Of a stretch of DNA of 64,000 nucleotides, positions 1-64,000 are shown one piece after another (within the stretch, counting starts at the first letter, position 1; each line of letters begins with the position of its first letter). The stretch covers positions 310,001-374,000 of the forward strand of contig JAFLBH010000003.1 of the NCBI GenBank assembly GCA_017303905.1. The letters are read 5' to 3'. The notes under the pieces are model-generated. The model searched no databases. It was not told the DNA's origin and saw nothing but the letters and a program-made list of their open reading frames with translations. The position numbers and the translations under genes were made by a program. Source of the stretch: Bacteroidota bacterium. GTDB lineage: Bacteria > Bacteroidota > Bacteroidia > B-17B0 > Aurantibacillaceae.

Positions 1-1071
1 GCTGCTGAGATTGTTGAACAGGATGCAGAGCGCGAATATTTTGAATTGACTGAAAACTTAACCTACGAAGATCCGATTAAGAAAGTTGAAATGTTGGCGG
101 TACCTCAAGAGACATTCCGTGTTACTGTAATGGTTGACTACAATAGTGAAGTTTTAGGTACTCAGCACGCGGGCATGTATCACATCGGTGAGTTTAAAGA
201 AGAAATTTCAAAATGCCGCACCTTCGTATTTCTTCACGAATTAGAAGCATTGTTGGCTCACAATTTAATTAAGGGTGGTGATTTGGATAACGCCATTGTG
301 TTAGTTGAAAACGAATTACCAAAGGAGAAATTGGATCATCTAAAAAAATTATTTAATAAAGAACATGTTGAAGTAAAAGGACGTGGTGTTCTCAACAACA
401 CCAAACTTCACTTCTATAACGAACCGGCTCGTCATAAACTGTTAGACATTGTTGGCGATCTTGCTCTTGCCGGAAAACCAATGAAGATTCACGTACTTGC
501 TGCTCGTCCGGGTCATGCCGGAAACGTTGCCTTTGCAAAGAAAATTAAAGAGGTAATGAAAAAACAGAAAAACGAGCGCATGGTTCCTAAGTTGGATTTA
601 ACTGCTACTCCGGTATGCAACGTTCGTGATATTCAAACTATCTTACCTCATCGTCCGCCATTTTTAATGGTAGACAAAATTTTAGAATTAACCCCGGAAT
701 ATGTGATTGGTGTAAAAAACGTAACCATGACAGAATTCTGGACAGCAGGCCATTTCCCTGATGAACCAATTATGCCGGGTGTACTGATTGTGGAAGCCTT
801 AGCACAAACAGGCGGAGTGTTATGTTTAAAAACAGTTCCGGATCCGGAAAATTATCAAACGTATTTCTTAAAAATTGAGAACGCTAAGTTTAAACAAAAA
901 GTAGTACCTGGTGATACACTTGTTTTCAGAATGGACTTGGTGGATCCTATTCGCCGTGGCATGTGTCACATGAAGGGCTTGGCTTACGTTGGAAATAAAT
1001 TAGTTTGTGAGGCTGACATGACAGCACAAATTGTGAAGGTGAGAAATTTAGATAAACCGGTTGTTGCATAA
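1..1071 (+). CDS. lpxC-fabZ: Bifunctional LpxC–FabZ fusion, 3' part (UDP-3-O-acyl-GlcNAc deacetylase / 3-hydroxyacyl-ACP dehydratase)
   Basis: The reading frame is open from base 1, so the 5' part lies outside the window. The first ~195 visible residues are the C-terminal half of LpxC, the zinc deacetylase that commits to lipid A synthesis: the NEPARHKLLDIVGDLAL block carries the metal His/Asp residues and a later GHAGN holds the catalytic-site His. The last ~145 residues are a FabZ hotdog dehydratase with PHRPPFLMVD, the catalytic His in GHFPDEPIMPG and the Glu in VEALAQTGG. This fusion is typical of Bacteroidota. lpxA follows after 2 nt, so the two genes are almost certainly co-transcribed. 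No frameshift is visible. Confidence 0.96.
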   Translation, partial: AAEIVEQDAEREYFELTENLTYEDPIKKVEMLAVPQETFRVTVMVDYNSEVLGTQHAGMYHIGEFKEEISKCRTFVFLHELEALLAHNLIKGGDLDNAIVLVENELPKEKLDHLKKLFNKEHVEVKGRGVLNNTKLHFYNEPARHKLLDIVGDLALAGKPMKIHVLAARPGHAGNVAFAKKIKEVMKKQKNERMVPKLDLTATPVCNVRDIQTILPHRPPFLMVDKILELTPEYVIGVKNVTMTEFWTAGHFPDEPIMPGVLIVEALAQTGGVLCLKTVPDPENYQTYFLKIENAKFKQKVVPGDTLVFRMDLVDPIRRGMCHMKGLAYVGNKLVCEADMTAQIVKVRNLDKPVVA

Positions 1072-1073
1072 TT

Positions 1074-1847
1074 ATGATTTCTAATCTCGCTAGCGTAAGC
1101 CCCAAAGCAAAAATAGGTAACAACGTAAAAATTGACGCCTTTGCCACTGTATACGAGGGTGTGGAAATTGGTGACAATACCTGGATTGGCCCGAATGCTG
1201 TTATTTTCCCAGATACAATAATTGGTCACGACTGTAAAATTTTTCCGGGTGCTTGTATTGGTCCGGTTTCGCAAGATTTAAAATATCGCGGTGAACCGGC
1301 TAATACCGTTGTAGGAAATAATACGGTGATTCGTGAGTACGTTACCATTCATAAAGGTACGGCAGACAGAATGACCACTAAGGTTGGCGACAATTGTTTA
1401 TTGATGGCTTATGTTCACATTGCACACGATTGTATTATTGGAAACAATGTTATAATGGCAAGTTATGCAGGTTTATCTGGACATATCACCATTGAAGATT
1501 ACGCTATTTTAGAAGGTAATGTTGGCGCGCAACAATTCACTTCGGTTGGCGCACATGCTTTTGTTGCCGGCGGAAGTTTGATTCGAAAAAGTGTACCTCC
1601 GTTTATCCGTGTAGCACGTGAACCATTACAATATATTGGTGTAAACTCAGTAGGATTAGCAAGAAGAGGATTTGATAAAGAAAAAATTCAGGAAATCGAA
1701 AATATTTACCGTACCATTTTTGTACACAACAACTCCATTACCAAAGCGCTTGAAATTGTGGAAGCTGAAATGCCCGAAACTGAAGTCAGAAACCAAATTA
1801 TCAACTTCATCAGGGGTTGTAAAGATGGTGTTGTAAAAGGAGTTTAA
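1074..1847 (+). CDS. lpxA: UDP-N-acetylglucosamine acyltransferase LpxA
   Basis: LpxA transfers a 3-hydroxyacyl chain from ACP to UDP-GlcNAc, the first step of lipid A synthesis in the cytoplasm. The 257-residue length is normal. Residues ~1–190 show the hexapeptide pattern of a left-handed beta-helix (IGNNVKI, IGDNTWIGPNAVI, IGNNVIM), and HIAHDC holds the catalytic His at about residue 118. The C-terminal ~65 residues form the usual helical part. The ATG lies 2 nt after the lpxC-fabZ stop, and no alternative start is needed. Confidence 0.97.
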   Translation: MISNLASVSPKAKIGNNVKIDAFATVYEGVEIGDNTWIGPNAVIFPDTIIGHDCKIFPGACIGPVSQDLKYRGEPANTVVGNNTVIREYVTIHKGTADRMTTKVGDNCLLMAYVHIAHDCIIGNNVIMASYAGLSGHITIEDYAILEGNVGAQQFTSVGAHAFVAGGSLIRKSVPPFIRVAREPLQYIGVNSVGLARRGFDKEKIQEIENIYRTIFVHNNSITKALEIVEAEMPETEVRNQIINFIRGCKDGVVKGV

Positions 1848-1859
1848 TTTGAGTTTATT

Positions 1860-1892
1860 CGTCATTGCGAGGAGGAACGACGAAGCAATCTG
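1860..1892. repeat. Dispersed palindromic repeat copy
   Basis: A 33-bp segment beginning CGTCATTGCGAGG and ending GAAGCAATCTG, with ATTGC/GCAAT arms. It fills most of the gap between the lpxA stop and the ABC ATPase ATG. From memory, the pattern GTCATTnCGAG…CGAnGnAATCT is a common dispersed intergenic repeat in environmental bacterial genomes, and a relative occurs at 4307 in this window. It is readable as protein, which creates a false N-terminal extension (…VIARRNDEAI…) of the next gene. Confidence 0.6.
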
Positions 1893-1896
1893 TTTT

Positions 1897-2538
1897 ATGC
1901 CAAGTACTAACCTACACATACAATTAAACGACATTGGAAAGAAATTTGGTAAAGAATGGATTTTTAAAAACATTAATCTTACCATTGATTCAGGAGATAA
2001 ATTAGTTATACTTGGTGGCAACGGCTCCGGAAAATCAACTTTACTTCAAATTATATCGGGTTACGTTTTACCAAATGCTGGGGATTTAAATTATAACCTT
2101 GACGGGAAATCCATCGACAAAGAAGAATACCAGAAATATATAAGTCTGGCTTCACCCTACCTTGATTTAATTGAAGATTACACATTGGAAGAAATCATCA
2201 ATCATTGTGCGATTTACAAACCCTTTTTAAAAAACTTAGATACGGCAAGAATCATTGAATTAAGCGGACTAAGTGCTGCGAAAAACAAATTCATTAAAAA
2301 CTACAGCAGCGGCATGCGCCAGCGCGTGAGGTTAACTTTAGCCATATTAGCTGATTGCGAAATTTTACTGCTGGATGAACCCGTATCCAACCTTGATAAA
2401 AATGCCATCGACTGGTTTAAAGGTTTAGTTAAGGATTACGCCTCGCATAAAACCATTATTGTATGCTCAAATTCTATTAAGGAAGAGTTTGAATTCTGCA
2501 CAAAAGAGTTAAACGTAGCGGATTATAAAAAAAATTAA
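1897..2538 (+). CDS. ABC transporter ATP-binding protein
   Basis: A 213-residue ABC ATPase. Walker A is GGNGSGKST (about residues 40–48), the signature is YSSGMRQRVRL and Walker B is ILLLDEPVSNLD. It should power a membrane export or import complex, but no permease gene is adjacent and the substrate is unknown. It is small and single-domain, like the ATPases of two-component exporters. I chose the ATG at 1897: the frame can be extended upstream from a TTG at 1849, but those 16 residues are translated from a dispersed repeat. It follows lpxA in the same direction by 49 nt, so co-transcription is possible. Confidence 0.9.
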   Translation: MPSTNLHIQLNDIGKKFGKEWIFKNINLTIDSGDKLVILGGNGSGKSTLLQIISGYVLPNAGDLNYNLDGKSIDKEEYQKYISLASPYLDLIEDYTLEEIINHCAIYKPFLKNLDTARIIELSGLSAAKNKFIKNYSSGMRQRVRLTLAILADCEILLLDEPVSNLDKNAIDWFKGLVKDYASHKTIIVCSNSIKEEFEFCTKELNVADYKKN

Positions 2539-2574
2539 CAAGCTAATTAGTATTTAGATTAGTATCTTTACCTC

Positions 2575-2676
2575 ATGAATAAAATGGATCTCAGCGACTG
2601 GTTTATTATAGCATTTGTGGCTACCATTTTCTTTATTGGTGCTATTACCATTTATAAATTCATGCGTAAAAAATGA
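2575..2676 (+). CDS. 33-residue single-span membrane peptide upstream of tatA
   Basis: A short frame starting MNKMDLSDWF and ending KFMRKK, with one hydrophobic span (about residues 9–27) and a basic tail, so an N-out or tail-anchored inner-membrane peptide is plausible. Its TGA overlaps the ATG of tatA (ATGATGA), the usual sign of translational coupling. The family is not recognised. The size, hydrophobicity and junction argue for a real gene, but a 102-nt frame cannot be proved by reading alone. Confidence 0.55.
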   Translation: MNKMDLSDWFIIAFVATIFFIGAITIYKFMRKK

Positions 2677-2924
2677 TGAACGCTTTACATATTCTTTTCT
2701 TAAACCTTGGCGGCGGCGAAGTGGTGATGATATTGTTTGTGATTTTACTTTTATTTGGAGGTAAAGGCATTCCGAATATTGCAAAAGCATTAGGCAAAGG
2801 TATACGCGAATTTAAAGACGCCAGTGAAGGTATTAAACGTGATATTCAGGAAAGCACCGGTGGCATCACCAATCAGGTTCACGAACAAATTCAGGAAATA
2901 AAAAAAGAGATTGAGGACAAGTAA
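2673..2924 (+). CDS. tatA: Sec-independent (twin-arginine) translocase subunit TatA/TatE family
   Basis: TatA oligomers form the membrane-weakening part of the Tat system, which exports folded proteins. The 83-residue protein has the standard order: a short N-terminal hydrophobic span (about residues 15–29), the hinge LLLFGGKGIPNIAKALG, then the amphipathic segment GKGIREFKDA and a charged, flexible tail. tatC is not nearby. A second ATG follows the first at 2676; either could start translation. The start overlaps the stop of a 33-residue membrane peptide. Confidence 0.92.
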   Translation: MMNALHILFLNLGGGEVVMILFVILLLFGGKGIPNIAKALGKGIREFKDASEGIKRDIQESTGGITNQVHEQIQEIKKEIEDK

Positions 2925-2927
2925 GGT

Positions 2928-3767
2928 TTACAAATAAAAACCAACTCCAAATCTAATCGCAAATTGGCGCAACAAGTACTTCGAATGCGCTTTCTTCTCG
3001 CCAAACACATCTTCATAATCCGGACGATTGTTTTTCGAAACTAAATCTGTAATTCCCATAGTATACGCAGGATTAAATAGTATAAACGCATTATCGCTAA
3101 CTTTTGCTTTAATACCAAAACCGAGAACATAAGCTAAATTTACTCTGGCAGGCTCCATACTTAAGGTTTTATCATACTTATAACTTTTATAACCATAGTA
3201 AGCATCATCTTCAATTAAAAAGTAAACGTTGTCGAATGTAGTATGCGGATAGGCTCCTTTATTCTTAAAAGTTCCTTCCTGTTTGTTTTTTGCACTTCCC
3301 ACAAAATTTATTTTAAAGCCTGCATCGATAAAAAACTGTACACTTGAATTTACCGGTGCTTGGATACGCAATTGTATCGGCACTTCACCGGTATGTACAG
3401 TTCGTGTATGTGTGTAATTGGCATCCGCTACCGCGTAATAAATATAGCCGTCTCTGTCGATTTGAGTTGACTCACTCCAAAACGCGCCTCTGTATTCGGT
3501 GATGTTCTTATAGCCTGAATATTCTAATCCTATTATAAATCCCAGGTTTTTGTTAAAGTATTTGCAATAATTAAAACCAAGATTAAACCAGTTTGCTCCG
3601 CTGGTTTTAGCGTACTTATCACTCTTTAGATTATCATTTATAATATTTGTAGAGGATTGTCCAACAAACAAAGAAAATTCTTTATCCTTAAACGAATCAC
3701 TATCTTGTGCAAAAATCGAGATGCTTAAAAAAAGTAAGCCTGCCAGAATGCTATTTTTAGTATACAT
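2928..3767 (-). CDS. Predicted outer-membrane beta-barrel protein
   Basis: A 279-residue protein of unknown function. It starts with a signal peptide (MYTKNSILAGLLFLSISIFAQ, cleavage after Ala-Gln likely). The rest alternates hydrophobic and polar residues with many aromatic strand ends, such as NLGFNYCKYFNKNLGFIIGLEYSGY, and ends in …FAIRFGVGFYL with a terminal hydrophobic residue, the pattern of a small barrel. It converges on tatA with 3 nt between the stops. The specific family is not recognised. Confidence 0.75.
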   Translation of the reverse strand: MYTKNSILAGLLFLSISIFAQDSDSFKDKEFSLFVGQSSTNIINDNLKSDKYAKTSGANWFNLGFNYCKYFNKNLGFIIGLEYSGYKNITEYRGAFWSESTQIDRDGYIYYAVADANYTHTRTVHTGEVPIQLRIQAPVNSSVQFFIDAGFKINFVGSAKNKQEGTFKNKGAYPHTTFDNVYFLIEDDAYYGYKSYKYDKTLSMEPARVNLAYVLGFGIKAKVSDNAFILFNPAYTMGITDLVSKNNRPDYEDVFGEKKAHSKYLLRQFAIRFGVGFYL

Positions 3768-3804
3768 ATTTCATTTTTTTAACAAATATAAAATATTTTA
3801 TATA

Positions 3805-4263
3805 ATGTTATTTATTGCTTCCGGAGTCTATTCACAACCCGATAAAATCAAAATAAAAAAAGAAGATTACTCTATTTACTTTTTTAATTCAGGCAAAAAA
3901 ACAGACACGATTCAAAATACCAACAACACATTTGTTTTGAAACTTGGCGTATCACGTCGCTGCAATACTTTTATTGAAATAGAAAATGGTAAATTGGCTG
4001 AAACAGAAAGCGACAGTCTTTTTAAATTGATGTATATGCCGGGCATGAATTACCGTCATCTTTACCGCGATACTGTTGTGACTGAATTACCGGCAAAGAG
4101 TTCCATGGCCCCGGCCAAAACCAGAATATACCAAAAGTGTGGTTTGTTTACGACGCAAGTGAATGGTTCAAGTGGCAATGCGCAAAACCGAACCATCAGC
4201 ATCAAATTCAAAAGCTTTCAAAACGATACAATTTACCTTAGTAATAAGTACTATTTTAAGTAG
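3805..4263 (+). CDS. Hypothetical exported protein
   Basis: About 152 residues from the ATG at 3805, opening with MLFIASGVYSQPDK, a short hydrophobic stretch ending in a plausible Ser-Gln signal cleavage point. The frame stays open upstream to 3721, but that would overlap the divergent gene whose ATG is at 3767. The codons just upstream (NKYKIFYI) would make a better signal n-region but have no standard start codon. The mature part has single Cys residues and beta-rich segments; no domain is recognised. Confidence 0.6.
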   Translation: MLFIASGVYSQPDKIKIKKEDYSIYFFNSGKKTDTIQNTNNTFVLKLGVSRRCNTFIEIENGKLAETESDSLFKLMYMPGMNYRHLYRDTVVTELPAKSSMAPAKTRIYQKCGLFTTQVNGSSGNAQNRTISIKFKSFQNDTIYLSNKYYFK

Positions 4264-4306
4264 AATAGATTCCTCCCGATGGTCGGAATGACATTTATTT
4301 CAATTT

Positions 4307-4385
4307 GTCATTTCGAGCCTAAGCGAGAAATCTCAATAAAGAAAAGATTCCTGTTTACTCCCGATAGCTATCGGGACGGAATGAC
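4307..4385. repeat. Palindromic REP/MITE-like element with terminal inverted repeats
   Basis: A 79-bp element bounded by GTCATTTCG (4307–4315) and CGGAATGAC (4377–4385), inverted repeats with one mismatch. Inside is a perfect 18-bp palindrome, TCCCGATAGCTATCGGGA, at 4359–4376. A partial copy of the right half (CGGAATGAC at 4284–4292, preceded by GATTCCTCCCGAT) lies just upstream. The left arm resembles the repeat at 1860. It fills the gap between two same-strand genes and could fold as RNA. Confidence 0.65.
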
Positions 4386-4457
4386 GTGACCTTTAAAATG
4401 CAGCTTTCCTACACTCCAAATCTGACATTTTTCTGTTATATTTAGCAAAACAATTTT

Positions 4458-6098
4458 ATGAGCACAGCAACAGGAAAACATCCAAAAGGACTACCCTATT
4501 TGTTCTTTACCGAAATGTGGGAGCGTTTTGGCTATTACCTCATGATAGGCATTTTTGTTTTATATATGACCGATCTTCCTGGCAAAGGAGGATTAGGATT
4601 AGATAATTCTGATGCCGCAGATATATTCGGAACCTTCATTGCCTTCGTGTATTTAACGCCGTTTATGGGTGGTTTACTCGCCGATTTAAAATTAGGTTAC
4701 CGTTTCTCCATTACACTAGGTGGGATTTTAATGGGTGTTGGATATTGCATGCTCGCTATTCCCGAAAAATGGGCTTTTTATGCTTCCCTCGGAACTATGA
4801 TTGTCGGCAATGGATTTTTTAAACCAAACATTTCTACTCTTCTTGGGAATTTATATAACGATCCTCAATACAAAGCCAATAAAGATTTTGGTTTCAATAT
4901 CTTTTACATGGGCATCAACATCGGTGCATTTGTTTGCAATTTCATTGCAGCTTTTATGCGTCATAATTTCGGTTGGGGCTTTGCTTTTATTTCAGCGGGC
5001 ATTGGTATGTTCATTGGCGTCATTATTTTTTGGTTAGGAAGCAAACATTATGCGCATGCCGATGTTCGTAAAGAACCTAAACCGGAAGACAAACCTTTAT
5101 TAATGCGCTTCGCGATGTTATTAGGTGTTGCGTTAGTATTAGGAATCATCGGATGGATTATTCCTGGCAATATAATGGGAAGCGACAGTACGGATGCCTT
5201 CTTCTTCGGATGTATACCGGTAATTATATTTTATTCCGGAATTTACAAGCAGGCCACTGCCGAGGAAAAGGTTCCTCTTGGCACCATGTTTACCATTTTC
5301 GTGATTGTTATTTTATTCTGGACTGTATTCAAGCAAAACGGTACAGCCCTTACCACCTACGCCGAGCATTATACCGATCGCGAAATGCCTACTTACATGG
5401 TTGGAGTATCTGATAAACTCCACATGATTGAGAAAAAGAAAGCGGCGAACGATAGCGTATATCAATTGGATGAACAGTTCAGAAAAATTAAAGATGAAAA
5501 TGGCAAAGCACAATTGTGTTATGATTATCCAACCTATTTTAAAAACCTTCCTCCCGAAAATTATCCTAAAGAAGGAGAATCCCTGAACTTAATCTCAACT
5601 GAATTATTCCAATCCATTAACCCGTTCTTTGTTGTGGCATTAACTCCACTCGTTGTTGCCTTCTTTGTTTATTTACGTAAACGCGGTAAGGAACCAACTA
5701 CTGCAACAAAAATCGCCTACGGTTTATTGATCAGTGCGCTTTCTACTTTAGTAATGGTTTTTGCAGTGTACCAAAGTGATAATGGTATGCATAAAGCCAG
5801 TGCCTGGTGGCTCATTGCCAGTTACGGCGTCATTACTATAGGAGAATTGTGTTTAAGTCCGATGGGATTATCCATGGTGTCAAAACTTTCTCCGCCTCGC
5901 TTTACTGCTTTAATGATGGGAGGATGGAGTTTAGCAACATCTATTGGAAATAAATTAAGTGGTGTGATGGGAAAGAATTGGGATAAGTTTGATAACAAAG
6001 CCAATTATTTCTATTTGAATTTTTTCTTATTAATGTTCGCCACAATAATATTATTTGTGTTATTGAAACGATTAAATAAAGCTTTTAAAGAAAACTAA
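4458..6098 (+). CDS. POT/PTR2-family proton-coupled peptide transporter
   Basis: A 546-residue inner-membrane protein of the major facilitator superfamily that should import di- and tripeptides with protons. The N-terminus has the family motif in FTEMWERFGYYLMIG (E-x-x-E-R-F-x-Y-Y type), and FYMGINIGAF matches the second PTR2 signature. Around 12–14 hydrophobic spans are visible, with a soluble insertion at about residues 300–380 (MIEKKKAANDSVYQLDEQ…), longer than in many family members. folA starts 1 nt after its stop. Confidence 0.93.
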   Translation: MSTATGKHPKGLPYLFFTEMWERFGYYLMIGIFVLYMTDLPGKGGLGLDNSDAADIFGTFIAFVYLTPFMGGLLADLKLGYRFSITLGGILMGVGYCMLAIPEKWAFYASLGTMIVGNGFFKPNISTLLGNLYNDPQYKANKDFGFNIFYMGINIGAFVCNFIAAFMRHNFGWGFAFISAGIGMFIGVIIFWLGSKHYAHADVRKEPKPEDKPLLMRFAMLLGVALVLGIIGWIIPGNIMGSDSTDAFFFGCIPVIIFYSGIYKQATAEEKVPLGTMFTIFVIVILFWTVFKQNGTALTTYAEHYTDREMPTYMVGVSDKLHMIEKKKAANDSVYQLDEQFRKIKDENGKAQLCYDYPTYFKNLPPENYPKEGESLNLISTELFQSINPFFVVALTPLVVAFFVYLRKRGKEPTTATKIAYGLLISALSTLVMVFAVYQSDNGMHKASAWWLIASYGVITIGELCLSPMGLSMVSKLSPPRFTALMMGGWSLATSIGNKLSGVMGKNWDKFDNKANYFYLNFFLLMFATIILFVLLKRLNKAFKEN

Positions 6099-6099
6099 A

Positions 6100-6582
6100 A
6101 TGCTCCTCAGTTCGATAGTTGCTACAGGCTTAAATAACGAAATTGGCAAAGACAATAAACTGCTTTGGCACTTACCGGCAGATTTAAAGTTTTTCAAATC
6201 CACAACCATGGGTAGTCCGATTATTATGGGTCGTAAAACGTTTGAATCTATTGGCCGTGTTTTACCCGGACGAAAAAACATTATCATTTCGCGTAATACG
6301 GAATTAAAAATTGAAGGAGCTGAAGTGTATGCCTCCTTTGAAGAAATGATAAAAAACTGCGATGTTGAAAAAGCTTTTATCATTGGCGGTGCCGAAATTT
6401 ACAAACTCAGTATGCCCTTCGTAAACGAAATTTACCGCACCCTGGTAAAATCAAACTTCGAAGCAGATACTTTTTTTCCGGAGATAAAATCGAATGAATT
6501 TGAATTGGTATGGGAAGAAGAACATTTCAAAGATGAGAAAAACAATTTCGATTACACCTACCAGAAATTTGTAAGACGGTAA
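6100..6582 (+). CDS. folA: Dihydrofolate reductase
   Basis: Reduces dihydrofolate to tetrahydrofolate with NADPH, feeding thymidylate and purine synthesis. The 160-residue length is standard. Visible motifs are IVATGLNNEIGKDNKLLWHLPADLKFFK, with the catalytic acidic Asp in LPADL, the NADPH-binding IIMGRKTFESIGRVLPGRKNIIIS, and IIGGAEIYK. It starts 1 nt after the peptide transporter stop, so the two are co-transcribed. No thyA is adjacent. Confidence 0.96.
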   Translation: MLLSSIVATGLNNEIGKDNKLLWHLPADLKFFKSTTMGSPIIMGRKTFESIGRVLPGRKNIIISRNTELKIEGAEVYASFEEMIKNCDVEKAFIIGGAEIYKLSMPFVNEIYRTLVKSNFEADTFFPEIKSNEFELVWEEEHFKDEKNNFDYTYQKFVRR

Positions 6583-6626
6583 TTATCCTTTAAAAAACAA
6601 AGACAACTGAAATAAAATCTGCGCAT

Positions 6627-6923
6627 TCTTCGGGACAAAAATAAGCCACTAATTTCACGAATGAACACAAATATTTTTTTCAGCACTCAAGTTTCAGAAT
6701 AAACATATGCTCTGCGTCTTTGCGCCTCTGCGTGAAACAAAATTCAGCACGGAGAAACGCTCAGAGAAAAATAAGCCACCAAAACACAAAAGCACAAAAC
6801 TGCACGGAAAACCTGGTGCACTTTGGTCATTTGGAGATTTAGTCGCGAATAAACTATGGAGAGAGTATTTCATTATGAAGCAACAGAAAACTTAAAGAAA
6901 AAAATCTGCGCCTATCCGCGGAA
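6627..6923. repeat. Tandem repeat unit A (297 bp)
   Basis: First of two head-to-tail copies in a 650-bp gene-free gap between folA and the response regulator. It contains CTCTGCGTCTTTGCGCCTCT and, near its end, CTGCGCCTATCCGCGGAATC, phrases I know as recurrent intergenic sequence in environmental genomes. A 62-codon frame at 6707–6895 (MLCVFAPLRE…) is repeat sequence read as protein, not a gene. It differs from unit B by only a few substitutions and one T-run indel. Confidence 0.85.
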
Positions 6924-7221
6924 TCTTCGGGACAAAAATAAGCCACTAATTTCACGAAAGAACACAAATATTTTTTTTTAACACTTAAGTTTCAGAATAA
7001 ACATATGCTCTGCGTCTTTGCGCCTCTGCGTGAAACAAAATTCAGCACGGAGAAACGCTCAGAGAAAAATAAGCCACCAAAACACAAAAGCACAAAACTG
7101 CACAGAAAATCTGGTGCACTTTGGTCATTTGGAGATTTAGTCGCGAATAAACTATGGAGAGAGTATTTCATTATGAAGCAACAGAAAACTTAAAGAAAAA
7201 AATCTGCGCCTATCCGCGGAA
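6924..7221. repeat. Tandem repeat unit B (~298 bp)
   Basis: Second copy, directly abutting unit A. Differences include AATGAAC to AAAGAAC, a lengthened T run, and CGGAAAACC to CAGAAAATC, so the copies are about 97–98% identical by eye. It ends 15 bp before the stop codon of the response-regulator gene, so that gene's 3' untranslated region would include the repeat. The 62-codon frame at 7005–7193 is the same false reading frame as in unit A. Confidence 0.85.
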
Positions 7222-7235
7222 TCTGCGGGAAATAA

Positions 7236-7925
7236 TCAGAACTCGAATTTGTAGCCGATCCCCTTCACGGTTTTAATGTATTCTTCGCCCAGCTTCTCAC
7301 GTAACTTACGAATATGAACATCGATGGTTCTGTCGCCTACCACAACATCATCACCCCAAACTGTATCTAATATAACTTCGCGTTTAAATACTTTTCCCGG
7401 CTTGCTGCTTAATAGTAACAACAGCGCAAATTCTTTACGGGGTAAATCAATCACATCACCATTCTTATAAACTCGGTGCTGCTCTGTATCTATTTTAATG
7501 GCGCCCAAATCAACTACAGTTGCAACAACCGGTGTGTCGTTTTTATAACGTCTTAACAACGCTTTCACTCTGCTAATAAAAACACGCGGCTTTATTGGCT
7601 TCGTAATGAAATCATCAGCGCCCACTTCAAATCCTGTGATTTGTGTATACTCTTCGTTGCGTGCGGTTAAAAATGTAATGATGGTATTTTTTAAGTCCGG
7701 AATCTCCTTTAATTGTCGGCATGTTTCAACACCATCCATTTCCGGCATCATAATATCCAATACAATTAGATGCGGCTTTTTCTCTTTGGCTATTGCCAAT
7801 CCTTCTGCTCCATTGTTAGCAGTATAAACCGTGTAGCCTTCTTTTTTTAAATTATAGGAGAGGAAATCAAGAATATCCGGCTCATCATCTACTAATAAAA
7901 TGGTATGATTAACCGAATCACTCAT
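7236..7925 (-). CDS. OmpR/PhoB-family response regulator
   Basis: A 229-residue DNA-binding regulator. The receiver domain (about residues 8–125) has the acidic pair D13/D14, the phospho-acceptor D57 in LIVLDIMMPEMDG and K108 in DDFITKPIKP. The C-terminal winged helix (about 133–229) includes RKEFALLLLLSSKPGKVFKR, VVGDRTIDVHIRKLREKLG and YIKTVKGIGYKFEF. No histidine kinase is adjacent, so it is an orphan here and its signal is unknown. It lies 1 nt downstream of bshB1 on the same strand, so the two may be co-transcribed. Confidence 0.94.
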   Translation of the reverse strand: MSDSVNHTILLVDDEPDILDFLSYNLKKEGYTVYTANNGAEGLAIAKEKKPHLIVLDIMMPEMDGVETCRQLKEIPDLKNTIITFLTARNEEYTQITGFEVGADDFITKPIKPRVFISRVKALLRRYKNDTPVVATVVDLGAIKIDTEQHRVYKNGDVIDLPRKEFALLLLLSSKPGKVFKREVILDTVWGDDVVVGDRTIDVHIRKLREKLGEEYIKTVKGIGYKFEF

Positions 7926-7926
7926 A

Positions 7927-8643
7927 TTAAATTAAATCAAATAATGATTCTACACCCGGGTATCTATTTACCGTAAATCCTTCTGCATAACGTGCGCCAA
8001 TGGCTCTGCCCCAAATTACATTCTTGGATTTAATTGCCTCCAAAAATTCGGGACCGGAAATTGGCGTAACCGGTTCTTTGGATTTTGGATTATAAAACTG
8101 TGAAGAGAAAGCCATGATAGCTTCCATTTTCTTATCCATAAAATCGGTAATATCAATAACGAAATCAGGGTGAATGAAATTATCCTGAATGTAATGATAA
8201 AGAGCTTTTGGTCGCCAGCAATCCTGCTTCTTTCCTTTGTAAGTGGTAGATACTTTTATTAGACCACTATAAAAACATGCATCCGCTACTAATTTGGCGG
8301 CACGTCCATGATCAGGATGACGGTCGCTGATTGCATTGCATAAAACGATTTCAGGTTTATAGAGACGGATTTTTTCGATTATCTTCTTCTGAGTTTTTTC
8401 ATCATTGGCAAAAAAACCATCCGACAAATTCATTTGATCGCGAAAAGAAACACCCATGAGTTTAGCCGCTTTCATAGCTTCCTTGGTTCGGATTTGTGCG
8501 TTACCACGTGTACCCAATTCGCCGCGTGTAAGATCAAGGATTCCTACCTTCTTTCCCTCGGCAATGTGCTTTAAAACGGTTCCGCTGCACGACAATTCAA
8601 CATCATCAGGATGCACACCTATAGCTAAAATGTCGATTTTCAT
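7927..8643 (-). CDS. bshB1: Bacillithiol biosynthesis deacetylase BshB1
   Basis: Removes the acetyl group from GlcNAc-malate, the second step of bacillithiol synthesis. The 238-residue protein shows the PIG-L/LmbE zinc motif GVHPDDVE near residue 10, the TRGELGTRGNAQIRTKEA segment characteristic of BshB1, and DRHPDHGRA with further metal ligands. I place the start at the ATG at 8641–8643 (MKIDILAIGVHPDD); the longer frame from 8715 would run through the intrinsic terminator of the upstream gene. bshA and bshC are not in the window. Confidence 0.93.
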   Translation of the reverse strand: MKIDILAIGVHPDDVELSCSGTVLKHIAEGKKVGILDLTRGELGTRGNAQIRTKEAMKAAKLMGVSFRDQMNLSDGFFANDEKTQKKIIEKIRLYKPEIVLCNAISDRHPDHGRAAKLVADACFYSGLIKVSTTYKGKKQDCWRPKALYHYIQDNFIHPDFVIDITDFMDKKMEAIMAFSSQFYNPKSKEPVTPISGPEFLEAIKSKNVIWGRAIGARYAEGFTVNRYPGVESLFDLI

Positions 8644-8680
8644 AGAAAAAATGAATTCGTACGAATATACGAATTTAACA

Positions 8681-8716
8681 AAAACAAAAATGCCCGATTT
8701 AGATAAACCGGGCATT
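8681..8716 (-). terminator. Intrinsic terminator after the glutathione-peroxidase-like gene
   Basis: A perfect 8-bp stem, AATGCCCG (8689–8696) with CGGGCATT (8709–8716), and a 12-nt loop. On the minus strand it is followed by TTTTTGTTTTTG. It lies 25 nt beyond the stop of the gene at 8741 and before the bshB1 start, separating the two units. Confidence 0.8.
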
Positions 8717-8740
8717 AGAATAGTCTAATAAAGTGAGCGA

Positions 8741-9307
8741 TTACTTCTTATCTTCTATCCAGTTAACGATTTTATTACAATCCGGTTTTCTTGCCGGCGA
8801 TACACTGTCGATTAAGTGTCCTTCTTCATCAATCATGTATTTCTGAAAATTCCATTTCACCGAACTGTTCATCACCCCATTTTTCTCCTTTTGTGTTAAC
8901 CATTTATACAGCTCGCACATATCATCGCCTTTTACTGAAACTTTTTCCATCATAGGGAAAGTTACCCCATAGTTTTTAGTACAAAAAGATTTAATCTCAG
9001 AATTTGAACCCGGTTCCTGACTTCCAAAATTATTGGCAGGAAAACCGATGATGGTGAAATTTTTATTCTTGTACTTTTCATAAACCTCCTGCAATTGTTT
9101 GTATTGAGGCGTTAAACCACATTCGCTGGCCGTATTCACAATAAGGATTTTCTTTCCCTTTAAAGAAGCAAAATCCAATTCGGCTCCATCAATGGTTTTA
9201 ACTTTAAAACCATAAATAGTTGGCTTAGGGCCGTTATCCTTTTTAAATTTAAATGCAAAACCAAACAGCATAAGCGTGGCAATTAAGAGTATATTTTTTG
9301 TTTTCAT
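8741..9307 (-). CDS. Glutathione peroxidase family thiol peroxidase, exported
   Basis: A thioredoxin-fold peroxide reductase of 188 residues. NTASECGLTPQY carries the peroxidatic Cys, GFPANNFGSQEPG the conserved Gln loop and VKWNFQKYMID the conserved Trp. The N-terminus MKTKNILLIATLMLFGFAFKF is hydrophobic, suggesting export or membrane anchoring. A second Cys near FCTKNYG may be the resolving Cys, so thioredoxin rather than glutathione is the likely reductant. I chose the ATG at 9307 because it begins a normal signal sequence; an in-frame ATG at 9325 adds six residues. Confidence 0.92.
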   Translation of the reverse strand: MKTKNILLIATLMLFGFAFKFKKDNGPKPTIYGFKVKTIDGAELDFASLKGKKILIVNTASECGLTPQYKQLQEVYEKYKNKNFTIIGFPANNFGSQEPGSNSEIKSFCTKNYGVTFPMMEKVSVKGDDMCELYKWLTQKEKNGVMNSSVKWNFQKYMIDEEGHLIDSVSPARKPDCNKIVNWIEDKK

Positions 9308-9359
9308 GGTAGTATAACAATTCAAATATCATTATGTTTACACAAAGTTAAAATATATT

Positions 9360-9794
9360 ATGAGCATTTGGCATAACACTCCCACTTTAACTGAAATTAA
9401 CGCCCTAAACGAAGGCACCTTGGGCGAACACATGAGTATTACTTTTACTGAAATTGGCGATGATTTCATCAAAGCTTCGATGCCGGTTGACAATCGCACC
9501 AAGCAACCTTTTGGCTTATTGCATGGAGGTGCCTCCGTGGCTTTAGCTGAAACCATTGGTAGTGTTGCCAGTTGGTGCGCCGTTAATCGCGACTTATTTA
9601 TTGGTGTTGGAATTGAAATTAATGCCAATCATGTAAAAGCGGTTACGAGCGGAATGGTAACAGGCATTTGTAAACCTATTCATGTAAGCGGAAAAAATCA
9701 CGTTTGGGATATACGCATTTACAACGAACAAAATGAATTATGTTGTGTGAGCCGTTTTACCTGTACGGTCGTTGCAAAAAACAGATTTAACTAG
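9360..9794 (+). CDS. Hotdog-fold acyl-CoA thioesterase (PaaI/MenI type)
   Basis: A 144-residue single hotdog domain. LLHGGASVALAETIGSVAS is the characteristic helix, with conserved His-Gly-Gly and the catalytic Glu in ALAET, followed by GVGIEINANHVKAV and the CVSRFTCTV strand end. These features fit the group including DHNA-CoA hydrolase MenI and phenylacetyl-CoA thioesterases; the exact substrate cannot be told from sequence. It converges on bioA, and the two coding regions overlap by 8 nt at their 3' ends. Confidence 0.87.
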   Translation: MSIWHNTPTLTEINALNEGTLGEHMSITFTEIGDDFIKASMPVDNRTKQPFGLLHGGASVALAETIGSVASWCAVNRDLFIGVGIEINANHVKAVTSGMVTGICKPIHVSGKNHVWDIRIYNEQNELCCVSRFTCTVVAKNRFN

Positions 9795-11055
9795 CGAGGA
9801 AATCTTCTATTGCAGAATAAATCTCCTTTAATTCATCATCCGTAACACAATAAGGCGGTATCAAATAAAACACATTACCGAGCGGGCGCAGCAAAATACC
9901 TCTACTCAGAAAGTAAGTGGTGATTTTTTCAGAAACGTTGTTCAAATAATGCGTGTGTTCTTCAGTATTCAATTCAAAGGCCAGTATAGTTCCGCATTGC
10001 CTTACATCTTTGAGCTTATCATTCGATTTAATCTTTGATAAGAAACCGGCATGTAATTGTGCTATACGCTTTATACTATCAAATGTCTCCTCCTTCTCCA
10101 TTAAGTCTAAGCTCGCTAAGGCAGCCGAACAAGCAGTTGGATTAGCCGTGTAACTATGTCCGTGAAAAAACGTTTTTGTTTTATCCTCGGAAATAAATCC
10201 TTTATAAATAAACTCCGCGCATGAAGTAACACCTAAAGGCATGTAACCTCCGGTTAATCCTTTTGATAAACAAATAATGTCGGGTTTGTTTTGTAAATAA
10301 TCACTCGCAAAAAACTTTCCTGTTCTTCCAAAGCCAGTCATTACTTCATCTGCAATGGTGATTACTTTATTTAATTTACATAAGGCTAAAAGACGATCGA
10401 GATATTGCGCTTCATACATAACCATTCCTGCAGCACCCTGAACCAATGGCTCAAATATAAACGCGGCTACAGAATGATTCTGAAAAAGTGTAGTGAGTTG
10501 TCGCTCAATGTTGATTATATTTCCTTCATTCGGAATTGGAACATGCACCACATCAAATAACAATTTCTCGAAGGCATTATTAAACACATTTCTTTCTCCT
10601 ACACTCATACCTCCAAATGTATCGCCATGATAAGCGTTTTCGAAAGCGATAAACAAAGGCTTTTCTTCACCTTGATTATTCCAAAACTGAAGTGCCATTT
10701 TGAGCGCCACCTCAACAGCTGTTGAACCGTTATCGGAATAAAATATTTTATTTTGATTGGAAGGAAGTTGCTTTAATAAGCGTTCAGCCAAATCAACAGC
10801 CGGCTTATGCGTAAATCCACTGAACATCACATGCTCCATATGGTTTACTTGCTCTGCCACTTTTTGCGAAATGTATGGATGCGAATGACCATGTAAATTC
10901 ACCCACCAACTGCTAATTGCGTCCATGTATTTATTACCATTCACATCGTAATAATACAATCCTTTTGCACGCTCAACAACAATGGGCTCATCAGCATTCT
11001 TTAAATGGGTAAAGGGATGCCAAACAAATGCTTTATCTTTTTCACTCAGGTTCAT
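9787..11055 (-). CDS. bioA: Adenosylmethionine–8-amino-7-oxononanoate aminotransferase
   Basis: A PLP enzyme converting KAPA to DAPA with S-adenosylmethionine as amino donor. The 422-residue length is standard. Family marks are WHPFTHLKN at the N-terminus, YSDNGSTAVEVALKMA, the cofactor Asp in ITIADEVMTGFGRTGK, the PLP lysine in LSKGLTGGYMPLG and FFHGHSYTANP. It is the last gene of the biotin operon, its ATG overlapping the bioD stop by 1 nt (TAATG). Confidence 0.97.
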   Translation of the reverse strand: MNLSEKDKAFVWHPFTHLKNADEPIVVERAKGLYYYDVNGNKYMDAISSWWVNLHGHSHPYISQKVAEQVNHMEHVMFSGFTHKPAVDLAERLLKQLPSNQNKIFYSDNGSTAVEVALKMALQFWNNQGEEKPLFIAFENAYHGDTFGGMSVGERNVFNNAFEKLLFDVVHVPIPNEGNIINIERQLTTLFQNHSVAAFIFEPLVQGAAGMVMYEAQYLDRLLALCKLNKVITIADEVMTGFGRTGKFFASDYLQNKPDIICLSKGLTGGYMPLGVTSCAEFIYKGFISEDKTKTFFHGHSYTANPTACSAALASLDLMEKEETFDSIKRIAQLHAGFLSKIKSNDKLKDVRQCGTILAFELNTEEHTHYLNNVSEKITTYFLSRGILLRPLGNVFYLIPPYCVTDDELKEIYSAIEDFLAS

Positions 11056-11672
11056 TAAAACAAATAGATATTTAATTTGGAAGCCTGTTCGCTTATGAAT
11101 TCTTTATTTGCATTTTTCGAAAAGGGAATTTCAGCAAGAACAGGAATGTTTTTATAATTAATTATTGCAGACTTAACATCTTCCTGAAAATCTCCGTTTA
11201 AAATTAATCCATGTATTTTGTAATTATGATTCAGCAAATAATCAATTGACAATAACGAATGATTTATACAACCCAAATAAGAACTTACGACTAAAATGAC
11301 CGAAGCGTTGAATTGCTGTGCCAGTTCAATCACATATTCCTTTTCATTGATAGGAACTAATAATCCACCCGCACCTTCAATTATCATTTTATTGGAGGTA
11401 TATGGTAATTGGATATTTCTCTTCTCAATCTTTACATCTTCCAATTTGGCAGCCAAATGTGGTGAAGCAGGCTCTTTCAACAAATAAGCTTCAGGATGAA
11501 AAACAGAAATGGTATTAGACACCAATGACCGAACTGATTCTTTATCGGTACCTTCACTTGTTCCGCTCTGAATGGGCTTCCAGTAATCGGCTGACAAAGC
11601 TTCGGTTAAAATCGCCGAAACAATGGTTTTTCCAACATTAGTACCTATACCGCTTACAAAATAGTTTTTCAT
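11055..11672 (-). CDS. bioD: Dethiobiotin synthetase
   Basis: ATP-dependent closure of the ureido ring of dethiobiotin from DAPA and CO2. The 205-residue protein begins with the modified P-loop GIGTNVGKT, with KPIQSGT and IEGAGGLLVPI following as in the family. Both gene junctions are 1-nt TAATG overlaps, indicating translational coupling with bioF upstream and bioA downstream. Confidence 0.95.
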   Translation of the reverse strand: MKNYFVSGIGTNVGKTIVSAILTEALSADYWKPIQSGTSEGTDKESVRSLVSNTISVFHPEAYLLKEPASPHLAAKLEDVKIEKRNIQLPYTSNKMIIEGAGGLLVPINEKEYVIELAQQFNASVILVVSSYLGCINHSLLSIDYLLNHNYKIHGLILNGDFQEDVKSAIINYKNIPVLAEIPFSKNANKEFISEQASKLNIYLF

Positions 11673-12775
11673 TATAATAAATCTATCAGTCTTTTAATCT
11701 CTTCTTTTGTATTAAATGCATGTAAGCAAATACGTATTCTCTCGCTTCCTGCTTTTACAGTCGGACTTTTAATTCCCTTAACAAATAAGCCCGCCGCTTC
11801 AAATTTATTCTCAATCTCATTCACTTTGTTATTATCACCATAAACCCTACAATGAATAGCGCTTTTACTTTCAATGAATCCATCTTTCTCTCTCGCCAAA
11901 TCGTTAAACCACTCAATATTCTCTTTCAACTTCGAGATAGTATTGGTTGATACTAATAAATCGTAAGCCGCAGCAATGGTGGCTATACTGTGTGGAGGCA
12001 AAGCCGTAGTATAGATAAATGAGCGCGCATAATTAATTAAATAGTCCTTCAATAACTGACTACCAACAACAGCGGCACCATGACAGCCCATTGCTTTTCC
12101 AAATGTATATACGCGGGCAAAAACACTGCTTTCAATTCCTAATTCATTACACAAGCCTCTGCCATTCTTTCCAAATACACCAATGGCATGTGCTTCATCT
12201 ACAATTAAAAATATCTTTTTGTTATCACATACTTTTGTTAATTCAAGCAAAGGAGCGCAATCGCCATCCATTGAATACACACTTTCCACAACAATATAAA
12301 TGTTTCCGGCAACGTCTGTATTCCTCTCTAACATTCGTTTTAAATGCTCAATATCATTATGCTTGATTTTATATGACTTCGCTAAACTTAAACGAATACC
12401 ATCGTGTATGGAGGCATGAATTAGTTCATCATACAAAACTAAATCGTGCTTAGAAGTTATTGAGGATAGCAAACCTAAATTAGCATCATAACCCGAATTA
12501 AACACAAGTGCCGCTTCTGCCGAATGAAACTCCGCTATTTTGTTTTCAAGGTCTTCAACAATAGCCGTATGTCCGGAAATTAATCGAGAACCTGTAGATC
12601 CACTTTGAAAACCTTTATTTGAGATTCCGGATTGAAGAAGTTCTTTTTTAGCAAATCCCAAATAATCGTTACTGCTAAAATCGATGAGATGTTGGTAGTT
12701 TTTTAGGGAACGAAAAAGCCCTTTGCGCTTACGTTCTTCAAGCATCTGAAGTAAATGCAAAGGGCCTTTCACCAT
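11672..12775 (-). CDS. bioF: 8-amino-7-oxononanoate synthase
   Basis: A PLP enzyme condensing pimeloyl thioester with alanine to give KAPA. The 367-residue protein shows NYLGFA, FNSGYDANLG, the cofactor-binding Asp/His in LIVDEAHAIGVFGKNGRG and the PLP lysine in YTFGKAMGCHGAA. Related alpha-oxoamine synthases (Kbl, HemA) look similar, but the flanking bioD and bioA settle the assignment. It begins 11 nt after the WG-repeat gene. Confidence 0.95.
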   Translation of the reverse strand: MVKGPLHLLQMLEERKRKGLFRSLKNYQHLIDFSSNDYLGFAKKELLQSGISNKGFQSGSTGSRLISGHTAIVEDLENKIAEFHSAEAALVFNSGYDANLGLLSSITSKHDLVLYDELIHASIHDGIRLSLAKSYKIKHNDIEHLKRMLERNTDVAGNIYIVVESVYSMDGDCAPLLELTKVCDNKKIFLIVDEAHAIGVFGKNGRGLCNELGIESSVFARVYTFGKAMGCHGAAVVGSQLLKDYLINYARSFIYTTALPPHSIATIAAAYDLLVSTNTISKLKENIEWFNDLAREKDGFIESKSAIHCRVYGDNNKVNEIENKFEAAGLFVKGIKSPTVKAGSERIRICLHAFNTKEEIKRLIDLL

Positions 12776-12786
12776 TTTGAAATTTG

Positions 12787-13251
12787 TTATTCTAATTTAA
12801 GTAGCACTTCTTTTCCGCTCGCACGTGCGCGAACCAATCCGCTTTCTTCGAATTTCAAATGCTCGTACTTCGGCTCGATAATAATTTTACCGCTAAAATC
12901 AATCACACCTTTAAACGGACCTTTGCAAATAATAGCACGGCCATTTTTAAAACCACTGATGCGCTCGTAATTTGGTTCAACCAACAAAGTACCATCGGTT
13001 TTAATTAAACCTACCTTTCCTTTTTTACGTGCATATCCTATTCCATCCTTTCCAAATCCGGTTAAAGATTCCCACTCAGGCTTGATGGTTTCCTTTCCTA
13101 AGGAATCTATTAATCCTTTTTTACCCGCTACTTCAACAATGGCATAACCATTATAGAATTTTCCGATACGATCGTATTTCGCGGATACTTCAGTCTGAGC
13201 GCTTAACTGAAACGCAACAAACAAACTCAATACAAAAAATAATTTTTTCAT
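12787..13251 (-). CDS. WG-repeat exported protein within the biotin operon
   Basis: A 154-residue protein with signal peptide MKKLFFVLSLFVAFQLSAQ followed by about four WG-type repeats (KKGLIDSLGKETIKPEWESL, KVGLIKTDGTLLVEPNYERI, FKGVIDFSGKIIIEPKYEHL). WG repeats are beta-rich and usually of unknown binding function. It sits between bioB and bioF with gaps of 10–11 nt, so it is in the same transcript. A secreted repeat protein has no known role in biotin synthesis; its position may be incidental. Confidence 0.85.
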   Translation of the reverse strand: MKKLFFVLSLFVAFQLSAQTEVSAKYDRIGKFYNGYAIVEVAGKKGLIDSLGKETIKPEWESLTGFGKDGIGYARKKGKVGLIKTDGTLLVEPNYERISGFKNGRAIICKGPFKGVIDFSGKIIIEPKYEHLKFEESGLVRARASGKEVLLKLE

Positions 13252-13261
13252 GATTTCGATT

Positions 13262-14236
13262 TTAAACTAAGGCTTCTTTTTCTTTATCTGCGAAGGCCTT
13301 TTTCGGACTCAAACCTAATATTTTAAACATTTCCATGTCCTGATTATAATCAGGATTCGGTGTCGTTAACAATTTTTCACCCGCGAAAATAGAATTAGCA
13401 CCGGCTAAAAAACAAAGTGCCTGACCTTCCATACTCATTCCCTGACGACCGGCAGATAAACGTACCGCGGTATTTGGTAAAATAATTCGTGTTGTAGCAA
13501 TCATGCGCACCATATCCCAAATTGGAACAGGAGGCTGATCTTCTAACGGTGTACCTTCCACGGCAACTAAAGCATTGATAGGAACTGATTCCGGTTGAGG
13601 ACGTAATAGACTTAAAGTATACAACATCCCTACTCTATCCTCAATACTTTCTCCCATACCAATAATTCCACCCGAACAAACAGTTAATCCGGCCTTACGC
13701 ACATTTTTAATTGTGTTTAAGCGATCGTCGTAGTTACGAGTTGAAATAATGTTGTTATAGTTTTCTTCCGACGTATCTAAATTATGATTGTAAGCATAAA
13801 GTCCGGCATCCGCTAATTTCTTAGCTTGGTCTTCTGTTACCATCCCTAAAGTAGCACAAACTTCCAAACCCTTACTATTGATGGTTTTCACCATATCTAA
13901 CACTTTATCAAAGTCGCGGTTATCGCGCACTTCTCTCCATGCCGCACCTAAGCACATACGGCTGGCTCCACCTGCTTTTGCATTATCTGCCGCTTCGGTT
14001 ACTTCAGCAACATCCATTAGTTTATGAACTTTTACCTCGGTATGATAACGCGCAGCTTGCGGACAATAGGCGCAATCTTCCGGACATCCGCCGGTTTTGA
14101 TAGATAGCAAAGAGCTTACTTGCACTTCTCCAACCTTATGGTGTTGCTTATGCACTTCAGCTGCTTTATAAATCAACTCCATCAAAGGAGTATTATACAC
14201 TTCTAAAATCTCTTCTTTAGTCCAGTTTTTAGTCAT
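13262..14236 (-). CDS. bioB: Biotin synthase
   Basis: A radical-SAM enzyme inserting sulfur into dethiobiotin. The 324-residue protein has the CxxxCxxC cluster motif [12 protein letters not shown] (C51, C55, C58 from this start), then [15 protein letters not shown], the YNHNLDTS segment and the C-terminal [11 protein letters not shown] start at the ATG at 14236 (MTKNWTKEE); an ATG at 14254 would lie on the predicted -7 box and is rejected. It is the first gene of bioB–WG–bioF–bioD–bioA. Confidence 0.97.
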
Positions 14237-14251
14237 AAAAAACGCTTTAAA

Positions 14252-14282
14252 CAAAGATAGTTATATCCCTTAAAACAGGCAA
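14252..14282 (-). promoter_or_regulatory. Predicted biotin operon promoter (Bacteroidota -33/-7 type)
   Basis: On the minus strand, TTG (14282–14280) is separated by 20 nt from TATCTTTG (14259–14252), matching the Bacteroidota consensus TTG-N~19–21-TAnnTTTG. Transcription would start just upstream of the ATG at 14236, giving a very short leader. No clear biotin-repressor palindrome was found. Confidence 0.65.
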
Positions 14283-14366
14283 TTTTATGCTTAAATAACG
14301 CTGAATGGTTAAAAACTAATCAGAACCAGGCTGTTAATTAGGCGGCTAAGTTCCGTTATTTGCAAT

Positions 14367-14648
14367 ATGCGTTGGATAATTATCACACTTTTAACAATTT
14401 TTACTTACAGTTTATTGCCGGCTCAAAACGACGCCATGATGCAAGGAAAGCGCAAACAAAAGAGGGTTTGGAGGCGCTGGAGGCCGGGTGAACGTAAAAA
14501 CAAAACTGCCTATAATCCCTATTTGAAAAAGAAAAAAGGCGATCGCGTGAGTGATGACATTAACAAGGGAAATAAAAAAGAGATTCGCCGTCAGAGGAAA
14601 GTATACAAAAAACAATTAAAACAAGGCAAAAAGAAAACGCAGGATTAA
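14367..14648 (+). CDS. Small, strongly basic exported protein
   Basis: A 93-residue protein with signal peptide MRWIIITLLTIFTYSLLPAQ and a mature part made largely of Lys and Arg (KRKQKRVWRRWRPGERKNK, EIRRQRKVYKKQLKQGKKK). No domain is recognised. Such a charge would favour binding to nucleic acid, polyphosphate or lipopolysaccharide, but that is only inference. Its TAA overlaps the ATG of the following MFS gene by one base (TAATG), so the two are translationally coupled. Confidence 0.7.
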   Translation: MRWIIITLLTIFTYSLLPAQNDAMMQGKRKQKRVWRRWRPGERKNKTAYNPYLKKKKGDRVSDDINKGNKKEIRRQRKVYKKQLKQGKKKTQD

Positions 14649-15841
14649 TGCTTAACCGAACGCTTTCTTTATACAAAACTTCATTTACGGGATTATCACC
14701 GCAAACCTGGACTTTATCACTTATTTTATTAGTTAACCGAAGTGGCACTATGGTGGTTCCGTTTCTAACCTTATACTTAACCACAAAGGAAATGGGCTGT
14801 ACGCTAAGTCAGGCCGGAACGGTAATGGGACTTTTTGGTTTAGGATCGATAGTTGGTGCTTTTATTGGAGGAAAATTAAGTGACCGGATTGGCTTTCATA
14901 AAGTACAATTATTAAGCTTACTTCTCGGTGGTGTAATGTTTATTACACTCGGACAAGTAAAAGCTTACGAACTAATTTGCGTTACCACATTTTTCTTAAG
15001 TATGGTTAATGAAGCTTTCAGGCCCGCCAACTCTAGTGCCATTGCTTATTATAGCACAGCTGAAAACAGAACACGCTCCTACTCTTTAAATCGTTTGGCT
15101 ATAAATTTAGGATGGGCAGTTGGTGCTTCGTTAGGCGGAATTATTGCATCCTATAATTACGAACTTCTTTTTTGGGTAGACGGAATGACTAATATTGCCG
15201 CGGCTACTTTATTGTTTTATACATTTAAATCACCGCGCTTAAAAAATAACGAAACGAAAGAAGAAGTTGAAGTGCCCACGGAAGAGTCGGCTTACAAAGA
15301 CAAAACCTACTTGTGGTATATTATTTTGGTGATGCTTTTTGGTTTATGCTTTTTTCAATTGTTCACTACAGTTCCGAAATATTTCCGCGATGGATTATTC
15401 TTAAGTGAAAAATACATAGGTTTTTTGATGGCTGTAAATGGATTGTTGATTGTGATTTTAGAAATGGTTTTAATCTATCTGTTAGAAGGAAAACGCAACA
15501 TTTCATTTTACATGGCAATCGGCACTTTAATTTGCGCCTTATCGTTTCTATGTTTATTAATTCCGGGTCCCGCAGCTATGATTAGCTTATTAATGATTTT
15601 AGTAATTACGATTGGTGAAATAATTGCCATGCCTTTTATGAATACATACTGGACAAAAAGAAGTAAACCACACAACAGAGGACAATATGCTGCCTTATTT
15701 ACAATGGCCTGGGGTGTCGCTCAAACATTTGGCCCATACTTAGTAGCTTTAGTCATAGATCATAAAGGATATAATATTGCGTTTGTACTAGTATCAATGG
15801 TGTTTTGTATTTGCTCTCTTGGATTTACCAAACTCAAATAA
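14648..15841 (+). CDS. MFS transporter
   Basis: A 397-residue inner-membrane protein with about 12 hydrophobic spans. The first inter-helix loop carries the MFS motif in GGKLSDRIGFHKVQ, and the N-terminal half resembles the drug-efflux MdtH-like group (LLVNRSGTMVVPFLTLYL, FRPANSSAIAYY). A charged loop near residues 198–215 separates the two halves. The substrate cannot be predicted. Confidence 0.88.
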   Translation: MLNRTLSLYKTSFTGLSPQTWTLSLILLVNRSGTMVVPFLTLYLTTKEMGCTLSQAGTVMGLFGLGSIVGAFIGGKLSDRIGFHKVQLLSLLLGGVMFITLGQVKAYELICVTTFFLSMVNEAFRPANSSAIAYYSTAENRTRSYSLNRLAINLGWAVGASLGGIIASYNYELLFWVDGMTNIAAATLLFYTFKSPRLKNNETKEEVEVPTEESAYKDKTYLWYIILVMLFGLCFFQLFTTVPKYFRDGLFLSEKYIGFLMAVNGLLIVILEMVLIYLLEGKRNISFYMAIGTLICALSFLCLLIPGPAAMISLLMILVITIGEIIAMPFMNTYWTKRSKPHNRGQYAALFTMAWGVAQTFGPYLVALVIDHKGYNIAFVLVSMVFCICSLGFTKLK

Positions 15842-15937
15842 GCCTTCACTTAATATTGAATTATCTATTCATTTGTGAAAATTAGTTAAGCGATACTATT
15901 TTTGATTCACATCAAAAAATTTCATTTTATTCCCCTC

Positions 15938-15945
15938 TACTTTTG
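15938..15945 (+). promoter_or_regulatory. Candidate -7 promoter element of the yiaA-like gene
   Basis: TACTTTTG matches TAnnTTTG exactly and lies 22 nt before the ATG at 15968. No TTG occurs at the expected distance upstream, so the call rests on the -7 box alone. Confidence 0.4.
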
Positions 15946-15967
15946 AATCATAATTAAAAAACAAATT

Positions 15968-16423
15968 ATGACTCAAAAACCCTCAAATGCCTTTATTGGC
16001 GCTTCATGGTTAGCGCTATTAACCGGCGGCATTTCTTATATCGTTGGATTATGGAATGCTAATATGTATTTGAATGAAAAAGGTTATTATTTTACTGTGC
16101 TAATGTTCGGTCTCTTTTCTGTTATTTCATTGCAAAAAGCGGTGCGTGATGATTTGGAAGGTATACCGGTTACATCCATTTACTATGGGATTAGTTGGTT
16201 TTGTACAGTACTGTCGATACTATTATTAGTGGTTGGATTATGGAACGCAGAGCTGGACAAAAGTGAAAAAGGTTTTTACGGCATGTCGTTTACATTGGCT
16301 TTGTTTGCCGCTGTTGCCGTTCAGAAAAACATTCGCGATAGTGTATCGGTAAAAAAAAGTAAACCAAAAGAAGAAGAACAAACTTCGAATTATTATGTTA
16401 ACACGGGCGAATTAGAAAAGTAG
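15968..16423 (+). CDS. YiaA/YiaB-family inner-membrane protein
   Basis: A 151-residue membrane protein with four spans arranged as two similar helix pairs: [36 protein letters not shown] and the later [36 protein letters not shown]. The paired GLWNA…EKG(Y/F)Y pattern is the hallmark of the YiaAB two-helix domain. Its function is unknown. It is a monocistronic gene between converging and diverging neighbours. Confidence 0.88.
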
Positions 16424-16453
16424 ATTAAGTTTCCACCAAAGCATTTCAAGTAA

Positions 16454-18001
16454 TTATAAAATACCTGTAGGAACTGCTTTTCTACTCGAGGCTTTCAATT
16501 GCTTTTTAATTCCTGCTTCCGCATCAGGATTCCAATCTAATGTGGTATGCCAGGAATTTTCCGGCTTTAATTCTACTTCAATTTCCTGTAACACTTTATT
16601 TGCCACTTTAACAGATGGAATGATTGCAAAACATTCCGTATTAAGATTGGCACTGCGCGGATCAAGATTAAAAGTTCCGATTACCGTAATAGAATCATCA
16701 ATAACCATCGACTTTGCATGCAAGCCAAACACGGGCGTATAATTTACTTTCTTTTGAAGTGCGCCTGTCATGATATCAAATCTGCACTTTGCGTCAGGTC
16801 TGAATTCATAAATCTCCACACCTGCTTCTAATAAATCTTTGCGGCAACGTTGGTATCCACTGAATGCTTCCAAATTATCGGTGGAGGCTAAGCTATTGGT
16901 TTGTATTCGCACCTTCACGCCTCTTTTTACAGCTGCCGCAAATAAATCTTGTCCAAGTTTTGTAGTAATTAAATAAGGAGATTGAATTGTAACCAAATGT
17001 TTAGCCTTATTAATGAGGTTCATTAATGCAGAGGTAGTAACACCTCCGCTCAAGCCGTCTGCTTTTTCAGATTTTCCGGGGATATCGGATACAAAATGAA
17101 CTTCGTTGAGCCATACCAGTTCGCCTGATTCGCGAATGTGTTTAAATACCATTGGAAGTGATTGAATTTTTTCACGAACCTGTGGCCAAAAATTTTCAGG
17201 ATTACAAGCGTATTGATGCAAACGCTCAAACCTGTTCTTTGAATCAAATTTTTCCTCCGGTTCGCTTACCAATTTTGCGGCAGGTACACTTAATGAATGA
17301 TTCCAAAATTCTTCAAAAGACGTATGCATTTGACCGGTGACTTTCCCCAGCATTAAGACATCTCTGTCTCTGAAATTATATTCATGATCATAATCAAAAT
17401 ATTCATCCGCAATATTTCTTCCGCCCGTAATTGCTACTTTATCATCTACAATAAATGTTTTATTGTGCATTCGTTGATTTGCTTTCACAAAATCGAAAGC
17501 AAATTTTCCAAGTTTCTGAACTAAATTTTTACCAAGATTAACGCCGGGATTGTAGACTTTAATCTCAATGTTCTCATGCGAATCCATGGTGAGGATTTCG
17601 TGAATACCGGCTTCCACCATAATATCATCCACCAATATTCTCACCTTTACACCACGATCGGCTGCTCTTACCAAATAATCACAGGCTATTAACCCAACAT
17701 TATCTACTGAAAAAATAAAATACTGAATATCGATAGTTTTCTCGGCGTGCTCGGCCAACCAAGCACGGGTTACCATGGCGCCATCACCATCTTCCAACAC
17801 ATAAATACCCGTTTTAGTTCGCATCGAATCCGCTAAGGGCTCCAGCTCCTTGCTTAAGGTAGCAGAATCCACGCTATGAATTTGCGAACAGAAATCAGCT
17901 TTTTGCTCAGGTACTTGATCCGGTTTTGAATCGGCACAAGAGAAAAAAACAAAAAGAAAAACTAATTTAAAAAGAGATAATTTAACAGGCGCTGTTTTCA
18001 T
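16454..18001 (-). CDS. Phospholipase D-family lipoprotein (cardiolipin synthase-like)
   Basis: A 515-residue protein with an N-terminal lipobox (LVFLFVFFSC), so a lipid-anchored envelope protein. Two complete HKD motifs are present: HNKTFIVDDKVAITGGRN at about residue 178 and HAKSMVIDDSITVIGTFN at about residue 427. The family includes cardiolipin synthases and periplasmic phospholipases. Cardiolipin synthases usually have N-terminal membrane helices rather than a lipobox, so hydrolysis or transphosphatidylation in the periplasm is more likely. It follows the PorE-like gene by 7 nt in the same operon. Confidence 0.88.
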   Translation of the reverse strand: MKTAPVKLSLFKLVFLFVFFSCADSKPDQVPEQKADFCSQIHSVDSATLSKELEPLADSMRTKTGIYVLEDGDGAMVTRAWLAEHAEKTIDIQYFIFSVDNVGLIACDYLVRAADRGVKVRILVDDIMVEAGIHEILTMDSHENIEIKVYNPGVNLGKNLVQKLGKFAFDFVKANQRMHNKTFIVDDKVAITGGRNIADEYFDYDHEYNFRDRDVLMLGKVTGQMHTSFEEFWNHSLSVPAAKLVSEPEEKFDSKNRFERLHQYACNPENFWPQVREKIQSLPMVFKHIRESGELVWLNEVHFVSDIPGKSEKADGLSGGVTTSALMNLINKAKHLVTIQSPYLITTKLGQDLFAAAVKRGVKVRIQTNSLASTDNLEAFSGYQRCRKDLLEAGVEIYEFRPDAKCRFDIMTGALQKKVNYTPVFGLHAKSMVIDDSITVIGTFNLDPRSANLNTECFAIIPSVKVANKVLQEIEVELKPENSWHTTLDWNPDAEAGIKKQLKASSRKAVPTGIL

Positions 18002-18008
18002 TCAGAAA

Positions 18009-19970
18009 TTACTTTCCAACCACTTTAAATTCGGTACGACGGTTTTTGGCTTTATTCTCAGGCGTATCGTTAGGTACTTTAGGGCGAGTTTCGGCATACC
18101 CTTTATAACTTAAACGTGCCGCGGCAATCTTACCGTTAGTAATTAAATAATCATATACTGATTTAGCACGATTTGTACTTAAAGTTTTATTCCAATCCTT
18201 TTTACCACTGTTATCGGTATGTCCGCCCAACTCAATTTTTACATTTGGGTTTTTAGTGAGGAATAAAACCAATTTATCGAGCTCGGCTTTACTTTCAGGT
18301 TTTAATTCCCATTTATCCACATCAAAAAACACATTCTTTAACTCAACTGTACTACCTGTATCAATTGGTTGTAAAGGAATATCCAATAGAAATGGTTTGT
18401 CAAAATCTGCCACTTTCCCTTTTAACGAAAAGTTATCGGAGTAAAACAAAAAGCCATCGCGATTCACATTCACAATGTAATTTTTGTTGGCAGTAAGTGT
18501 AACAAGGAATTGTCCCGCTTTATCGGAATAAGACTCTGTTACATTTTGCTGTGTTTCTAAATCGAACAATTCGAATTTTGCTTCGAGCGGTTCTTTGGTT
18601 TTAGCATTATACACTTTCCCTTTTACGTAAGTGAGTTTTTCCGGACGAACATCTTCCGGTAATTCAAACCAATAAATATCTAAATTACCGAAGCCTCCTT
18701 CGCGATTACTGGCGAAATAGGCAATTTTACCACTCGGATCCACCAGCAAACTATTATCGTCTTTATATGAGTTAATAGGATAACCTAAATTAACCGCTTC
18801 TCCCCAACTTCCATCCGCTTGCTTTTTACTCATGAAAATATCTAATCCTCCTAATCCCGGATGTCCATCGCTGCTAAAATACAAAGTCTGATTGTCCGGA
18901 TGAATAAACACAGATTCTTCCTGTCCTGTAGTATTAACCTTATCACTTAATTTAATTGGCGTTGTAAATCGTCCGTCTTCTCCTATGGTGCTTACATAAA
19001 TATCTTGTTCTTTAATATCACCACGACTAATTAAACCACGAATGAAATACAACGTTTTTCCATCACTTGAAAAAGATGGTTGAGTTTCCCAATTCGCTGT
19101 ATTAATTGGCGGACCAACATTCACGGGTTTTGTCCATTTACCATTTACTTTTTGCGAATAAAAAATATCACAACTTCCATAACCTTTTCTGTCCGGTGAG
19201 CCATAGTCGCCACTCATCTCCATACAAGACGCAAAGAACATGTAGTTTCTATCAGCAGAAATAGAAGGTGCTCCCTCATTTCCGGGTGTGTTTACACCGG
19301 TCATGGGAAAAGCTTTTTCCCAAGCACTAGATCCTTTATTACTCATGTAAAAATCTTCCTGATGAATTTGTTCGCCTTCACGAATTTCACGCGTAAATAA
19401 AAACTGCTTGCCGTCGGCCGTTATGCTTGGGAAATATTCATTGAAATTAGTATTAACCCCTGCACCCATATTAACAGGCTTAAACGGCTTTGGATTTTTT
19501 ACGGCATTTGCTCCAAACTTTGCATTCTTGATTTCATTCGCAGCAGCTTCCTTCATTTGAGGATTCACGCGTTCGATTTTCAAAAAGTTCTCGTACGTTG
19601 TAACAGCTTTATCATATTTACCGGCCATCATATAAGCATTGGCCAAATAATATTGGTTTTGAGGAAAGAACTTTGGATTAATTGCAATTGCTTTTTCAAA
19701 ATGAGGAATACCTTCTTCAGCGCGACCATGCTCCATGAAAAGAAAAGCCAAAGCCGAATGTGCTTCCACAAAGTTATCATCTTCCTTTAAGCACTTTAAC
19801 AGAACCTCTTCAGCTTCTTTATCCTTTCTTACTTCATAAAACTTTTTCCCCTCTTCGTAATATTTGATGGCTTTTTTATTCGTGCTTGTATAGCTGCCCG
19901 GGGGTAGAGACTGAGCATTTATTCCATAGTAGGATAATAAACAAATTACTATTAGAATTATTTTTTTCAT
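18009..19970 (-). CDS. PorE-like T9SS protein: TPR – PD40 propeller – CRD – OmpA_C
   Basis: 653 residues in four parts: signal peptide MKKIILIVICLLSYYGINAQ; TPR repeats (about 25–160, EAHSALAFLFMEHGRAEEGIPHFEKA); a beta-propeller of PD40 repeats (about 165–440, e.g. PSFSSDGKTLYFIRG, DNQTLYFSSDGHPGLGGLDIFMSKK); a carboxypeptidase-regulatory-like domain (about 447–530); and an OmpA_C peptidoglycan-binding domain (about 545–653, ELGGHTDNSGKK, NRRTEF). This is the architecture described for PorE, which tethers the T9SS to peptidoglycan. PorE proper is a lipoprotein and no lipobox is seen here, so an OmpA paralogue is possible. The ATG at 19970 starts a normal signal; 19982 adds four residues. Confidence 0.85.
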   Translation of the reverse strand: MKKIILIVICLLSYYGINAQSLPPGSYTSTNKKAIKYYEEGKKFYEVRKDKEAEEVLLKCLKEDDNFVEAHSALAFLFMEHGRAEEGIPHFEKAIAINPKFFPQNQYYLANAYMMAGKYDKAVTTYENFLKIERVNPQMKEAAANEIKNAKFGANAVKNPKPFKPVNMGAGVNTNFNEYFPSITADGKQFLFTREIREGEQIHQEDFYMSNKGSSAWEKAFPMTGVNTPGNEGAPSISADRNYMFFASCMEMSGDYGSPDRKGYGSCDIFYSQKVNGKWTKPVNVGPPINTANWETQPSFSSDGKTLYFIRGLISRGDIKEQDIYVSTIGEDGRFTTPIKLSDKVNTTGQEESVFIHPDNQTLYFSSDGHPGLGGLDIFMSKKQADGSWGEAVNLGYPINSYKDDNSLLVDPSGKIAYFASNREGGFGNLDIYWFELPEDVRPEKLTYVKGKVYNAKTKEPLEAKFELFDLETQQNVTESYSDKAGQFLVTLTANKNYIVNVNRDGFLFYSDNFSLKGKVADFDKPFLLDIPLQPIDTGSTVELKNVFFDVDKWELKPESKAELDKLVLFLTKNPNVKIELGGHTDNSGKKDWNKTLSTNRAKSVYDYLITNGKIAAARLSYKGYAETRPKVPNDTPENKAKNRRTEFKVVGK

Positions 19971-19985
19971 AGACAATCGCATTCG

Positions 19986-21836
19986 TTATTCAATGCCCAA
20001 CCATGTGCGGCGGGCTGTAATTTGTTTTTCAGTCGGATTCTTGGAAACATCAATGATATTTTTCTCAATAATCTTTACTTTCTTTACTTTACCACTCAGT
20101 TTTTTTAATTTATACTTTCCCTTTTTATCCTTACGGTAAACTTCAATTACCAATTTATCACCAACCGCAGTTGTAGACATAAAATCTCCAACAACTTCCC
20201 GCGCATTATCAAGCGTTAGCAATCGGTTATTAAAAGAGTAAAGCTCATCTCCTACTTTATACTTGAATTGTTTTCCAAATTCATCCACTTCATTCACATC
20301 AATCACAATCAAACGTTTTGTACTATCATTATAACCGATACCAAATCCACCCAATGTAATCGTTTCTGTTTCGCGTTCCTTAATTAAATCGAGACCCACC
20401 ATTTTAAACACTTCCACCATTGGCAAAGGTTTTCGTCCTGCTACATGTTCATCTAAAAATTTACGAATTTCAGGGAAGGTTAATTTCTCTATATCATTAA
20501 ATAAATCCGGATCCTTAAAGGATTTGTCTTTACCGTATTTTTTTGCCAAATCGCGCATTAATTCCTGAGTGCCATATTTACCGTCGCTATAATAACGAAG
20601 CATAATATCCAAACACATATTAATGAGCGCGCCTTTTTCATAAACGTTATTGTATTGTTTATGATAATGCTCCGTTAAAACATGCTTACTCATAAAAGTA
20701 AACGGCACCGTGTCGTTATATTGTTCGATAGAATTATTGTATTTATCCATCATCACCTGAAAGAAATAATCGTAGCCTATTAGACCGGCTAAAACCTGAG
20801 CATGGTGTGCTGAATACTCGGTTAATCCTTCGTACAACCAAAGATGTTCACTCATCTTAGGATTATTAAAATCAAAATCACCGATTTCTTCCGCGTGAAT
20901 ATTTAAGGGTGTAACAATGTGAAAAAATTCATGCGCGCAAACATCATTAAGCGTTTGAGCAATGGAGGCTGTATCTACTTCAGGTAAAACATAAAATGAA
21001 GAATAAGAATGTTCTAAAGCGCCCGAAGAACCGCTGAGTGTTGGTTTATCAGATAGATAAATCAAAAACGCATATTTATCCACCGGTAATTCTCCGTTTA
21101 AATAATCGCGCTGAGCGTAAAGAAGACGTTTTAAATCTCTGGCGACATACTTTGAACTAACTACACCATTGGGCGAATACACAGACACTAAAACCTTCGT
21201 GTTTGCCACCATTATAGTTGCCGTATCAGGCAAATTGTACATAATAGGAGAATCAACCAGAGAATTATAATCACTCACTTTAATTACATCTCTGAATTCA
21301 CCTAAAGTTAAATCGCTCAAGCCTGTTGAAGGATAAAATCCTTTTGGTTTTTCAAACTCCAATACAAAATTTGCTTGTTTGTATCCTGTGAAATATCCAA
21401 AAAAGCAATGCGTATTAAATACAAAGTTTTTATTGTCTTCGATATTACTTCCGCCCGGTTCAAAAACAACTTTCTCTTTAATTTTTGTATCCCAGCTATC
21501 CTCTACCTCATATGTTATTTTTTGAATTTGTGAAGCCGGCGATAATTTATAAGAATCATCATTTAATTTCTGAACAGTAATTACGCTTCCGTTTTTACCA
21601 AAAGCTTTCAGATTACTTACGAATCTTCCGAAATTATACACCTCATACGTTCCAGGAACCATGGCAGGAAAATTAAACACCACTTCATTTTCACTCATGT
21701 TGGGCGGTGTTAACTCAATGGTGATTTTGTCATCCACTACCTTATTTAAATTAATAAGATAATGATAGTCTTTATCCGCTAAAGCCGTGATCGAACTTAA
21801 GCCACACAGAATAATTAAAAAAATACGCTTCAGCAT
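19986..21836 (-). CDS. M61-family metallopeptidase with PDZ domain
   Basis: A 616-residue exported protein (signal MLKRIFLIILCGLSSITALA). An N-terminal beta domain precedes the catalytic region with HEFFH at residues 302–306 and the third zinc ligand in LYEGLTEY (about E336), the arrangement of glycyl-aminopeptidase family M61. A C-terminal PDZ-like segment (GGFGIGYNDSTKRLIVIDV… GDELYSFNNRLLTLDNA) follows at about residues 500–575. It probably trims peptides in the periplasm. It lies 4 nt after the CPBP gene. Confidence 0.92.
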   Translation of the reverse strand: MLKRIFLIILCGLSSITALADKDYHYLINLNKVVDDKITIELTPPNMSENEVVFNFPAMVPGTYEVYNFGRFVSNLKAFGKNGSVITVQKLNDDSYKLSPASQIQKITYEVEDSWDTKIKEKVVFEPGGSNIEDNKNFVFNTHCFFGYFTGYKQANFVLEFEKPKGFYPSTGLSDLTLGEFRDVIKVSDYNSLVDSPIMYNLPDTATIMVANTKVLVSVYSPNGVVSSKYVARDLKRLLYAQRDYLNGELPVDKYAFLIYLSDKPTLSGSSGALEHSYSSFYVLPEVDTASIAQTLNDVCAHEFFHIVTPLNIHAEEIGDFDFNNPKMSEHLWLYEGLTEYSAHHAQVLAGLIGYDYFFQVMMDKYNNSIEQYNDTVPFTFMSKHVLTEHYHKQYNNVYEKGALINMCLDIMLRYYSDGKYGTQELMRDLAKKYGKDKSFKDPDLFNDIEKLTFPEIRKFLDEHVAGRKPLPMVEVFKMVGLDLIKERETETITLGGFGIGYNDSTKRLIVIDVNEVDEFGKQFKYKVGDELYSFNNRLLTLDNAREVVGDFMSTTAVGDKLVIEVYRKDKKGKYKLKKLSGKVKKVKIIEKNIIDVSKNPTEKQITARRTWLGIE

Positions 21837-21840
21837 AAAA

Positions 21841-22812
21841 TTATTTAATAAGCAAGTTAAAATTTTTCCAGCGATATTTGAGCCAAAAAATGGTAAATGT
21901 AATCGCCGCTAATACAAACCATGTTAAAAATTCTCCTCCCGGATTTTCTGATTTAGCTACAAAAATCGCATCGGTTTTTAATACACCGTTTGGTGACGTA
22001 ATCAATAAACTGGAAATTAAATTATTGGCGCAGTGTATTCCCATTGCTAGTTCTAAGCCCTCATCCAATAACGCCAAAGCACCTAAAAAGAAACCAAATA
22101 TGGTGTAATAAGGTAACATAACTGCCCATCCAAAAGCAGAAGCCTCCGGATTACTCATATGAACCACTCCAAATAACAATGAAGTAATAATTAACGGAGA
22201 GATTCCGTTTTTAAAAACTTGCGACAAGCCTTGTAACATATACCCTCTGAATAAAATCTCTTCAGTACTCGTTTGAATGGGTAATAACAATACGGTTACG
22301 CCAACTAAAATAGCAAAATTTACAGGATCAAACTGAATAGAGATATCCTCGCTATTCATAAAATAACCCACTAAAGTTGCAATGATTATTAATAATCCCC
22401 AGATTCCAAAAGCAAAGAAGAAACGACCGAAACGGAATTTATCATAAGAGGTTATCACGGATAAAAAGGATTTGTAATGGAGCTTTTTTACCGCCAAATA
22501 AAGACCCAGCAATGCAAATACAAACATGCCAAACAGAAGCGCGAGTACTATGTTTTTATTCAGACCGATTTTATCGGGATTAAAAAGTATTTCGGGATCG
22601 GATTGAATTTGCGAAAATGTAATTCCGTTATTGATAGCGGCATTAATGAGCGGGAATAACATCACCACCTGAAATAAAAAATAACCCAGCATGGCAGCGC
22701 AAACTCCAAAGACATACATCCACCATTCGTTTTTCCCATTTACATAACCGGCATTCAAAAACAAATTATCAAAGGGTAGTTTTTTTTCTTCCTGTATTTC
22801 AGGATTTTCCAT
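21841..22812 (-). CDS. CPBP-family intramembrane glutamic protease
   Basis: A 323-residue integral membrane protein with about eight spans. EEILFRGYML (E184, E185, R189) is the EExxxR motif of the CPBP/Abi family related to the Rce1 CAAX protease, followed by His in FGVVHMSNPEA (H218) and HCANN (H260) that complete the active site. Bacterial members have varied roles, such as bacteriocin immunity or membrane protein processing. It is the first gene of the CPBP–M61–PorE-like–PLD series. Confidence 0.9.
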   Translation of the reverse strand: MENPEIQEEKKLPFDNLFLNAGYVNGKNEWWMYVFGVCAAMLGYFLFQVVMLFPLINAAINNGITFSQIQSDPEILFNPDKIGLNKNIVLALLFGMFVFALLGLYLAVKKLHYKSFLSVITSYDKFRFGRFFFAFGIWGLLIIIATLVGYFMNSEDISIQFDPVNFAILVGVTVLLLPIQTSTEEILFRGYMLQGLSQVFKNGISPLIITSLLFGVVHMSNPEASAFGWAVMLPYYTIFGFFLGALALLDEGLELAMGIHCANNLISSLLITSPNGVLKTDAIFVAKSENPGGEFLTWFVLAAITFTIFWLKYRWKNFNLLIK

Positions 22813-22881
22813 TGTGCTAATTTAATCGTTTTAGTAACATTTGTCACTTTTACAACCATAAAATTTAACTAGATTTACGAC

Positions 22882-23853
22882 ATGAGAAAGTTAATAATTA
22901 TTGCCGCCCTTCCGGCACTCATTTCATGTAGTGATAATGAAGCCAAATTTAAAGAGGTATATAGTGAAGAACAATTAGGAGAACTGCTCTTTTTCGACCC
23001 GCTCCTTTCGAGTGATAGTACTATTTCCTGCGCATCCTGCCACAAACCTGAATTCGCATTTGCAGATAATACACCTACAAGTGTAGGAGTACACGGACGA
23101 AAAGGCGACCGTAATACACCGAGTGCCATGAACCAAAGCGCACGTAATTTTCAGTTTTGGGATGGCCGTGAAGAGACTTTAGAGGGACAGGCTTTAGGTC
23201 CGATTGAAAACCCTGTTGAAATGGATTTGCCTGTAAGCGCATTGATTGAACGACTCTATAAACACCCACACTACCCCCGCTTTTTCATGCGTGTTTATGG
23301 CAAAATGCCAAACCGCGATAATATTGCGAAAGCCATTTCTGCCTATGAGCGCACCCTTGAAACAAACGACACTCCTTTTGATGATTATATGAAAACCGGA
23401 GATACTACAGAATTTTCGGCTTCTGCACGCCGCGGACAAGAAATATTTAACGTGAAAGGAAAGTGTTTTGATTGTCATTTTGGTCCGGATTTTACCAACG
23501 ATATGTTTAGAAACCTTGGATTATTTAACGGAAAAGATCTAAACGACAGTGGACGTTTTGAAGTGACCCGTAAACCGGAAGACATTGGTCGCTTTAAAAC
23601 ACCGGGCTTACGCAACATTGCCATGACAGCACCTTACATGCATAACGGGATGCACAAAACTTTACGCGAAGTTATCGACTATTATAATGAACCGGATAAA
23701 TTTGTAAATAACAGCGTTAATCGCGATAGTTTATTGAATAAACCATTAGGCTTAACTGAAGGCGAGAAAAAAGATTTGGAAAATTTCTTGTTAACCCTAA
23801 CTGACCGCAGATTCAAGAAAAAAGAAATTGCTTCGAACGAAAAAGCACATTAA
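22882..23853 (+). CDS. Dihaem cytochrome c peroxidase / MauG family lipoprotein
   Basis: A 323-residue periplasmic protein with lipobox LISC (Cys16). It has two c-type haem sites, CASCH (C50, C53, H54) and CFDCH (C195, C198, H199). TAPYMHNGMHKTLREVIDYYN is the conserved distal region of the family. Cytochrome c peroxidases reduce hydrogen peroxide with electrons from small cytochromes; MauG relatives oxidise protein residues. The sequence does not separate these. It converges on the DUF2490 gene with a 4-nt overlap. Confidence 0.93.
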   Translation: MRKLIIIAALPALISCSDNEAKFKEVYSEEQLGELLFFDPLLSSDSTISCASCHKPEFAFADNTPTSVGVHGRKGDRNTPSAMNQSARNFQFWDGREETLEGQALGPIENPVEMDLPVSALIERLYKHPHYPRFFMRVYGKMPNRDNIAKAISAYERTLETNDTPFDDYMKTGDTTEFSASARRGQEIFNVKGKCFDCHFGPDFTNDMFRNLGLFNGKDLNDSGRFEVTRKPEDIGRFKTPGLRNIAMTAPYMHNGMHKTLREVIDYYNEPDKFVNNSVNRDSLLNKPLGLTEGEKKDLENFLLTLTDRRFKKKEIASNEKAH

Positions 23854-24554
23854 AATTTATGCGCGTAAGTTAAACCGTAAATAAAATCACGATTGGTTTT
23901 ATTAAAGGCATTTAACTCGTGTTGTAATAAAAAATAGCCCTCCAGGGTTATTTTTTTTGTCAAGTTGTATTCAACTCCGGCAGCACTCCGCGAGCGGCTT
24001 AATCCTTTATTCCGCACCTGATAAAACGGTAAATAAACCTCTTCGTAAACATATGCGGTAATGCGTTTATTTATTTCATATTTAAGCGTTAACTTATTTC
24101 TGTTCATGTAAACCGGAACAGTCCCATTTTCACTGGTGTAAATATCACGCATTCGTAACTGAAACATATTTCGGTATGAAATAGCTAATGAACCAAATTT
24201 CTTTTTAAAGGTTAGAGAGAAATTACCTCTGTGACGATTGCCGTAAGTACCATTGAGGTTACGCGATTTACCCCATCCATACTCCGCTTCTGCTTTTATG
24301 TATTTATTTACACTGTATGAAAACCCTCCAAACAAAGCGCCCAATCTATAATCAGATACATTATTATTAAAGCGATTCTTAAACTCAATATGCGCATCAA
24401 TGTTATCGGTAATTTTCTTTTCGAAGTAAAAATTAAGCCATAGCGCGGCATCATCCTCAAAATCGGATTGTGCCACTACAAAAGAAGCAGAAAACAAAAT
24501 GAGAACAGATACAATATGTCGTAAACTTTTATTCAAAATAAAAAATCTTAACAA
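23850..24554 (-). CDS. DUF2490-type outer-membrane protein
   Basis: A 234-residue protein with a signal sequence ending FSASFVVAQ and a mature part of about 12 amphipathic strands (AALWLNFYFEKKITDNIDAHIEFKNRFNNN…, ending FIYGLTYAHKF), matching the DUF2490 family of small barrels of unknown role. It is the last of eight same-strand genes and overlaps the DUF4956 gene by 26 nt, so translation is probably coupled. By position it may give the system an outer-membrane component; that is inference. Confidence 0.8.
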   Translation of the reverse strand: MLRFFILNKSLRHIVSVLILFSASFVVAQSDFEDDAALWLNFYFEKKITDNIDAHIEFKNRFNNNVSDYRLGALFGGFSYSVNKYIKAEAEYGWGKSRNLNGTYGNRHRGNFSLTFKKKFGSLAISYRNMFQLRMRDIYTSENGTVPVYMNRNKLTLKYEINKRITAYVYEEVYLPFYQVRNKGLSRSRSAAGVEYNLTKKITLEGYFLLQHELNAFNKTNRDFIYGLTYAHKF

Positions 24555-25179
24555 CTGCGGAATCCTTTAAAAAATCAATCTTTTGAACAGATACACGGTG
24601 TACGTTGATACCTGTGCGTTTTTTAATATCCTCAATCAATTCCTTCTCACGTGAAGTTTCAATTAAATTAATGTTTTCATACACTATGGTTTTAACCGAC
24701 TCCTTCTTCATTAATAATTTGCTCTCTAAAAGATAGGCCACTATAATGATTAATCCGTTAATACAACCTACAAACATTGCTTCAGTTGAATCGGCTGTGC
24801 CTTTAATTTTAGTAACCGCCGAAATTAATCCGATTGCAATTACTAAAAACAAATAAGTCATGTCTTTAAGGCTGATATCCTCCGTGCGATAACGTAACAT
24901 ACTAAACACAGCGAATAAACCGAAGGCAGCTCCCATACTCAAATCAACTTTATTTAATAGGAAGCATATCATGAAAATCACAATATTGAAAACGAAGTAA
25001 GTAAAGAATAATTCGCGCTTTTTATAAATAGGGAAATAAACGAAACGAATTAAAATGAGTACAGATAAAAAATCGACAACAAACCTCAATCCAAGCTTTG
25101 CTGATATTTTATAAAAGGCGTCTAAGCCCGGACCTGTTGCTACTTCATCAGCTATTTGCAATATTAAGCCTGCTTCCAT
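24529..25179 (-). CDS. DUF4956 integral membrane protein, partner of the VTC-domain protein
   Basis: 216 residues with four or five membrane spans (about 33–50, 58–75, 81–95, 107–123, 134–152) and a cytoplasmic C-terminal domain (about 155–216). GAAFGLFAVFSMLRYRTEDISLKDMTYLF is the conserved DUF4956 block. Genes of this family recur beside VTC-type polyphosphate polymerase and CotH genes in many bacteria (family knowledge). By analogy with the membrane part of the eukaryotic VTC complex, it may form a channel or anchor for a polymer made by the adjacent enzyme; this is inference. It overlaps the VTC gene by 32 nt. Confidence 0.87.
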   Translation of the reverse strand: MEAGLILQIADEVATGPGLDAFYKISAKLGLRFVVDFLSVLILIRFVYFPIYKKRELFFTYFVFNIVIFMICFLLNKVDLSMGAAFGLFAVFSMLRYRTEDISLKDMTYLFLVIAIGLISAVTKIKGTADSTEAMFVGCINGLIIIVAYLLESKLLMKKESVKTIVYENINLIETSREKELIEDIKKRTGINVHRVSVQKIDFLKDSAVVKIFYFE

Positions 25180-25921
25180 GTAGAATATTTTTTAACGATT
25201 GTAATTTTTCTTTAAAGTTATTTTTTTTCGCGTAAGGTTTAGTTAAAGCTATCCCCATACAATATTTACTGATGGAACCTTCTCTAATGTGCAATTCCTT
25301 CATTTTTGACAAGAACACAGAGGGAGATTTTTTATCTAATTTAACCTCAGCAATTACTAAGGAGTTTAAATTTTGTGTTAAGCCTTCGTTAATAAATTCC
25401 AAATCCACATCAATTGTTACGCGTTCGGTATTATTCTTACTTACTAAAGTTATTCGTTTGTAATTCACCCACAAAGTAGGCTTTAAAACATCCGGACTAT
25501 ATGGAGTTTTGGCAAGAAGAAAGTCACCCGTCTCTTTTTCCCAAGTCATTGGGGTCAATTTCTTTTTAATTCGTTCTTTAATAGTTCTTCCCTTATTGTT
25601 TTTAAACTTCACCTCCAAATAGCCGGTGTCGCTATCCACATAAGTACGGTGACGGATTTTGTATCGGTTTAAATGACCATTATGGTGATTCAGATACATT
25701 TTTAAATTGTCGGTATCGTAATACAAGGTTTTGTAAGCGCTCTGACGTTTACCTTCCACCTCCAAAACCTTATAATCATCTTTTACCATTAAAAGCACTT
25801 TCTCCAATTCGTTTTCAGTAAAAGTGAATTTAGTATCTGTGCGATCCATTAATTTTACGGTATCCATCTCTTTGAGACTGATAGGTTCGAAATGCATCAA
25901 TATGTCTTGAACAGACTCCAA
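25148..25921 (-). CDS. VTC-type polyphosphate polymerase domain protein
   Basis: A 257-residue cytoplasmic protein with the triphosphate-tunnel fold of the VTC4 catalytic domain. Basic and acidic tunnel positions are visible: R27 and K31 in MDRTDTKFTF, KIRHRTY at about 88–94, LEVKFK (E103, K105, K107), KGRTIKERI at about 110–118, then VTIDVDLEF and the metal-binding type motif VIAEVKLDK. VTC4 makes polyphosphate from ATP at membranes. Whether this protein makes polyphosphate or uses another triphosphate substrate needs assay. It is followed by the overlapping DUF4956 membrane gene. Confidence 0.87.
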   Translation of the reverse strand: MESVQDILMHFEPISLKEMDTVKLMDRTDTKFTFTENELEKVLLMVKDDYKVLEVEGKRQSAYKTLYYDTDNLKMYLNHHNGHLNRYKIRHRTYVDSDTGYLEVKFKNNKGRTIKERIKKKLTPMTWEKETGDFLLAKTPYSPDVLKPTLWVNYKRITLVSKNNTERVTIDVDLEFINEGLTQNLNSLVIAEVKLDKKSPSVFLSKMKELHIREGSISKYCMGIALTKPYAKKNNFKEKLQSLKNILHGSRLNIANS

Positions 25922-25922
25922 A

Positions 25923-26399
25923 TTATTTATACTCGTAAGTATACTTTTTTACTGAAATTAAATTATTATTTGCGTCGAAAGATTTACGTTCTGTTTTTAG
26001 ACCTTTACCATCGTATGTATAAACGTTCTTTTTTACCAACTTTCCGTTTGTATCTGTAATCGTTTCTTCAATCTTTTCCCCTAATGAGCTGTACTTGAAA
26101 TTTCTTTTCTCCTTTAATGCTCCCTTCTCATCGTATTCAGCCTCTTCCAACACATCACCCTCGCTATTGTGCTTATATTTAATCGTTGTTTTTAGAACCC
26201 CGTTTTTATCATAATTAATTTCTTCAATGGCCTCACCGGTTGTACCGAACACCGTTCGACTATCATTAATGGTTTTTCCGTTTTCAGTATTGGAAACAGT
26301 CACTGCTTTTATTTTGTACTTCTTAACTTCCTTTTTCTTTTGAGCAAAAGAAATCGAGACTATACATATACATAACGTTGCAAAAAGTAAACGTTTCAT
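25923..26399 (-). CDS. Small exported repeat protein of unknown function
   Basis: 158 residues from the ATG at 26399: signal peptide MKRLLFATLCICIVSISFAQ, then a Lys-rich linker and about five repeats of roughly 22–25 residues (EINYDKNGVLKTTIKYKHNSEG, EAEYDEKGALKEKRNFKYSSLG, ETITDTNGKLVKKNVYTYDGKG), reminiscent of YD-like or MORN-like beta repeats. No function is assigned. It lies between the lipoprotein and VTC genes, 1 nt from the latter. An ATG at 26408 adds three residues and would overlap the upstream stop. Confidence 0.75.
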   Translation of the reverse strand: MKRLLFATLCICIVSISFAQKKKEVKKYKIKAVTVSNTENGKTINDSRTVFGTTGEAIEEINYDKNGVLKTTIKYKHNSEGDVLEEAEYDEKGALKEKRNFKYSSLGEKIEETITDTNGKLVKKNVYTYDGKGLKTERKSFDANNNLISVKKYTYEYK

Positions 26400-26400
26400 T

Positions 26401-26817
26401 TTAATCAAAAATAGTAATGGTTCCTAAATCCGCCTTTTCCTTCTTGTCTTTTATCTCAATCTCTTTCACAACAACCGTATCACCGGATTGAGCTGTGAAG
26501 GTATTATCCTGAGAATAAACATACACTTTGTACTTACCTTTTCTTAAATACTTGAATTCAAATTCTCCTTTGTAATTTGTAGTTTGTTTATCACCATAAT
26601 TGGTTTCATCACCATAAATTATATATACATCTACATCAGCTCCTGCATATTCACCATTTAAAACAGTAAAACTTGAGTTCCAATTCTCCACCCAAATTTT
26701 TCCTCTTATACTTGCCTTTCCGCCTTCTCCGGCGACCTTCTTACAAGATGCTATTGCAAAAATTAATCCCGTAAATAAAATCGCGGCTTTAAAGCACTTT
26801 GCTAAATTTTGCTTCAT
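26401..26817 (-). CDS. Lipoprotein with carboxypeptidase-regulatory-like/transthyretin fold
   Basis: A 138-residue lipoprotein: the signal ends FAIASC (lipobox). The mature part is one beta-sandwich domain with SIRGKIWVENWNSS…, TNYKGEFEFKYLRKGKYKVYVYS and a final DLGTITIFD strand, as in carboxypeptidase-regulatory-like domains. It probably supports protein or glycan interaction at the membrane. It lies 5 nt downstream of the CotH-kinase gene in the same operon. Confidence 0.8.
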   Translation of the reverse strand: MKQNLAKCFKAAILFTGLIFAIASCKKVAGEGGKASIRGKIWVENWNSSFTVLNGEYAGADVDVYIIYGDETNYGDKQTTNYKGEFEFKYLRKGKYKVYVYSQDNTFTAQSGDTVVVKEIEIKDKKEKADLGTITIFD

Positions 26818-26822
26818 AAATT

Positions 26823-29090
26823 TTAATTTGTGATAATGATTTTTTTCGATGCGTTCTTGCTTTTCACAACATATAATCCCGGACTAAACCCTGATACATC
26901 AATAGTTGTTTTTGATTGAACGGTGGTCTTGTAAACCACTTCTCCTATAACATTTACTATTTCAATTGGAATTTCATTACTCAAAGAGTAACTTATTTGT
27001 AAAATACCTGAAGCCGGATTAGGATAAACGCTCAGAAGTCCTTGCTCACCATTCAACTCCTCCACGCTTATCGCGCAATTGGATAACTTAAAAGTTGGGA
27101 AAGCAGTAACAGTAAATGAACCTATGCCATCCGGACAGCGCGCCATGGACTTATCGGTTTGCTGCACCCCGTATGAAATACTATCTAATACTGCACCGGT
27201 TGAATTACTCAGCATAATTTGTTCGCCGGCGGCTGCCAATTTAAAATTGGCATGTACATACGATGCAGTTGATGGATTCTCATCCGCCCAAATAATCAAA
27301 TAACCGTTCGGTTGAATGATTGTATTTTGTGGAATGGTAAATTTTGACGGACTCGCAAAATTATCCGTTAAAAACAAACCTGACAATTCAAGTGGTGTTG
27401 AAGTAGTATTATGCAATTCAATCCAGTCTTCATATTGATTAAATTCATTTTGCACATCATCTTGGTTGTCGGCCATAAACTCGTTTATTTTTACCTGACC
27501 TACGGTAGCAGTTTGAATGGCAACCAAACTATAAAACTCATGTTCTGCTCTCTCAGGTGCAAACTTACCGGCATTATTATTTTCGGCATACACATAATAC
27601 TGTGCCTGACTGCCGGTCATAGTAAAAGTTACACCGAATACATTATCTCCTGAAGCACCATCATTATGTAGTCCATCATCATACATGGAAATACGTTGAA
27701 ATTTTAAAGTATTCGCGAAACGATAACCCAAATACACTCCGTTTGCGTTTGAAACGTTTGCCGTAATCGTAACTGCTGCATTTAAACTTGGTGTAGCAAT
27801 AGATGTTGCTGAAGTAATTGTTGGGGCTGTTACAGTAAATTCAGAAGTACCATTCAGATATGCGGCACGGGCATTCATTAACGTGCTTATTCCCGGAACC
27901 GAGTAACTTCCCACAGAAATGTTAGACGTCATGGCATTTTGAAACTGCGAATAAGTAAAGAATTTATTATTATCGGATTGAACCGCTGTATCAATCACAC
28001 TTTGAAAAGCGGTTGCTTTTGTTGCATAAGCACCGGAAACAATCATTTCATTTAAAATCGTTTTCATATGCGCTATGTACATACGCTTATATTGCGCATT
28101 ACTCATTATATTTTTAATAAGCGGCCAATACTGGTCAGTGCTGTGAATATTGGTTGGCATTTGTTGCAAGTTGGTAATGGATAAACTCGCCATACTTGAA
28201 TTAGAAAATCCGAGATGTGGAAATCCTGCGAACGACATGTTTAAATCCCAGATAATCGGGTTAAAATGCCCCGTGTTATCTTTATAGAGATAGTAGTTTT
28301 GTGCAAATGCGCCACTGTAACTGTCTAAGTTCACGATTACATTATTATATGCCAACATCCAAATAGCACGATCTAAATCCATCACATTCGGAATACTATT
28401 AGCATTGTTAGTTACAGAGTCACATAAGTCTTTTAATTGATTCCATCCGTAATTGGATTTCATCTCATAAAAATTAAAATACCCGCTGCTGTCTGCGCCT
28501 GTGATATAACGAAGATTACTTTTGGTATTTGTAGTAGCCACGCCAATTGGATTACACTTTACAAACGTGTTATTCGAAGAATAAAAATGATCGGAAACAA
28601 ACTTCTTGTCAATATTCTCTGCATTGGAATAAACTCCCATATATGTTCCATTAATATAAACCTGGGCAAAGTTCGCTTGAGGACAATGCATATAATTTTT
28701 CAAAATATCATACGCTAAGACCTCACGCACGAGCGAAGGGTCGGCATAACCATTACTTAGCTTAACATCTTTATAACCTTGATAAGATTGACTTTTGTAA
28801 GTATTCAATTCAATATGAATAGGGTTTTTCTTATAAGTTGAATCGTAAGAACTATTGCCTTTGTACTTAACACCAACACTATCAAAATAAGTTCCGTTTA
28901 TCTTTACCCACTGAGCCATTATATAATTCTCTTTGCCAAGTTTGGCCGTATCGAGCATATAATCCCAGTTTGGTTGAGAAAATTGAACTTCTATCTTTTG
29001 AATATTAGCTGTATTATAAAAAGTTTGCGCTGTAACTGTATTTAAAATTACAGCTACAACGCAAACAAAAGCAATATGTAAACGATTCAT
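26823..29090 (-). CDS. T9SS-exported CotH kinase-like protein with lamin-tail domain
   Basis: 755 residues. Signal MNRLHIAFVCVVAVILNTVTAQ; a CotH kinase-like domain (about 30–410) with GVKYKGNSSYDS, GYKDVKLSNGYADPSLVREVLAYDIL, FAQVYINGTYMGVYSNAENID and the late acidic WDLNMSF; a beta domain; a lamin-tail (LTD) domain (about 515–640, KINEFMADNQDD, EDWIELHNTTSTPLELSG); and a type A T9SS sorting domain (about 680–755, LSVYPNPASGILQISY … IIITN). CotH proteins of spore-formers are atypical protein kinases. Here the enzyme would act on the cell surface. ATP supply outside the cell is an open question for the kinase reading. Confidence 0.88.
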   Translation of the reverse strand: MNRLHIAFVCVVAVILNTVTAQTFYNTANIQKIEVQFSQPNWDYMLDTAKLGKENYIMAQWVKINGTYFDSVGVKYKGNSSYDSTYKKNPIHIELNTYKSQSYQGYKDVKLSNGYADPSLVREVLAYDILKNYMHCPQANFAQVYINGTYMGVYSNAENIDKKFVSDHFYSSNNTFVKCNPIGVATTNTKSNLRYITGADSSGYFNFYEMKSNYGWNQLKDLCDSVTNNANSIPNVMDLDRAIWMLAYNNVIVNLDSYSGAFAQNYYLYKDNTGHFNPIIWDLNMSFAGFPHLGFSNSSMASLSITNLQQMPTNIHSTDQYWPLIKNIMSNAQYKRMYIAHMKTILNEMIVSGAYATKATAFQSVIDTAVQSDNNKFFTYSQFQNAMTSNISVGSYSVPGISTLMNARAAYLNGTSEFTVTAPTITSATSIATPSLNAAVTITANVSNANGVYLGYRFANTLKFQRISMYDDGLHNDGASGDNVFGVTFTMTGSQAQYYVYAENNNAGKFAPERAEHEFYSLVAIQTATVGQVKINEFMADNQDDVQNEFNQYEDWIELHNTTSTPLELSGLFLTDNFASPSKFTIPQNTIIQPNGYLIIWADENPSTASYVHANFKLAAAGEQIMLSNSTGAVLDSISYGVQQTDKSMARCPDGIGSFTVTAFPTFKLSNCAISVEELNGEQGLLSVYPNPASGILQISYSLSNEIPIEIVNVIGEVVYKTTVQSKTTIDVSGFSPGLYVVKSKNASKKIIITN

Positions 29091-29100
29091 TTAAAAGAAA

Positions 29101-30108
29101 CTATTGAATAATAAGTTTGGAAGTCGATTTGGCATTTTGAGAGTTAATCACTCTTACTAAATAAATTCCGGATTTTAAATCATCTCTCTTGATTTCGATA
29201 TTTTCTCCGTTAGAGCTGTTATAAGTTTGAAGAACTCTTCCGGATAAATCCATGATGGTTGCTTCGTAATTGGTTCCCTTGTCTTTAAACTCAAGTGTTG
29301 CACTACTTACCAATGGATTCGGGTACATTTTTATTCCGCGGATTTCACTGCTATACTCATATACACTCGCTAAGTTACATGTAACGCAAGCTTTATAACA
29401 AACAGTGGGTAAAATTGTATCAGCAATTAAGTTATGTGTACGATTATTATTGGTGGCGCAAGCAGAAGGAACTGTTTCAGCGTCACCGGCTGTATTACCA
29501 TTGTAATATTTAAATTCATAATTTCCTGACGGAGCATAAGCAATCACTTCATATACACCACCGCCAAAACTGTAGAGTATGTTGTTTTTTGTATTCCATG
29601 TTTGTGTTTGGAAATTACCTGCAACGTGAACACCATTTGATGATACTGAAGTTTCATTAGACATATCCACTAAAAAGCGAATCAGTTTTTTACCTGCCGG
29701 CGCATTGCCGGAAAACGGAATAGCTCCTACAAAGGTGGTGTCATTTTTTAATGAATCTACATATAACCAACGGTTGTCGTTGAAGCTGTAACCAACACGC
29801 GATTGATCAGGCACAAACTCCGCTTCATAACCAAAAGTTCCGTTTACAAACTTAAATTCATATTTTGTAAATGCCGGAATATCTACAATAACACTATATA
29901 TTGTAGATGAACCTTCCTGGATTAGGGCTAAAGTGTTGGGTTGCCAATCGCCGCCCGTCAAACCAAGTATAGATTGAAAATCACTCATTAAATGAATTCC
30001 GTTTGGACTTATAGTGAATGTATTCATATCCACCGCAAACTTCACCTTTTTAGCTTGTATGCTTGTAACAGATAATAAAACTAAGGCTAGAAATATATAT
30101 TTTTTCAT
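29101..30108 (-). CDS. T9SS-exported protein with two E-set/CBM-like domains
   Basis: 335 residues: signal MKKYIFLALVLLSVTSIQA; two similar beta domains, the first from KFAVDMNTFTISPNGIHLMSDF (about 23–130) and the second from RFLVDMSNETSVSSNGVHVAGNF (about 143–245), each with a (Y/F)EFK(F/Y)(V/Y)NG strand resembling glycogen-binding or starch-binding (CBM48/CBM20) folds; then a type A T9SS sorting domain (IKMYPNPLVSSATLEF … SKLIIQ). It probably binds a glycan or acts as a scaffold on the surface. Ten nt separate it from the CotH gene. Confidence 0.8.
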   Translation of the reverse strand: MKKYIFLALVLLSVTSIQAKKVKFAVDMNTFTISPNGIHLMSDFQSILGLTGGDWQPNTLALIQEGSSTIYSVIVDIPAFTKYEFKFVNGTFGYEAEFVPDQSRVGYSFNDNRWLYVDSLKNDTTFVGAIPFSGNAPAGKKLIRFLVDMSNETSVSSNGVHVAGNFQTQTWNTKNNILYSFGGGVYEVIAYAPSGNYEFKYYNGNTAGDAETVPSACATNNNRTHNLIADTILPTVCYKACVTCNLASVYEYSSEIRGIKMYPNPLVSSATLEFKDKGTNYEATIMDLSGRVLQTYNSSNGENIEIKRDDLKSGIYLVRVINSQNAKSTSKLIIQ

Positions 30109-30113
30109 TTTAA

Positions 30114-31805
30114 TTATTTTACTAATGATACACGTTTGTTAATTAACATTCCGTCTGCCGTTTGAATGGAGATAAAATAAACGCCACTATCAAACGATGA
30201 TAGATCTAATTTGTTTTCATTCTGTGCGCTTAAGATAATTTTACCTTTAGCATCGATCACATTAACAGAATAACCAATTGATTTAATGTACCAATCATCT
30301 ATAGTAACTACTCCATTCGATGGATTTGGATACACTTTTAAGTTAGCAGCAATTTGATTTTCTTTAATACCAGTAACTAATGTATAAGGATATCCTGCCG
30401 AATAAGCGTATACACAGCCGTTAGAATCCGTCACGCGAACCACATAAATTCCGTTTTGAGTAGGCGTATAATTCTGAGATGTTGCTCCCGAAATTAAATT
30501 ACCATCTACATACCACTGATAGGTTACTCCGGTTGTTGATACCAAATCATTCCCGCTCACTGAAATACTAGGTTGAGCCGGTGCAGGATTAGAAATATAA
30601 CATTGACTGTAACGATGCGACTGAGGACAAGCTCCGCCCGTAGTTTTGGTCCAAATAACATTTCCGGCCGGATCTATTTCATAGATAGTTCCTGACATAG
30701 CTAAACAAACCATTTGATTTCCATTTGGAAACTGATTTGAACTTCCCATGTTACTGGTGTAACCTGTTGAAGTATGACGTAAATTAAAAGTAGAAGGCGT
30801 ATAGGCGCTTCCAAGCGCTAAAGTATAATTGTAGTTAGAACGCGGTACACTGATTTGATCCACTGTTGTTTTTGGTCCGGTTGAGCCTTTATTATTTAAA
30901 CCTACTAAATAACCCGCATTTGTGGTGCCTTCTTTAATCCAATGCGCATCATGTGTAACGTCTAATATTTTTGTTCCGGTTGCCTGATAAGCTAAAGGAT
31001 TTCCCCAACGGTATAAAATATCTCCGCCCATGCCTGAATTACCTCCACTACTTGTAGCTGCTTGAGCAGTTGTTGTACTGTGATCGATAATCCACCACTC
31101 GTTAAGGTTATGTGAGCTAACCACTATTTGATCTAAAATAGGGTTATAATCTATTCCATTCATGTGAACCCAATCCTTCTGTAAATTGTAATTGATGTTT
31201 ACTTTACCAGGATTATTTACAATTGAGGTTTGATAATTTGCTCTGGTTGGATACAAGTTTTGCACCAAATGATCCCATAGCTTCCATTCCCAAACAACAA
31301 TAGCGCTATTTGTACCAACCGGCTGAAGTTCCATTACCTTCTCCGACCAAACCGTTATACTACTTGTTGCTCCTGCATTGTAAGCATCAGTAGCGGTTTT
31401 TACATCATACGCAATAACTAATACGTTACCATTTGGGAGCGGACAATGATCATGGTGTAAACAATAAGTTGCAGAGGAATAAGTATAATCCCATAATTTG
31501 TTACCTGCATAATCCCATTTTTGAATACGGCCGGTCATACCACCACCTGTTAGTATATTTCCTCCCGAATTTGACACAGTTCGCCAAAGTATTCCACCCG
31601 GCATTAGGTGAGTTGAATAACCGGTACCACCTTGTCCGGTAAACGACCACACTTTAACGTTGGTGCTATTGGTATCAATTAAATACCCGCTGGTAGAACC
31701 ATTATTACTGTAATAAGTTAGCCCGTTCCATTGTTGCGCATTTGTAGAAAATGCTAATAGCATTAAGGCCATGACTGCCTTGAATGTAAATTTTAAATTA
31801 TTCAT
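30114..31805 (-). CDS. T9SS-exported arylsulfate sulfotransferase-like protein
   Basis: 563 residues: signal ending FSTNAQ; a beta-propeller resembling PAPS-independent arylsulfate sulfotransferase (ASST), with LHHDHCPLPNGNVLVIAYD (H117, H118, H120), WVHMNGIDYNPILDQIVVSS (H214), THDAHWIKEG (H285, H288) and QSHRYSQ (H397); an Ig-like segment at about 408–475; and a type A T9SS sorting domain (LKVYPNPSNGVVTIDD … NKRVSLVK). ASST transfers sulfuryl groups between phenols through a histidine intermediate. Enzymatic activity is not certain. It is the first gene of the eight-gene operon. Confidence 0.83.
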   Translation of the reverse strand: MNNLKFTFKAVMALMLLAFSTNAQQWNGLTYYSNNGSTSGYLIDTNSTNVKVWSFTGQGGTGYSTHLMPGGILWRTVSNSGGNILTGGGMTGRIQKWDYAGNKLWDYTYSSATYCLHHDHCPLPNGNVLVIAYDVKTATDAYNAGATSSITVWSEKVMELQPVGTNSAIVVWEWKLWDHLVQNLYPTRANYQTSIVNNPGKVNINYNLQKDWVHMNGIDYNPILDQIVVSSHNLNEWWIIDHSTTTAQAATSSGGNSGMGGDILYRWGNPLAYQATGTKILDVTHDAHWIKEGTTNAGYLVGLNNKGSTGPKTTVDQISVPRSNYNYTLALGSAYTPSTFNLRHTSTGYTSNMGSSNQFPNGNQMVCLAMSGTIYEIDPAGNVIWTKTTGGACPQSHRYSQCYISNPAPAQPSISVSGNDLVSTTGVTYQWYVDGNLISGATSQNYTPTQNGIYVVRVTDSNGCVYAYSAGYPYTLVTGIKENQIAANLKVYPNPSNGVVTIDDWYIKSIGYSVNVIDAKGKIILSAQNENKLDLSSFDSGVYFISIQTADGMLINKRVSLVK

Positions 31806-31857
31806 GTAAATTTATTTATATAACAATATTAAATAATTATTAAATAAATATACGGAA

Positions 31858-31889
31858 TTTGAGGTAAACCCGTTGGGTTTTGAGGTAAA
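31858..31889 (-). promoter_or_regulatory. Candidate LytTR-type operator: two identical 11-bp direct repeats
   Basis: On the minus strand, TTTACCTCAAA occurs at 31889–31879 and again at 31868–31858: a 10-bp spacer and a 21-bp period, two helical turns. LytTR regulators bind such paired direct repeats. The pair lies between the LytTR gene stop (31901) and the ATG of the eight-gene operon (31805). A TATATTTA box (31852–31845) close to the -7 consensus starts 6 nt downstream, so a bound activator would sit over the -33 region. Confidence 0.6.
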
Positions 31890-31900
31890 TTTTAAACCAA

Positions 31901-32587
31901 TTATGAACGCTTATTGAATGCGTCCTGAAAAGCGACCTCATAACTGCTTCCGATTGGGATTTCTGTCTCAGGCAATACAATTATCTTACCTTTAACCGCC
32001 TTAATGCTAGCCAGAGGTACGATAAAAGAGCGGTGAACCCGAATAAACTTATCAGGAGGTAATAATTCCAAAATTCCTTTCATGGTACTTCTGGCTACTA
32101 TTGGCTTACGGCTTGGTAAATGAATCTTGATATAATCATCCAAACCTTCTATGTATAAGACATCCTTATACTCTATCTTATGAAGCGCATAATCCGCTTT
32201 AATATAAAAACACATTTGCTCTTCATTTTTCAAAACTGATTTCAGCTGTTTTACCTTTTGAACAGCTTGATTAAAACGATCTTTTGTAAATGGTTTTAAC
32301 AGATAATCTACGGCATTCAAATCAAATCCCTCCACGGCATAATCGCTATATGCTGTGGTAAAAACAATCATTTTATCTTTTACCATTTTGGCTACGTCAA
32401 TGCCGCTAATCGAGGGCATATTAATGTCGAGAAACAATAAATGAATATCATTTTCCTTTAAGTATTCAATTGCTTCGTGTGGCTTAGTAAAGGTTTTCAG
32501 CAACTCAATTTTATCAACTTCCTTACAAAAACTTTCTATGACTCTTAAAGCGAGTGGTTCATCATCTATGGCTATGGCCCTTATCAT
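31901..32587 (-). CDS. LytTR-family response regulator
   Basis: 228 residues: receiver domain with D8/D9, phospho-acceptor D54 in LLFLDINMPSISG and K98 in DYLLKPF; then a LytTR DNA-binding domain (about 130–228: IEYKDVLYIEGLDDYIKIHL, GILELLPPDKFIRVHRSFIVPLASI, IPIGSSYEVAF). It should be phosphorylated by the adjacent kinase, whose stop codon region overlaps its partner gene by 1 nt. Ninety-five bp downstream starts an operon preceded by LytTR-like direct repeats, its probable target. Confidence 0.95.
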   Translation of the reverse strand: MIRAIAIDDEPLALRVIESFCKEVDKIELLKTFTKPHEAIEYLKENDIHLLFLDINMPSISGIDVAKMVKDKMIVFTTAYSDYAVEGFDLNAVDYLLKPFTKDRFNQAVQKVKQLKSVLKNEEQMCFYIKADYALHKIEYKDVLYIEGLDDYIKIHLPSRKPIVARSTMKGILELLPPDKFIRVHRSFIVPLASIKAVKGKIIVLPETEIPIGSSYEVAFQDAFNKRS

Positions 32588-33690
32588 CAGGATTTGATAC
32601 TTAAAGATACACTAAATGATGTTGAATTGTCGTCGATATTTAAATAATATTTGCCCGGATACAAAAGTTGCAGTCGCGATTTCGTATTCTCAATACCTAA
32701 ACCACTTCTATTCTCAGGATCAGGGCGTATGTTAACTTTATTGTTTTTGACGAATAAATTTATAGCTGCTTCGTTTACACTTATCTCTATCTTTATTTCC
32801 GAATTTTCTTCAGCGTTTACTCCATATTTAAAAGCGTTTTCAATAAATGGAATTAAAATAAGAGGGGCAATTATTTTACCATTCGTAGATCCGTTAACGG
32901 AGACATGCAGCTTCACATTCGCATCGAGTCGTGTTTTTTGCAATTCAATATAATTATTAATGTAATCCAATTCCTTTTGAAGTGAAACAAATTCATTTTG
33001 TGATTCGGTTAAAACATACCGCATCATTCCCGATAACTTCACTACCGCATTCGCTGTTTCGTCTGATTTCTGAATCGCTAATGAATAAATACTGTTTAAT
33101 GTATTAAACAAAAAGTGCGGATTTATTTGTGCTTTCAAGTAAGATAATTCGGCGTTGATTTTTTCTTTGTGCGCCTGCTTCAATCGCTCATTTATCTTAA
33201 GCATCAGTGATAATAATAACACACCTGAAAAAAGGAAAAAATGTCTCGAAACATCAATCCAGAATACGGTCTTTAAAAAGAAAGGCGGCGGTCCGGGATG
33301 AGGCGACTGATGAGGACGGTGATGAGGCGGGCCATGCATATCATCCGGCATTTGAAGTGGCGCATCATGCGGCATATGCATTTCATGATTAACCTGATGA
33401 AAATCGTGAATTAAGACGCGCGGTAAAATTTCCGCTATCAAATAACAGCCAAGCACAACTGCAAAGTAAAAAATGTACTTTTTTGAATAATAAAGCTTCG
33501 GTATCAAAATGTAATAATTCACATAAAAAAAGGTAAGCAGTAATAAATAGGTAAAAAAATCGCGAAGAAAAGGAGGAATGGTGAATAATCGTTCTATCCT
33601 TATTAAATCAGGAGAAATTAAAATTGGAACAGAAAGAAATAATATGATTCCTACCAAGTGCGCCAATACATATCTGTAATTAAGCTTCAT
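32587..33690 (-). CDS. LytS/YehU-type sensor histidine kinase with His/Met-rich loop
   Basis: 367 residues: four membrane spans (about 8–27, 44–64, 71–91, 146–166), then a histidine-kinase domain with the phospho-acceptor in QINPHFLFNTLNS (H192) and an ATPase with APLILIPFIENAFKYGV and GLGIENTKSRL. The loop between spans 3 and 4 (about 92–140), periplasmic by the positive-inside pattern, has ten His and four Met between residues 95 and 131, followed by Pro-rich sequence. Such loops often bind copper, nickel or zinc, so a metal signal is plausible but unproved. Confidence 0.92.
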   Translation of the reverse strand: MKLNYRYVLAHLVGIILFLSVPILISPDLIRIERLFTIPPFLRDFFTYLLLLTFFYVNYYILIPKLYYSKKYIFYFAVVLGCYLIAEILPRVLIHDFHQVNHEMHMPHDAPLQMPDDMHGPPHHRPHQSPHPGPPPFFLKTVFWIDVSRHFFLFSGVLLLSLMLKINERLKQAHKEKINAELSYLKAQINPHFLFNTLNSIYSLAIQKSDETANAVVKLSGMMRYVLTESQNEFVSLQKELDYINNYIELQKTRLDANVKLHVSVNGSTNGKIIAPLILIPFIENAFKYGVNAEENSEIKIEISVNEAAINLFVKNNKVNIRPDPENRSGLGIENTKSRLQLLYPGKYYLNIDDNSTSFSVSLSIKS

Positions 33691-33728
33691 GGTTTAAAAG
33701 TAATGAATAGACTTATTCCATTAATTAT

Positions 33729-33760
33729 TTTGAGGTGATTACGCAGCTTTTGTCGGTGAA
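33729..33760 (-). promoter_or_regulatory. Degenerate LytTR-like repeat pair upstream of the kinase gene
   Basis: On the minus strand, ATCACCTCAAA (33739–33729) shares its last eight bases with the operator half-site at 31858–31889. A weaker match, TTCACCGACAA (33760–33750), begins exactly 21 bp upstream. The pair lies in the 70-bp gap before the kinase ATG at 33690, suggesting autoregulation. The upstream half-site is weak (7 of 11 positions), so this is tentative. Confidence 0.35.
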
Positions 33761-34192
33761 TTAATAAACGGAGCCCATCATAACACTATCGTTTGTTATG
33801 CTTGCTTGGGTAAAAATAATCTTATCGAGCAAATTTAATTCGTTGGTTTTTATACTGGCCTCAATGGTTTTTAAATTCATTGTTTTTAATATTACTACAA
33901 AACCTTCGTAAGGAATATTAAATTTTTTTACCGTATTTGTGAAATACATATTTATACTTTCAATCACATTTCCTGCGTTTTCAGCATCTTTACTTAATAA
34001 AATGAGTTGACTGACCTCCTTGTGAATTAAGCTGATTTCGTCTCTATTTAATAATGAATCTGTTTGTTTTAGGATTTCATAGCGTCGGTTTATTTCCGCA
34101 TCTACCAATCTATCATAATCATCTTTAATTGCGGGATTTCTTCCGCATGAAACAAAAAACAGAATCAAACTAAAAAAACGAAGTAATTTCAT
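33761..34192 (-). CDS. Small lipoprotein of unknown function
   Basis: 143 residues with lipobox FVSC (Cys16) and a mostly helical mature part (DDYDRLVDAEINRRYEILKQTDSLLNRDEISLIHKEVSQLILLSKDAENAGNVIESINMYF…). No domain is recognised. It starts 3 nt after the PorU2-like stop, so it is the third gene of the porV-like/porU2-like operon and may be an accessory of that machinery. Confidence 0.75.
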   Translation of the reverse strand: MKLLRFFSLILFFVSCGRNPAIKDDYDRLVDAEINRRYEILKQTDSLLNRDEISLIHKEVSQLILLSKDAENAGNVIESINMYFTNTVKKFNIPYEGFVVILKTMNLKTIEASIKTNELNLLDKIIFTQASITNDSVMMGSVY

Positions 34193-34195
34193 TGC

Positions 34196-37100
34196 TTAAC
34201 GCATTATAACCATTTTACCCAATTCCTTGGTAAAATATTGATCGGCCTCTGTGGATTGATGTTCGATTTTTTGTCCGTTTAACTTCGTTTGAACTTTATA
34301 TAAATAAACTCCATTTGCTAACTTATCACCGAAATCATCCTTTCCATCCCAGGCATACTCAGTAATATTACGACCAATGTGTAAAGGACCTAATTCATCC
34401 TTAGTAATGGTTTTTACAATTTTGCCGGTGATTGTCATGATCTGAATATTGAATGTTTCAGGCACTTCACTTCCTGTTAGATTAAACACAAAACGTGTAG
34501 AGGTACTGAATGGATTAGGATAATTCACAACCTGCGTTATACTTGGTTTATTCACTACTTCAAAAGTGATGCGATAATCAACTGCACCGGACTGGTTGTT
34601 ACTTCTGTCTTTTGCCTGAACAATTAAAATATATTTTCCATCCTGAGGCAATTGCGGATTGTACTCAATCTTACAGCTGTTATTAGGTAATTGCGCCGGA
34701 ATAAAATTCAAACCATTTCCAAAATAAATACGTTGTTCCTGTGTATCACTCGGACGTTTCATATAAACAATAAAATCAGCTGTATCATTCAGAGCTAGAA
34801 ATTTATTCTCGTCTTTTAATGAAACTACAATAACCGGCTTTGCAGATACAACATCACCATTCATGATGCGAATCCCGTCAAACGTAACATCCAATAAAGG
34901 ATTTGTGACATCTCTGCTTACAGAAAACGGATAACGCGCCACATTATTAAAATGATATTGCTCCCTTTGATATTTTGCATTTTGAGGTGGATTTACATCT
35001 ACCCATAACGCATTGTTACCGGGAAACTCATAAGAGTTCACAACGATGGTATCAAAAATGATTGCGCCCGGATTAAACGGTTTTGCTTTCAATTTTTGAG
35101 GATAATAATGATTAACGCGATTCGCATCTTCAATCCAATAAGTAAAAACCAAGCTGTCGTTAAACGGAAGTGAGCCAATATTTTCAACCGGTAATACAAT
35201 ACTAAAATTATCCCCCTCTTGCATGGAATCCTTTATTGCAACAAATCCTTTTTTAGGATTAATGGCGCATTCAGGAGCCTCGTCATACAACACATACCAA
35301 TGTTTTAATTGCGGTGAAGTTCTATGAATATTATCCTTCTTATAAGCGATAAGCTGAATATAAGAATGCACATTCGCATCCGCATAATTATATAAATCCA
35401 ACACATTCAAACTATCTTCCGTAAATGTAACCAAGGTATCAATCTGTCCTGTTTTTCGAATACCCACCACTTTTATTTTTGTAGAGTCGCCCGCGGTGGC
35501 ATCTAAACTTCTAACACGCCAATGCAAGCTATTCCATTTATAACCCGGACCGATTATTTCAGAAGCAACGTAACCGTCATTCCATCTCGTTTTGAGGGTA
35601 TCATTTAATTCAACCGGAGTAAATGTATTTATTGCAACAACTTGATTAGCCTGACCCGCCGTCATTCCTTTTCTTCCGAAAATTATCACAGGTGTGCTAT
35701 CACTAACCGTTTTAATATTGCCTCCAATTCCTTCGAATGCGCTTATTAATGATGGCGGATACGTTGGGATTTCATGTTTCTGTGCAGAATAGGCCAAAAC
35801 ATAACTATTAACAGGAATTGAATTTAAAAAGTTTTCCAAATCCAATTTCCAAAGTTTAGCCGCTCCACAGTAATTTGTCGAACCAAAATCATAAGAATAC
35901 AAAGGTTGCGCTTGTGTTACACAATTACAATTGTTACTTGGACCAAAACCGGGAAGATTAGCTCCCATATTAGATTGCCAAGGCTTAGTTGAAATAGAAT
36001 CAAACACGACAACACTCCAGCCATTCCATGCGCAATTCCATGTATGCTTAATAGATCCATTCAATGAATAAATGATGTTAGCTGGATCTATATTATAAAT
36101 AATTCCTGTTCTGCAGAATAAGGAAATCCTATCATTTTCAAATGCAAATTGTCTTTGCGGTTTTTTATACTTCACAAATTGATAGCCATCGTTCTTAAAT
36201 TGAAAAAAATGTGATTGTCCCCAACCATGTTTATTGGTGATGGTTTGGAATGAACTTTCGCGCCACACGTATGTATCATTAGGACCGGTTGAATCTTTAC
36301 TCACTCTCCAAAAATAAACCGTACTATCTGCAAAAGGCAAGTTAACGGTCCACTCCACTACCCCACCGCTGCTTTGAATGACAGTTTGTTGAAGCGGTGA
36401 AGTAAAAGCATCTGTGGTATCTAATTGTAATTTATAATTACGTGATAAAGCGAAAGGATCGGATGTAGACGCTTTTAAAGTTATAGTTGGTGTGGATGGA
36501 ACAACCGCGTATTTGTATGGATAGACAGGCACGAGATCACCGCCTTGAATAAACACATCCACTGTTCCGGTCGTTTTATTGTTATTCTCGTTCTCTTCAG
36601 CTACTCCGTTATAGGCATCAACAAACACCTTGAATTTATTTAAGCCTAAACCTCGTGTATAATCAATTGGAATGAAAAACTTAAGTGTATCCTTGTAAGC
36701 AGGCGACTTCATTCGCTTATAAACCGTTAATGAATCTCCATTCGGGAAGTATCGTTCAGTCTTCACAAAAAAAGTATCGGCTTTCGCAACACCCAAATTT
36801 GTTATATCAATAGAAACACCAATTGAATCAACATATGACTTCAAATCAAAGCTTACTTTGCTATTATCGATAAAATAATCCGGTAAACGGCCCACAGATA
36901 TTTTCACGGCAGGATCGCCATGCAATGTCATGTCCAATGCTGTAAAATGCTGAATTGAATTACCAAGTTGTTGTGCCGACTTTAAACACGCTTCTTGTAC
37001 AATTTCACCTAAACCCTTATTGTATTTTGTTTGCCCTAATGCCCTATAAATACTTCCGGTATAACTATCGAGCGTGTTTACAAATCCTAAATTACTTGCT

Positions 37101-39205
37101 GCCAGAAATGCAATAGTTCCCTTTTGTTTAATGATGACGAATTTTTCGGAATTACTAATGGCATTAAACGTATGAATATTTCCGGAGAAGCAAGAGTTTG
37201 CAATAAGAAACGGATACTTACCTGCATTGTTATATGCGTTAGGATCATCAATAGCCTGGTCGAATCCGGATACAGAACCATGCCCGAAAAACGTGACGAG
37301 TCCTACGCCATAATTAAAATGATTTTTAACAGAATCGGTAATCGTTATTTGAATTGGAGCCGTTGTGGTTTTTTTAAAATCAAAAACTTTACCTCCGTAT
37401 AAGGTGTCTTGAATCACGTTTTTATAACCGTTCAAATAACTCTGAAACAAATTTTGTTCGCTGGTGTTTGTTCCTCCGGCAAAATGCAAGACATGCTTTT
37501 TCCATTCGGCCGGCGGTGAGCTTTCGTGCTGTTGAACTTTAGCAAGATACTCGGTAACATCGGTAGAAGTTTGCGCCGCTAATCGACCGATAGGAATCTC
37601 AGGCGTTACAAAATCATTTGTTTTTAACCCGGCTGTATATAAATTATCGGAAGGAGGAATACCCATTGAGGGAACTAAAGATTTTTTCCAGGCGGCAGCT
37701 CCCTGCGTTATCATTTCACGATGTTGTACTGACTTTCCGATTAAGAAAACATTACGCGGATAGGAAGGTAAACTATCCATCAAGTAACGACAAAAATTAC
37801 GGATAGCTAAGGGATGTTTTTTTATACCATAGGCAAATTGATCATATAACTCTTCAACGTCGGCTAATACTGTATTATGAGAACCGCCCGCAGTACTTTG
37901 TCGGTAAGAAGCATAAGCATTAGCCTCCGACATAAATTTTGTTTGTGTAATAATTACGAAAGCGGAATCGGCTGTGTTTGACTTATAATATTTGAAATAA
38001 CCCGTTTGATTTACCGGCTTCAAAGTATCAATCATCACAATTCCTTCTTCCGCACCCAGGTAACAACGCTTTTGCCCGCCTGAATTTGGCACTAACACTT
38101 TTACAAATCCGGCATTTATAACATTTTCTATGCGCTTGTTATTTGTAATGTCATAAAACAAAACCGAATTGGTAGTTCCGGTATTAACACTACTTAATTT
38201 CAAATAACTTTTCGGATTGGCAGCATCATCATCAACTACTAATTTGTAAAAGGAAGCATTATCTAAATCAGGAACCTGAGGATACTTATAATAAATATAA
38301 TGAAGAACGGTATTATTGTTGTTGCCGGCAAAAATTGGATTATTGATAGAACTTACTTCCACGTTAGAATTATTACCAAGAGTATTAGACGTTAAACTGA
38401 ATGAATAAACAAAAGGCAGATATCCTTTGAATATTGTATCAAATAAAGTAATTGGTGTAGATGAAGAATTGTAAATAACACCTTTGATTTCATGATCTTT
38501 TAGCAAAGAACCGTTTGTGCTTGCTCCGGAAAAACCAAATTTTAAATACACAGGTAAAGCTGCTGAGTTGTACATTCGGTAATTACTCAAATTAGGACCG
38601 AGAACAAAACCATTCTTAAGCGATCCTCCATAACCTTCTTCTTGCGTATAATGAGGGTCGCTCACATCAAATCCGTAAGACTCCACTTTATTGTACTCGC
38701 CCTTTCCCGTATAAATCAATTCATTGTAAAAATAAGCAGCCGGTGCTTGTAAGGCAGAAGCGGTATCGGTTTCAAGTGTAATACGTTTATTGGCAGTAGA
38801 ATTATTCCAAGTTAAAAACGCGTAGATGGTATCGCTAAACAAAGAAATATAACGATTTGGCAAGTAAGTAATATTTCTATACAAAGTTGAATCGAAAGAA
38901 CCATCATTCATTTCCGCGAAAAACTCAATGAAGTCATTTCCATTGAACACATTGTCATTTTCGCCTTTTATGTATATGTGTTTTTCCTGTCCTTTTAAAA
39001 ACAGTTGAAAGTTCTTAGGATTGATGGATGACAAATTAATTCCGCTATTAGCGAGAGCAAGGGAATCGATTCGGTAAAAACCGGTTTTCTTTATAGGAAA
39101 CTTGTAGTATTTGTTTGAAAAATTAATCCACTCATTATGATAAACCTGAGCTTTAAGTGAAACACCTAAAACCAAAATTATCAGTATAGGGATTAGCTTT
39201 TTCAT
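34196..39205 (-). CDS. Long PorU2-like C25 cysteine peptidase / T9SS sortase homologue
   Basis: 1669 residues with signal MKKLIPILIILVLGVSLKA. After an N-terminal beta region comes a gingipain-type C25 domain (about 430–790): the catalytic His is in FFGHG (H642) and the Cys in ANSCFSG (C672). CARDB-like and other beta domains follow (GVAEENENNNKTTGTVDVF…), and the end (about 1575–1669) is a FlgD-like/sorting-type domain, NYPNPFSTSTRFVFNL … WDGKDDFGDKLANGVYLYKV. PorU cleaves sorting domains and attaches cargo to anionic LPS; typical PorU is ~1100–1300 residues, so this fits the longer PorU2 type. Its start overlaps the porV-like gene by 4 nt. Confidence 0.86.
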   Translation of the reverse strand: MKKLIPILIILVLGVSLKAQVYHNEWINFSNKYYKFPIKKTGFYRIDSLALANSGINLSSINPKNFQLFLKGQEKHIYIKGENDNVFNGNDFIEFFAEMNDGSFDSTLYRNITYLPNRYISLFSDTIYAFLTWNNSTANKRITLETDTASALQAPAAYFYNELIYTGKGEYNKVESYGFDVSDPHYTQEEGYGGSLKNGFVLGPNLSNYRMYNSAALPVYLKFGFSGASTNGSLLKDHEIKGVIYNSSSTPITLFDTIFKGYLPFVYSFSLTSNTLGNNSNVEVSSINNPIFAGNNNNTVLHYIYYKYPQVPDLDNASFYKLVVDDDAANPKSYLKLSSVNTGTTNSVLFYDITNNKRIENVINAGFVKVLVPNSGGQKRCYLGAEEGIVMIDTLKPVNQTGYFKYYKSNTADSAFVIITQTKFMSEANAYASYRQSTAGGSHNTVLADVEELYDQFAYGIKKHPLAIRNFCRYLMDSLPSYPRNVFLIGKSVQHREMITQGAAAWKKSLVPSMGIPPSDNLYTAGLKTNDFVTPEIPIGRLAAQTSTDVTEYLAKVQQHESSPPAEWKKHVLHFAGGTNTSEQNLFQSYLNGYKNVIQDTLYGGKVFDFKKTTTAPIQITITDSVKNHFNYGVGLVTFFGHGSVSGFDQAIDDPNAYNNAGKYPFLIANSCFSGNIHTFNAISNSEKFVIIKQKGTIAFLAASNLGFVNTLDSYTGSIYRALGQTKYNKGLGEIVQEACLKSAQQLGNSIQHFTALDMTLHGDPAVKISVGRLPDYFIDNSKVSFDLKSYVDSIGVSIDITNLGVAKADTFFVKTERYFPNGDSLTVYKRMKSPAYKDTLKFFIPIDYTRGLGLNKFKVFVDAYNGVAEENENNNKTTGTVDVFIQGGDLVPVYPYKYAVVPSTPTITLKASTSDPFALSRNYKLQLDTTDAFTSPLQQTVIQSSGGVVEWTVNLPFADSTVYFWRVSKDSTGPNDTYVWRESSFQTITNKHGWGQSHFFQFKNDGYQFVKYKKPQRQFAFENDRISLFCRTGIIYNIDPANIIYSLNGSIKHTWNCAWNGWSVVVFDSISTKPWQSNMGANLPGFGPSNNCNCVTQAQPLYSYDFGSTNYCGAAKLWKLDLENFLNSIPVNSYVLAYSAQKHEIPTYPPSLISAFEGIGGNIKTVSDSTPVIIFGRKGMTAGQANQVVAINTFTPVELNDTLKTRWNDGYVASEIIGPGYKWNSLHWRVRSLDATAGDSTKIKVVGIRKTGQIDTLVTFTEDSLNVLDLYNYADANVHSYIQLIAYKKDNIHRTSPQLKHWYVLYDEAPECAINPKKGFVAIKDSMQEGDNFSIVLPVENIGSLPFNDSLVFTYWIEDANRVNHYYPQKLKAKPFNPGAIIFDTIVVNSYEFPGNNALWVDVNPPQNAKYQREQYHFNNVARYPFSVSRDVTNPLLDVTFDGIRIMNGDVVSAKPVIVVSLKDENKFLALNDTADFIVYMKRPSDTQEQRIYFGNGLNFIPAQLPNNSCKIEYNPQLPQDGKYILIVQAKDRSNNQSGAVDYRITFEVVNKPSITQVVNYPNPFSTSTRFVFNLTGSEVPETFNIQIMTITGKIVKTITKDELGPLHIGRNITEYAWDGKDDFGDKLANGVYLYKVQTKLNGQKIEHQSTEADQYFTKELGKMVIMR

Positions 39206-40281
39206 TTAGGCTTCTTGTTAATATCGATTTTAAGAGAAATGATATGCGAATACAATGCCAAAGAGCGGTCGCCGATATCCGTATAAGCGTAATCTAAAGC
39301 AAAGATTTTATACTTCACTCCTGCTCCAATATTAGGCTGTATGGTTGTTGTATAAGCATTTCCCTTTGCGTTTAAAGCTTTTTGAATGTTTCCAATACCG
39401 CCTCGTAAAAAAACAATATTCTTATAACCAATTTCAGTGCCTAGCATAGGCTCCATACTCCACACATTTGTTTTAATAACAGTATTACGTTTACCATCGA
39501 AGGTGTTCACTAAATTTAATTCAGCTAAAATGGAAATGCGATCACTCCATACCATAAACTGACGGGAGGCACCTAAAATTAATTTCGGAACAGTTACCTC
39601 TACCGAATTGCTTGGAATTTCATTGCCTGTTACTTCAAATGTATTTTTCTCTTCATCAGTTAAAGAGTAACTCCATGCATTAAATGTTCCGGTAATATCT
39701 CGGCCCATGGCCGCGAATCTCCATTTTTTATAATCATAGATGGCGCCTAAATCCAAACCAAAGCCCCAGGCTCCTCCAAAATCTCCAAGCTTACGGCGAA
39801 TAACTTTAAAATTACCACCCAACTTTACTCCTTTTAATTTTGGCATTGTACGAGCGTAAGACAATAAAACCGCTACATCTACTGCATTAAAACTCTTGAT
39901 ACGCGAATAATCTACATTACCATTTGCATCCACTAATTCCAAAGTATTAGGAATATTATCTACGCCAAAACGAATGAATGATAATCCGGCCACACTATTA
40001 GAGTCGATACGCTTCGAAGCTCCGATATAATCATACTTAGCAATTCCGGCAAAATATTCGGCGTGCATTAATCCAAGTTGTAAATTACTTTGCTGAAACA
40101 ATAAACCAGCGGGATTCCAATACCCTGCAGTAACATCATTCGCCGAAGCTACATTGGCATTTGCCATAGATAGAGCTCGCGCACTTACACCAACATTTAA
40201 AAACTCGTTACTGTATTTGGCGACTTGACCAAATAATACCGTGGATAATGCAACGAATGCAACTGAAAATACCTTACGCAT
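39202..40281 (-). CDS. PorV/PorQ-family outer-membrane protein
   Basis: 359 residues, signal ending STVLFGQ, then VGVSARALSMANANVASANDVTAGYWNPAGLL, the family's characteristic N-terminal block, and a 14-strand-like barrel ending LYSHIISLKIDINKKPK. PorV is the T9SS shuttle that carries cargo from the translocon to the PorU sortase. The 4-nt ATGA overlap with the PorU2-like gene supports a dedicated PorV–PorU2 pair. A paralogue lies at 61592. Confidence 0.9.
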   Translation of the reverse strand: MRKVFSVAFVALSTVLFGQVAKYSNEFLNVGVSARALSMANANVASANDVTAGYWNPAGLLFQQSNLQLGLMHAEYFAGIAKYDYIGASKRIDSNSVAGLSFIRFGVDNIPNTLELVDANGNVDYSRIKSFNAVDVAVLLSYARTMPKLKGVKLGGNFKVIRRKLGDFGGAWGFGLDLGAIYDYKKWRFAAMGRDITGTFNAWSYSLTDEEKNTFEVTGNEIPSNSVEVTVPKLILGASRQFMVWSDRISILAELNLVNTFDGKRNTVIKTNVWSMEPMLGTEIGYKNIVFLRGGIGNIQKALNAKGNAYTTTIQPNIGAGVKYKIFALDYAYTDIGDRSLALYSHIISLKIDINKKPK

Positions 40282-40300
40282 AGACTATCTAAATTTACTT

Positions 40301-40323
40301 AAAAAAGTGTGAATTAAACACTT
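40301..40323 (-). terminator. Weak intrinsic terminator after the SGNH gene
   Basis: On the minus strand, AAGTGT (40323–40318) pairs with ACACTT (40310–40305) across a 7-nt loop, followed by TTTT. It overlaps the SGNH stop codon. The stem is short and A/T-rich, so read-through into the porV-like gene is possible. Confidence 0.45.
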
Positions 40324-41263
40324 ACTTAACGGTATTTTTATTAAAATATTGTTGAAAAAACAAAGAGAATTCCTCAGTAAAAACACGAGCCCCCATCCCA
40401 TTCATATGGTAATAATCAACAAAATAGCCCATTCTGTGAGAATATAGTCCCAATGAAAAATCAAAATACGGTATTTTGTTATTGGCTGCCAAAAACTTTA
40501 AATTATGAATCATTTGCGCTCTATTTAACATGGCATGTTTCACGTTTTTAAACATGGGCGAGCTTGTTAATACAAGCTCTATGTTTTTCGATTTTGCGAA
40601 ATAAATAACCGAATCAATGTAGGCCCTTTCTGTTGGATGAATCCATGAATAATAGGGCGATAAATTATCGGAAGAAATTGTATCGCGATGCATAACATTG
40701 GTAAATCCTTTATAATAACTTTTGTCGTCAGTTGCCGGAATATCCAGCCATCCATGTAAGGAAGCAGCCAACAAACGAATGTTTGAATAAGGCAAAGAAT
40801 GGAGGGGATTATACTTGAAACTTTTAAACCTGGAATCAATGGAATTGAATCCGTTCAATAATGTTTCATTATTTAAAAAAGCAAAATACCGCGGGAAGTG
40901 ACGAATGGTATCTACTCCGAATTTCAGGAAATGATAATCTAAATCAAAAATCAGGAATTGTGGCACTTTGCTCTTTTCGCAATATGCTTTTAAGACTTGA
41001 AATGCAATTCGCGGAGTTGCTCCGGTTACGCCAATGTTAAATGAATTCATTCGTGTTATCGAATCAAAAATAGCCGTGTTAAAATGCATTTCTGCGCGGG
41101 ATGATCCCATGAAAAGAACATTGTAATCATTCTGCTTTAAAAAAACAGTTTGATATTTATCGTAAAGTCCTGCTTTATTCTTGCGAATACCCATATAGAT
41201 AATTTCACGCACTGCATAAAGCAACACTACAAATAAAACTACATATGTTACTATTCTCTTCAC
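40322..41263 (-). CDS. SGNH/DltD-like membrane-anchored protein partnered with MBOAT
   Basis: 313 residues with one N-terminal span (about 5–24) and an SGNH-hydrolase-like domain: block I FMGSSRAEMHF (nucleophile about S55), block II around FNIGVTGATPR, and a C-terminal DYYHMNGMGARVFTEEF with the Asp/His pair. Such proteins work beside MBOAT acyltransferases (as AlgJ/AlgX or DltD do) to O-acylate polymers in the periplasm. It starts with GTG, overlapping the MBOAT stop by 1 nt (TAGTG). Confidence 0.8.
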   Translation of the reverse strand: MKRIVTYVVLFVVLLYAVREIIYMGIRKNKAGLYDKYQTVFLKQNDYNVLFMGSSRAEMHFNTAIFDSITRMNSFNIGVTGATPRIAFQVLKAYCEKSKVPQFLIFDLDYHFLKFGVDTIRHFPRYFAFLNNETLLNGFNSIDSRFKSFKYNPLHSLPYSNIRLLAASLHGWLDIPATDDKSYYKGFTNVMHRDTISSDNLSPYYSWIHPTERAYIDSVIYFAKSKNIELVLTSSPMFKNVKHAMLNRAQMIHNLKFLAANNKIPYFDFSLGLYSHRMGYFVDYYHMNGMGARVFTEEFSLFFQQYFNKNTVK

Positions 41264-42687
41264 TAAAACTGAAAATAAATAAATTCATTAGCATTAAAAT
41301 CGCCGAGTACAAAAATTAAGACAAGCAGTAAAACATACACGAATGGTCTTAGAGATGACTTAAACTTTTCAAACGAATCCGACCGTTTGTGCTCTTCCAG
41401 GTATTCTTTGACAAAAAGCAAAACCACCAAGGCCATACAGATATAAAAAAACAATCGGTCGGCAATTGCCAGTACATGGCTAATCCCATTATCAAAATTC
41501 ATACTACAAAAGAGTTTATCGTAAATGTGCCATAAATCTTCTGTATTCAAGGCTCTGAATGCAATCAAAGAAATTGTATGAAAAAATATAAGATATAGCC
41601 AGCCTGCGAATGCGGGTGCTTTAAAATTTGGAAATTTTTTTGACACTAAAATTTCAATAATATAAACCACGCCATGCAAAGCGCCCCAAACTACAAATGT
41701 CAGATTAGCTCCATGCCAGGCTCCACTAATCAAGAATACAAGAAAAATATTGATCAACCAACGAGCATAAGAAACTCTGCTTCCTCCTAATGAGATATAT
41801 AAATAATCACGAAACCAGGTTGTAATACTGATGTGATTTCTGGTCCAGAATTCATGCAGAGATTTAGACAACAATGGCCTTCTCCAATTAAGAGATAAGT
41901 TTATGCCGAATAACTTTGAAATTCCGGTGGCGATATCGGAATAACCGCTAAAATCACAATACACTTGCACAACAAATAAAAATCCGGCGAGTAATAACTC
42001 GATGGAATTGTACGACTCAACATTATTAAATACAGGAGTAACCAGCTTGCTTAAATTATCTGCAATGACCATTTTTTTAAAATAGCCCCAAATCGTCAGC
42101 TTAATAAAACTTTCCCAATCAATCTTTTTAAGGTATTGCACCACTTTAAACTGGGGCATTAAATCAGAATATCTTACAATTGGACCTGCCACCATATGCG
42201 GAAAAAACGAAACATAAAGTAAAAATTCATACAAGGTGTCTGAACATTTGTATTTCCCTCTGTATACATCTATGGTATAGCTTAAGGATTGAAATGTATA
42301 AAACGATAGACCGGCAGGAATAACCAAATTATTGAATAGCGTATTTTCAGCCCACACACACTCCGCTTTGTTAAACTCATAAATAAAATAATTAGCAATT
42401 GGAACAAAATACTTAAACGCGAATAAAACGCCGATATTCGTCACAACACTGGAGGTTAACCAAATCTTTTTTATACCCGGATTATTGCTTGCGTCTATCC
42501 TCTTCGCACACCAAAAATCAAAAGCGGAAGTCCCGAATAAAAGCAACAAAAACCAAGGATTGTATGAGAAATAAAAAAAGTAAGAGCTGATTAATAAATG
42601 TAGGTTTCTGAAACGCGTCGGCAATAACCAGTAAACCAAAAATACAATTGGAATGAATAGAAGAAATATAACAGAATTAAATAACAA
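41263..42687 (-). CDS. MBOAT-family O-acyltransferase (AlgI/DltB-like)
   Basis: 474 residues and about ten spans. Family marks: N-terminus LFNSVIFLLFIPIVFLVYW, GYFKKMVIADNLSKLV, QVYCDFSGYSDIATG, FWTRNHISITTWFRDYLYISLGG and the catalytic His in SGAWHGANLTFVVWG. It transfers an acyl group across the inner membrane to a glycan or teichoic-type acceptor with its SGNH partner. The start codon is TTG, directly after the TGA of the kinase gene, and gives the family's usual N-terminus. The polymer it modifies is not evident. Confidence 0.93.
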   Translation of the reverse strand: MLFNSVIFLLFIPIVFLVYWLLPTRFRNLHLLISSYFFYFSYNPWFLLLLFGTSAFDFWCAKRIDASNNPGIKKIWLTSSVVTNIGVLFAFKYFVPIANYFIYEFNKAECVWAENTLFNNLVIPAGLSFYTFQSLSYTIDVYRGKYKCSDTLYEFLLYVSFFPHMVAGPIVRYSDLMPQFKVVQYLKKIDWESFIKLTIWGYFKKMVIADNLSKLVTPVFNNVESYNSIELLLAGFLFVVQVYCDFSGYSDIATGISKLFGINLSLNWRRPLLSKSLHEFWTRNHISITTWFRDYLYISLGGSRVSYARWLINIFLVFLISGAWHGANLTFVVWGALHGVVYIIEILVSKKFPNFKAPAFAGWLYLIFFHTISLIAFRALNTEDLWHIYDKLFCSMNFDNGISHVLAIADRLFFYICMALVVLLFVKEYLEEHKRSDSFEKFKSSLRPFVYVLLLVLIFVLGDFNANEFIYFQF

Positions 42688-43563
42688 TCAAAATCTTTTT
42701 ATGGTTGACAAAACATCCGACAAATAAGAAGTTCCGAATAATTTTACATGAACCAATAAGGGATATAAATTACAAATATCCGTTCGTTTTACATAATCTT
42801 TATCTAACGGGTAGTGATTCTCATAGGCCGTATAAAATTCAGGTCCAAAACCACCAAATAATCTTGTCATGGCAATGTCCATTTCGCGGTGCCCATAATA
42901 AACAGCGGGATCAAAAACAGCAGGTCCGCTTGTTGTATTCATTTTATTTCCACTCCACAAATCACCATGCAGCAAGGCCGGTTTTTCTTCAGGGAAAATT
43001 TCAGATAGTCGCTTATTCAGATTTTCAAACGATTTTAGAATAAGTCCGGAAATGATTTTTTCATCATACATCCATCTAACCAAAGGCTCTAAGCGGCATT
43101 CATAAAAAAAATCTGACCATGAATTTCTTTTGGAATTAAGTTGAGCAATACTTCCAATATAATTATCCTCAGCAAACCCGAATTGATCGGAGGTTATACG
43201 ATGTAAACTTGCCAAACCGGTACCTAAAGTTTCGTAAAACTCTCCATCTTCAGGAATTGAAGACAAATGATTAAGTATTAAATACTGATCGTCATGAATC
43301 ACTAAATCTGTTATTACCTTCGGAATGACTAGTTTGTTGGATTTAGCAAGTTCTTTTAAACCGCCTGCTTCCTTTTTAAACATATCAGGAAACCGCTTAT
43401 AGCTGTTATGTTTTAAGAAAAAATTTTCGCCGGCGTATTTAAAACTATAGGCATCATTAATACTTCCTCCATGTTCTGTCTTAATTGAATGGATTTCGGA
43501 TTCCTTCCCAAGAATACTATGCAGGGTTATTTGAAGTAGTTCCTTATGCTCTTTCGGAAACAT
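42688..43563 (-). CDS. Fructosamine kinase family protein
   Basis: 291 residues with an aminoglycoside-phosphotransferase-like fold: HGGSINDAYSF for nucleotide binding, the catalytic motif LLHGDLWSGN at about residue 199 and FDPAVYYGHREMDIAMTRLFGGF, highly typical of fructosamine-3-kinases. The family phosphorylates ketoamines on glycated proteins so that they decompose, a protein repair activity. It overlaps the ArfB stop by 1 nt and directly precedes the MBOAT gene. Confidence 0.92.
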   Translation of the reverse strand: MFPKEHKELLQITLHSILGKESEIHSIKTEHGGSINDAYSFKYAGENFFLKHNSYKRFPDMFKKEAGGLKELAKSNKLVIPKVITDLVIHDDQYLILNHLSSIPEDGEFYETLGTGLASLHRITSDQFGFAEDNYIGSIAQLNSKRNSWSDFFYECRLEPLVRWMYDEKIISGLILKSFENLNKRLSEIFPEEKPALLHGDLWSGNKMNTTSGPAVFDPAVYYGHREMDIAMTRLFGGFGPEFYTAYENHYPLDKDYVKRTDICNLYPLLVHVKLFGTSYLSDVLSTIKRF

Positions 43564-43973
43564 TAAAATAGTTTTCTTCTGGATTGTTTAATGTCGCTTC
43601 TACGCTTTTTACCCTCGCTTCTTTTTATTCTTGACGCCTTTGTAGGTTTGGTGGCTTTTCTGGGTCTTTCGGATTGAAGCATTTTATTTAAGAGTGCAAA
43701 CAAACGCTTCAATGCATTTTCTTTATTAGTTAACTGAGAGCGGCTATTATCTTCAGTGATTTTCAAAACGCCTTCTTCGCTTAAGCGTGAGGCCAGCTTT
43801 TTTAACAGTTTTTCTTTTTGCGTATCACTTAATACAAATGACTCCTTAATGTTAAAATACAACTCCACTTTAGTTTCCACCTTATTTACGTTTTGTCCGC
43901 CTTTACCGCCGGAACGTGTGGTTTTAAAGTAAAGCTCTTTTTTTAGTAATTTTATTTGCTCAATTGCTAACAC
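43563..43973 (-). CDS. arfB: Peptidyl-tRNA hydrolase ArfB (stalled-ribosome rescue)
   Basis: 136 residues with the RF1-type catalytic motif in TTRSGGKGGQNVNKVETKVEL (GGQ at about residues 25–27) and a basic C-terminal tail (KRSEGKKRRSDIKQSRRK) that enters the empty mRNA channel. ArfB releases peptides from ribosomes stalled on broken messages. It is the first gene of arfB–fructosamine kinase–MBOAT–SGNH, an apparently heterogeneous operon. Confidence 0.94.
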   Translation of the reverse strand: MLAIEQIKLLKKELYFKTTRSGGKGGQNVNKVETKVELYFNIKESFVLSDTQKEKLLKKLASRLSEEGVLKITEDNSRSQLTNKENALKRLFALLNKMLQSERPRKATKPTKASRIKRSEGKKRRSDIKQSRRKLF

Positions 43974-44040
43974 CGACCTATTAATAATAAGGATGAAAGT
44001 ACAAATTTACGACATCACCTTCACTATAAATTTGCCCTTT

Positions 44041-45342
44041 ATGAGGATAATTTTTGCCGTCTTATTGTTAGTATCATTCCCGTTTCAATCTCAAACAATC
44101 GACGCGTGTAAGCAAAGATTTAATAAATACCTGAATCTTAAAGGCACCTTAGCAAAAGATGTTGTATTTGAAAATGACGCTTTCCATATTTTAGCTGCCA
44201 ACAAGAGTAAAGAATTTTCTATCTATGAAAACGAGTTAAAAGTACTATCTGTATTTTTTGAAAATTCGAGTACCGATGATCAATTAAAGCTCTATAAGTT
44301 TAAAGGCACTAAAAAACTCAGTAAAGATCAACTCGACAGTATTTGGTTAAGCTTAAAGGATGAGATTAAAATGCCAAAAATCAATGGCAATAAATCATTA
44401 CAAGGTTTACGAATTGCTTTAGATCCCGGACATTTCGCGGCTAATTATTCGGAATCGAAGATTGAAGGAAAATTTGTGAAACTTGTGAGTGAAGAAGCGC
44501 GCAACAAAGACACCATTACCCTTGTTGAAGGCCAGCTCACGTTTATGACTGCTGATTTATTGAAGCGCATGCTGGAAGATCAGGGCGCAAAAGTAATGAT
44601 TACACGTGCCAAAGCCGGTTATACTGCTTTTGAAATTTCATACACCGATTGGTTTCGTTTCCACCGCTTCAGAGTGTTAGACAGTTTGGTGAACATCAAA
44701 GAAATTACGCCTGCCGAGTGTACGAATTATAAAAAATTGTCGAAGAATCAATTATTCTGGCAGTTTTTCAGAGATTATGAATTAGTAGAACGTTCGCGGA
44801 AAATAAATAATTTTTATCCGCATCTCTCCGTTATCATACATTACAATGTGGATGATAAAAATGCGCCTTGGACCAAAACCACACATCGTAACACAAGCAT
44901 GTGTTTTATTCCGGGCGGATTCAATCCTGCTGATCTTAAAAAAACGGTGAATAAACTTCACTTCGTCCGATTACTGGTTAGTGATCAAATTAAAAAATCT
45001 GAACTCATAGGTAAACACACCATTCATGCGTTTCAGAAAAATCTTAAAATAAGTACAGCAAAACAAATGGATACTGATTACCTCATGAAAAACTCATTAG
45101 TTTCAGAGGGAGAAGGCGTATTCTGCCGTAATTTAATTTTAACGCGTTATATTAATTCACCGCTGGTATACGGAGAAAGTTTGTATCAAGACAATACCAT
45201 TGAGTGCACCCTATTAAACAATTGCAATTACGAAAGCTATAATGTAGCTGTACCGCAAAGGGTTTATCAAGTATCAAAAGCTTATTATGAAGCTATATTA
45301 AACTACTTTAAAGATCCTCTTCTTAAAACTTCGGAACTGTAA
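44041..45342 (+). CDS. Exported N-acetylmuramoyl-L-alanine amidase-like protein
   Basis: 433 residues from the ATG at 44041, signal MRIIFAVLLLVSFPFQSQ. The Amidase_3 core has the zinc-binding motifs ALDPGHF (H131), the Glu in EGQLTFMTADLLKRML, and VIIHYNVDD (second His), with MITRAKAG as the intervening strand. It cleaves the sugar–peptide bond of peptidoglycan in the periplasm. The N-terminal ~120 residues are unassigned. An upstream in-frame ATG at 43993 would add 16 residues before the signal and is less likely. It overlaps the PorP gene by 20 nt at the 3' end. Confidence 0.83.
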   Translation: MRIIFAVLLLVSFPFQSQTIDACKQRFNKYLNLKGTLAKDVVFENDAFHILAANKSKEFSIYENELKVLSVFFENSSTDDQLKLYKFKGTKKLSKDQLDSIWLSLKDEIKMPKINGNKSLQGLRIALDPGHFAANYSESKIEGKFVKLVSEEARNKDTITLVEGQLTFMTADLLKRMLEDQGAKVMITRAKAGYTAFEISYTDWFRFHRFRVLDSLVNIKEITPAECTNYKKLSKNQLFWQFFRDYELVERSRKINNFYPHLSVIIHYNVDDKNAPWTKTTHRNTSMCFIPGGFNPADLKKTVNKLHFVRLLVSDQIKKSELIGKHTIHAFQKNLKISTAKQMDTDYLMKNSLVSEGEGVFCRNLILTRYINSPLVYGESLYQDNTIECTLLNNCNYESYNVAVPQRVYQVSKAYYEAILNYFKDPLLKTSEL

Positions 45343-46297
45343 CCAATACTTTACGCGATTTGTATTTGGACTTTTGAGCTAATTCGTAGACAAGGGCCAA
45401 TTCGTGCGCGCCAAATGTATTACTTACTCCTAGTGTTGAAATGGTTAAATCGAAACTATAACCAATTCGCAAATGTTTATTCGGAACTTCATAACCGAAT
45501 AAAATAGCTAAGCTTTCATTATTTGCTTTTCCTTGGTATTTTTTAAATGGAATACCTCTGTACCATAACCCAACATTAATTGGCAAATGACAATAATAAA
45601 AACCTAAATCCAATTGATCATGGATTAATTGATGTCGGTAATTAAACGATACCGCTACATATTTTGTAAGAAAACTAGAATTAGCCCCTTTCGATTCGAT
45701 GACATATCGATAACCTCCATGCACACCTACAAATAATGGCAATCGCTCTTGTTGTCCAATTACACTTACATTAGGCTGATTGAGATGTTTAGCCGCAACA
45801 CCCAGCCACACTTTCGGGGAATTATATAAAGCACCTGCATTTATATCCACGTAATGTTTTGGCTGATAATTATTCGTTTCAACTGAAACTGCAGAACCGG
45901 TGATTAACTGATCATTAAAGGTTAATTTATTATAACTGATATTTTTATAGTTATACGATAGACCAATTCCTGCTCTTATTTCACGGAATTTTTTTACTGT
46001 AAAACGATAGGCGTAATTTATTCCTGCCTGCGTGTGTGATAAACCAGCGAATCCGATTTTATCTTGCATGATACAAATTCCGAGTCCGCTATTTACCTCC
46101 GAAAAATTATGATCATACGCGGCCATGTAAGTTTGATACGCACGCTTTATCCCCGGCCATTGATTCCGGTAATTAGCTACAAAGCGATGCTCTGCTGTTA
46201 AACCTGTAAAGGCAGGATTCAAATATTGCGGCGACGAATAGAATTGCGTGAATTGAGCATCCTGCGCTATTCCACGTGCCACAAAAAACAGAAACAA
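45323..46297 (-). CDS. PorP/SprF-family T9SS outer-membrane protein
   Basis: About 324 residues. QDAQFTQFYSSPQYLNPAFTGL is the diagnostic PorP/SprF N-terminus, followed by YRNQWPGIKRAYQTYMAAYDH and a barrel-like remainder. SprF-type proteins are needed for export of adjacent proteins with type B sorting domains. The first standard start (TTG at 46297) gives a signal lacking its basic n-region. Seven more in-frame codons, KKSLKY preceded by an ATA at 46318–46316 that overlaps the upstream stop (ATAA), would complete a normal signal, so initiation at ATA is possible. Confidence 0.9.
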   Translation of the reverse strand: MFLFFVARGIAQDAQFTQFYSSPQYLNPAFTGLTAEHRFVANYRNQWPGIKRAYQTYMAAYDHNFSEVNSGLGICIMQDKIGFAGLSHTQAGINYAYRFTVKKFREIRAGIGLSYNYKNISYNKLTFNDQLITGSAVSVETNNYQPKHYVDINAGALYNSPKVWLGVAAKHLNQPNVSVIGQQERLPLFVGVHGGYRYVIESKGANSSFLTKYVAVSFNYRHQLIHDQLDLGFYYCHLPINVGLWYRGIPFKKYQGKANNESLAILFGYEVPNKHLRIGYSFDLTISTLGVSNTFGAHELALVYELAQKSKYKSRKVLVTVPKF

Positions 46298-46314
46298 ATA
46301 TTTAAGCGACTTCT

Positions 46315-47874
46315 TTATTTTTTTGTCATTTTAATTATTAATTCACTAGGCTCTTTTTCAAATGCCATTGGATCGATTTCAATAACAACAGTATTAAATC
46401 CATCATCCTCCACAATAGCTCTGTAACTTTTTAAAGGGTTCATGAGTAAAATAAACTTACCGGTTCTTGAATTAGAATTATAAATACCTGCTATTTTTTT
46501 ATTCTCATTATCGAGCAAGGTAATTTTTGCCTTACCCGGCTCACCATCTTTGTAAATAAAAGCGTGTTTAATGAGCATATCATTGTCGCCAAATCTTGTA
46601 TCAATCATATAGATATCTGACAACCCTCGTGTATCTTCTTTTACAGAGGAATAATAACCGTGTTTACCATCACCACTCAATACAAAAAAACGATCGTTAT
46701 TTACTGAATTGATTGGATAGCCTAAGTTTTCCGGCACAGCAAACTCGTTGATTTCTGTATTCAAAACAGTCTTAAACACGTCGTATTCTCCCATGGTGTT
46801 ATGCCCATCCGAACTAAAATAAAGTGTTACTCCATCCGGATGCAAAAACGGATCGTCTTCATTGGCTGATGTATTCACTGCAGCTCCCAAATTATAAGGC
46901 AAACTCCATTTTCCATTCGGTAACTTTTTTGTACGGTAAATATCTTTACCTCCAAAACCACCGGGTCTGTTACTGCTGAAATAAATCTCACTCGTATCAG
47001 TGCTAAAACAAGCACTGGTTTCAATAAACTGCGAATTTATTTCCTTACCATATTTTTGCAAAGGCCCCCAATTACCGTCTGCTTGCAATGCTGTAACATA
47101 CAAATCACCGGTTATTAAATCCGGAGCCGTACGATAAACTATCATATGTTGACCATCAGGATTTAAAGCAACGCATGCATCGTGTGTATCTGAATTAATT
47201 GGAGGACCTAAATTTTCCGGTGTTTGCCACTTACCGTCTTTAAACCTACTGATGTATACATCCTCATGATAATTCCCATACACGTCTTTTTTATTATTTG
47301 AACTTCCTTCTCTTCGAGAGGTAAAATACAACACGGTTTCATCCACTGTAATGAGAGGAACGTAGTCGGGATACGGAGAATTAACAGCATCTCCTAAATT
47401 AGAAATCAATGATCGATGTGGATTTGCAATCGCTTTCTTTGCATTCAGGCAAATATCAATCATACGGTTTGTTTCATCATTACTGATTTTTCTTTTTCTT
47501 TCATCAATTGCTTTATACTTATTATAATAATTAATCGCGTTATCAAAGTTTTTTAATTGATGGCTTACTTTACCCATATAAAACATAGCTTCGGGTATTT
47601 TTGAATTCTGAACAACTTCTAAAAAATCCATTACCGAATCAACCGGATGTCCTTGTTTAAATTTGCATATCAAAGCGTTCAATGAAGCGGTTTCATTCTT
47701 TTTATCATAACCTAAAATCCGTTTGTACTCATTATAGGCATTTAAATAATCTTCGTTCTCGAATAAGGTTGAGGCATTCTTCAACTCTGCGTTAATCAAC
47801 TTCGCGTTCGTTTGCGCCTTTATGTTTCCAAAAAAGGTAATAAGTAAAAATATGTAAACAACCTTCTTCATCAT
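46315..47874 (-). CDS. TPR/PD40 propeller protein (PorE-like without OmpA domain)
   Basis: 519 residues: signal ending FFGNIKAQ; TPR-type helices (about 25–130, NAYNEYKRILGYDKKNETASLNALICKFKQG); a PD40 beta-propeller (about 150–410, TVLYFTSRREGSSNNKKDVYG, EIYFSSNRPGGFGGKDIYRTKKL, VTLYFSSDGHNTMGEYDVFKT); and a carboxypeptidase-regulatory-like C-terminus. It resembles the PorE-like protein at 18009 but ends before any OmpA_C domain, so it cannot bind peptidoglycan in the same way. It lies between a large adhesin and PorP/SprF, implying a role in that adhesin's export or anchoring. Confidence 0.85.
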   Translation of the reverse strand: MMKKVVYIFLLITFFGNIKAQTNAKLINAELKNASTLFENEDYLNAYNEYKRILGYDKKNETASLNALICKFKQGHPVDSVMDFLEVVQNSKIPEAMFYMGKVSHQLKNFDNAINYYNKYKAIDERKRKISNDETNRMIDICLNAKKAIANPHRSLISNLGDAVNSPYPDYVPLITVDETVLYFTSRREGSSNNKKDVYGNYHEDVYISRFKDGKWQTPENLGPPINSDTHDACVALNPDGQHMIVYRTAPDLITGDLYVTALQADGNWGPLQKYGKEINSQFIETSACFSTDTSEIYFSSNRPGGFGGKDIYRTKKLPNGKWSLPYNLGAAVNTSANEDDPFLHPDGVTLYFSSDGHNTMGEYDVFKTVLNTEINEFAVPENLGYPINSVNNDRFFVLSGDGKHGYYSSVKEDTRGLSDIYMIDTRFGDNDMLIKHAFIYKDGEPGKAKITLLDNENKKIAGIYNSNSRTGKFILLMNPLKSYRAIVEDDGFNTVVIEIDPMAFEKEPSELIIKMTKK

Positions 47875-50800
47875 CTTAACAACATTACATCACCTGTTTT
47901 TTCAATTATTTTTCCGTCAATGGTGATAGCACTCACTTTCCAGATATATACATCCTGATTACATAACTTCCCTTTATGATAACCATCCCAACCTATTGAT
48001 GTATCTTTTGTTTCAAACAACAATTCACCCCAGCGCGAGTAAATACTAAACTGGTAACGTTGCTTATCCACTCCCCGAACTAAAGGATAAAACACGTTAT
48101 TACTCAAATCTTTTGGATCATAAACTCCGTTCACAGAACCTTCCGTACTTGGTGTAAAAGCATTTGGTACTTGTACTGTGCTTTCATCAATCACATAAAT
48201 ATCACTTAAGGCAAATGTATCCTTACAACCTTTGTTACTCGTAACAATTAGAGTTGCCGTATATTCTCCTGCAATTGAATACTGATGCGTTGGATTTTGA
48301 TCCGTGGATGAATTCCCGTCGCCGTACAACCACATGCTACTAACATAACCGGTCGACTGATTAGTAAAATTAACCATTCCTGCATTTGTAAATACAGTTG
48401 TCGGATCCGCGACAAAAAGAGCTACGGGCTTCGGGAATACTTTAATTATACGTGTACTTGTATCGGCACAACCATATCCATCGCGAGCAATTAACTGAAC
48501 GGTATAAAGTGTGTTTGTACTCGCAGAATTCACAAAAACGTGGGATGGATTTTGAATGTTCGCATTTCCACCATCACCAAAATTCCAGGAATAGTTGATT
48601 GCTGCAGATGTATTAAAATTAACAGACAAATTCGCACAACCCGAGTCGCGGGAAGCAACAATATTAAAAGTAGGCTTTGGATGAATAATAACGGGAACCT
48701 TCAGTGTATCTGTACAACTTACTGAGTTTGTTACCACCAATTGCACGGTGTACGTTTGATTACTGCTTGTTGAATTAACATACTGTTGTGTTGCATTGAA
48801 AGAAGAAGAAGTATTACTATTTCCGAAATTCCAATTGTAGGATGAGCCTCCTTGTGCAAGATTTGTGAATGACAAAACTTTAGGCGAACAGGCAGGTGTA
48901 TCAACAGTAAATGCAGATTTAGGTTTTGCAAGCAATGTCACGGTTTTTTGAACGGAGTCTTTACACCCATCAGCACTGAAAATAAGGAGTTCCACATTAT
49001 AACCAACAGTGCCGGTAGTTGCACTTGTGGTAAATGTGTGAGACGTATTTATTCCGGTTGCTAAATTACCATCTGCGAAATCCCAATTATTCGCAACATT
49101 CAAAATACTCTGATTGGTAAAGTTTACATTTATTGGTGAACAACCTGAAGTCGGAGTAAAAGTAAAATCAGCTACCGGTTTTGCATAAACTGTTGGAAAA
49201 ACATTTACTGTGTCTGAACAACCAAAACTATTCGCGGCAATTAAAGTAGTTGTATAAGTAATATTGACAGGTGCTGAATTTGTAAACGTATGCACCGGCG
49301 AAGGGAGCGTTGATGTTCCGCCATCACCAAAATTCCAATTGTAAGCAGAAGCACCCGTAATTGAAGGAAAATTAACCGTAAAAGGATGGCATCCTATAAC
49401 AGGATTGATTGAAAGCGTATAACTTGGTTTCGGAAACATGCTGATAATTTGTTGCGCTGTATCCTTACAACCGTTTGCACTTTCTGAAATCAATTGCACC
49501 GAATAGTTTTGAGCAGAGGAAATTACAGAAGTATAGGTGTGACTTGGGTTTAGTAAGGAAGAGTTATTTCCATCGCCAAAATTCCATGTATAGGTTGCTG
49601 CACCGGTACTGCTATTAGTAAATGTAACTGCCAATGGTGCGCAACCTGAAACAACATTCGTTGTAAATCCTGACACAGGCAATGGGAAGACCGTTAGTGT
49701 ACGGGTAGCCTGACTCGTGCATCCAAAAACATTCGTAGCAGTTAAATTTACAGTAGATGCAATAGAAGAGGAAGTAGAATTTACATATGTAAAACTCGGA
49801 CTCGTTGCCACCGACGTTGCTGTAGGGGTTACTCCAAAATTCCAGAGATACGTAATTGCACCGGTAGATGTATTTGTGAAGTTGACATTTAAAGGTGAAC
49901 ATCCTGATACAGGACTTAGGGTGAAAGACGTAGTTGGTAATACATTTACAGTAAACGGCAATGAAAGTGAATCTTTGCAGAAAGCCGAACTCACCACCAG
50001 CTTTACCGTGTAAGTTCCGGCAGCCGTATAGGTATGTGCAGGATTTTGTAAAACAGAATTTAAAGAGCCATCACCGAAATTCCAATTCCAATTTACAATG
50101 GTGTTGGTAGCAACGGAAGTTGAATTATCCGTAAATGTAACCGCAGAATTTAAACAGACACTTGTAGGTGTAAATGCTGCCACAGGAGGTTGATAGACCG
50201 TAATTGAAGTAGTCTTTGTATTCACGCAGGTATTGGCAGCCGTCACTGTTAAAGAAGCTACGTAATTTCCGATAGTCAAATAATTTTGAAGCGGCGGCGC
50301 AGCAGAGGTGGATGTATTTCCATTACCGAAAGCCCAATTGTAACTTACCGCACCCACTGAAGCGTCTGTAAACAAAACATTATTCAATGAGATACATCCA
50401 ATTGTTGGTGTATAGGTAAAATTGGCCGTGGGTGCCGGTAAAATATTTACCACCGTTCTTGCCGTATCTGAACAGCCGCCCGGAAAAAATGCGACCACTT
50501 TTACTGTATACGTTCCGGGTGAGGAATAAGATGTGGTTTGTGTACCGATAGCTCCCATTACAAAACCACCACCTGCACCAAAATTCCATTGGTAAAAAAC
50601 ACCCGGTGTGCTGGTATTTGTGAATGTTAATACCGCATTCTGACATAAAGTTCCGCTTGGCGCTGCAACACCTGCTGAAGTTGCATTCAAGAGTGTTACC
50701 GAAATCACTTGCTGACTAACTCCACACGCGTTACTGTCGCGTAACATAACTGTATATGTTCCCGCTGCAGAGTATGAAATAGAAATTGGTGAGGATGGCG

Positions 50801-51617
50801 GCCACGACCTCCAATTATAAATAGAATCAACACCTTTTCCCCAGTTATTACCGAAATTCCAAAATTCCTGTCGTGGAAAGTTATTTCCCTGAGCGGAACA
50901 ATTTTGTGTTGAAGTATTATTGAATGTAAACGTATTATTTGGAATACATTTTAAGATAGAAGAAGGCGTAATTGAAGCCTGATCTTTACCAAATACATTA
51001 ATGGGTGTAATGGTAGACGTTGAAGGATTTCCCATACTACAGTAATTCTGTGCTTGCAGTGTAACTAAGGTTTGACAGTTGACGGAACCTGTGTTGTATA
51101 AATGAGAAATAGTTTGTCCGCCATTTGTGAACGTGAATACTGATGAAGAACCATCTCCGAAATTCCAGGTAAACTTGGTGGTTTTGGAAACATTCGTACT
51201 GGCATTTTGAAATTGCAGATTTCCGGGAGCACATACAGTAGAGGTTCCACCAATCGGAATTTGCGCCAATGCGTTCACAGCTTGTTCCATCACCACCACT
51301 CCAATCATTGTACAACTTAAAGATGGAATATTTAATGTTACAATAAATGTATCAACCGTTGCAGTATACGTATGCGGAATAGACGAGTTAGCAACATAGG
51401 ATGCGGCGCTGTGTATTGGTGAACCATCGCCCCAATCGATTGTGTAAGCGCTCCATGCTGTTGGTGACTGAAACTGTATGGTGTAGTTATTCCCTGTACA
51501 ACTAATCCAATAAGGTTTAGAACTAAGATTATTCTGATAGTCGAGTACCTGCGGACATTGCGCTTTTGCAACAATGGCAAATAATACAAACAAAATAACT
51601 ATAACCTTCTTATGCAT
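47871..51617 (-). CDS. Large PKD-repeat surface adhesin with gliding-type (CHU_C) sorting domain
   Basis: 1248 residues, signal MHKKVIVILFVLFAIVAKA. I count about 13 PKD-like repeats of roughly 80–90 residues, recognised by WNFGDG-type cores (WNFGDGSSS, WAFGNGNTS, WNFGDGSLN, WNFGDGNNS, WDFADGNLA, WNFGNSNTS, WLYGDGNSS and others). The end, VPNAFTPSTEG … FSIYSRWGELLFETKD … GWDGYHKGKLCNQDVYIWKV … GDVMLLR, is a gliding-motility-associated type B T9SS domain. Together with the downstream PD40 and PorP/SprF genes it forms an SprB/SprF-like unit. Its start is about 20 nt after rnpB. Confidence 0.93.
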   Translation of the reverse strand: MHKKVIVILFVLFAIVAKAQCPQVLDYQNNLSSKPYWISCTGNNYTIQFQSPTAWSAYTIDWGDGSPIHSAASYVANSSIPHTYTATVDTFIVTLNIPSLSCTMIGVVVMEQAVNALAQIPIGGTSTVCAPGNLQFQNASTNVSKTTKFTWNFGDGSSSVFTFTNGGQTISHLYNTGSVNCQTLVTLQAQNYCSMGNPSTSTITPINVFGKDQASITPSSILKCIPNNTFTFNNTSTQNCSAQGNNFPRQEFWNFGNNWGKGVDSIYNWRSWPPSSPISISYSAAGTYTVMLRDSNACGVSQQVISVTLLNATSAGVAAPSGTLCQNAVLTFTNTSTPGVFYQWNFGAGGGFVMGAIGTQTTSYSSPGTYTVKVVAFFPGGCSDTARTVVNILPAPTANFTYTPTIGCISLNNVLFTDASVGAVSYNWAFGNGNTSTSAAPPLQNYLTIGNYVASLTVTAANTCVNTKTTSITVYQPPVAAFTPTSVCLNSAVTFTDNSTSVATNTIVNWNWNFGDGSLNSVLQNPAHTYTAAGTYTVKLVVSSAFCKDSLSLPFTVNVLPTTSFTLSPVSGCSPLNVNFTNTSTGAITYLWNFGVTPTATSVATSPSFTYVNSTSSSIASTVNLTATNVFGCTSQATRTLTVFPLPVSGFTTNVVSGCAPLAVTFTNSSTGAATYTWNFGDGNNSSLLNPSHTYTSVISSAQNYSVQLISESANGCKDTAQQIISMFPKPSYTLSINPVIGCHPFTVNFPSITGASAYNWNFGDGGTSTLPSPVHTFTNSAPVNITYTTTLIAANSFGCSDTVNVFPTVYAKPVADFTFTPTSGCSPINVNFTNQSILNVANNWDFADGNLATGINTSHTFTTSATTGTVGYNVELLIFSADGCKDSVQKTVTLLAKPKSAFTVDTPACSPKVLSFTNLAQGGSSYNWNFGNSNTSSSFNATQQYVNSTSSNQTYTVQLVVTNSVSCTDTLKVPVIIHPKPTFNIVASRDSGCANLSVNFNTSAAINYSWNFGDGGNANIQNPSHVFVNSASTNTLYTVQLIARDGYGCADTSTRIIKVFPKPVALFVADPTTVFTNAGMVNFTNQSTGYVSSMWLYGDGNSSTDQNPTHQYSIAGEYTATLIVTSNKGCKDTFALSDIYVIDESTVQVPNAFTPSTEGSVNGVYDPKDLSNNVFYPLVRGVDKQRYQFSIYSRWGELLFETKDTSIGWDGYHKGKLCNQDVYIWKVSAITIDGKIIEKTGDVMLLR

Positions 51618-51636
51618 TAAGCATTCTTCATTTTAA

Positions 51637-52012
51637 ATATGCAGGTTTATAAGCCGGGTTCTGTTTCCTCTCTTCGCAAGCGAAGAGATATATCTATCAT
51701 TTATCTAAGCGACCTACCCATTTCGGTTATCGCCGAAGCGAATAGAGCGGGACACTCTAAAACCGAAACCTATTTGGCCTTTCAACATCCGAGGTTTACC
51801 ATATGCCGCTATCACTAACAGCACATGTGAGCTCTTACCTCACATTTTCACTATCACCGCGGGTTTCCCCGAGGCTACCTGGTCTCTGTGGCACTTTCTG
51901 TTATCCTGCATATTGTGCCGGATACCCACGTTTTCACGCGGCGGATCTCCCTGTGTTGCCCGGACTTTCCTCTATGAATTTTACTTCATAGCGATAGAAC
52001 AACCTGCATTTA
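51637..52012 (-). ncRNA. rnpB: RNase P RNA (class A)
   Basis: The RNA component of RNase P, which matures tRNA 5' ends. On the minus strand the 5' part has GAGGAAAGTCCGGGC (51972–51958), the conserved P4 segment. The 3' end has ACAGAACCCGGCTTAT (51663–51648), the other universal block. The outermost P1 helix is closed by AAATGCAGGTT at the 5' end and AACCTGCATATTT at the 3' end, which sets the boundaries to within a few bases. No terminator is seen between it and the adhesin ATG at 51617. Confidence 0.95.
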
Positions 52013-52074
52013 AATTTAGGTATTTTCCCCGAATTGGCACCTATAAAATTCGTGAAATAATAACAAGCAAAAGC

Positions 52075-53067
52075 TTATAAGATATTTACCTGAGTGGCTC
52101 CAAATCCGTAATCTTTATAGGAGGCATCCTGAAAGCTAACTCCCTTAGTGGATTTGAGGATTTTTTGAATTTCCATTTTTAAACGACCATTACCAACACC
52201 GTGTATAAAAACAAGCTTTTTCATTCCGGCATTCAGGGCCTTATCCAACTCCTTCTCTACCCTTTCCAATTGTATGGAAAGCATCTCGTGACTCGATAAG
52301 CCGGCTACATCATCCACCAATTCCTCAATATGCAAATCAATCTCCTTCTCAAGCCTTTTCAATTGCTCCTTATGTGACTTCGATTCACGAATGTGGGACT
52401 TAAATTCCTTGATAGTTTTTAATCGTTGGATATCCTCATTACTGAGTTCCTGCTCGATGTTTTGTGCCACAATAAATTCATCCTTCAACATAAAAGCATA
52501 AACCGGTCGTTTGAACTCGTGATGCTTGATAAGCTGATATTGATTTAGGTTGCTCGGATTAACAAACACAGTTTCAGCAATTGGAATTTGTGCGCGGTAA
52601 TGTGTATTCTTAAATAAAATACATTCAATTTTTTGATAAGGATACTCTTTAAAGAATTCAATTTTCACTTGTTTCAGTAAAATTTTCTGGTAAGCCCCAA
52701 CCTCGCCGTGTTTAAGAGTTTGGAAATAGGCGTCATCCTTGATGGAATAAGCATACATCAAATTATAGGAGGAAGAATTAAACAAATAAATCGAATAATC
52801 ACTCACCAAAACCGGCAACTCATGATCCGGCTCTATGACGAAATAAACAGCATCCGCTATTCCGCTTTCAGGATTTAAATCCAGATTATCCGCCTCCGAA
52901 CTAATAATCAGCTCGGTGTGAATTGGCACTAACTCCTTGATAAAATAGGGGATTTCAAATCCGTCGGGCATCTCCACAAAAGCATAGTTTTTATCTTTGA
53001 AACGCGTGATGGTTCCTTCACCGGTTTCATTCAAAAAACGTACTTTATCACCAATCCTCAATTTCAT
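52075..53067 (-). CDS. DUF2027 protein with C-terminal Smr domain
   Basis: 330 residues. The N-terminus (MKLRIGDKVRFLNETGEGTITRFKDKNYAFVEMPDGFEIPY) is a small SH3/Tudor-like barrel, the middle matches DUF2027, a helical linker follows (KEQLKRLEKEIDLHIEEL), and the end (about 245–330) is an Smr domain with KLVFIHGVGNGRLKMEIQKIL. Smr domains nick or bind branched DNA or RNA; MutS2 shares the same ending. In Bacteroidota this combination is widespread and its role unsettled. It starts 1 nt after the ComEC stop. Confidence 0.88.
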   Translation of the reverse strand: MKLRIGDKVRFLNETGEGTITRFKDKNYAFVEMPDGFEIPYFIKELVPIHTELIISSEADNLDLNPESGIADAVYFVIEPDHELPVLVSDYSIYLFNSSSYNLMYAYSIKDDAYFQTLKHGEVGAYQKILLKQVKIEFFKEYPYQKIECILFKNTHYRAQIPIAETVFVNPSNLNQYQLIKHHEFKRPVYAFMLKDEFIVAQNIEQELSNEDIQRLKTIKEFKSHIRESKSHKEQLKRLEKEIDLHIEELVDDVAGLSSHEMLSIQLERVEKELDKALNAGMKKLVFIHGVGNGRLKMEIQKILKSTKGVSFQDASYKDYGFGATQVNIL

Positions 53068-53068
53068 A

Positions 53069-55090
53069 CTACAAAGGTAATTCTAAAAATCCGTTTTCAC
53101 GGGTTGCATAAAAAGAAATATTCATCTTACTACACGACTGCTTTAATTGTTTAATTGTTTTGTAGTTAGAGGAGTCATCGGCAATTAACTGACTTATTCC
53201 TGAATATTTTAGGATCCCTTCATCCGGAATAACGTTATTACGAATCAGCACATAATTTGGTTTTAATGGCGCAATCAGTTTTAAATCTTCATCCGAATTA
53301 ATAATTAAAAAACGCAATGCCTTAACAGAAACAAAATTAAATCTGCTGCTTATCTCATTTGGATAATTATAACTTGTAATATTATTCTTCACATGAAATT
53401 CATAATCAGACTTACTGCATATTGAATCCAAAAGCAATTTGTTGGTGTTTTTCAATTCAACAACTGAAGCCTTATTGATATGGTAAACAGACACCTTCAC
53501 ACTTTGTTTTTTATTAATTACTTCCAGCAAACTAAATGTTTGCCAAATGATGATTAGGCTTAACGCACCTAATGCCAAATGAAAACGCCGGTGCTTTATT
53601 AATAAAGTCATTAGTAAAATGATGCTACTCAAAAACAAGACATCTGTGAAGTTGAAATCTATCCTATCCAAATAACCCCATCCCGCTTTATCGGTTAGTC
53701 CTACTAAATAATAAACCAATTTAGTAAGCCAATTAATTAGTGTAGAAACAAAACTAAGTTTTAAAACCATCACTAAACCTAAAAACATAATGGCTGTGCA
53801 CAATGGAATCACTAATAAATTTGAAAACACAAACCATAAAGGCAATTGGTGAAAAAAGAATAAAGTGATAGGTAGAGTAGAAATTTGCGCTGCCATTGAA
53901 ACACTGCACAACTGCCAAACTCTTTTTAAAATTTCATTTTCACCTTTGTAAAAAGCCGTAATTGACGGTTCAAAAATCAAAATACCCAATAAAGCGAAAT
54001 AGCTTAACAGAAAACCGGTATCAAATAAGATGTAAGGATTAAAAAGAAGTAAAACAAAAGCAGAGACCCCCATGATATTAATGGTGGCATTGGATAAATA
54101 ATTATAGTAATACTTTCCGATCGCGATTAAACTTAACATGATGGCAGCTCTTAAAATTGGCGGCGAAAATCCGGCAATAAAAACAAAAAGCCATAGACTG
54201 ATTAATAAAATCAACAGCTTAATTATTTTGAATCGATTATGTTTATCAAACCAATTTAAAATAAAAAGCAAAACTGCGAATAAGACGCCGGTATGCAAGC
54301 CCGATACCGACAAAACATGCAAAGTACCGGAATGCGCAAAAGCATTAATTGTTTCGCGTGAAATTTCATTATCATAACCGGTAATGAGTGCCGAACAAAG
54401 TTGAGCCGCCTCCATACTTAACATTCCGGAATGAAAGAATTCAACAATCCTGTGCTTCACGTGCATTCCCCAATATTTTATTCCACCCTCATACTCATGA
54501 AGTAAACTTACTGATCCGGTATCAACAAAAGTCTGGTAGTAGATTCCTTTATTGGCCAAATAATTTTTATAATCAAACTCATATGGATTTAAAGCGGCCG
54601 GCACTTCACTGATTACGGAGTTCACTTCTAATTTTCTTCCTGCAACAAATTCACTTTTGTTAAGTGGCTTTTTAAAATAAGCTACAATTTTTCCTGTAGT
54701 TTTTTGATTATTTACTGAATTAACTACAACGATGGCCTTCAGAAAATTTTCCTTCTCATTAATTACTTCATCCAATGTGCCTGCCCAGGTTGTTTCATTT
54801 GATGTGTTATAATATCCATAATAAGCAGGATTGTTTTTAGGCTGAACAAAATAACAGGCGAAGCAAGCCGAGATAAAAAGAAACACATCAGAAACTACTA
54901 AAAAATACGTTTTACCTGCACCGTTTCGTGAGAGTTTAGAGTAAGCGAAAATCAACACCAGTAAAACAAACGCGATTATCAAATACAGCGTAGGATTAAA
55001 ACTCCAAGCGTTATTTAAATACAGGATGACTCCGACTACAAACGGAATCAATAAACGAATAAATGGTATTTTACTGAAATCAATCACCAC
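53069..55090 (-). CDS. comEC: ComEC/Rec2-family DNA-uptake channel protein
   Basis: An inner-membrane channel for single-stranded DNA in natural transformation. From the GTG at 55090 it has 673 residues, about ten spans, an N-terminal DUF4131-like soluble domain (GKIVAYFKKPLNKSEF, AALNPYEFDYKNYLANKGIYYQ), and the competence core HSGTLHVLSVSGLHTGVLFAVLLF and FSPPILRAAIML. The C-terminal ~130 residues show no intact metallo-beta-lactamase metal motif. The ATG at 55147 and that at 55135 lie beyond or in the upstream gene's terminator, so I prefer the GTG, which has AGG just before it. Confidence 0.88.
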   Translation of the reverse strand: MVIDFSKIPFIRLLIPFVVGVILYLNNAWSFNPTLYLIIAFVLLVLIFAYSKLSRNGAGKTYFLVVSDVFLFISACFACYFVQPKNNPAYYGYYNTSNETTWAGTLDEVINEKENFLKAIVVVNSVNNQKTTGKIVAYFKKPLNKSEFVAGRKLEVNSVISEVPAALNPYEFDYKNYLANKGIYYQTFVDTGSVSLLHEYEGGIKYWGMHVKHRIVEFFHSGMLSMEAAQLCSALITGYDNEISRETINAFAHSGTLHVLSVSGLHTGVLFAVLLFILNWFDKHNRFKIIKLLILLISLWLFVFIAGFSPPILRAAIMLSLIAIGKYYYNYLSNATINIMGVSAFVLLLFNPYILFDTGFLLSYFALLGILIFEPSITAFYKGENEILKRVWQLCSVSMAAQISTLPITLFFFHQLPLWFVFSNLLVIPLCTAIMFLGLVMVLKLSFVSTLINWLTKLVYYLVGLTDKAGWGYLDRIDFNFTDVLFLSSIILLMTLLIKHRRFHLALGALSLIIIWQTFSLLEVINKKQSVKVSVYHINKASVVELKNTNKLLLDSICSKSDYEFHVKNNITSYNYPNEISSRFNFVSVKALRFLIINSDEDLKLIAPLKPNYVLIRNNVIPDEGILKYSGISQLIADDSSNYKTIKQLKQSCSKMNISFYATRENGFLELPL

Positions 55091-55099
55091 CCTAAAAAT

Positions 55100-55137
55100 A
55101 ATAAAACTAAAATGCCCCGAAATTATTCGGGGCATTT
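55100..55137 (-). terminator. Intrinsic terminator after the secreted unknown gene
   Basis: A 12-bp perfect stem, AAATGCCCCGAA (55110–55121) with TTCGGGGCATTT (55126–55137), and a 4-nt loop. On the minus strand it is followed by TAGTTTTATT. It lies immediately after the stop of the gene at 55140 and just upstream of the ComEC GTG. Confidence 0.8.
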
Positions 55138-55139
55138 TT

Positions 55140-55877
55140 TTATTCATCTTTTAAGTCGGATTTATCAAACGTTCGAATCAATTCTTTGTCGGTTACATTC
55201 TCCTGTGGAAGAAAAGAATCGATTGATTCATTTTTTGGCACATCTGTTCCCTTTCTTTCCCCATTATTATTGGCAGAACCTTGACCTTGCTTGTAATATG
55301 GATTATAAGGATCGCTATACGGATTAGGTTGATATCCGTTTCCATTATAATCATCATAATAACCCGGATTTTGAAAATACTGCAAGCTGTACCAAGCTAA
55401 ATAATTAGCGCGTTCGGCATGATTATAAGCAGCACTATAATTACCCCACCAATATTGTTGCCTCGCGAAATTATAATGTCGGATCGCTTTTGCTAATAAA
55501 GGCGAATAAATATCGTGCCAGGTATTAAAAGCTACAGCCTCATTAATCATATGACCTGCTGACCTAATAGAATACTTCGCAGCCTTTTTTGCACTATGAT
55601 ATGGACTATAGCTATTGTAATATGGCATTGGCTGACCGTATGGATACGATCCAAAACCTATAGTAATGTTACCATATCCGTGAGGTCCCCAGTGTCCATG
55701 TATCCATTTATCATTTTCCACGTTATTAGAATTTGTTTGATTATTGGAATTGGCTTGAGCATGAGGCACCATAGTTCCGGGTTTTGGTCCGCCTTTTGGA
55801 TAACCGGTTTTAACTTGAGCATTTAAAGTAGCACTTAACATTGCAAGAACTACTGAAATTTTAATGAAGGTTTTCAT
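55140..55877 (-). CDS. Secreted protein of unknown function
   Basis: 245 residues, signal MKTFIKISVVLAMLSATLNAQ. The mature protein starts with a Gly/Pro/Asn-rich region (GYPKGGPKPGTMVPHAQANSNNQ) and a Tyr/Gly/Pro-rich stretch, then a helical segment with many aromatic residues (AIRHYNFARQQYWWGNYSAAYNHAERANYLAWYSLQYF), and a disordered Tyr/Asn/Pro tail. No domain is recognised. It is monocistronic, with its own terminator. Confidence 0.78.
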   Translation of the reverse strand: MKTFIKISVVLAMLSATLNAQVKTGYPKGGPKPGTMVPHAQANSNNQTNSNNVENDKWIHGHWGPHGYGNITIGFGSYPYGQPMPYYNSYSPYHSAKKAAKYSIRSAGHMINEAVAFNTWHDIYSPLLAKAIRHYNFARQQYWWGNYSAAYNHAERANYLAWYSLQYFQNPGYYDDYNGNGYQPNPYSDPYNPYYKQGQGSANNNGERKGTDVPKNESIDSFLPQENVTDKELIRTFDKSDLKDE

Positions 55878-56094
55878 ATTGTTCGTTTACAGAGATAGTT
55901 TCAATAGCTGTGCCAGAAAAAAGCTGAAATGGTTTAGAATATCCCTAGCTTAACAAGTGGTAGAAATAAGGTATTATCCGGTAGGAATTAAGCTTTATTA
56001 ACAAGACGATAATTTTGCCTTAAAATGTTTATAACCTCGTTAAATATATCCTCAAAATTCACTCAATACACTTCTTAATATAAATACCAAATTT

Positions 56095-56102
56095 TATATT
56101 TG
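56095..56102 (+). promoter_or_regulatory. Candidate -7 promoter element of the 1500-residue gene
   Basis: TATATTTG matches TAnnTTTG exactly, 15 nt before the ATG at 56118. A TTC lies 20 nt upstream in place of the TTG -33 element. The remaining ~200 bp of this divergent intergenic region show nothing else recognisable. Confidence 0.45.
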
Positions 56103-56117
56103 ATAAAACTCTAGCTT

Positions 56118-59100
56118 ATGATGAAGAAAGTATCTGCCACCGTACTGTTTTTATTTTTCATACTATTTACATTTAACATCAACGCACAAAAAGAAGGTCA
56201 TTTCTCAGGTGATACCATTAAATTCCCAAAAGAATTAGGCGCTTACTTTTTCGAATTCGCTGCTGATAAAAAAGAAGCGACGCAATTTATATTGGATTTT
56301 ACACCCGCTTGGAACAGTCCTGATTTTCCTTCATCCTATAAAACCATCATGATTGAAACATGTAATCAGTTTGTAAAAAAGAAACTGAAGCCTTATCCTT
56401 ATTTCGCTGCTTACATAAATTCAGTTATTAGCTTTTTAGGATCAACGCAACCTGCTGAAAACTTTAACGACTGGCAAAAATGCGTAAATAAAATCATGGC
56501 CGGAAAATCTATCAGAGGTTTTGCAGAATTTTTAGAGATAAGCGGTAACATGTTTGAAGGAAATATGTTTTACAAATCTCCTACCTATACTTATAAAAGT
56601 CAACAAGGAACTTTTAAGTTTGAATATGACACTATTCCTAAAATCATTTTCAAGGATATCATTATGGTTGGACAAAATCCCCGTAAAGATTCAATGTACA
56701 TCGAGCAAACTTCCGGTATTTTTTATCCAACCTTCGGTAAGTTTTATGGTAAAGGCGGAAGAGTAAGCTGGGCACGTGCCGGATTGGGCGACGAAGTTTA
56801 TGCAGATATAAAACGTTACGTTATTGATTGTAAAAGCGGAAACTACACATCTGACTCTGCCGTTTTTATAGGAAAGCAATATTTTGATAAGCCTCAATTA
56901 GGAAAAATAACCGACCGAATCATAACCGAGAATAGCGCTGAATCCACCTATCCACGCTTCGATTCTTACAGCAAGAGACTATTGGTAAAAAACATTTATC
57001 CGGATGTGGATTATGATGGTGGATTTGGAATGCGCGGTCCGAAATTTGTAGGAACAGGTAACTCCCAAAATCCTGCTAAAATAATTTTCAGAAGAAACAA
57101 CAAACCATTCCTAGAAGTTTCGGCAAGGGCTTTCGCCATGAATAAAGAACGCGTTGTTGCCAATCCCGGAACTATAAAGTTCTTCTTGGATAAAGACTCT
57201 ATTTACCATCAGGGATTAAGCTTTAACTACGATGTGGAGAAAAAACGTGTGACCATTTTAAGAGGTGATGACGGACTGCAAAAAGCACCCGTTGCAAACT
57301 CATTTCACCGATTCGACATGTATTTTGAACAAATTGTATGGAACATCGAAGAACCAAAAATTAATTTTGGCTTCTTACCCAATAACCAACAAGGAGAAGC
57401 CTATTTTGAATCGATGGATTTTTACACCGGCGACAGAGCTTCAAATTTACGCGGTAAAGAAAACTTCAACTTAACGCATAAACTTAACGAGTTTAATGAA
57501 GCAAATGGAAAACAACCATTCACCGTTGTTGACCTCGCCAAATATTTAAAAGTGATGGCCGTTGATTTACGTCCGATTATTTTTAAATACGCTATTTACG
57601 GTTTGGTTTACTACGAACCCGAAACCGATTTAATCACAGTAAGACAACGCTTATTCGATTACATGGCGCATGCTAAACACACTTTGGATTATGATATTCT
57701 AACAATTTATTCGGTTGTGCCCGGACAAGATAATGCAGTTTTAAATTTATTGAATTATGATTTAACAATACAAGGTGTTAAAAATGTTTTACTCAGCGAT
57801 ACTCAAAAAGTTTTCATTTTTCCTAAGAATCGTGAGATAGTATTACGTAAAAACAGAAACATTGAATTTAGCGGTGTAGTAGCTTCCGGTAAGTTTGAAT
57901 TTCACGGAAAAGATTTCGTTTTTGATTACGAACAGTTCAAAATCAAAATGAAAACTATCGACTCCATCAAAATTTATGTGGAGTCGTTTGAACCGGATGT
58001 GAACGGTAACATTCCGTTTAAGAAAGTGCAAACTGTCATTGAAAACGCGAATGGTGAATTAAGAATTGATGCGCCTAAAAACAAATCAGGATGGGGCAAA
58101 GCACCAACCTTTCCACAATTCCAAAGCTTTAAAGAAAGTTATTCATTTTATGATAGCCGAACCATTTTTAAAGGAGTATATAATCGGGATAAATTTTATT
58201 TCCGTTTAGATCCTTTTACGATGGATAGTTTGGACAACTTCCGTAGTGAAGGTTTAGTATTTGATGGTGAATTTGTCTCCGCAGGTATATTCCCAAAATT
58301 CAGAGAAAAACTAACTTTACAAAAGGATTATTCCTTAGGATTCATCCGACAAACCCCTCCGGGTGGATTCCCTATATATGGAGGCGTTGGAAATTTTGAT
58401 CAGGAAATCCGTTTAAGTAATAAAGGTTTACGTGGTGGTGGAGATTTTACATTTAGTGCCAGTAAATCAAAAGTCCCTGACCTTATCTTTTTCCCCGACT
58501 CCGCAAACGGAATGGCCAGTACATTTGATATTAAAGAGCAAGAAGTGCCTGATGAATTTCCGGTTGCACATGGTGATACGGTACGACTTCATTTTATGCC
58601 TTACAAAGAACTATTACAATCGCACAATTTAAAAAAACCATTCAAAGCCTATAAAGAAGATGCGGAATTTAAAGGACGATTTGATTTAACTAAACGTGTG
58701 CTTACGGGTAATGGTAAAGTTGATTTTGGAAAAGCTGACTTGACATCCGGTAAAATTTTATTCATACGGCGAAAGTTCTTCTCAGATACGGCCGACTTCC
58801 ACTTAAAAGCTTTTGATGAAGAAGGATTCACGTTTTCGACTGTAAACGTAAATGCAAGAATTGATTTTGAAAAACGTGAAGGAGAATTTATTTCGAATGG
58901 TGAAGGATCTTACGTAAGATTCGATAAAAATCAATATATCGCGTACATGGATCGATTTAAATGGTTTATGGACAGTGAGGATATTGAGTTGGGTGACGAT
59001 CAAAAGAAACTCGACGAGAATGTGGAAAACGCACTCGATTTGGAAGGTCCGCAATTTATTAGCGTGCACCCCAAACAGGATTCACTCAGTTTCTTTGCGC

Positions 59101-60620
59101 CGGCTGCTAAATATAACTTAAGGAAATACATTATTCAGTGTTTGAATGTTCCTTTTATCAACGTGGCCGATGCGCGTATTTTCCCGGATAGCGGTAAAGT
59201 AATTATTCGTAAGAACGCTGTGATGGATACTTTAAAACGTGCTAATATTTTAGCGAACACTGTTACGAAACATCACCGCATACGTAACGTTACAGCGAAT
59301 ATTTTCAGTAAGCGAAATTATTTAGGTTCGGGTGAATATCTATATATGGATGAGAACGAAAAGAAATACATGATTAAGTTTTCTGTTATTAAACCCGATA
59401 CCTCGGGAACAACAACTTCTGAAGGTGTTATCAGTGAAAAAGATCAATTCATGTTTAACGATTATTTCACCTTTGCGGGTAAAGTAACACTCCGAGCTAT
59501 TAATCCATACTTATTCTTTGATGGCGGTACTAAAATTGTACATAATTGTAATCGAATCAGAAAAGCATACTTGAAGTTTAGCGGAGACATTAATCCTAAA
59601 GAAATATTAATTCCAATTGATCCGGATACTAAAGACATGTTTGGTGCTCCTGTTGTAAATGCTATTATGTATGCGTTGGATACCAATGCGGTTTATTCCG
59701 GATTTTTATCTCCTAAGTCAGGAAGAACTGATAAGAAACTAATTAGCGCAGATGGATTCCTAACGTTCGACAAAGAAAGCGGTGAGTATCAGATTTCAAA
59801 TAAAGAAAAATTAGTGGAACAAAATCTCCCTGGAAATTATTTAAGCCTTAATACTACTAATTGTACCATGTATGGTGAGGGTAAATTTGATTTAGGAGCA
59901 GATTTAGGACAGGTTAAATTAAACTCTGTTGGAACAGCAACGCATGTAACTACATCTGACTCGGCACAAATTAATCTATTAACTACAATTGACTTTTTCT
60001 TTGATGATAAACTTTTAAAGACAATGTCTAGAGACTTGGAGATTTTCATTAATAATCTCGATCCTGTTGATTTTGGACGTCCGGAATATTTTAAAGGTTT
60101 GATGGAGATTATGGGCAAAGAGAAAGCGGATAAGGCCTTGGCAGATTTAAACTTATTCGGAAGTATTAAAAAATTCCCGGATGAATTAGAAAAAACATTC
60201 TTCTTTAATGATGTAAGCTTTAAATATTATCCTCAAATAAAATCATTTATTAGTCAGGGTAAATTAGGCTTGGGTAACATCCTTAAAAATGAAATAAACA
60301 GATATGTAACCGGATATATAAAGATTGATAAAATGCGTTCTGGTGGCGACAAGTTATTTATTTATATAGAAGCGGATCCTACAACGTGGTACTATTTTGA
60401 ATTTTATAAGGGTTTAATGAGTGTTGTATCCAGCAACAATGAGTTTAACAATACTATTAAAGAGATGAAGCCGAAGAGCCGTAAAATGGAAGCTGAAAAA
60501 GGCCCTTCTTTCCAGTTCAATTTGTGCAGTCCTCAAAAGAGAACCATCTTCTTAAATAAGATGAAGCAAATTCTCGGCGAAACTGATGAGGACTCGGATG
60601 AAAACAAGGATAAGGAATAA
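56118..60620 (+). CDS. Giant exported protein of unknown function (beta-repeat rich)
   Basis: 1500 residues with signal MKKVSATVLFLFFILFTFNINA (second Met). The first ~150 residues are helical, with few conserved Cys. Much of the rest is repeated beta structure, e.g. GNGKVDFGKADLTSGKILFI followed by NVNARIDFEKREGEFISNG and YVRFDKNQYIAYMDRFKWFM, with alternating layers reminiscent of OstA/LptD-like beta-taco proteins. There is no T9SS sorting domain and the end is acidic (ETDEDSDENKDKE), so a periplasmic location is likely. I do not recognise the family; a role in envelope transport or assembly is only a guess from the fold pattern. Confidence 0.85.
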   Translation: MMKKVSATVLFLFFILFTFNINAQKEGHFSGDTIKFPKELGAYFFEFAADKKEATQFILDFTPAWNSPDFPSSYKTIMIETCNQFVKKKLKPYPYFAAYINSVISFLGSTQPAENFNDWQKCVNKIMAGKSIRGFAEFLEISGNMFEGNMFYKSPTYTYKSQQGTFKFEYDTIPKIIFKDIIMVGQNPRKDSMYIEQTSGIFYPTFGKFYGKGGRVSWARAGLGDEVYADIKRYVIDCKSGNYTSDSAVFIGKQYFDKPQLGKITDRIITENSAESTYPRFDSYSKRLLVKNIYPDVDYDGGFGMRGPKFVGTGNSQNPAKIIFRRNNKPFLEVSARAFAMNKERVVANPGTIKFFLDKDSIYHQGLSFNYDVEKKRVTILRGDDGLQKAPVANSFHRFDMYFEQIVWNIEEPKINFGFLPNNQQGEAYFESMDFYTGDRASNLRGKENFNLTHKLNEFNEANGKQPFTVVDLAKYLKVMAVDLRPIIFKYAIYGLVYYEPETDLITVRQRLFDYMAHAKHTLDYDILTIYSVVPGQDNAVLNLLNYDLTIQGVKNVLLSDTQKVFIFPKNREIVLRKNRNIEFSGVVASGKFEFHGKDFVFDYEQFKIKMKTIDSIKIYVESFEPDVNGNIPFKKVQTVIENANGELRIDAPKNKSGWGKAPTFPQFQSFKESYSFYDSRTIFKGVYNRDKFYFRLDPFTMDSLDNFRSEGLVFDGEFVSAGIFPKFREKLTLQKDYSLGFIRQTPPGGFPIYGGVGNFDQEIRLSNKGLRGGGDFTFSASKSKVPDLIFFPDSANGMASTFDIKEQEVPDEFPVAHGDTVRLHFMPYKELLQSHNLKKPFKAYKEDAEFKGRFDLTKRVLTGNGKVDFGKADLTSGKILFIRRKFFSDTADFHLKAFDEEGFTFSTVNVNARIDFEKREGEFISNGEGSYVRFDKNQYIAYMDRFKWFMDSEDIELGDDQKKLDENVENALDLEGPQFISVHPKQDSLSFFAPAAKYNLRKYIIQCLNVPFINVADARIFPDSGKVIIRKNAVMDTLKRANILANTVTKHHRIRNVTANIFSKRNYLGSGEYLYMDENEKKYMIKFSVIKPDTSGTTTSEGVISEKDQFMFNDYFTFAGKVTLRAINPYLFFDGGTKIVHNCNRIRKAYLKFSGDINPKEILIPIDPDTKDMFGAPVVNAIMYALDTNAVYSGFLSPKSGRTDKKLISADGFLTFDKESGEYQISNKEKLVEQNLPGNYLSLNTTNCTMYGEGKFDLGADLGQVKLNSVGTATHVTTSDSAQINLLTTIDFFFDDKLLKTMSRDLEIFINNLDPVDFGRPEYFKGLMEIMGKEKADKALADLNLFGSIKKFPDELEKTFFFNDVSFKYYPQIKSFISQGKLGLGNILKNEINRYVTGYIKIDKMRSGGDKLFIYIEADPTTWYYFEFYKGLMSVVSSNNEFNNTIKEMKPKSRKMEAEKGPSFQFNLCSPQKRTIFLNKMKQILGETDEDSDENKDKE

Positions 60621-60649
60621 AATAAAGGCGGGTAATTCCCGCCTTTATT
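60621..60649. terminator. Bidirectional intrinsic terminator
   Basis: A perfect 12-bp stem, AATAAAGGCGGG (60621–60632) with CCCGCCTTTATT (60638–60649), and a 5-nt loop, between converging genes. T-rich tracts are present on both sides. The stem abuts the stop codon of the plus-strand gene at 60620. Confidence 0.85.
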
Positions 60650-61043
60650 ATTTAAAATTCGATTTTATTTTTTCTGCAATAAGCATAAACTCCTCCTTAG
60701 ACAATTGAAGTTTTGGATTTGAAAAATTACAATCATGCATGGTGGTGATTGGTATAAGATGAACATGTGCATGGGGCACTTCTAAACCAATTACCTGTAA
60801 CGAAATACGATTACACGTAACAGACTTTTTAATTGCTTCGGCAACAGATTTAGAAAATGCCATTAAACCTAAATAAGTGGGATTGTCCAAATCGAAAATG
60901 TAATCCACCTCCACTTTAGGAATAACGAGTGTATGTCCTTTAGTTAATGGATTAATATCCAAAAAAGCCAAATAGTTTTCGTTTTCAGCTACCTTGTAAC
61001 AAGGAATTTCACCATTAATAATTCGTGTAAAAATACTAGGCAT
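60648..61043 (-). CDS. HIT-family nucleotide hydrolase
   Basis: 131 residues, a single histidine-triad domain: CYKVAENENYLAFLDINPLTKGHTLVIPK and the HIT motif PHAHVHLIPI (H91, H93, H95). The Hint-type branch hydrolyses AMP-lysine or nucleoside phosphoramidates. It lies 3 nt downstream of greA and is co-transcribed with it, a common pairing in Bacteroidota. Confidence 0.94.
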   Translation of the reverse strand: MPSIFTRIINGEIPCYKVAENENYLAFLDINPLTKGHTLVIPKVEVDYIFDLDNPTYLGLMAFSKSVAEAIKKSVTCNRISLQVIGLEVPHAHVHLIPITTMHDCNFSNPKLQLSKEEFMLIAEKIKSNFK

Positions 61044-61046
61044 GAA

Positions 61047-61520
61047 TTATAAAGAGATACTTACAATTTCAAAGGGGATTACTCCTGCCGGTACAGAAAT
61101 ATCAACCTTATCACCTACTCGCTTTCCTAATAAACCTTTACCTATAGGCGAATCAACTGAAATTTTACCCGATTTAAGATCAGCCTCGTTTTCCGCTACA
61201 AGCGTATAAGACATGGTAGCGTTGTTTTTCAGGTTTTTTATTTTCACTGTAGTTAGAATGCTCACTTTAGAAATATCAATTTGACTTTCGTCAACTAATC
61301 GAGCATTTGCTATTACGTCTTTCAGTTTAGCAATTTTAACCTCTAATAATGCTTGAGCCTCGCGAGCAGCATCATACTCAGCATTTTCGCTTAAATCACC
61401 TTTCTCGCGTGCTTCTGCAACCGCGGCAGTGCATTTCTTTCTCTCAACAACTTCCAGTTGTTGCAATTCATCCTTTAGCTTTTGTAAACCCTCTTCTGTA
61501 TAATAACCAACATTTGCCAT
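61047..61520 (-). CDS. greA: Transcription elongation factor GreA
   Basis: 157 residues. The N-terminal coiled coil carries GLQKLKDELQQLEVVERK and the tip motif GDLSENAEYDAAREAQ; the C-terminal FKBP-like domain ends in SPIGKGLLGKRVGDKVDISVPAG. GreA stimulates transcript cleavage in backtracked RNA polymerase. I use the ATG at 61520 (MANVGYYTEEG); the upstream in-frame extension to 61544 would run into the preceding terminator. Confidence 0.97.
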   Translation of the reverse strand: MANVGYYTEEGLQKLKDELQQLEVVERKKCTAAVAEAREKGDLSENAEYDAAREAQALLEVKIAKLKDVIANARLVDESQIDISKVSILTTVKIKNLKNNATMSYTLVAENEADLKSGKISVDSPIGKGLLGKRVGDKVDISVPAGVIPFEIVSISL

Positions 61521-61530
61521 AATTGTGTAC

Positions 61531-61570
61531 TTTATAAAAAACAAAGAATCCCGATCGCTCGGGACTCTTT
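61531..61570 (-). terminator. Intrinsic terminator after the PorV-like gene
   Basis: TCCCGA (61549–61554) pairs with TCGGGA (61559–61564), extended by AAAGA/TCTTT across one mismatch; 4-nt loop. On the minus strand it is followed by a TTTTTT run. It separates the PorV-like gene from greA. Confidence 0.75.
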
Positions 61571-61591
61571 AAAACCGTAAATAATTAAATA

Positions 61592-62689
61592 CTATAAATT
61601 AATTCTGAAACCAAAGCTATGTACGCCACCAAACGGATTAGTGAAACGATACGAATAATCCACACCAAACGTAGATTTCTTTTCGCCTAATGGAATTTCA
61701 ACAGTTGCACCGGCACATGGTCCGGTAAATGCTGTCATACGTTGAGCCTTCAGATTATCATTTCCTTTGGTGAAGATGTATTTTTCAGTAGCTAATCCAC
61801 CACGAATCATCACGATATCTTTCCATGAATATTCTAATCCGAATAAGAAGTTATCATAAGTAAATGAGTTAGATGTAAAGTTAGCTGCAAAAGTTACGCG
61901 ATGAGTTCTTGAACGGCCTGTTGAGTCTTTCAACAAATAAAAGTCGTATGCACCGCCAATGTTAATTAAGGCTGGTAATTCGAATCCTGCTGAACGATTG
62001 CTCGCAGTAAACAAGTATTGATTCCCCTCAAAATTCTCTGTTCCAACTTGAAAGGATAAGCCATCGCCTTTGTAAGACATCTTCGGACCAACATTTTTCA
62101 ACGAAATACCAAAGTGAATTTGATCCATCTTTCCAGTGTGATATTGAATTCCCGCATCAATTGCAACACCTCTTGCTGATACACTGGAAATTTGCTCAGA
62201 TATTACCTTGATGTTAACTCCGCCATAAATATTATCAGAAAAACCTTTAGCATATGATAAACTAATATTATAGAAAGTTGGCGTAAAAGTACCTAAACCA
62301 CCTTCCGGTTGTTCCTCTGTTGTAATATCGATTTTACCTGCATTTATTGACACAACTCCAAAGCCGATTGCACCAGTCTCTCCAACATGTTGAGTAAGAC
62401 CAAATGAATTCATATAAATACCTGAACCAACTAACCAGTTGGTTCTTGAAAAATTCACCTCGGTCTTTTTCGTAAAAGCAGTACCTGCAATATTTAAAAA
62501 CTGTGCTTCGATACCACGTGCACGTGACTGACCTGCTCCAGCCCATCCTGTACTACGTGCATAAGGATTCATCAGCAATTGTGATGCTCCAGCCTGACCT
62601 GCTCGCTCAGGATTACCCGCAAAAACTGAACCAGTAAACAAAGTAGACAATGCTAAAAGCGTTGCTTTGTATTTTATATTTGTTATCAT
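61592..62689 (-). CDS. PorV/PorQ-family outer-membrane protein (second copy)
   Basis: 365 residues, signal ending LFTGSVFAG. AGQAGASQLLMNPYARSTGWAGAGQSRARGIEAQFLNIAGTAF is the family's N-terminal block, and the rest is barrel-like, ending SYRFTNPFGGVHSFGFRINL with a hydrophobic terminal residue. It follows by 20 nt a large exported protein gene, which suggests it helps export or display that protein through the T9SS. Confidence 0.88.
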   Translation of the reverse strand: MITNIKYKATLLALSTLFTGSVFAGNPERAGQAGASQLLMNPYARSTGWAGAGQSRARGIEAQFLNIAGTAFTKKTEVNFSRTNWLVGSGIYMNSFGLTQHVGETGAIGFGVVSINAGKIDITTEEQPEGGLGTFTPTFYNISLSYAKGFSDNIYGGVNIKVISEQISSVSARGVAIDAGIQYHTGKMDQIHFGISLKNVGPKMSYKGDGLSFQVGTENFEGNQYLFTASNRSAGFELPALINIGGAYDFYLLKDSTGRSRTHRVTFAANFTSNSFTYDNFLFGLEYSWKDIVMIRGGLATEKYIFTKGNDNLKAQRMTAFTGPCAGATVEIPLGEKKSTFGVDYSYRFTNPFGGVHSFGFRINL

Positions 62690-62709
62690 ACTCTTAAGTA
62701 TTTATAGCA

Positions 62710-64000
62710 TTAATAGTTTTGTAAATCCATTGGTCGCATAACGCCAAACCATTTTAATATCTTCTCGCCTTTATCACCCGCATCAATATGAATGATGTAT
62801 AAACCACTCGCAATAGGTACACCATACTGATTCTTTAAATCCCAATCAAGATAAGGGGTCCGCTTAGATTGCTTCACATCATTAGTATTAGTAAATTCAT
62901 CTTCTTGCCCTGACACATCACGTTTGAATGTTCGAATCAACGTTCCGTTCATGGTGAATATTTTAATCGTACAAAGGCTAGGAAGATTAGTGATACGAAC
63001 ACGATTATCTATCCTATTATTCTCGTATCTAGAAGTACCGTAATACGGATTAGGAACCACTCTCACGTAATCTAATGCATTCTTCGCCGTTTGTGCATCA
63101 TTAATCATTGTATAAATATCCGCTGTTGAGAATTCATACATAGGCATGTTGTTATTTGAACGTGCGGTTGATGTATCAGAAGGTAAATTAGCATAACCTA
63201 AAGCGGTTAAATAGTTTGTCGAGTTCGCTACGTAATTAGTTGAAGTTACCGGAATTCTATTTGACCATTGAGTAGCAAGCCCATAACGATACGCTTTCTT
63301 AACTCTTAAACGAACTTTAACTTCACAAGGCATATTCGAAGGGTCTTTAAATGCGTACTCGCTACTTCTTAATCGAGGGATACTTACCCACATCGCATCA
63401 CGCATGACGTTGCGTATAGGCCATTGAAAACCTGCAACTTGTGCTCCAAGATTTGTTGGCGTAGAGAACGTAACTTTGAGCTGATCATAAATTTGCTTAC
63501 AGGCATCGTATCTTCCTGCGCCAATTGGCATATTAGCTAATGAAGCAATTCCTGAGAAACTACTATTCAAGGTTGGGCCATAGTTCGCTTTCTTGTTATT
63601 GCCGAATACATAAATAAAATGTCTTCCGCCCCAAGCATTTTGATAAACCGAACCATCATCGGAAGCTGTTGGATTCCAAATCATATCGTTACCATTATCT
63701 GTGTAATTGTAACTATCTTCACCGAAAGCCATATTTAAACGCTCACCGGTTTCAATATTAATTGCATAACCCGGGAACCAGCCCATACCTTTATCGGAGA
63801 TATAGTTTGGAGCATTAGGGTCTGTACTTGCACCACTTCCAACTGTCGCATAATTGCCGTTTTTATCAACCGAGGCGTGATCGCGCAGAGCAAAATGACG
63901 AGTCACATTTTCCGATAATGTTGAGTCAGGTTGCATTTCCAATACCACACAACGTGTCCACTTGCTCTTATCCGGTGTTAAAACAATATCAACACTGGCC
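62710..64000 (-). CDS. Large exported protein, C-terminal part (T9SS/FlgD-like end)
   Basis: The frame is open to the right edge of the window, so at least 430 residues are visible and the N-terminus is missing. The last ~110 residues (RVVPNPYYGTSRYENNRIDNRVRITNL … IKIFTMNGTLIRTFKRDVSGQ … YLDWDLKNQYGVPIASGLYIIHID) are a FlgD-like/T9SS sorting-type domain. Upstream sequence is beta-rich with no named domain. A standard start inside the visible part (GTG at 63948) is not the real one, as the frame continues beyond it. It is followed by a PorV-like gene in the same operon. Confidence 0.82.
   Translation of the reverse strand, partial: ASVDIVLTPDKSKWTRCVVLEMQPDSTLSENVTRHFALRDHASVDKNGNYATVGSGASTDPNAPNYISDKGMGWFPGYAINIETGERLNMAFGEDSYNYTDNGNDMIWNPTASDDGSVYQNAWGGRHFIYVFGNNKKANYGPTLNSSFSGIASLANMPIGAGRYDACKQIYDQLKVTFSTPTNLGAQVAGFQWPIRNVMRDAMWVSIPRLRSSEYAFKDPSNMPCEVKVRLRVKKAYRYGLATQWSNRIPVTSTNYVANSTNYLTALGYANLPSDTSTARSNNNMPMYEFSTADIYTMINDAQTAKNALDYVRVVPNPYYGTSRYENNRIDNRVRITNLPSLCTIKIFTMNGTLIRTFKRDVSGQEDEFTNTNDVKQSKRTPYLDWDLKNQYGVPIASGLYIIHIDAGDKGEKILKWFGVMRPMDLQNY

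Follow-up and report, generated by a model that had tools for sequence, protein, structure and literature searches.

A variant Bacteroidota operon joins VTC, DUF4956 and CotH kinase-like genes to T9SS-sorted partners: a tentative case for an envelope polyphosphate system

What might a candidate polyphosphate polymerase do in one operon with three proteins marked for T9SS? The question is raised by a locus of a Bacteroidota genome, which was analysed within a window of 64,000 nt (contig JAFLBH010000003.1, assembly GCA_017303905.1). All coordinates are positions in this window, and the features are collected in Table 1. An earlier note had described eight adjacent minus-strand open reading frames with operon-like spacing. 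All eight are present at the coordinates it gave, separated by gaps of 1, 5, 5 and 10 nt or overlapping by 8, 26 and 32 nt, and the domains it named are backed by Pfam. The T9SS type A sorting domain (Por_Secre_tail, TIGR04183), which it had assigned to the CotH, E-set and ASST-like proteins, was found on all three, and the T9SS translocon SprA is encoded in the same genome. A LytS/LytTR gene pair, absent from the earlier note, is located upstream of the operon; the LytTR-type repeat and a strong terminator-like hairpin within the CotH frame are likewise missing from that note.

Table 1. Features of the operon and its upstream region, with positions in the window
Feature	Coordinates	Strand	Evidence
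Terminator-like hairpin and T run at operon end	23845..23864	(-)	Pattern scan, consensus match only
DUF2490 protein, predicted outer-membrane beta-barrel	23850..24554	(-)	Pfam PF10677 6.4e-23
DUF4956 inner-membrane protein	24529..25179	(-)	Pfam PF16316 3.9e-52
VTC-domain protein, candidate polyphosphate polymerase	25148..25921	(-)	Pfam PF09359 1.2e-29
MORN-like repeat protein, secreted	25923..26408	(-)	PF07661 (MORN_2) 4e-4, sub-threshold
Small lipoprotein, beta-sandwich-like domain	26401..26817	(-)	SdrD_B/CarboxypepD_reg sub-threshold; gene conserved
CotH kinase-like protein	26823..29090	(-)	PF08757 3.4e-47, LTD PF00932, sorting domain PF18962
Hairpin within the CotH signal-peptide codons, terminator-like (18 bp stem, T5 tail)	29023..29066	(-)	
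Duplicated E-set protein, X25/CBM-like	29101..30108	(-)	PF22058 1.1e-6, PF18962
ASST-like (arylsulfotransferase-like) beta-propeller	30114..31805	(-)	PF05935 3e-13, PF18962
Perfect direct repeat TTTACCTCAAA-N10-TTTACCTCAAA, candidate LytTR operator	31858..31889	(-)	21-bp spacing
LytTR response regulator	31901..32587	(-)	PF00072 1.2e-19, PF04397 2.5e-15
LytS-type histidine kinase	32587..33690	(-)	PF06580 9.6e-29

The earlier note had made its proposal depend on conservation of the gene order, and the order is conserved. The arrangement ASST-like, E-set, CotH, lipoprotein, MORN-like, VTC, DUF4956, DUF2490 was found at nine DUF4956-anchored loci of the family, and parts of it recur in other families in differing orders. 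This shows that the gene order is not due to chance. The VTC gene immediately precedes the DUF4956 gene at 52 of 61 family loci, overlapping it at 48, and at 18 of 20 close loci in the phylum. The MORN-like gene is kept directly upstream of VTC at 49 of the 61 family loci, and a CotH gene lies nearby at 22 of them. In the survey of gene neighbourhoods that had been suggested, six genomes from six families had an ASST gene no more than 8 kb from DUF4956, where 0.13 would be expected.

The CotH–VTC–DUF4956 trio has already been published beside Gram-positive Pel operons (PMC7112168). The operon is thus not a new kind of system, but a new variant of a known association. The earlier note had called this linkage known, which is correct, but also functionally unexplained, which is slightly outdated. 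In Streptococcus intermedius the CotH and DUF4956 genes affect the Pel level and aggregation, deletions of the two genes shift the Pel level in opposite directions, and no phenotype was reported for deletion of the VTC gene (PMC12345266). A simple linear pathway does not fit these results. The same study found no CotH–VTC–DUF4956 synteny outside the Pel locus. Contrary to this, the association is not tied to Pel, as the operon in the window includes no pel genes; PelG was also not found in the genome. In the Gram-positive accessory set (PMC7112168; SIR_1592-1594, PMC12345266), the genes for CotH, the VTC-type polymerase and DUF4956 adjoin as well, CotH is secreted, and the membrane protein is MgtC/ACT-like. 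The operon in the window differs from this set in its two-membrane envelope, in the presence of the DUF2490 barrel, the MORN-like protein and the lipoprotein, in the predicted export of CotH by T9SS together with ASST-like and E-set partners, and in its putative LytS/LytTR control. Here the CotH and VTC genes are split by the lipoprotein and MORN-like genes. A literature search on DUF4956, VTC with CotH, and ASST with T9SS, which covered little subscription material, returned no study of such a Bacteroidota operon.

The AF2 model of the VTC protein (pLDDT 91) displays the triphosphate-tunnel (TTM) fold. Its best match in the PDB is Vtc4 (Z 18.0, rmsd 3.0, 215 residues aligned), and the matched Vtc4 structures, which score Z 17-18, carry AppNHp-Mn or a phosphate polymer. 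Sequence searches of the PDB with this protein and with the ASST-like protein needed profiles, since single-sequence phmmer gave nothing useful. The basic residues K31, R90, R92, K105, K115, R117, R156, K194 and K219, candidates for the tunnel residues, are invariant in the VTC alignment, as are E103 and E192, candidates for the metal-binding glutamates. Similar to the eukaryotic VTC complex (Vtc4/Vtc3/Vtc1), the operon combines a TTM catalytic domain with a membrane partner. Unlike in that complex, the partner is a separate MgtC-like protein without the Vtc1-type DUF202 domain, and the VTC protein has no SPX domain.

The AF2 model of the DUF4956 protein (pLDDT 82) consists of five helices and a C-terminal ACT-like half domain. 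R96 and R98 are invariant and would line a membrane pore under the export proposal given below. Comparison of a wide DUF4956 alignment with MgtC by hhalign gave a match of 95.7% (E 9e-9) over 193 columns, which span the membrane and C-terminal parts; a narrow alignment failed (3.4%). Relatives of DUF4956 also match the Pfam MgtC family, but below the gathering cut-off. Judged from these alignments, DUF4956 is a distant relative of MgtC. It shares distant homology with the MgtC/SapB family in the membrane part and the ACT-like C-terminus, and is distinguished from it by the near-constant VTC neighbour and the truncated C-terminal domain. Searched with Foldseek and VIA-align, the model matched no known fold convincingly (best E 0.04, top Z 6.2), which is no evidence of a new one.

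The DUF2490 protein, predicted from its family to be an outer-membrane barrel, is encoded beside the VTC–DUF4956 pair at 14 of 20 close loci. HlyD-type proteins were found at 12 of 25 sampled loci without DUF2490 and at none of the 14 with it, and a DUF4956-MFP-OEP-like gene order was seen among other Bacteroidota. A HlyD-type adaptor, sometimes accompanied by a TolC-like gene, appears to replace DUF2490 in these bacteria, which fits export. As the two arrangements belong to different DUF4956 clades, their exclusivity may go back to one ancient event.

The CotH protein aligns to the solved CotH 5jd9 (1.2e-8). It resembles the Bacillus CotH spore-coat kinase (5jd9/5jda) in its kinase fold and in the conserved catalytic D256 and N265 and metal-binding D282, which align to the ATP-using 5jd9. 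It differs in its predicted export by T9SS, in its LTD domain and in the WDxD motif, which reads WDLN, the second Asp being Asn284. The ASST-like protein shares with AssT (3elq) the Pfam arylsulfotransferase propeller and the equivalent of His356 (H214, invariant in its clade). A later histidine, H285, is also invariant; it is a candidate counterpart of the transient sulfo-histidine of AssT, residue 436, and aligns only with the QHD motif of 9kf6. The T9SS sorting domain sets the protein apart from AssT, as does the position of Arg374, where it has His232. Most members of its clade share this histidine, an Arg being present in only one (L041) of nine compared.

A distance of 53 nt separates the direct repeat upstream of the operon from the first start codon, and no second copy with 3 or fewer mismatches occurs in the 3.95 Mb genome. 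A LytTR operator consists of paired direct repeats with a spacing of about 21 bp, placed ahead of the target gene; the repeat shows this layout and is regarded as a candidate operator. LytTR-type repeats were found at 6 of 10 LytTR-adjacent loci versus 1 of 27 others (Fisher 6e-4). A sigma-70 scan gave fewer sites than were obtained in shuffles. The histidine kinase carries a His/Met/Pro-rich loop between its membrane segments. The loop suggested metal sensing, a reading made less likely by its strong variation between orthologues.

The CotH hairpin, which lies within the signal-peptide codons, folds with a z of -4.8 and occurs at the same place in relatives with different paired sequences. 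The stem covaries across 11 distinct CotH loci, 9 of the 10 outer pairs showing 2-4 pair types, and this site accounts for 12 of the 25 in-gene hairpins detected across 2.46 Mb. The hairpin is missing from at least eight orthologues of the operon. It has the form of an intrinsic terminator, a GC-containing stem followed by a T run, and a terminator role is predicted, which makes it a candidate break point in the operon transcript. In E. coli, a translating ribosome is described as suppressing an intrinsic terminator located close behind a gene (PMC4824070). If terminating, the CotH hairpin would be an unusual way of setting the ratio of the two operon halves.

We propose, with somewhat less than even confidence, that the locus is a dedicated envelope operon switched by LytS/LytTR, which makes and exports polyphosphate through VTC and DUF4956, supplies surface enzymes and sets their ratio by the hairpin. 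The LytS/LytTR pair would turn the operon on, presumably through binding of the LytTR protein at the repeat. VTC and DUF4956 would form one inner-membrane unit: on its cytoplasmic side VTC would build the phosphate polymer from ATP, and the MgtC-like DUF4956 would hold VTC at the membrane and give the polyanion a way into the periplasm. Passage of the polymer across the outer membrane would fall to the DUF2490 barrel together with the MORN-like protein and the lipoprotein, a task that seems to be taken on by HlyD-type adaptors and TolC-like genes in other lineages. CotH, E-set and the ASST-like propeller would be brought to the surface by T9SS and may phosphorylate, bind or sulfate matrix components there, the outcome being an acidic, cation-binding surface layer. 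The CotH hairpin would act as an intrinsic terminator suppressed by translating ribosomes, and termination would leave ASST and E-set in excess over CotH–VTC–DUF4956.

That the VTC/DUF4956 pair makes and moves a polyanion, for example polyphosphate, is plausible from model and gene order, since among solved structures the VTC model comes closest to polyphosphate polymerases of eukaryotes, the two genes are neighbours at nearly all loci, and the gene for an outer-membrane barrel or HlyD-type adaptor is found beside them. Against the proposal stand the PPK1 gene also present in the genome, the deletion results from S. intermedius, the absence of CotH and ASST from many VTC–DUF4956 loci and of the hairpin from some operon orthologues, and MgtC itself, which is known as a regulator and to our knowledge not as a polymer channel. 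Decidedly doubtful is the bolder version, in which a bacterial VTC-type pathway, built of VTC, the MgtC-like DUF4956 and either the DUF2490 barrel or HlyD/TolC-like parts, secretes polyphosphate across both membranes into a phosphate-rich, phospho- and sulfo-modified surface matrix, and a translation-sensitive terminator in the signal-peptide codons sets the expression of the two operon halves. We know of no established route of polyphosphate to the bacterial cell exterior. The operon is a compact candidate for one, as its gene set combines a candidate polymerase and its membrane partner with outer-membrane parts and enzymes for the surface.

The MgtC relationship also allows VTC–DUF4956 to be read as a regulatory module, in which DUF4956, sensing through its ACT-like domain, would control VTC activity or the metabolism of phosphate or ATP, polyphosphate would be kept in the cell or serve as a signal, and the surface enzymes would be co-regulated outputs. 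The hhalign and sub-cut-off Pfam matches to MgtC and the effect of the DUF4956 gene on the Pel level in S. intermedius (PMC12345266) favor this reading, which is nevertheless on the unlikely side, as the constant neighbours of the pair are envelope proteins (DUF2490, MORN-like, HlyD-type and TolC-like). Rather improbable is another TTM activity of the VTC-like protein, as a triphosphatase or in the synthesis of a different polymer, serving an exopolysaccharide or glycoprotein matrix. The fold is also used by triphosphatases and cyclases, which match the model at Z 11-14 (bacterial and plant TTM triphosphatases at about Z 14), the trio stands beside Pel genes in Gram-positives (PMC7112168), and GT- or GH-type genes adjoin the VTC–DUF4956 set in some relatives. 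However, the Vtc proteins score 3-4 Z units above the other TTM enzymes, Pfam assigns the protein to VTC rather than to CYTH, and the genome lacks PelG.

Returning to polyphosphate export, the earlier note had extended it by letting the exported enzymes use the polymer, which would solve the phosphate supply of a surface kinase; nothing was found in support of this. A CotH that takes phosphate from exported polyphosphate is very improbable: the CotH linkage is recurrent and no ATP source is obvious outside the cell, but most VTC–DUF4956 loci lack CotH and its catalytic residues align with those of an ATP-using enzyme. We know of no precedent for such a donor. It is hardly credible that the neighbours are only a convenient co-transcribed set with no common pathway. 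ASST–E-set–CotH genes do occur apart from VTC–DUF4956 (loci L119 and L127), and the exported partners vary between loci (L079), but six families show the linkage, with gene orders that differ among them, which is far more than chance would give.

The eight open reading frames claimed in the earlier note are present on the minus strand, separated by gaps of 1-10 nt or overlapping by 8-32 nt. The domain search agrees with the assignments made there, and the claimed type A sorting domain is present on all three exported proteins (ASST-like, E-set and CotH); SprA is encoded in the genome. The LytS/LytTR regulator genes and the start of the operon are 95 nt apart. These regulator genes, together with a short lipoprotein-like ORF, are directly preceded by a gene for a PorU2-type putative sortase (NF052324, 1.5e-217). 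Elsewhere in the window, a 1500-aa protein has no Pfam match at 1e-5.

Features of the operon and its surroundings in the window
Feature	Position	Strand	Remark
Eight-gene operon	23850-31805	-	ASST-like to DUF2490
Terminator-like site	23864-23845	-	downstream end of operon
Terminator-like hairpin	29066-29023	-	within CotH signal-peptide codons
Direct repeat	31858-31889	-	upstream of ASST-like gene
LytTR response regulator	31901-32587	-	precedes operon, same strand
LytS-type histidine kinase	32587-33690	-	precedes operon, same strand
PorU2-type putative sortase	34196-39205	-	
1500-aa protein	56118-60620	+	

The annotated DUF4956 neighbourhoods comprise 61 loci from the window's own family and 39 that come from a sample of 257 genomes across the phylum. 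The full eight-gene order, whose conservation had been left to such a survey, is kept in nine family loci, the window counted. The gene of the VTC protein stands directly 5′ of DUF4956 in 52/61 family loci, 48 of them with an overlap, and a MORN-like gene is found upstream in 49/61; DUF2490 and CotH are nearby in 32/61 and 22/61, respectively. In one genus, the position of ASST-Eset-CotH is occupied by another T9SS protein of about 550 aa, and ASST-Eset-CotH is also found on its own, apart from the rest. From these counts and arrangements, the operon core is MORN-VTC-DUF4956(-DUF2490), with the exported enzymes as variable cargo. The replacing protein (e.g. L079:11261-12919; L-numbers denote loci of relatives) has no known catalytic domain. 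The MORN-VTC-DUF4956 block stands after other gene sets in L061, L067, L070, L084 and L117, with glycosyltransferase-like genes before it in L070; these sets hint at a link to polysaccharide.

ASST (PF05935) and DUF4956 are both present in 21/257 genomes. They lie within 8 kb of each other in six of the 21, from six families, against 0.13 expected (Poisson P 5e-9; 2e-7 without the window's own genome). The surrounding gene order varies (L148, L153, L158, L163, L173), so the association has repeatedly arisen or been kept. In the ASST-like protein, H214 is the retained equivalent of the active-site residue His356 of AssT, and His232 occupies the position of the active-site Arg374. The protein should not be taken for an active sulfotransferase. 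CotH retains D256, N265 and D282, and the second Asp of its WDxD motif is replaced by Asn.

The VTC model (pLDDT 91) has yeast Vtc4 as its nearest structure (Z 18.0, rmsd 3.0, 215 residues), with clearly lower scores for other triphosphate-tunnel enzymes, e.g. YgiF (Z 13.9), and its basic residues are invariant in 24 diverse homologues. A PPK1 gene is also encoded in the genome; VTC is therefore dispensable for bulk polyphosphate and more likely supplies a special pool. The predicted DUF4956 model comprises five helices and a C-terminal beta-alpha-beta-beta unit and gave no firm match in structure comparison; near-universal positions are confined to the single motif G-L-x3-(S/G)-x2-R-(F/Y)-R. 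A wide alignment of DUF4956 shows a distant relationship to MgtC (95.7%, E 9e-9, 193 columns), in agreement with the description of the Streptococcus intermedius homologue as MgtC/ACT (PMC12345266).

The partner genes differ within the phylum. In the close group, DUF2490 is near VTC-DUF4956 in 14/20 loci. The divergent group lacks DUF2490; there, HlyD-type membrane fusion proteins adjoin VTC or DUF4956, and in three cases the HlyD-type gene is followed by an outer-membrane-factor-like gene, the latter match being weak. HlyD-type genes are found beside VTC-DUF4956 in L161, L163, L169, L170, L172, L173 and L175, and L171, L176 and L178 have the order DUF4956-HlyD-TolC-like, VTC not being nearby. 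Over the 39 loci with called DUF4956, HlyD-type genes and DUF2490 never occur together (0/14 loci with DUF2490 versus 12/25 without; Fisher 0.0026), which does not represent many independent events, because both track DUF4956 clades. The simplest reading is that the VTC-DUF4956 module would require a route through the outer membrane.

CotH, a polyphosphate polymerase and DUF4956 are carried in Gram-positive pel loci (PMC7112168). S. intermedius mutants deleted for DUF4956 or CotH showed a changed Pel amount and aggregation, and no difference was reported for the polymerase mutant (PMC12345266). The three-gene arrangement was not found outside Pel loci in that study; in contrast, it is present here without PelG, which is absent from the window's genome. 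The operon shares CotH, VTC and DUF4956 with the pel-associated module, of which it is a variant set in a two-membrane envelope, linked to T9SS and without PelG. The observation in the earlier note is confirmed, and its interpretation is partly supported. The making and export of a polyanion is our best, tentative guess for the core mechanism; a regulatory role of VTC-DUF4956 resembling that of MgtC ranks next, with a somewhat lower probability. The feeding of CotH by polyphosphate, also proposed in the earlier note, is unlikely.

Between the LytTR regulator gene and the ASST-like gene lies a perfect direct repeat, TTTACCTCAAA-N10-TTTACCTCAAA, with two identical half-sites 21 bp apart, a distance typical of LytTR operators. 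No second copy with up to 3 mismatches was found in the 3.95 Mb genome. Comparable repeats at equal distance occur in 6/10 loci with LytTR adjoining ASST versus 1/27 without (Fisher 6e-4). The unique repeat and its co-occurrence with LytTR therefore make the two-component system most likely the dedicated switch of the operon. The kinase has a His/Met/Pro-rich loop (HEMHMPHDAPLQMPDDMHGPPHHRPHQ) that possibly binds metal; its His content and length differ among orthologues.

In the CotH hairpin, 18 stem pairs enclose a loop of 8 nt and are followed by a T5 tail; the hairpin ends at the AQ signal-peptidase site. The surrounding 96-nt stretch folds 4.8 sd below shuffles, and only 4/2000 synonymous recodings fold as well as the native one. 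Across three genera, eleven distinct CotH loci carry a hairpin at the same position; some orthologues, such as L100, L104 and L112, lack it, and in genomes with several CotH copies, only the copy after E-set has it. All eleven loci retain the ten outer pairs, partly by construction since the loci were chosen by the pairing itself, and nine of these pairs occur in 2-4 types; covarying pairs are found in L059, L060, L064, L083, L088, L106, L115, L122 and L130. The evidence for the predicted hairpin is thus its fixed position and varied pair types. Only 25 such in-gene sense hairpins occur in 2.46 Mb (2247 ORFs), of which 12 are the CotH site and several others resemble mis-called starts. Of the internal features detected, the CotH hairpin is the strongest candidate for splitting the transcript, separating ASST/E-set from the VTC genes. 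Such a terminator would be suppressed by a ribosome closely trailing the polymerase (PMC4824070); if the hairpin acts as a terminator, CotH and all downstream genes could therefore be expressed depending on CotH translation.
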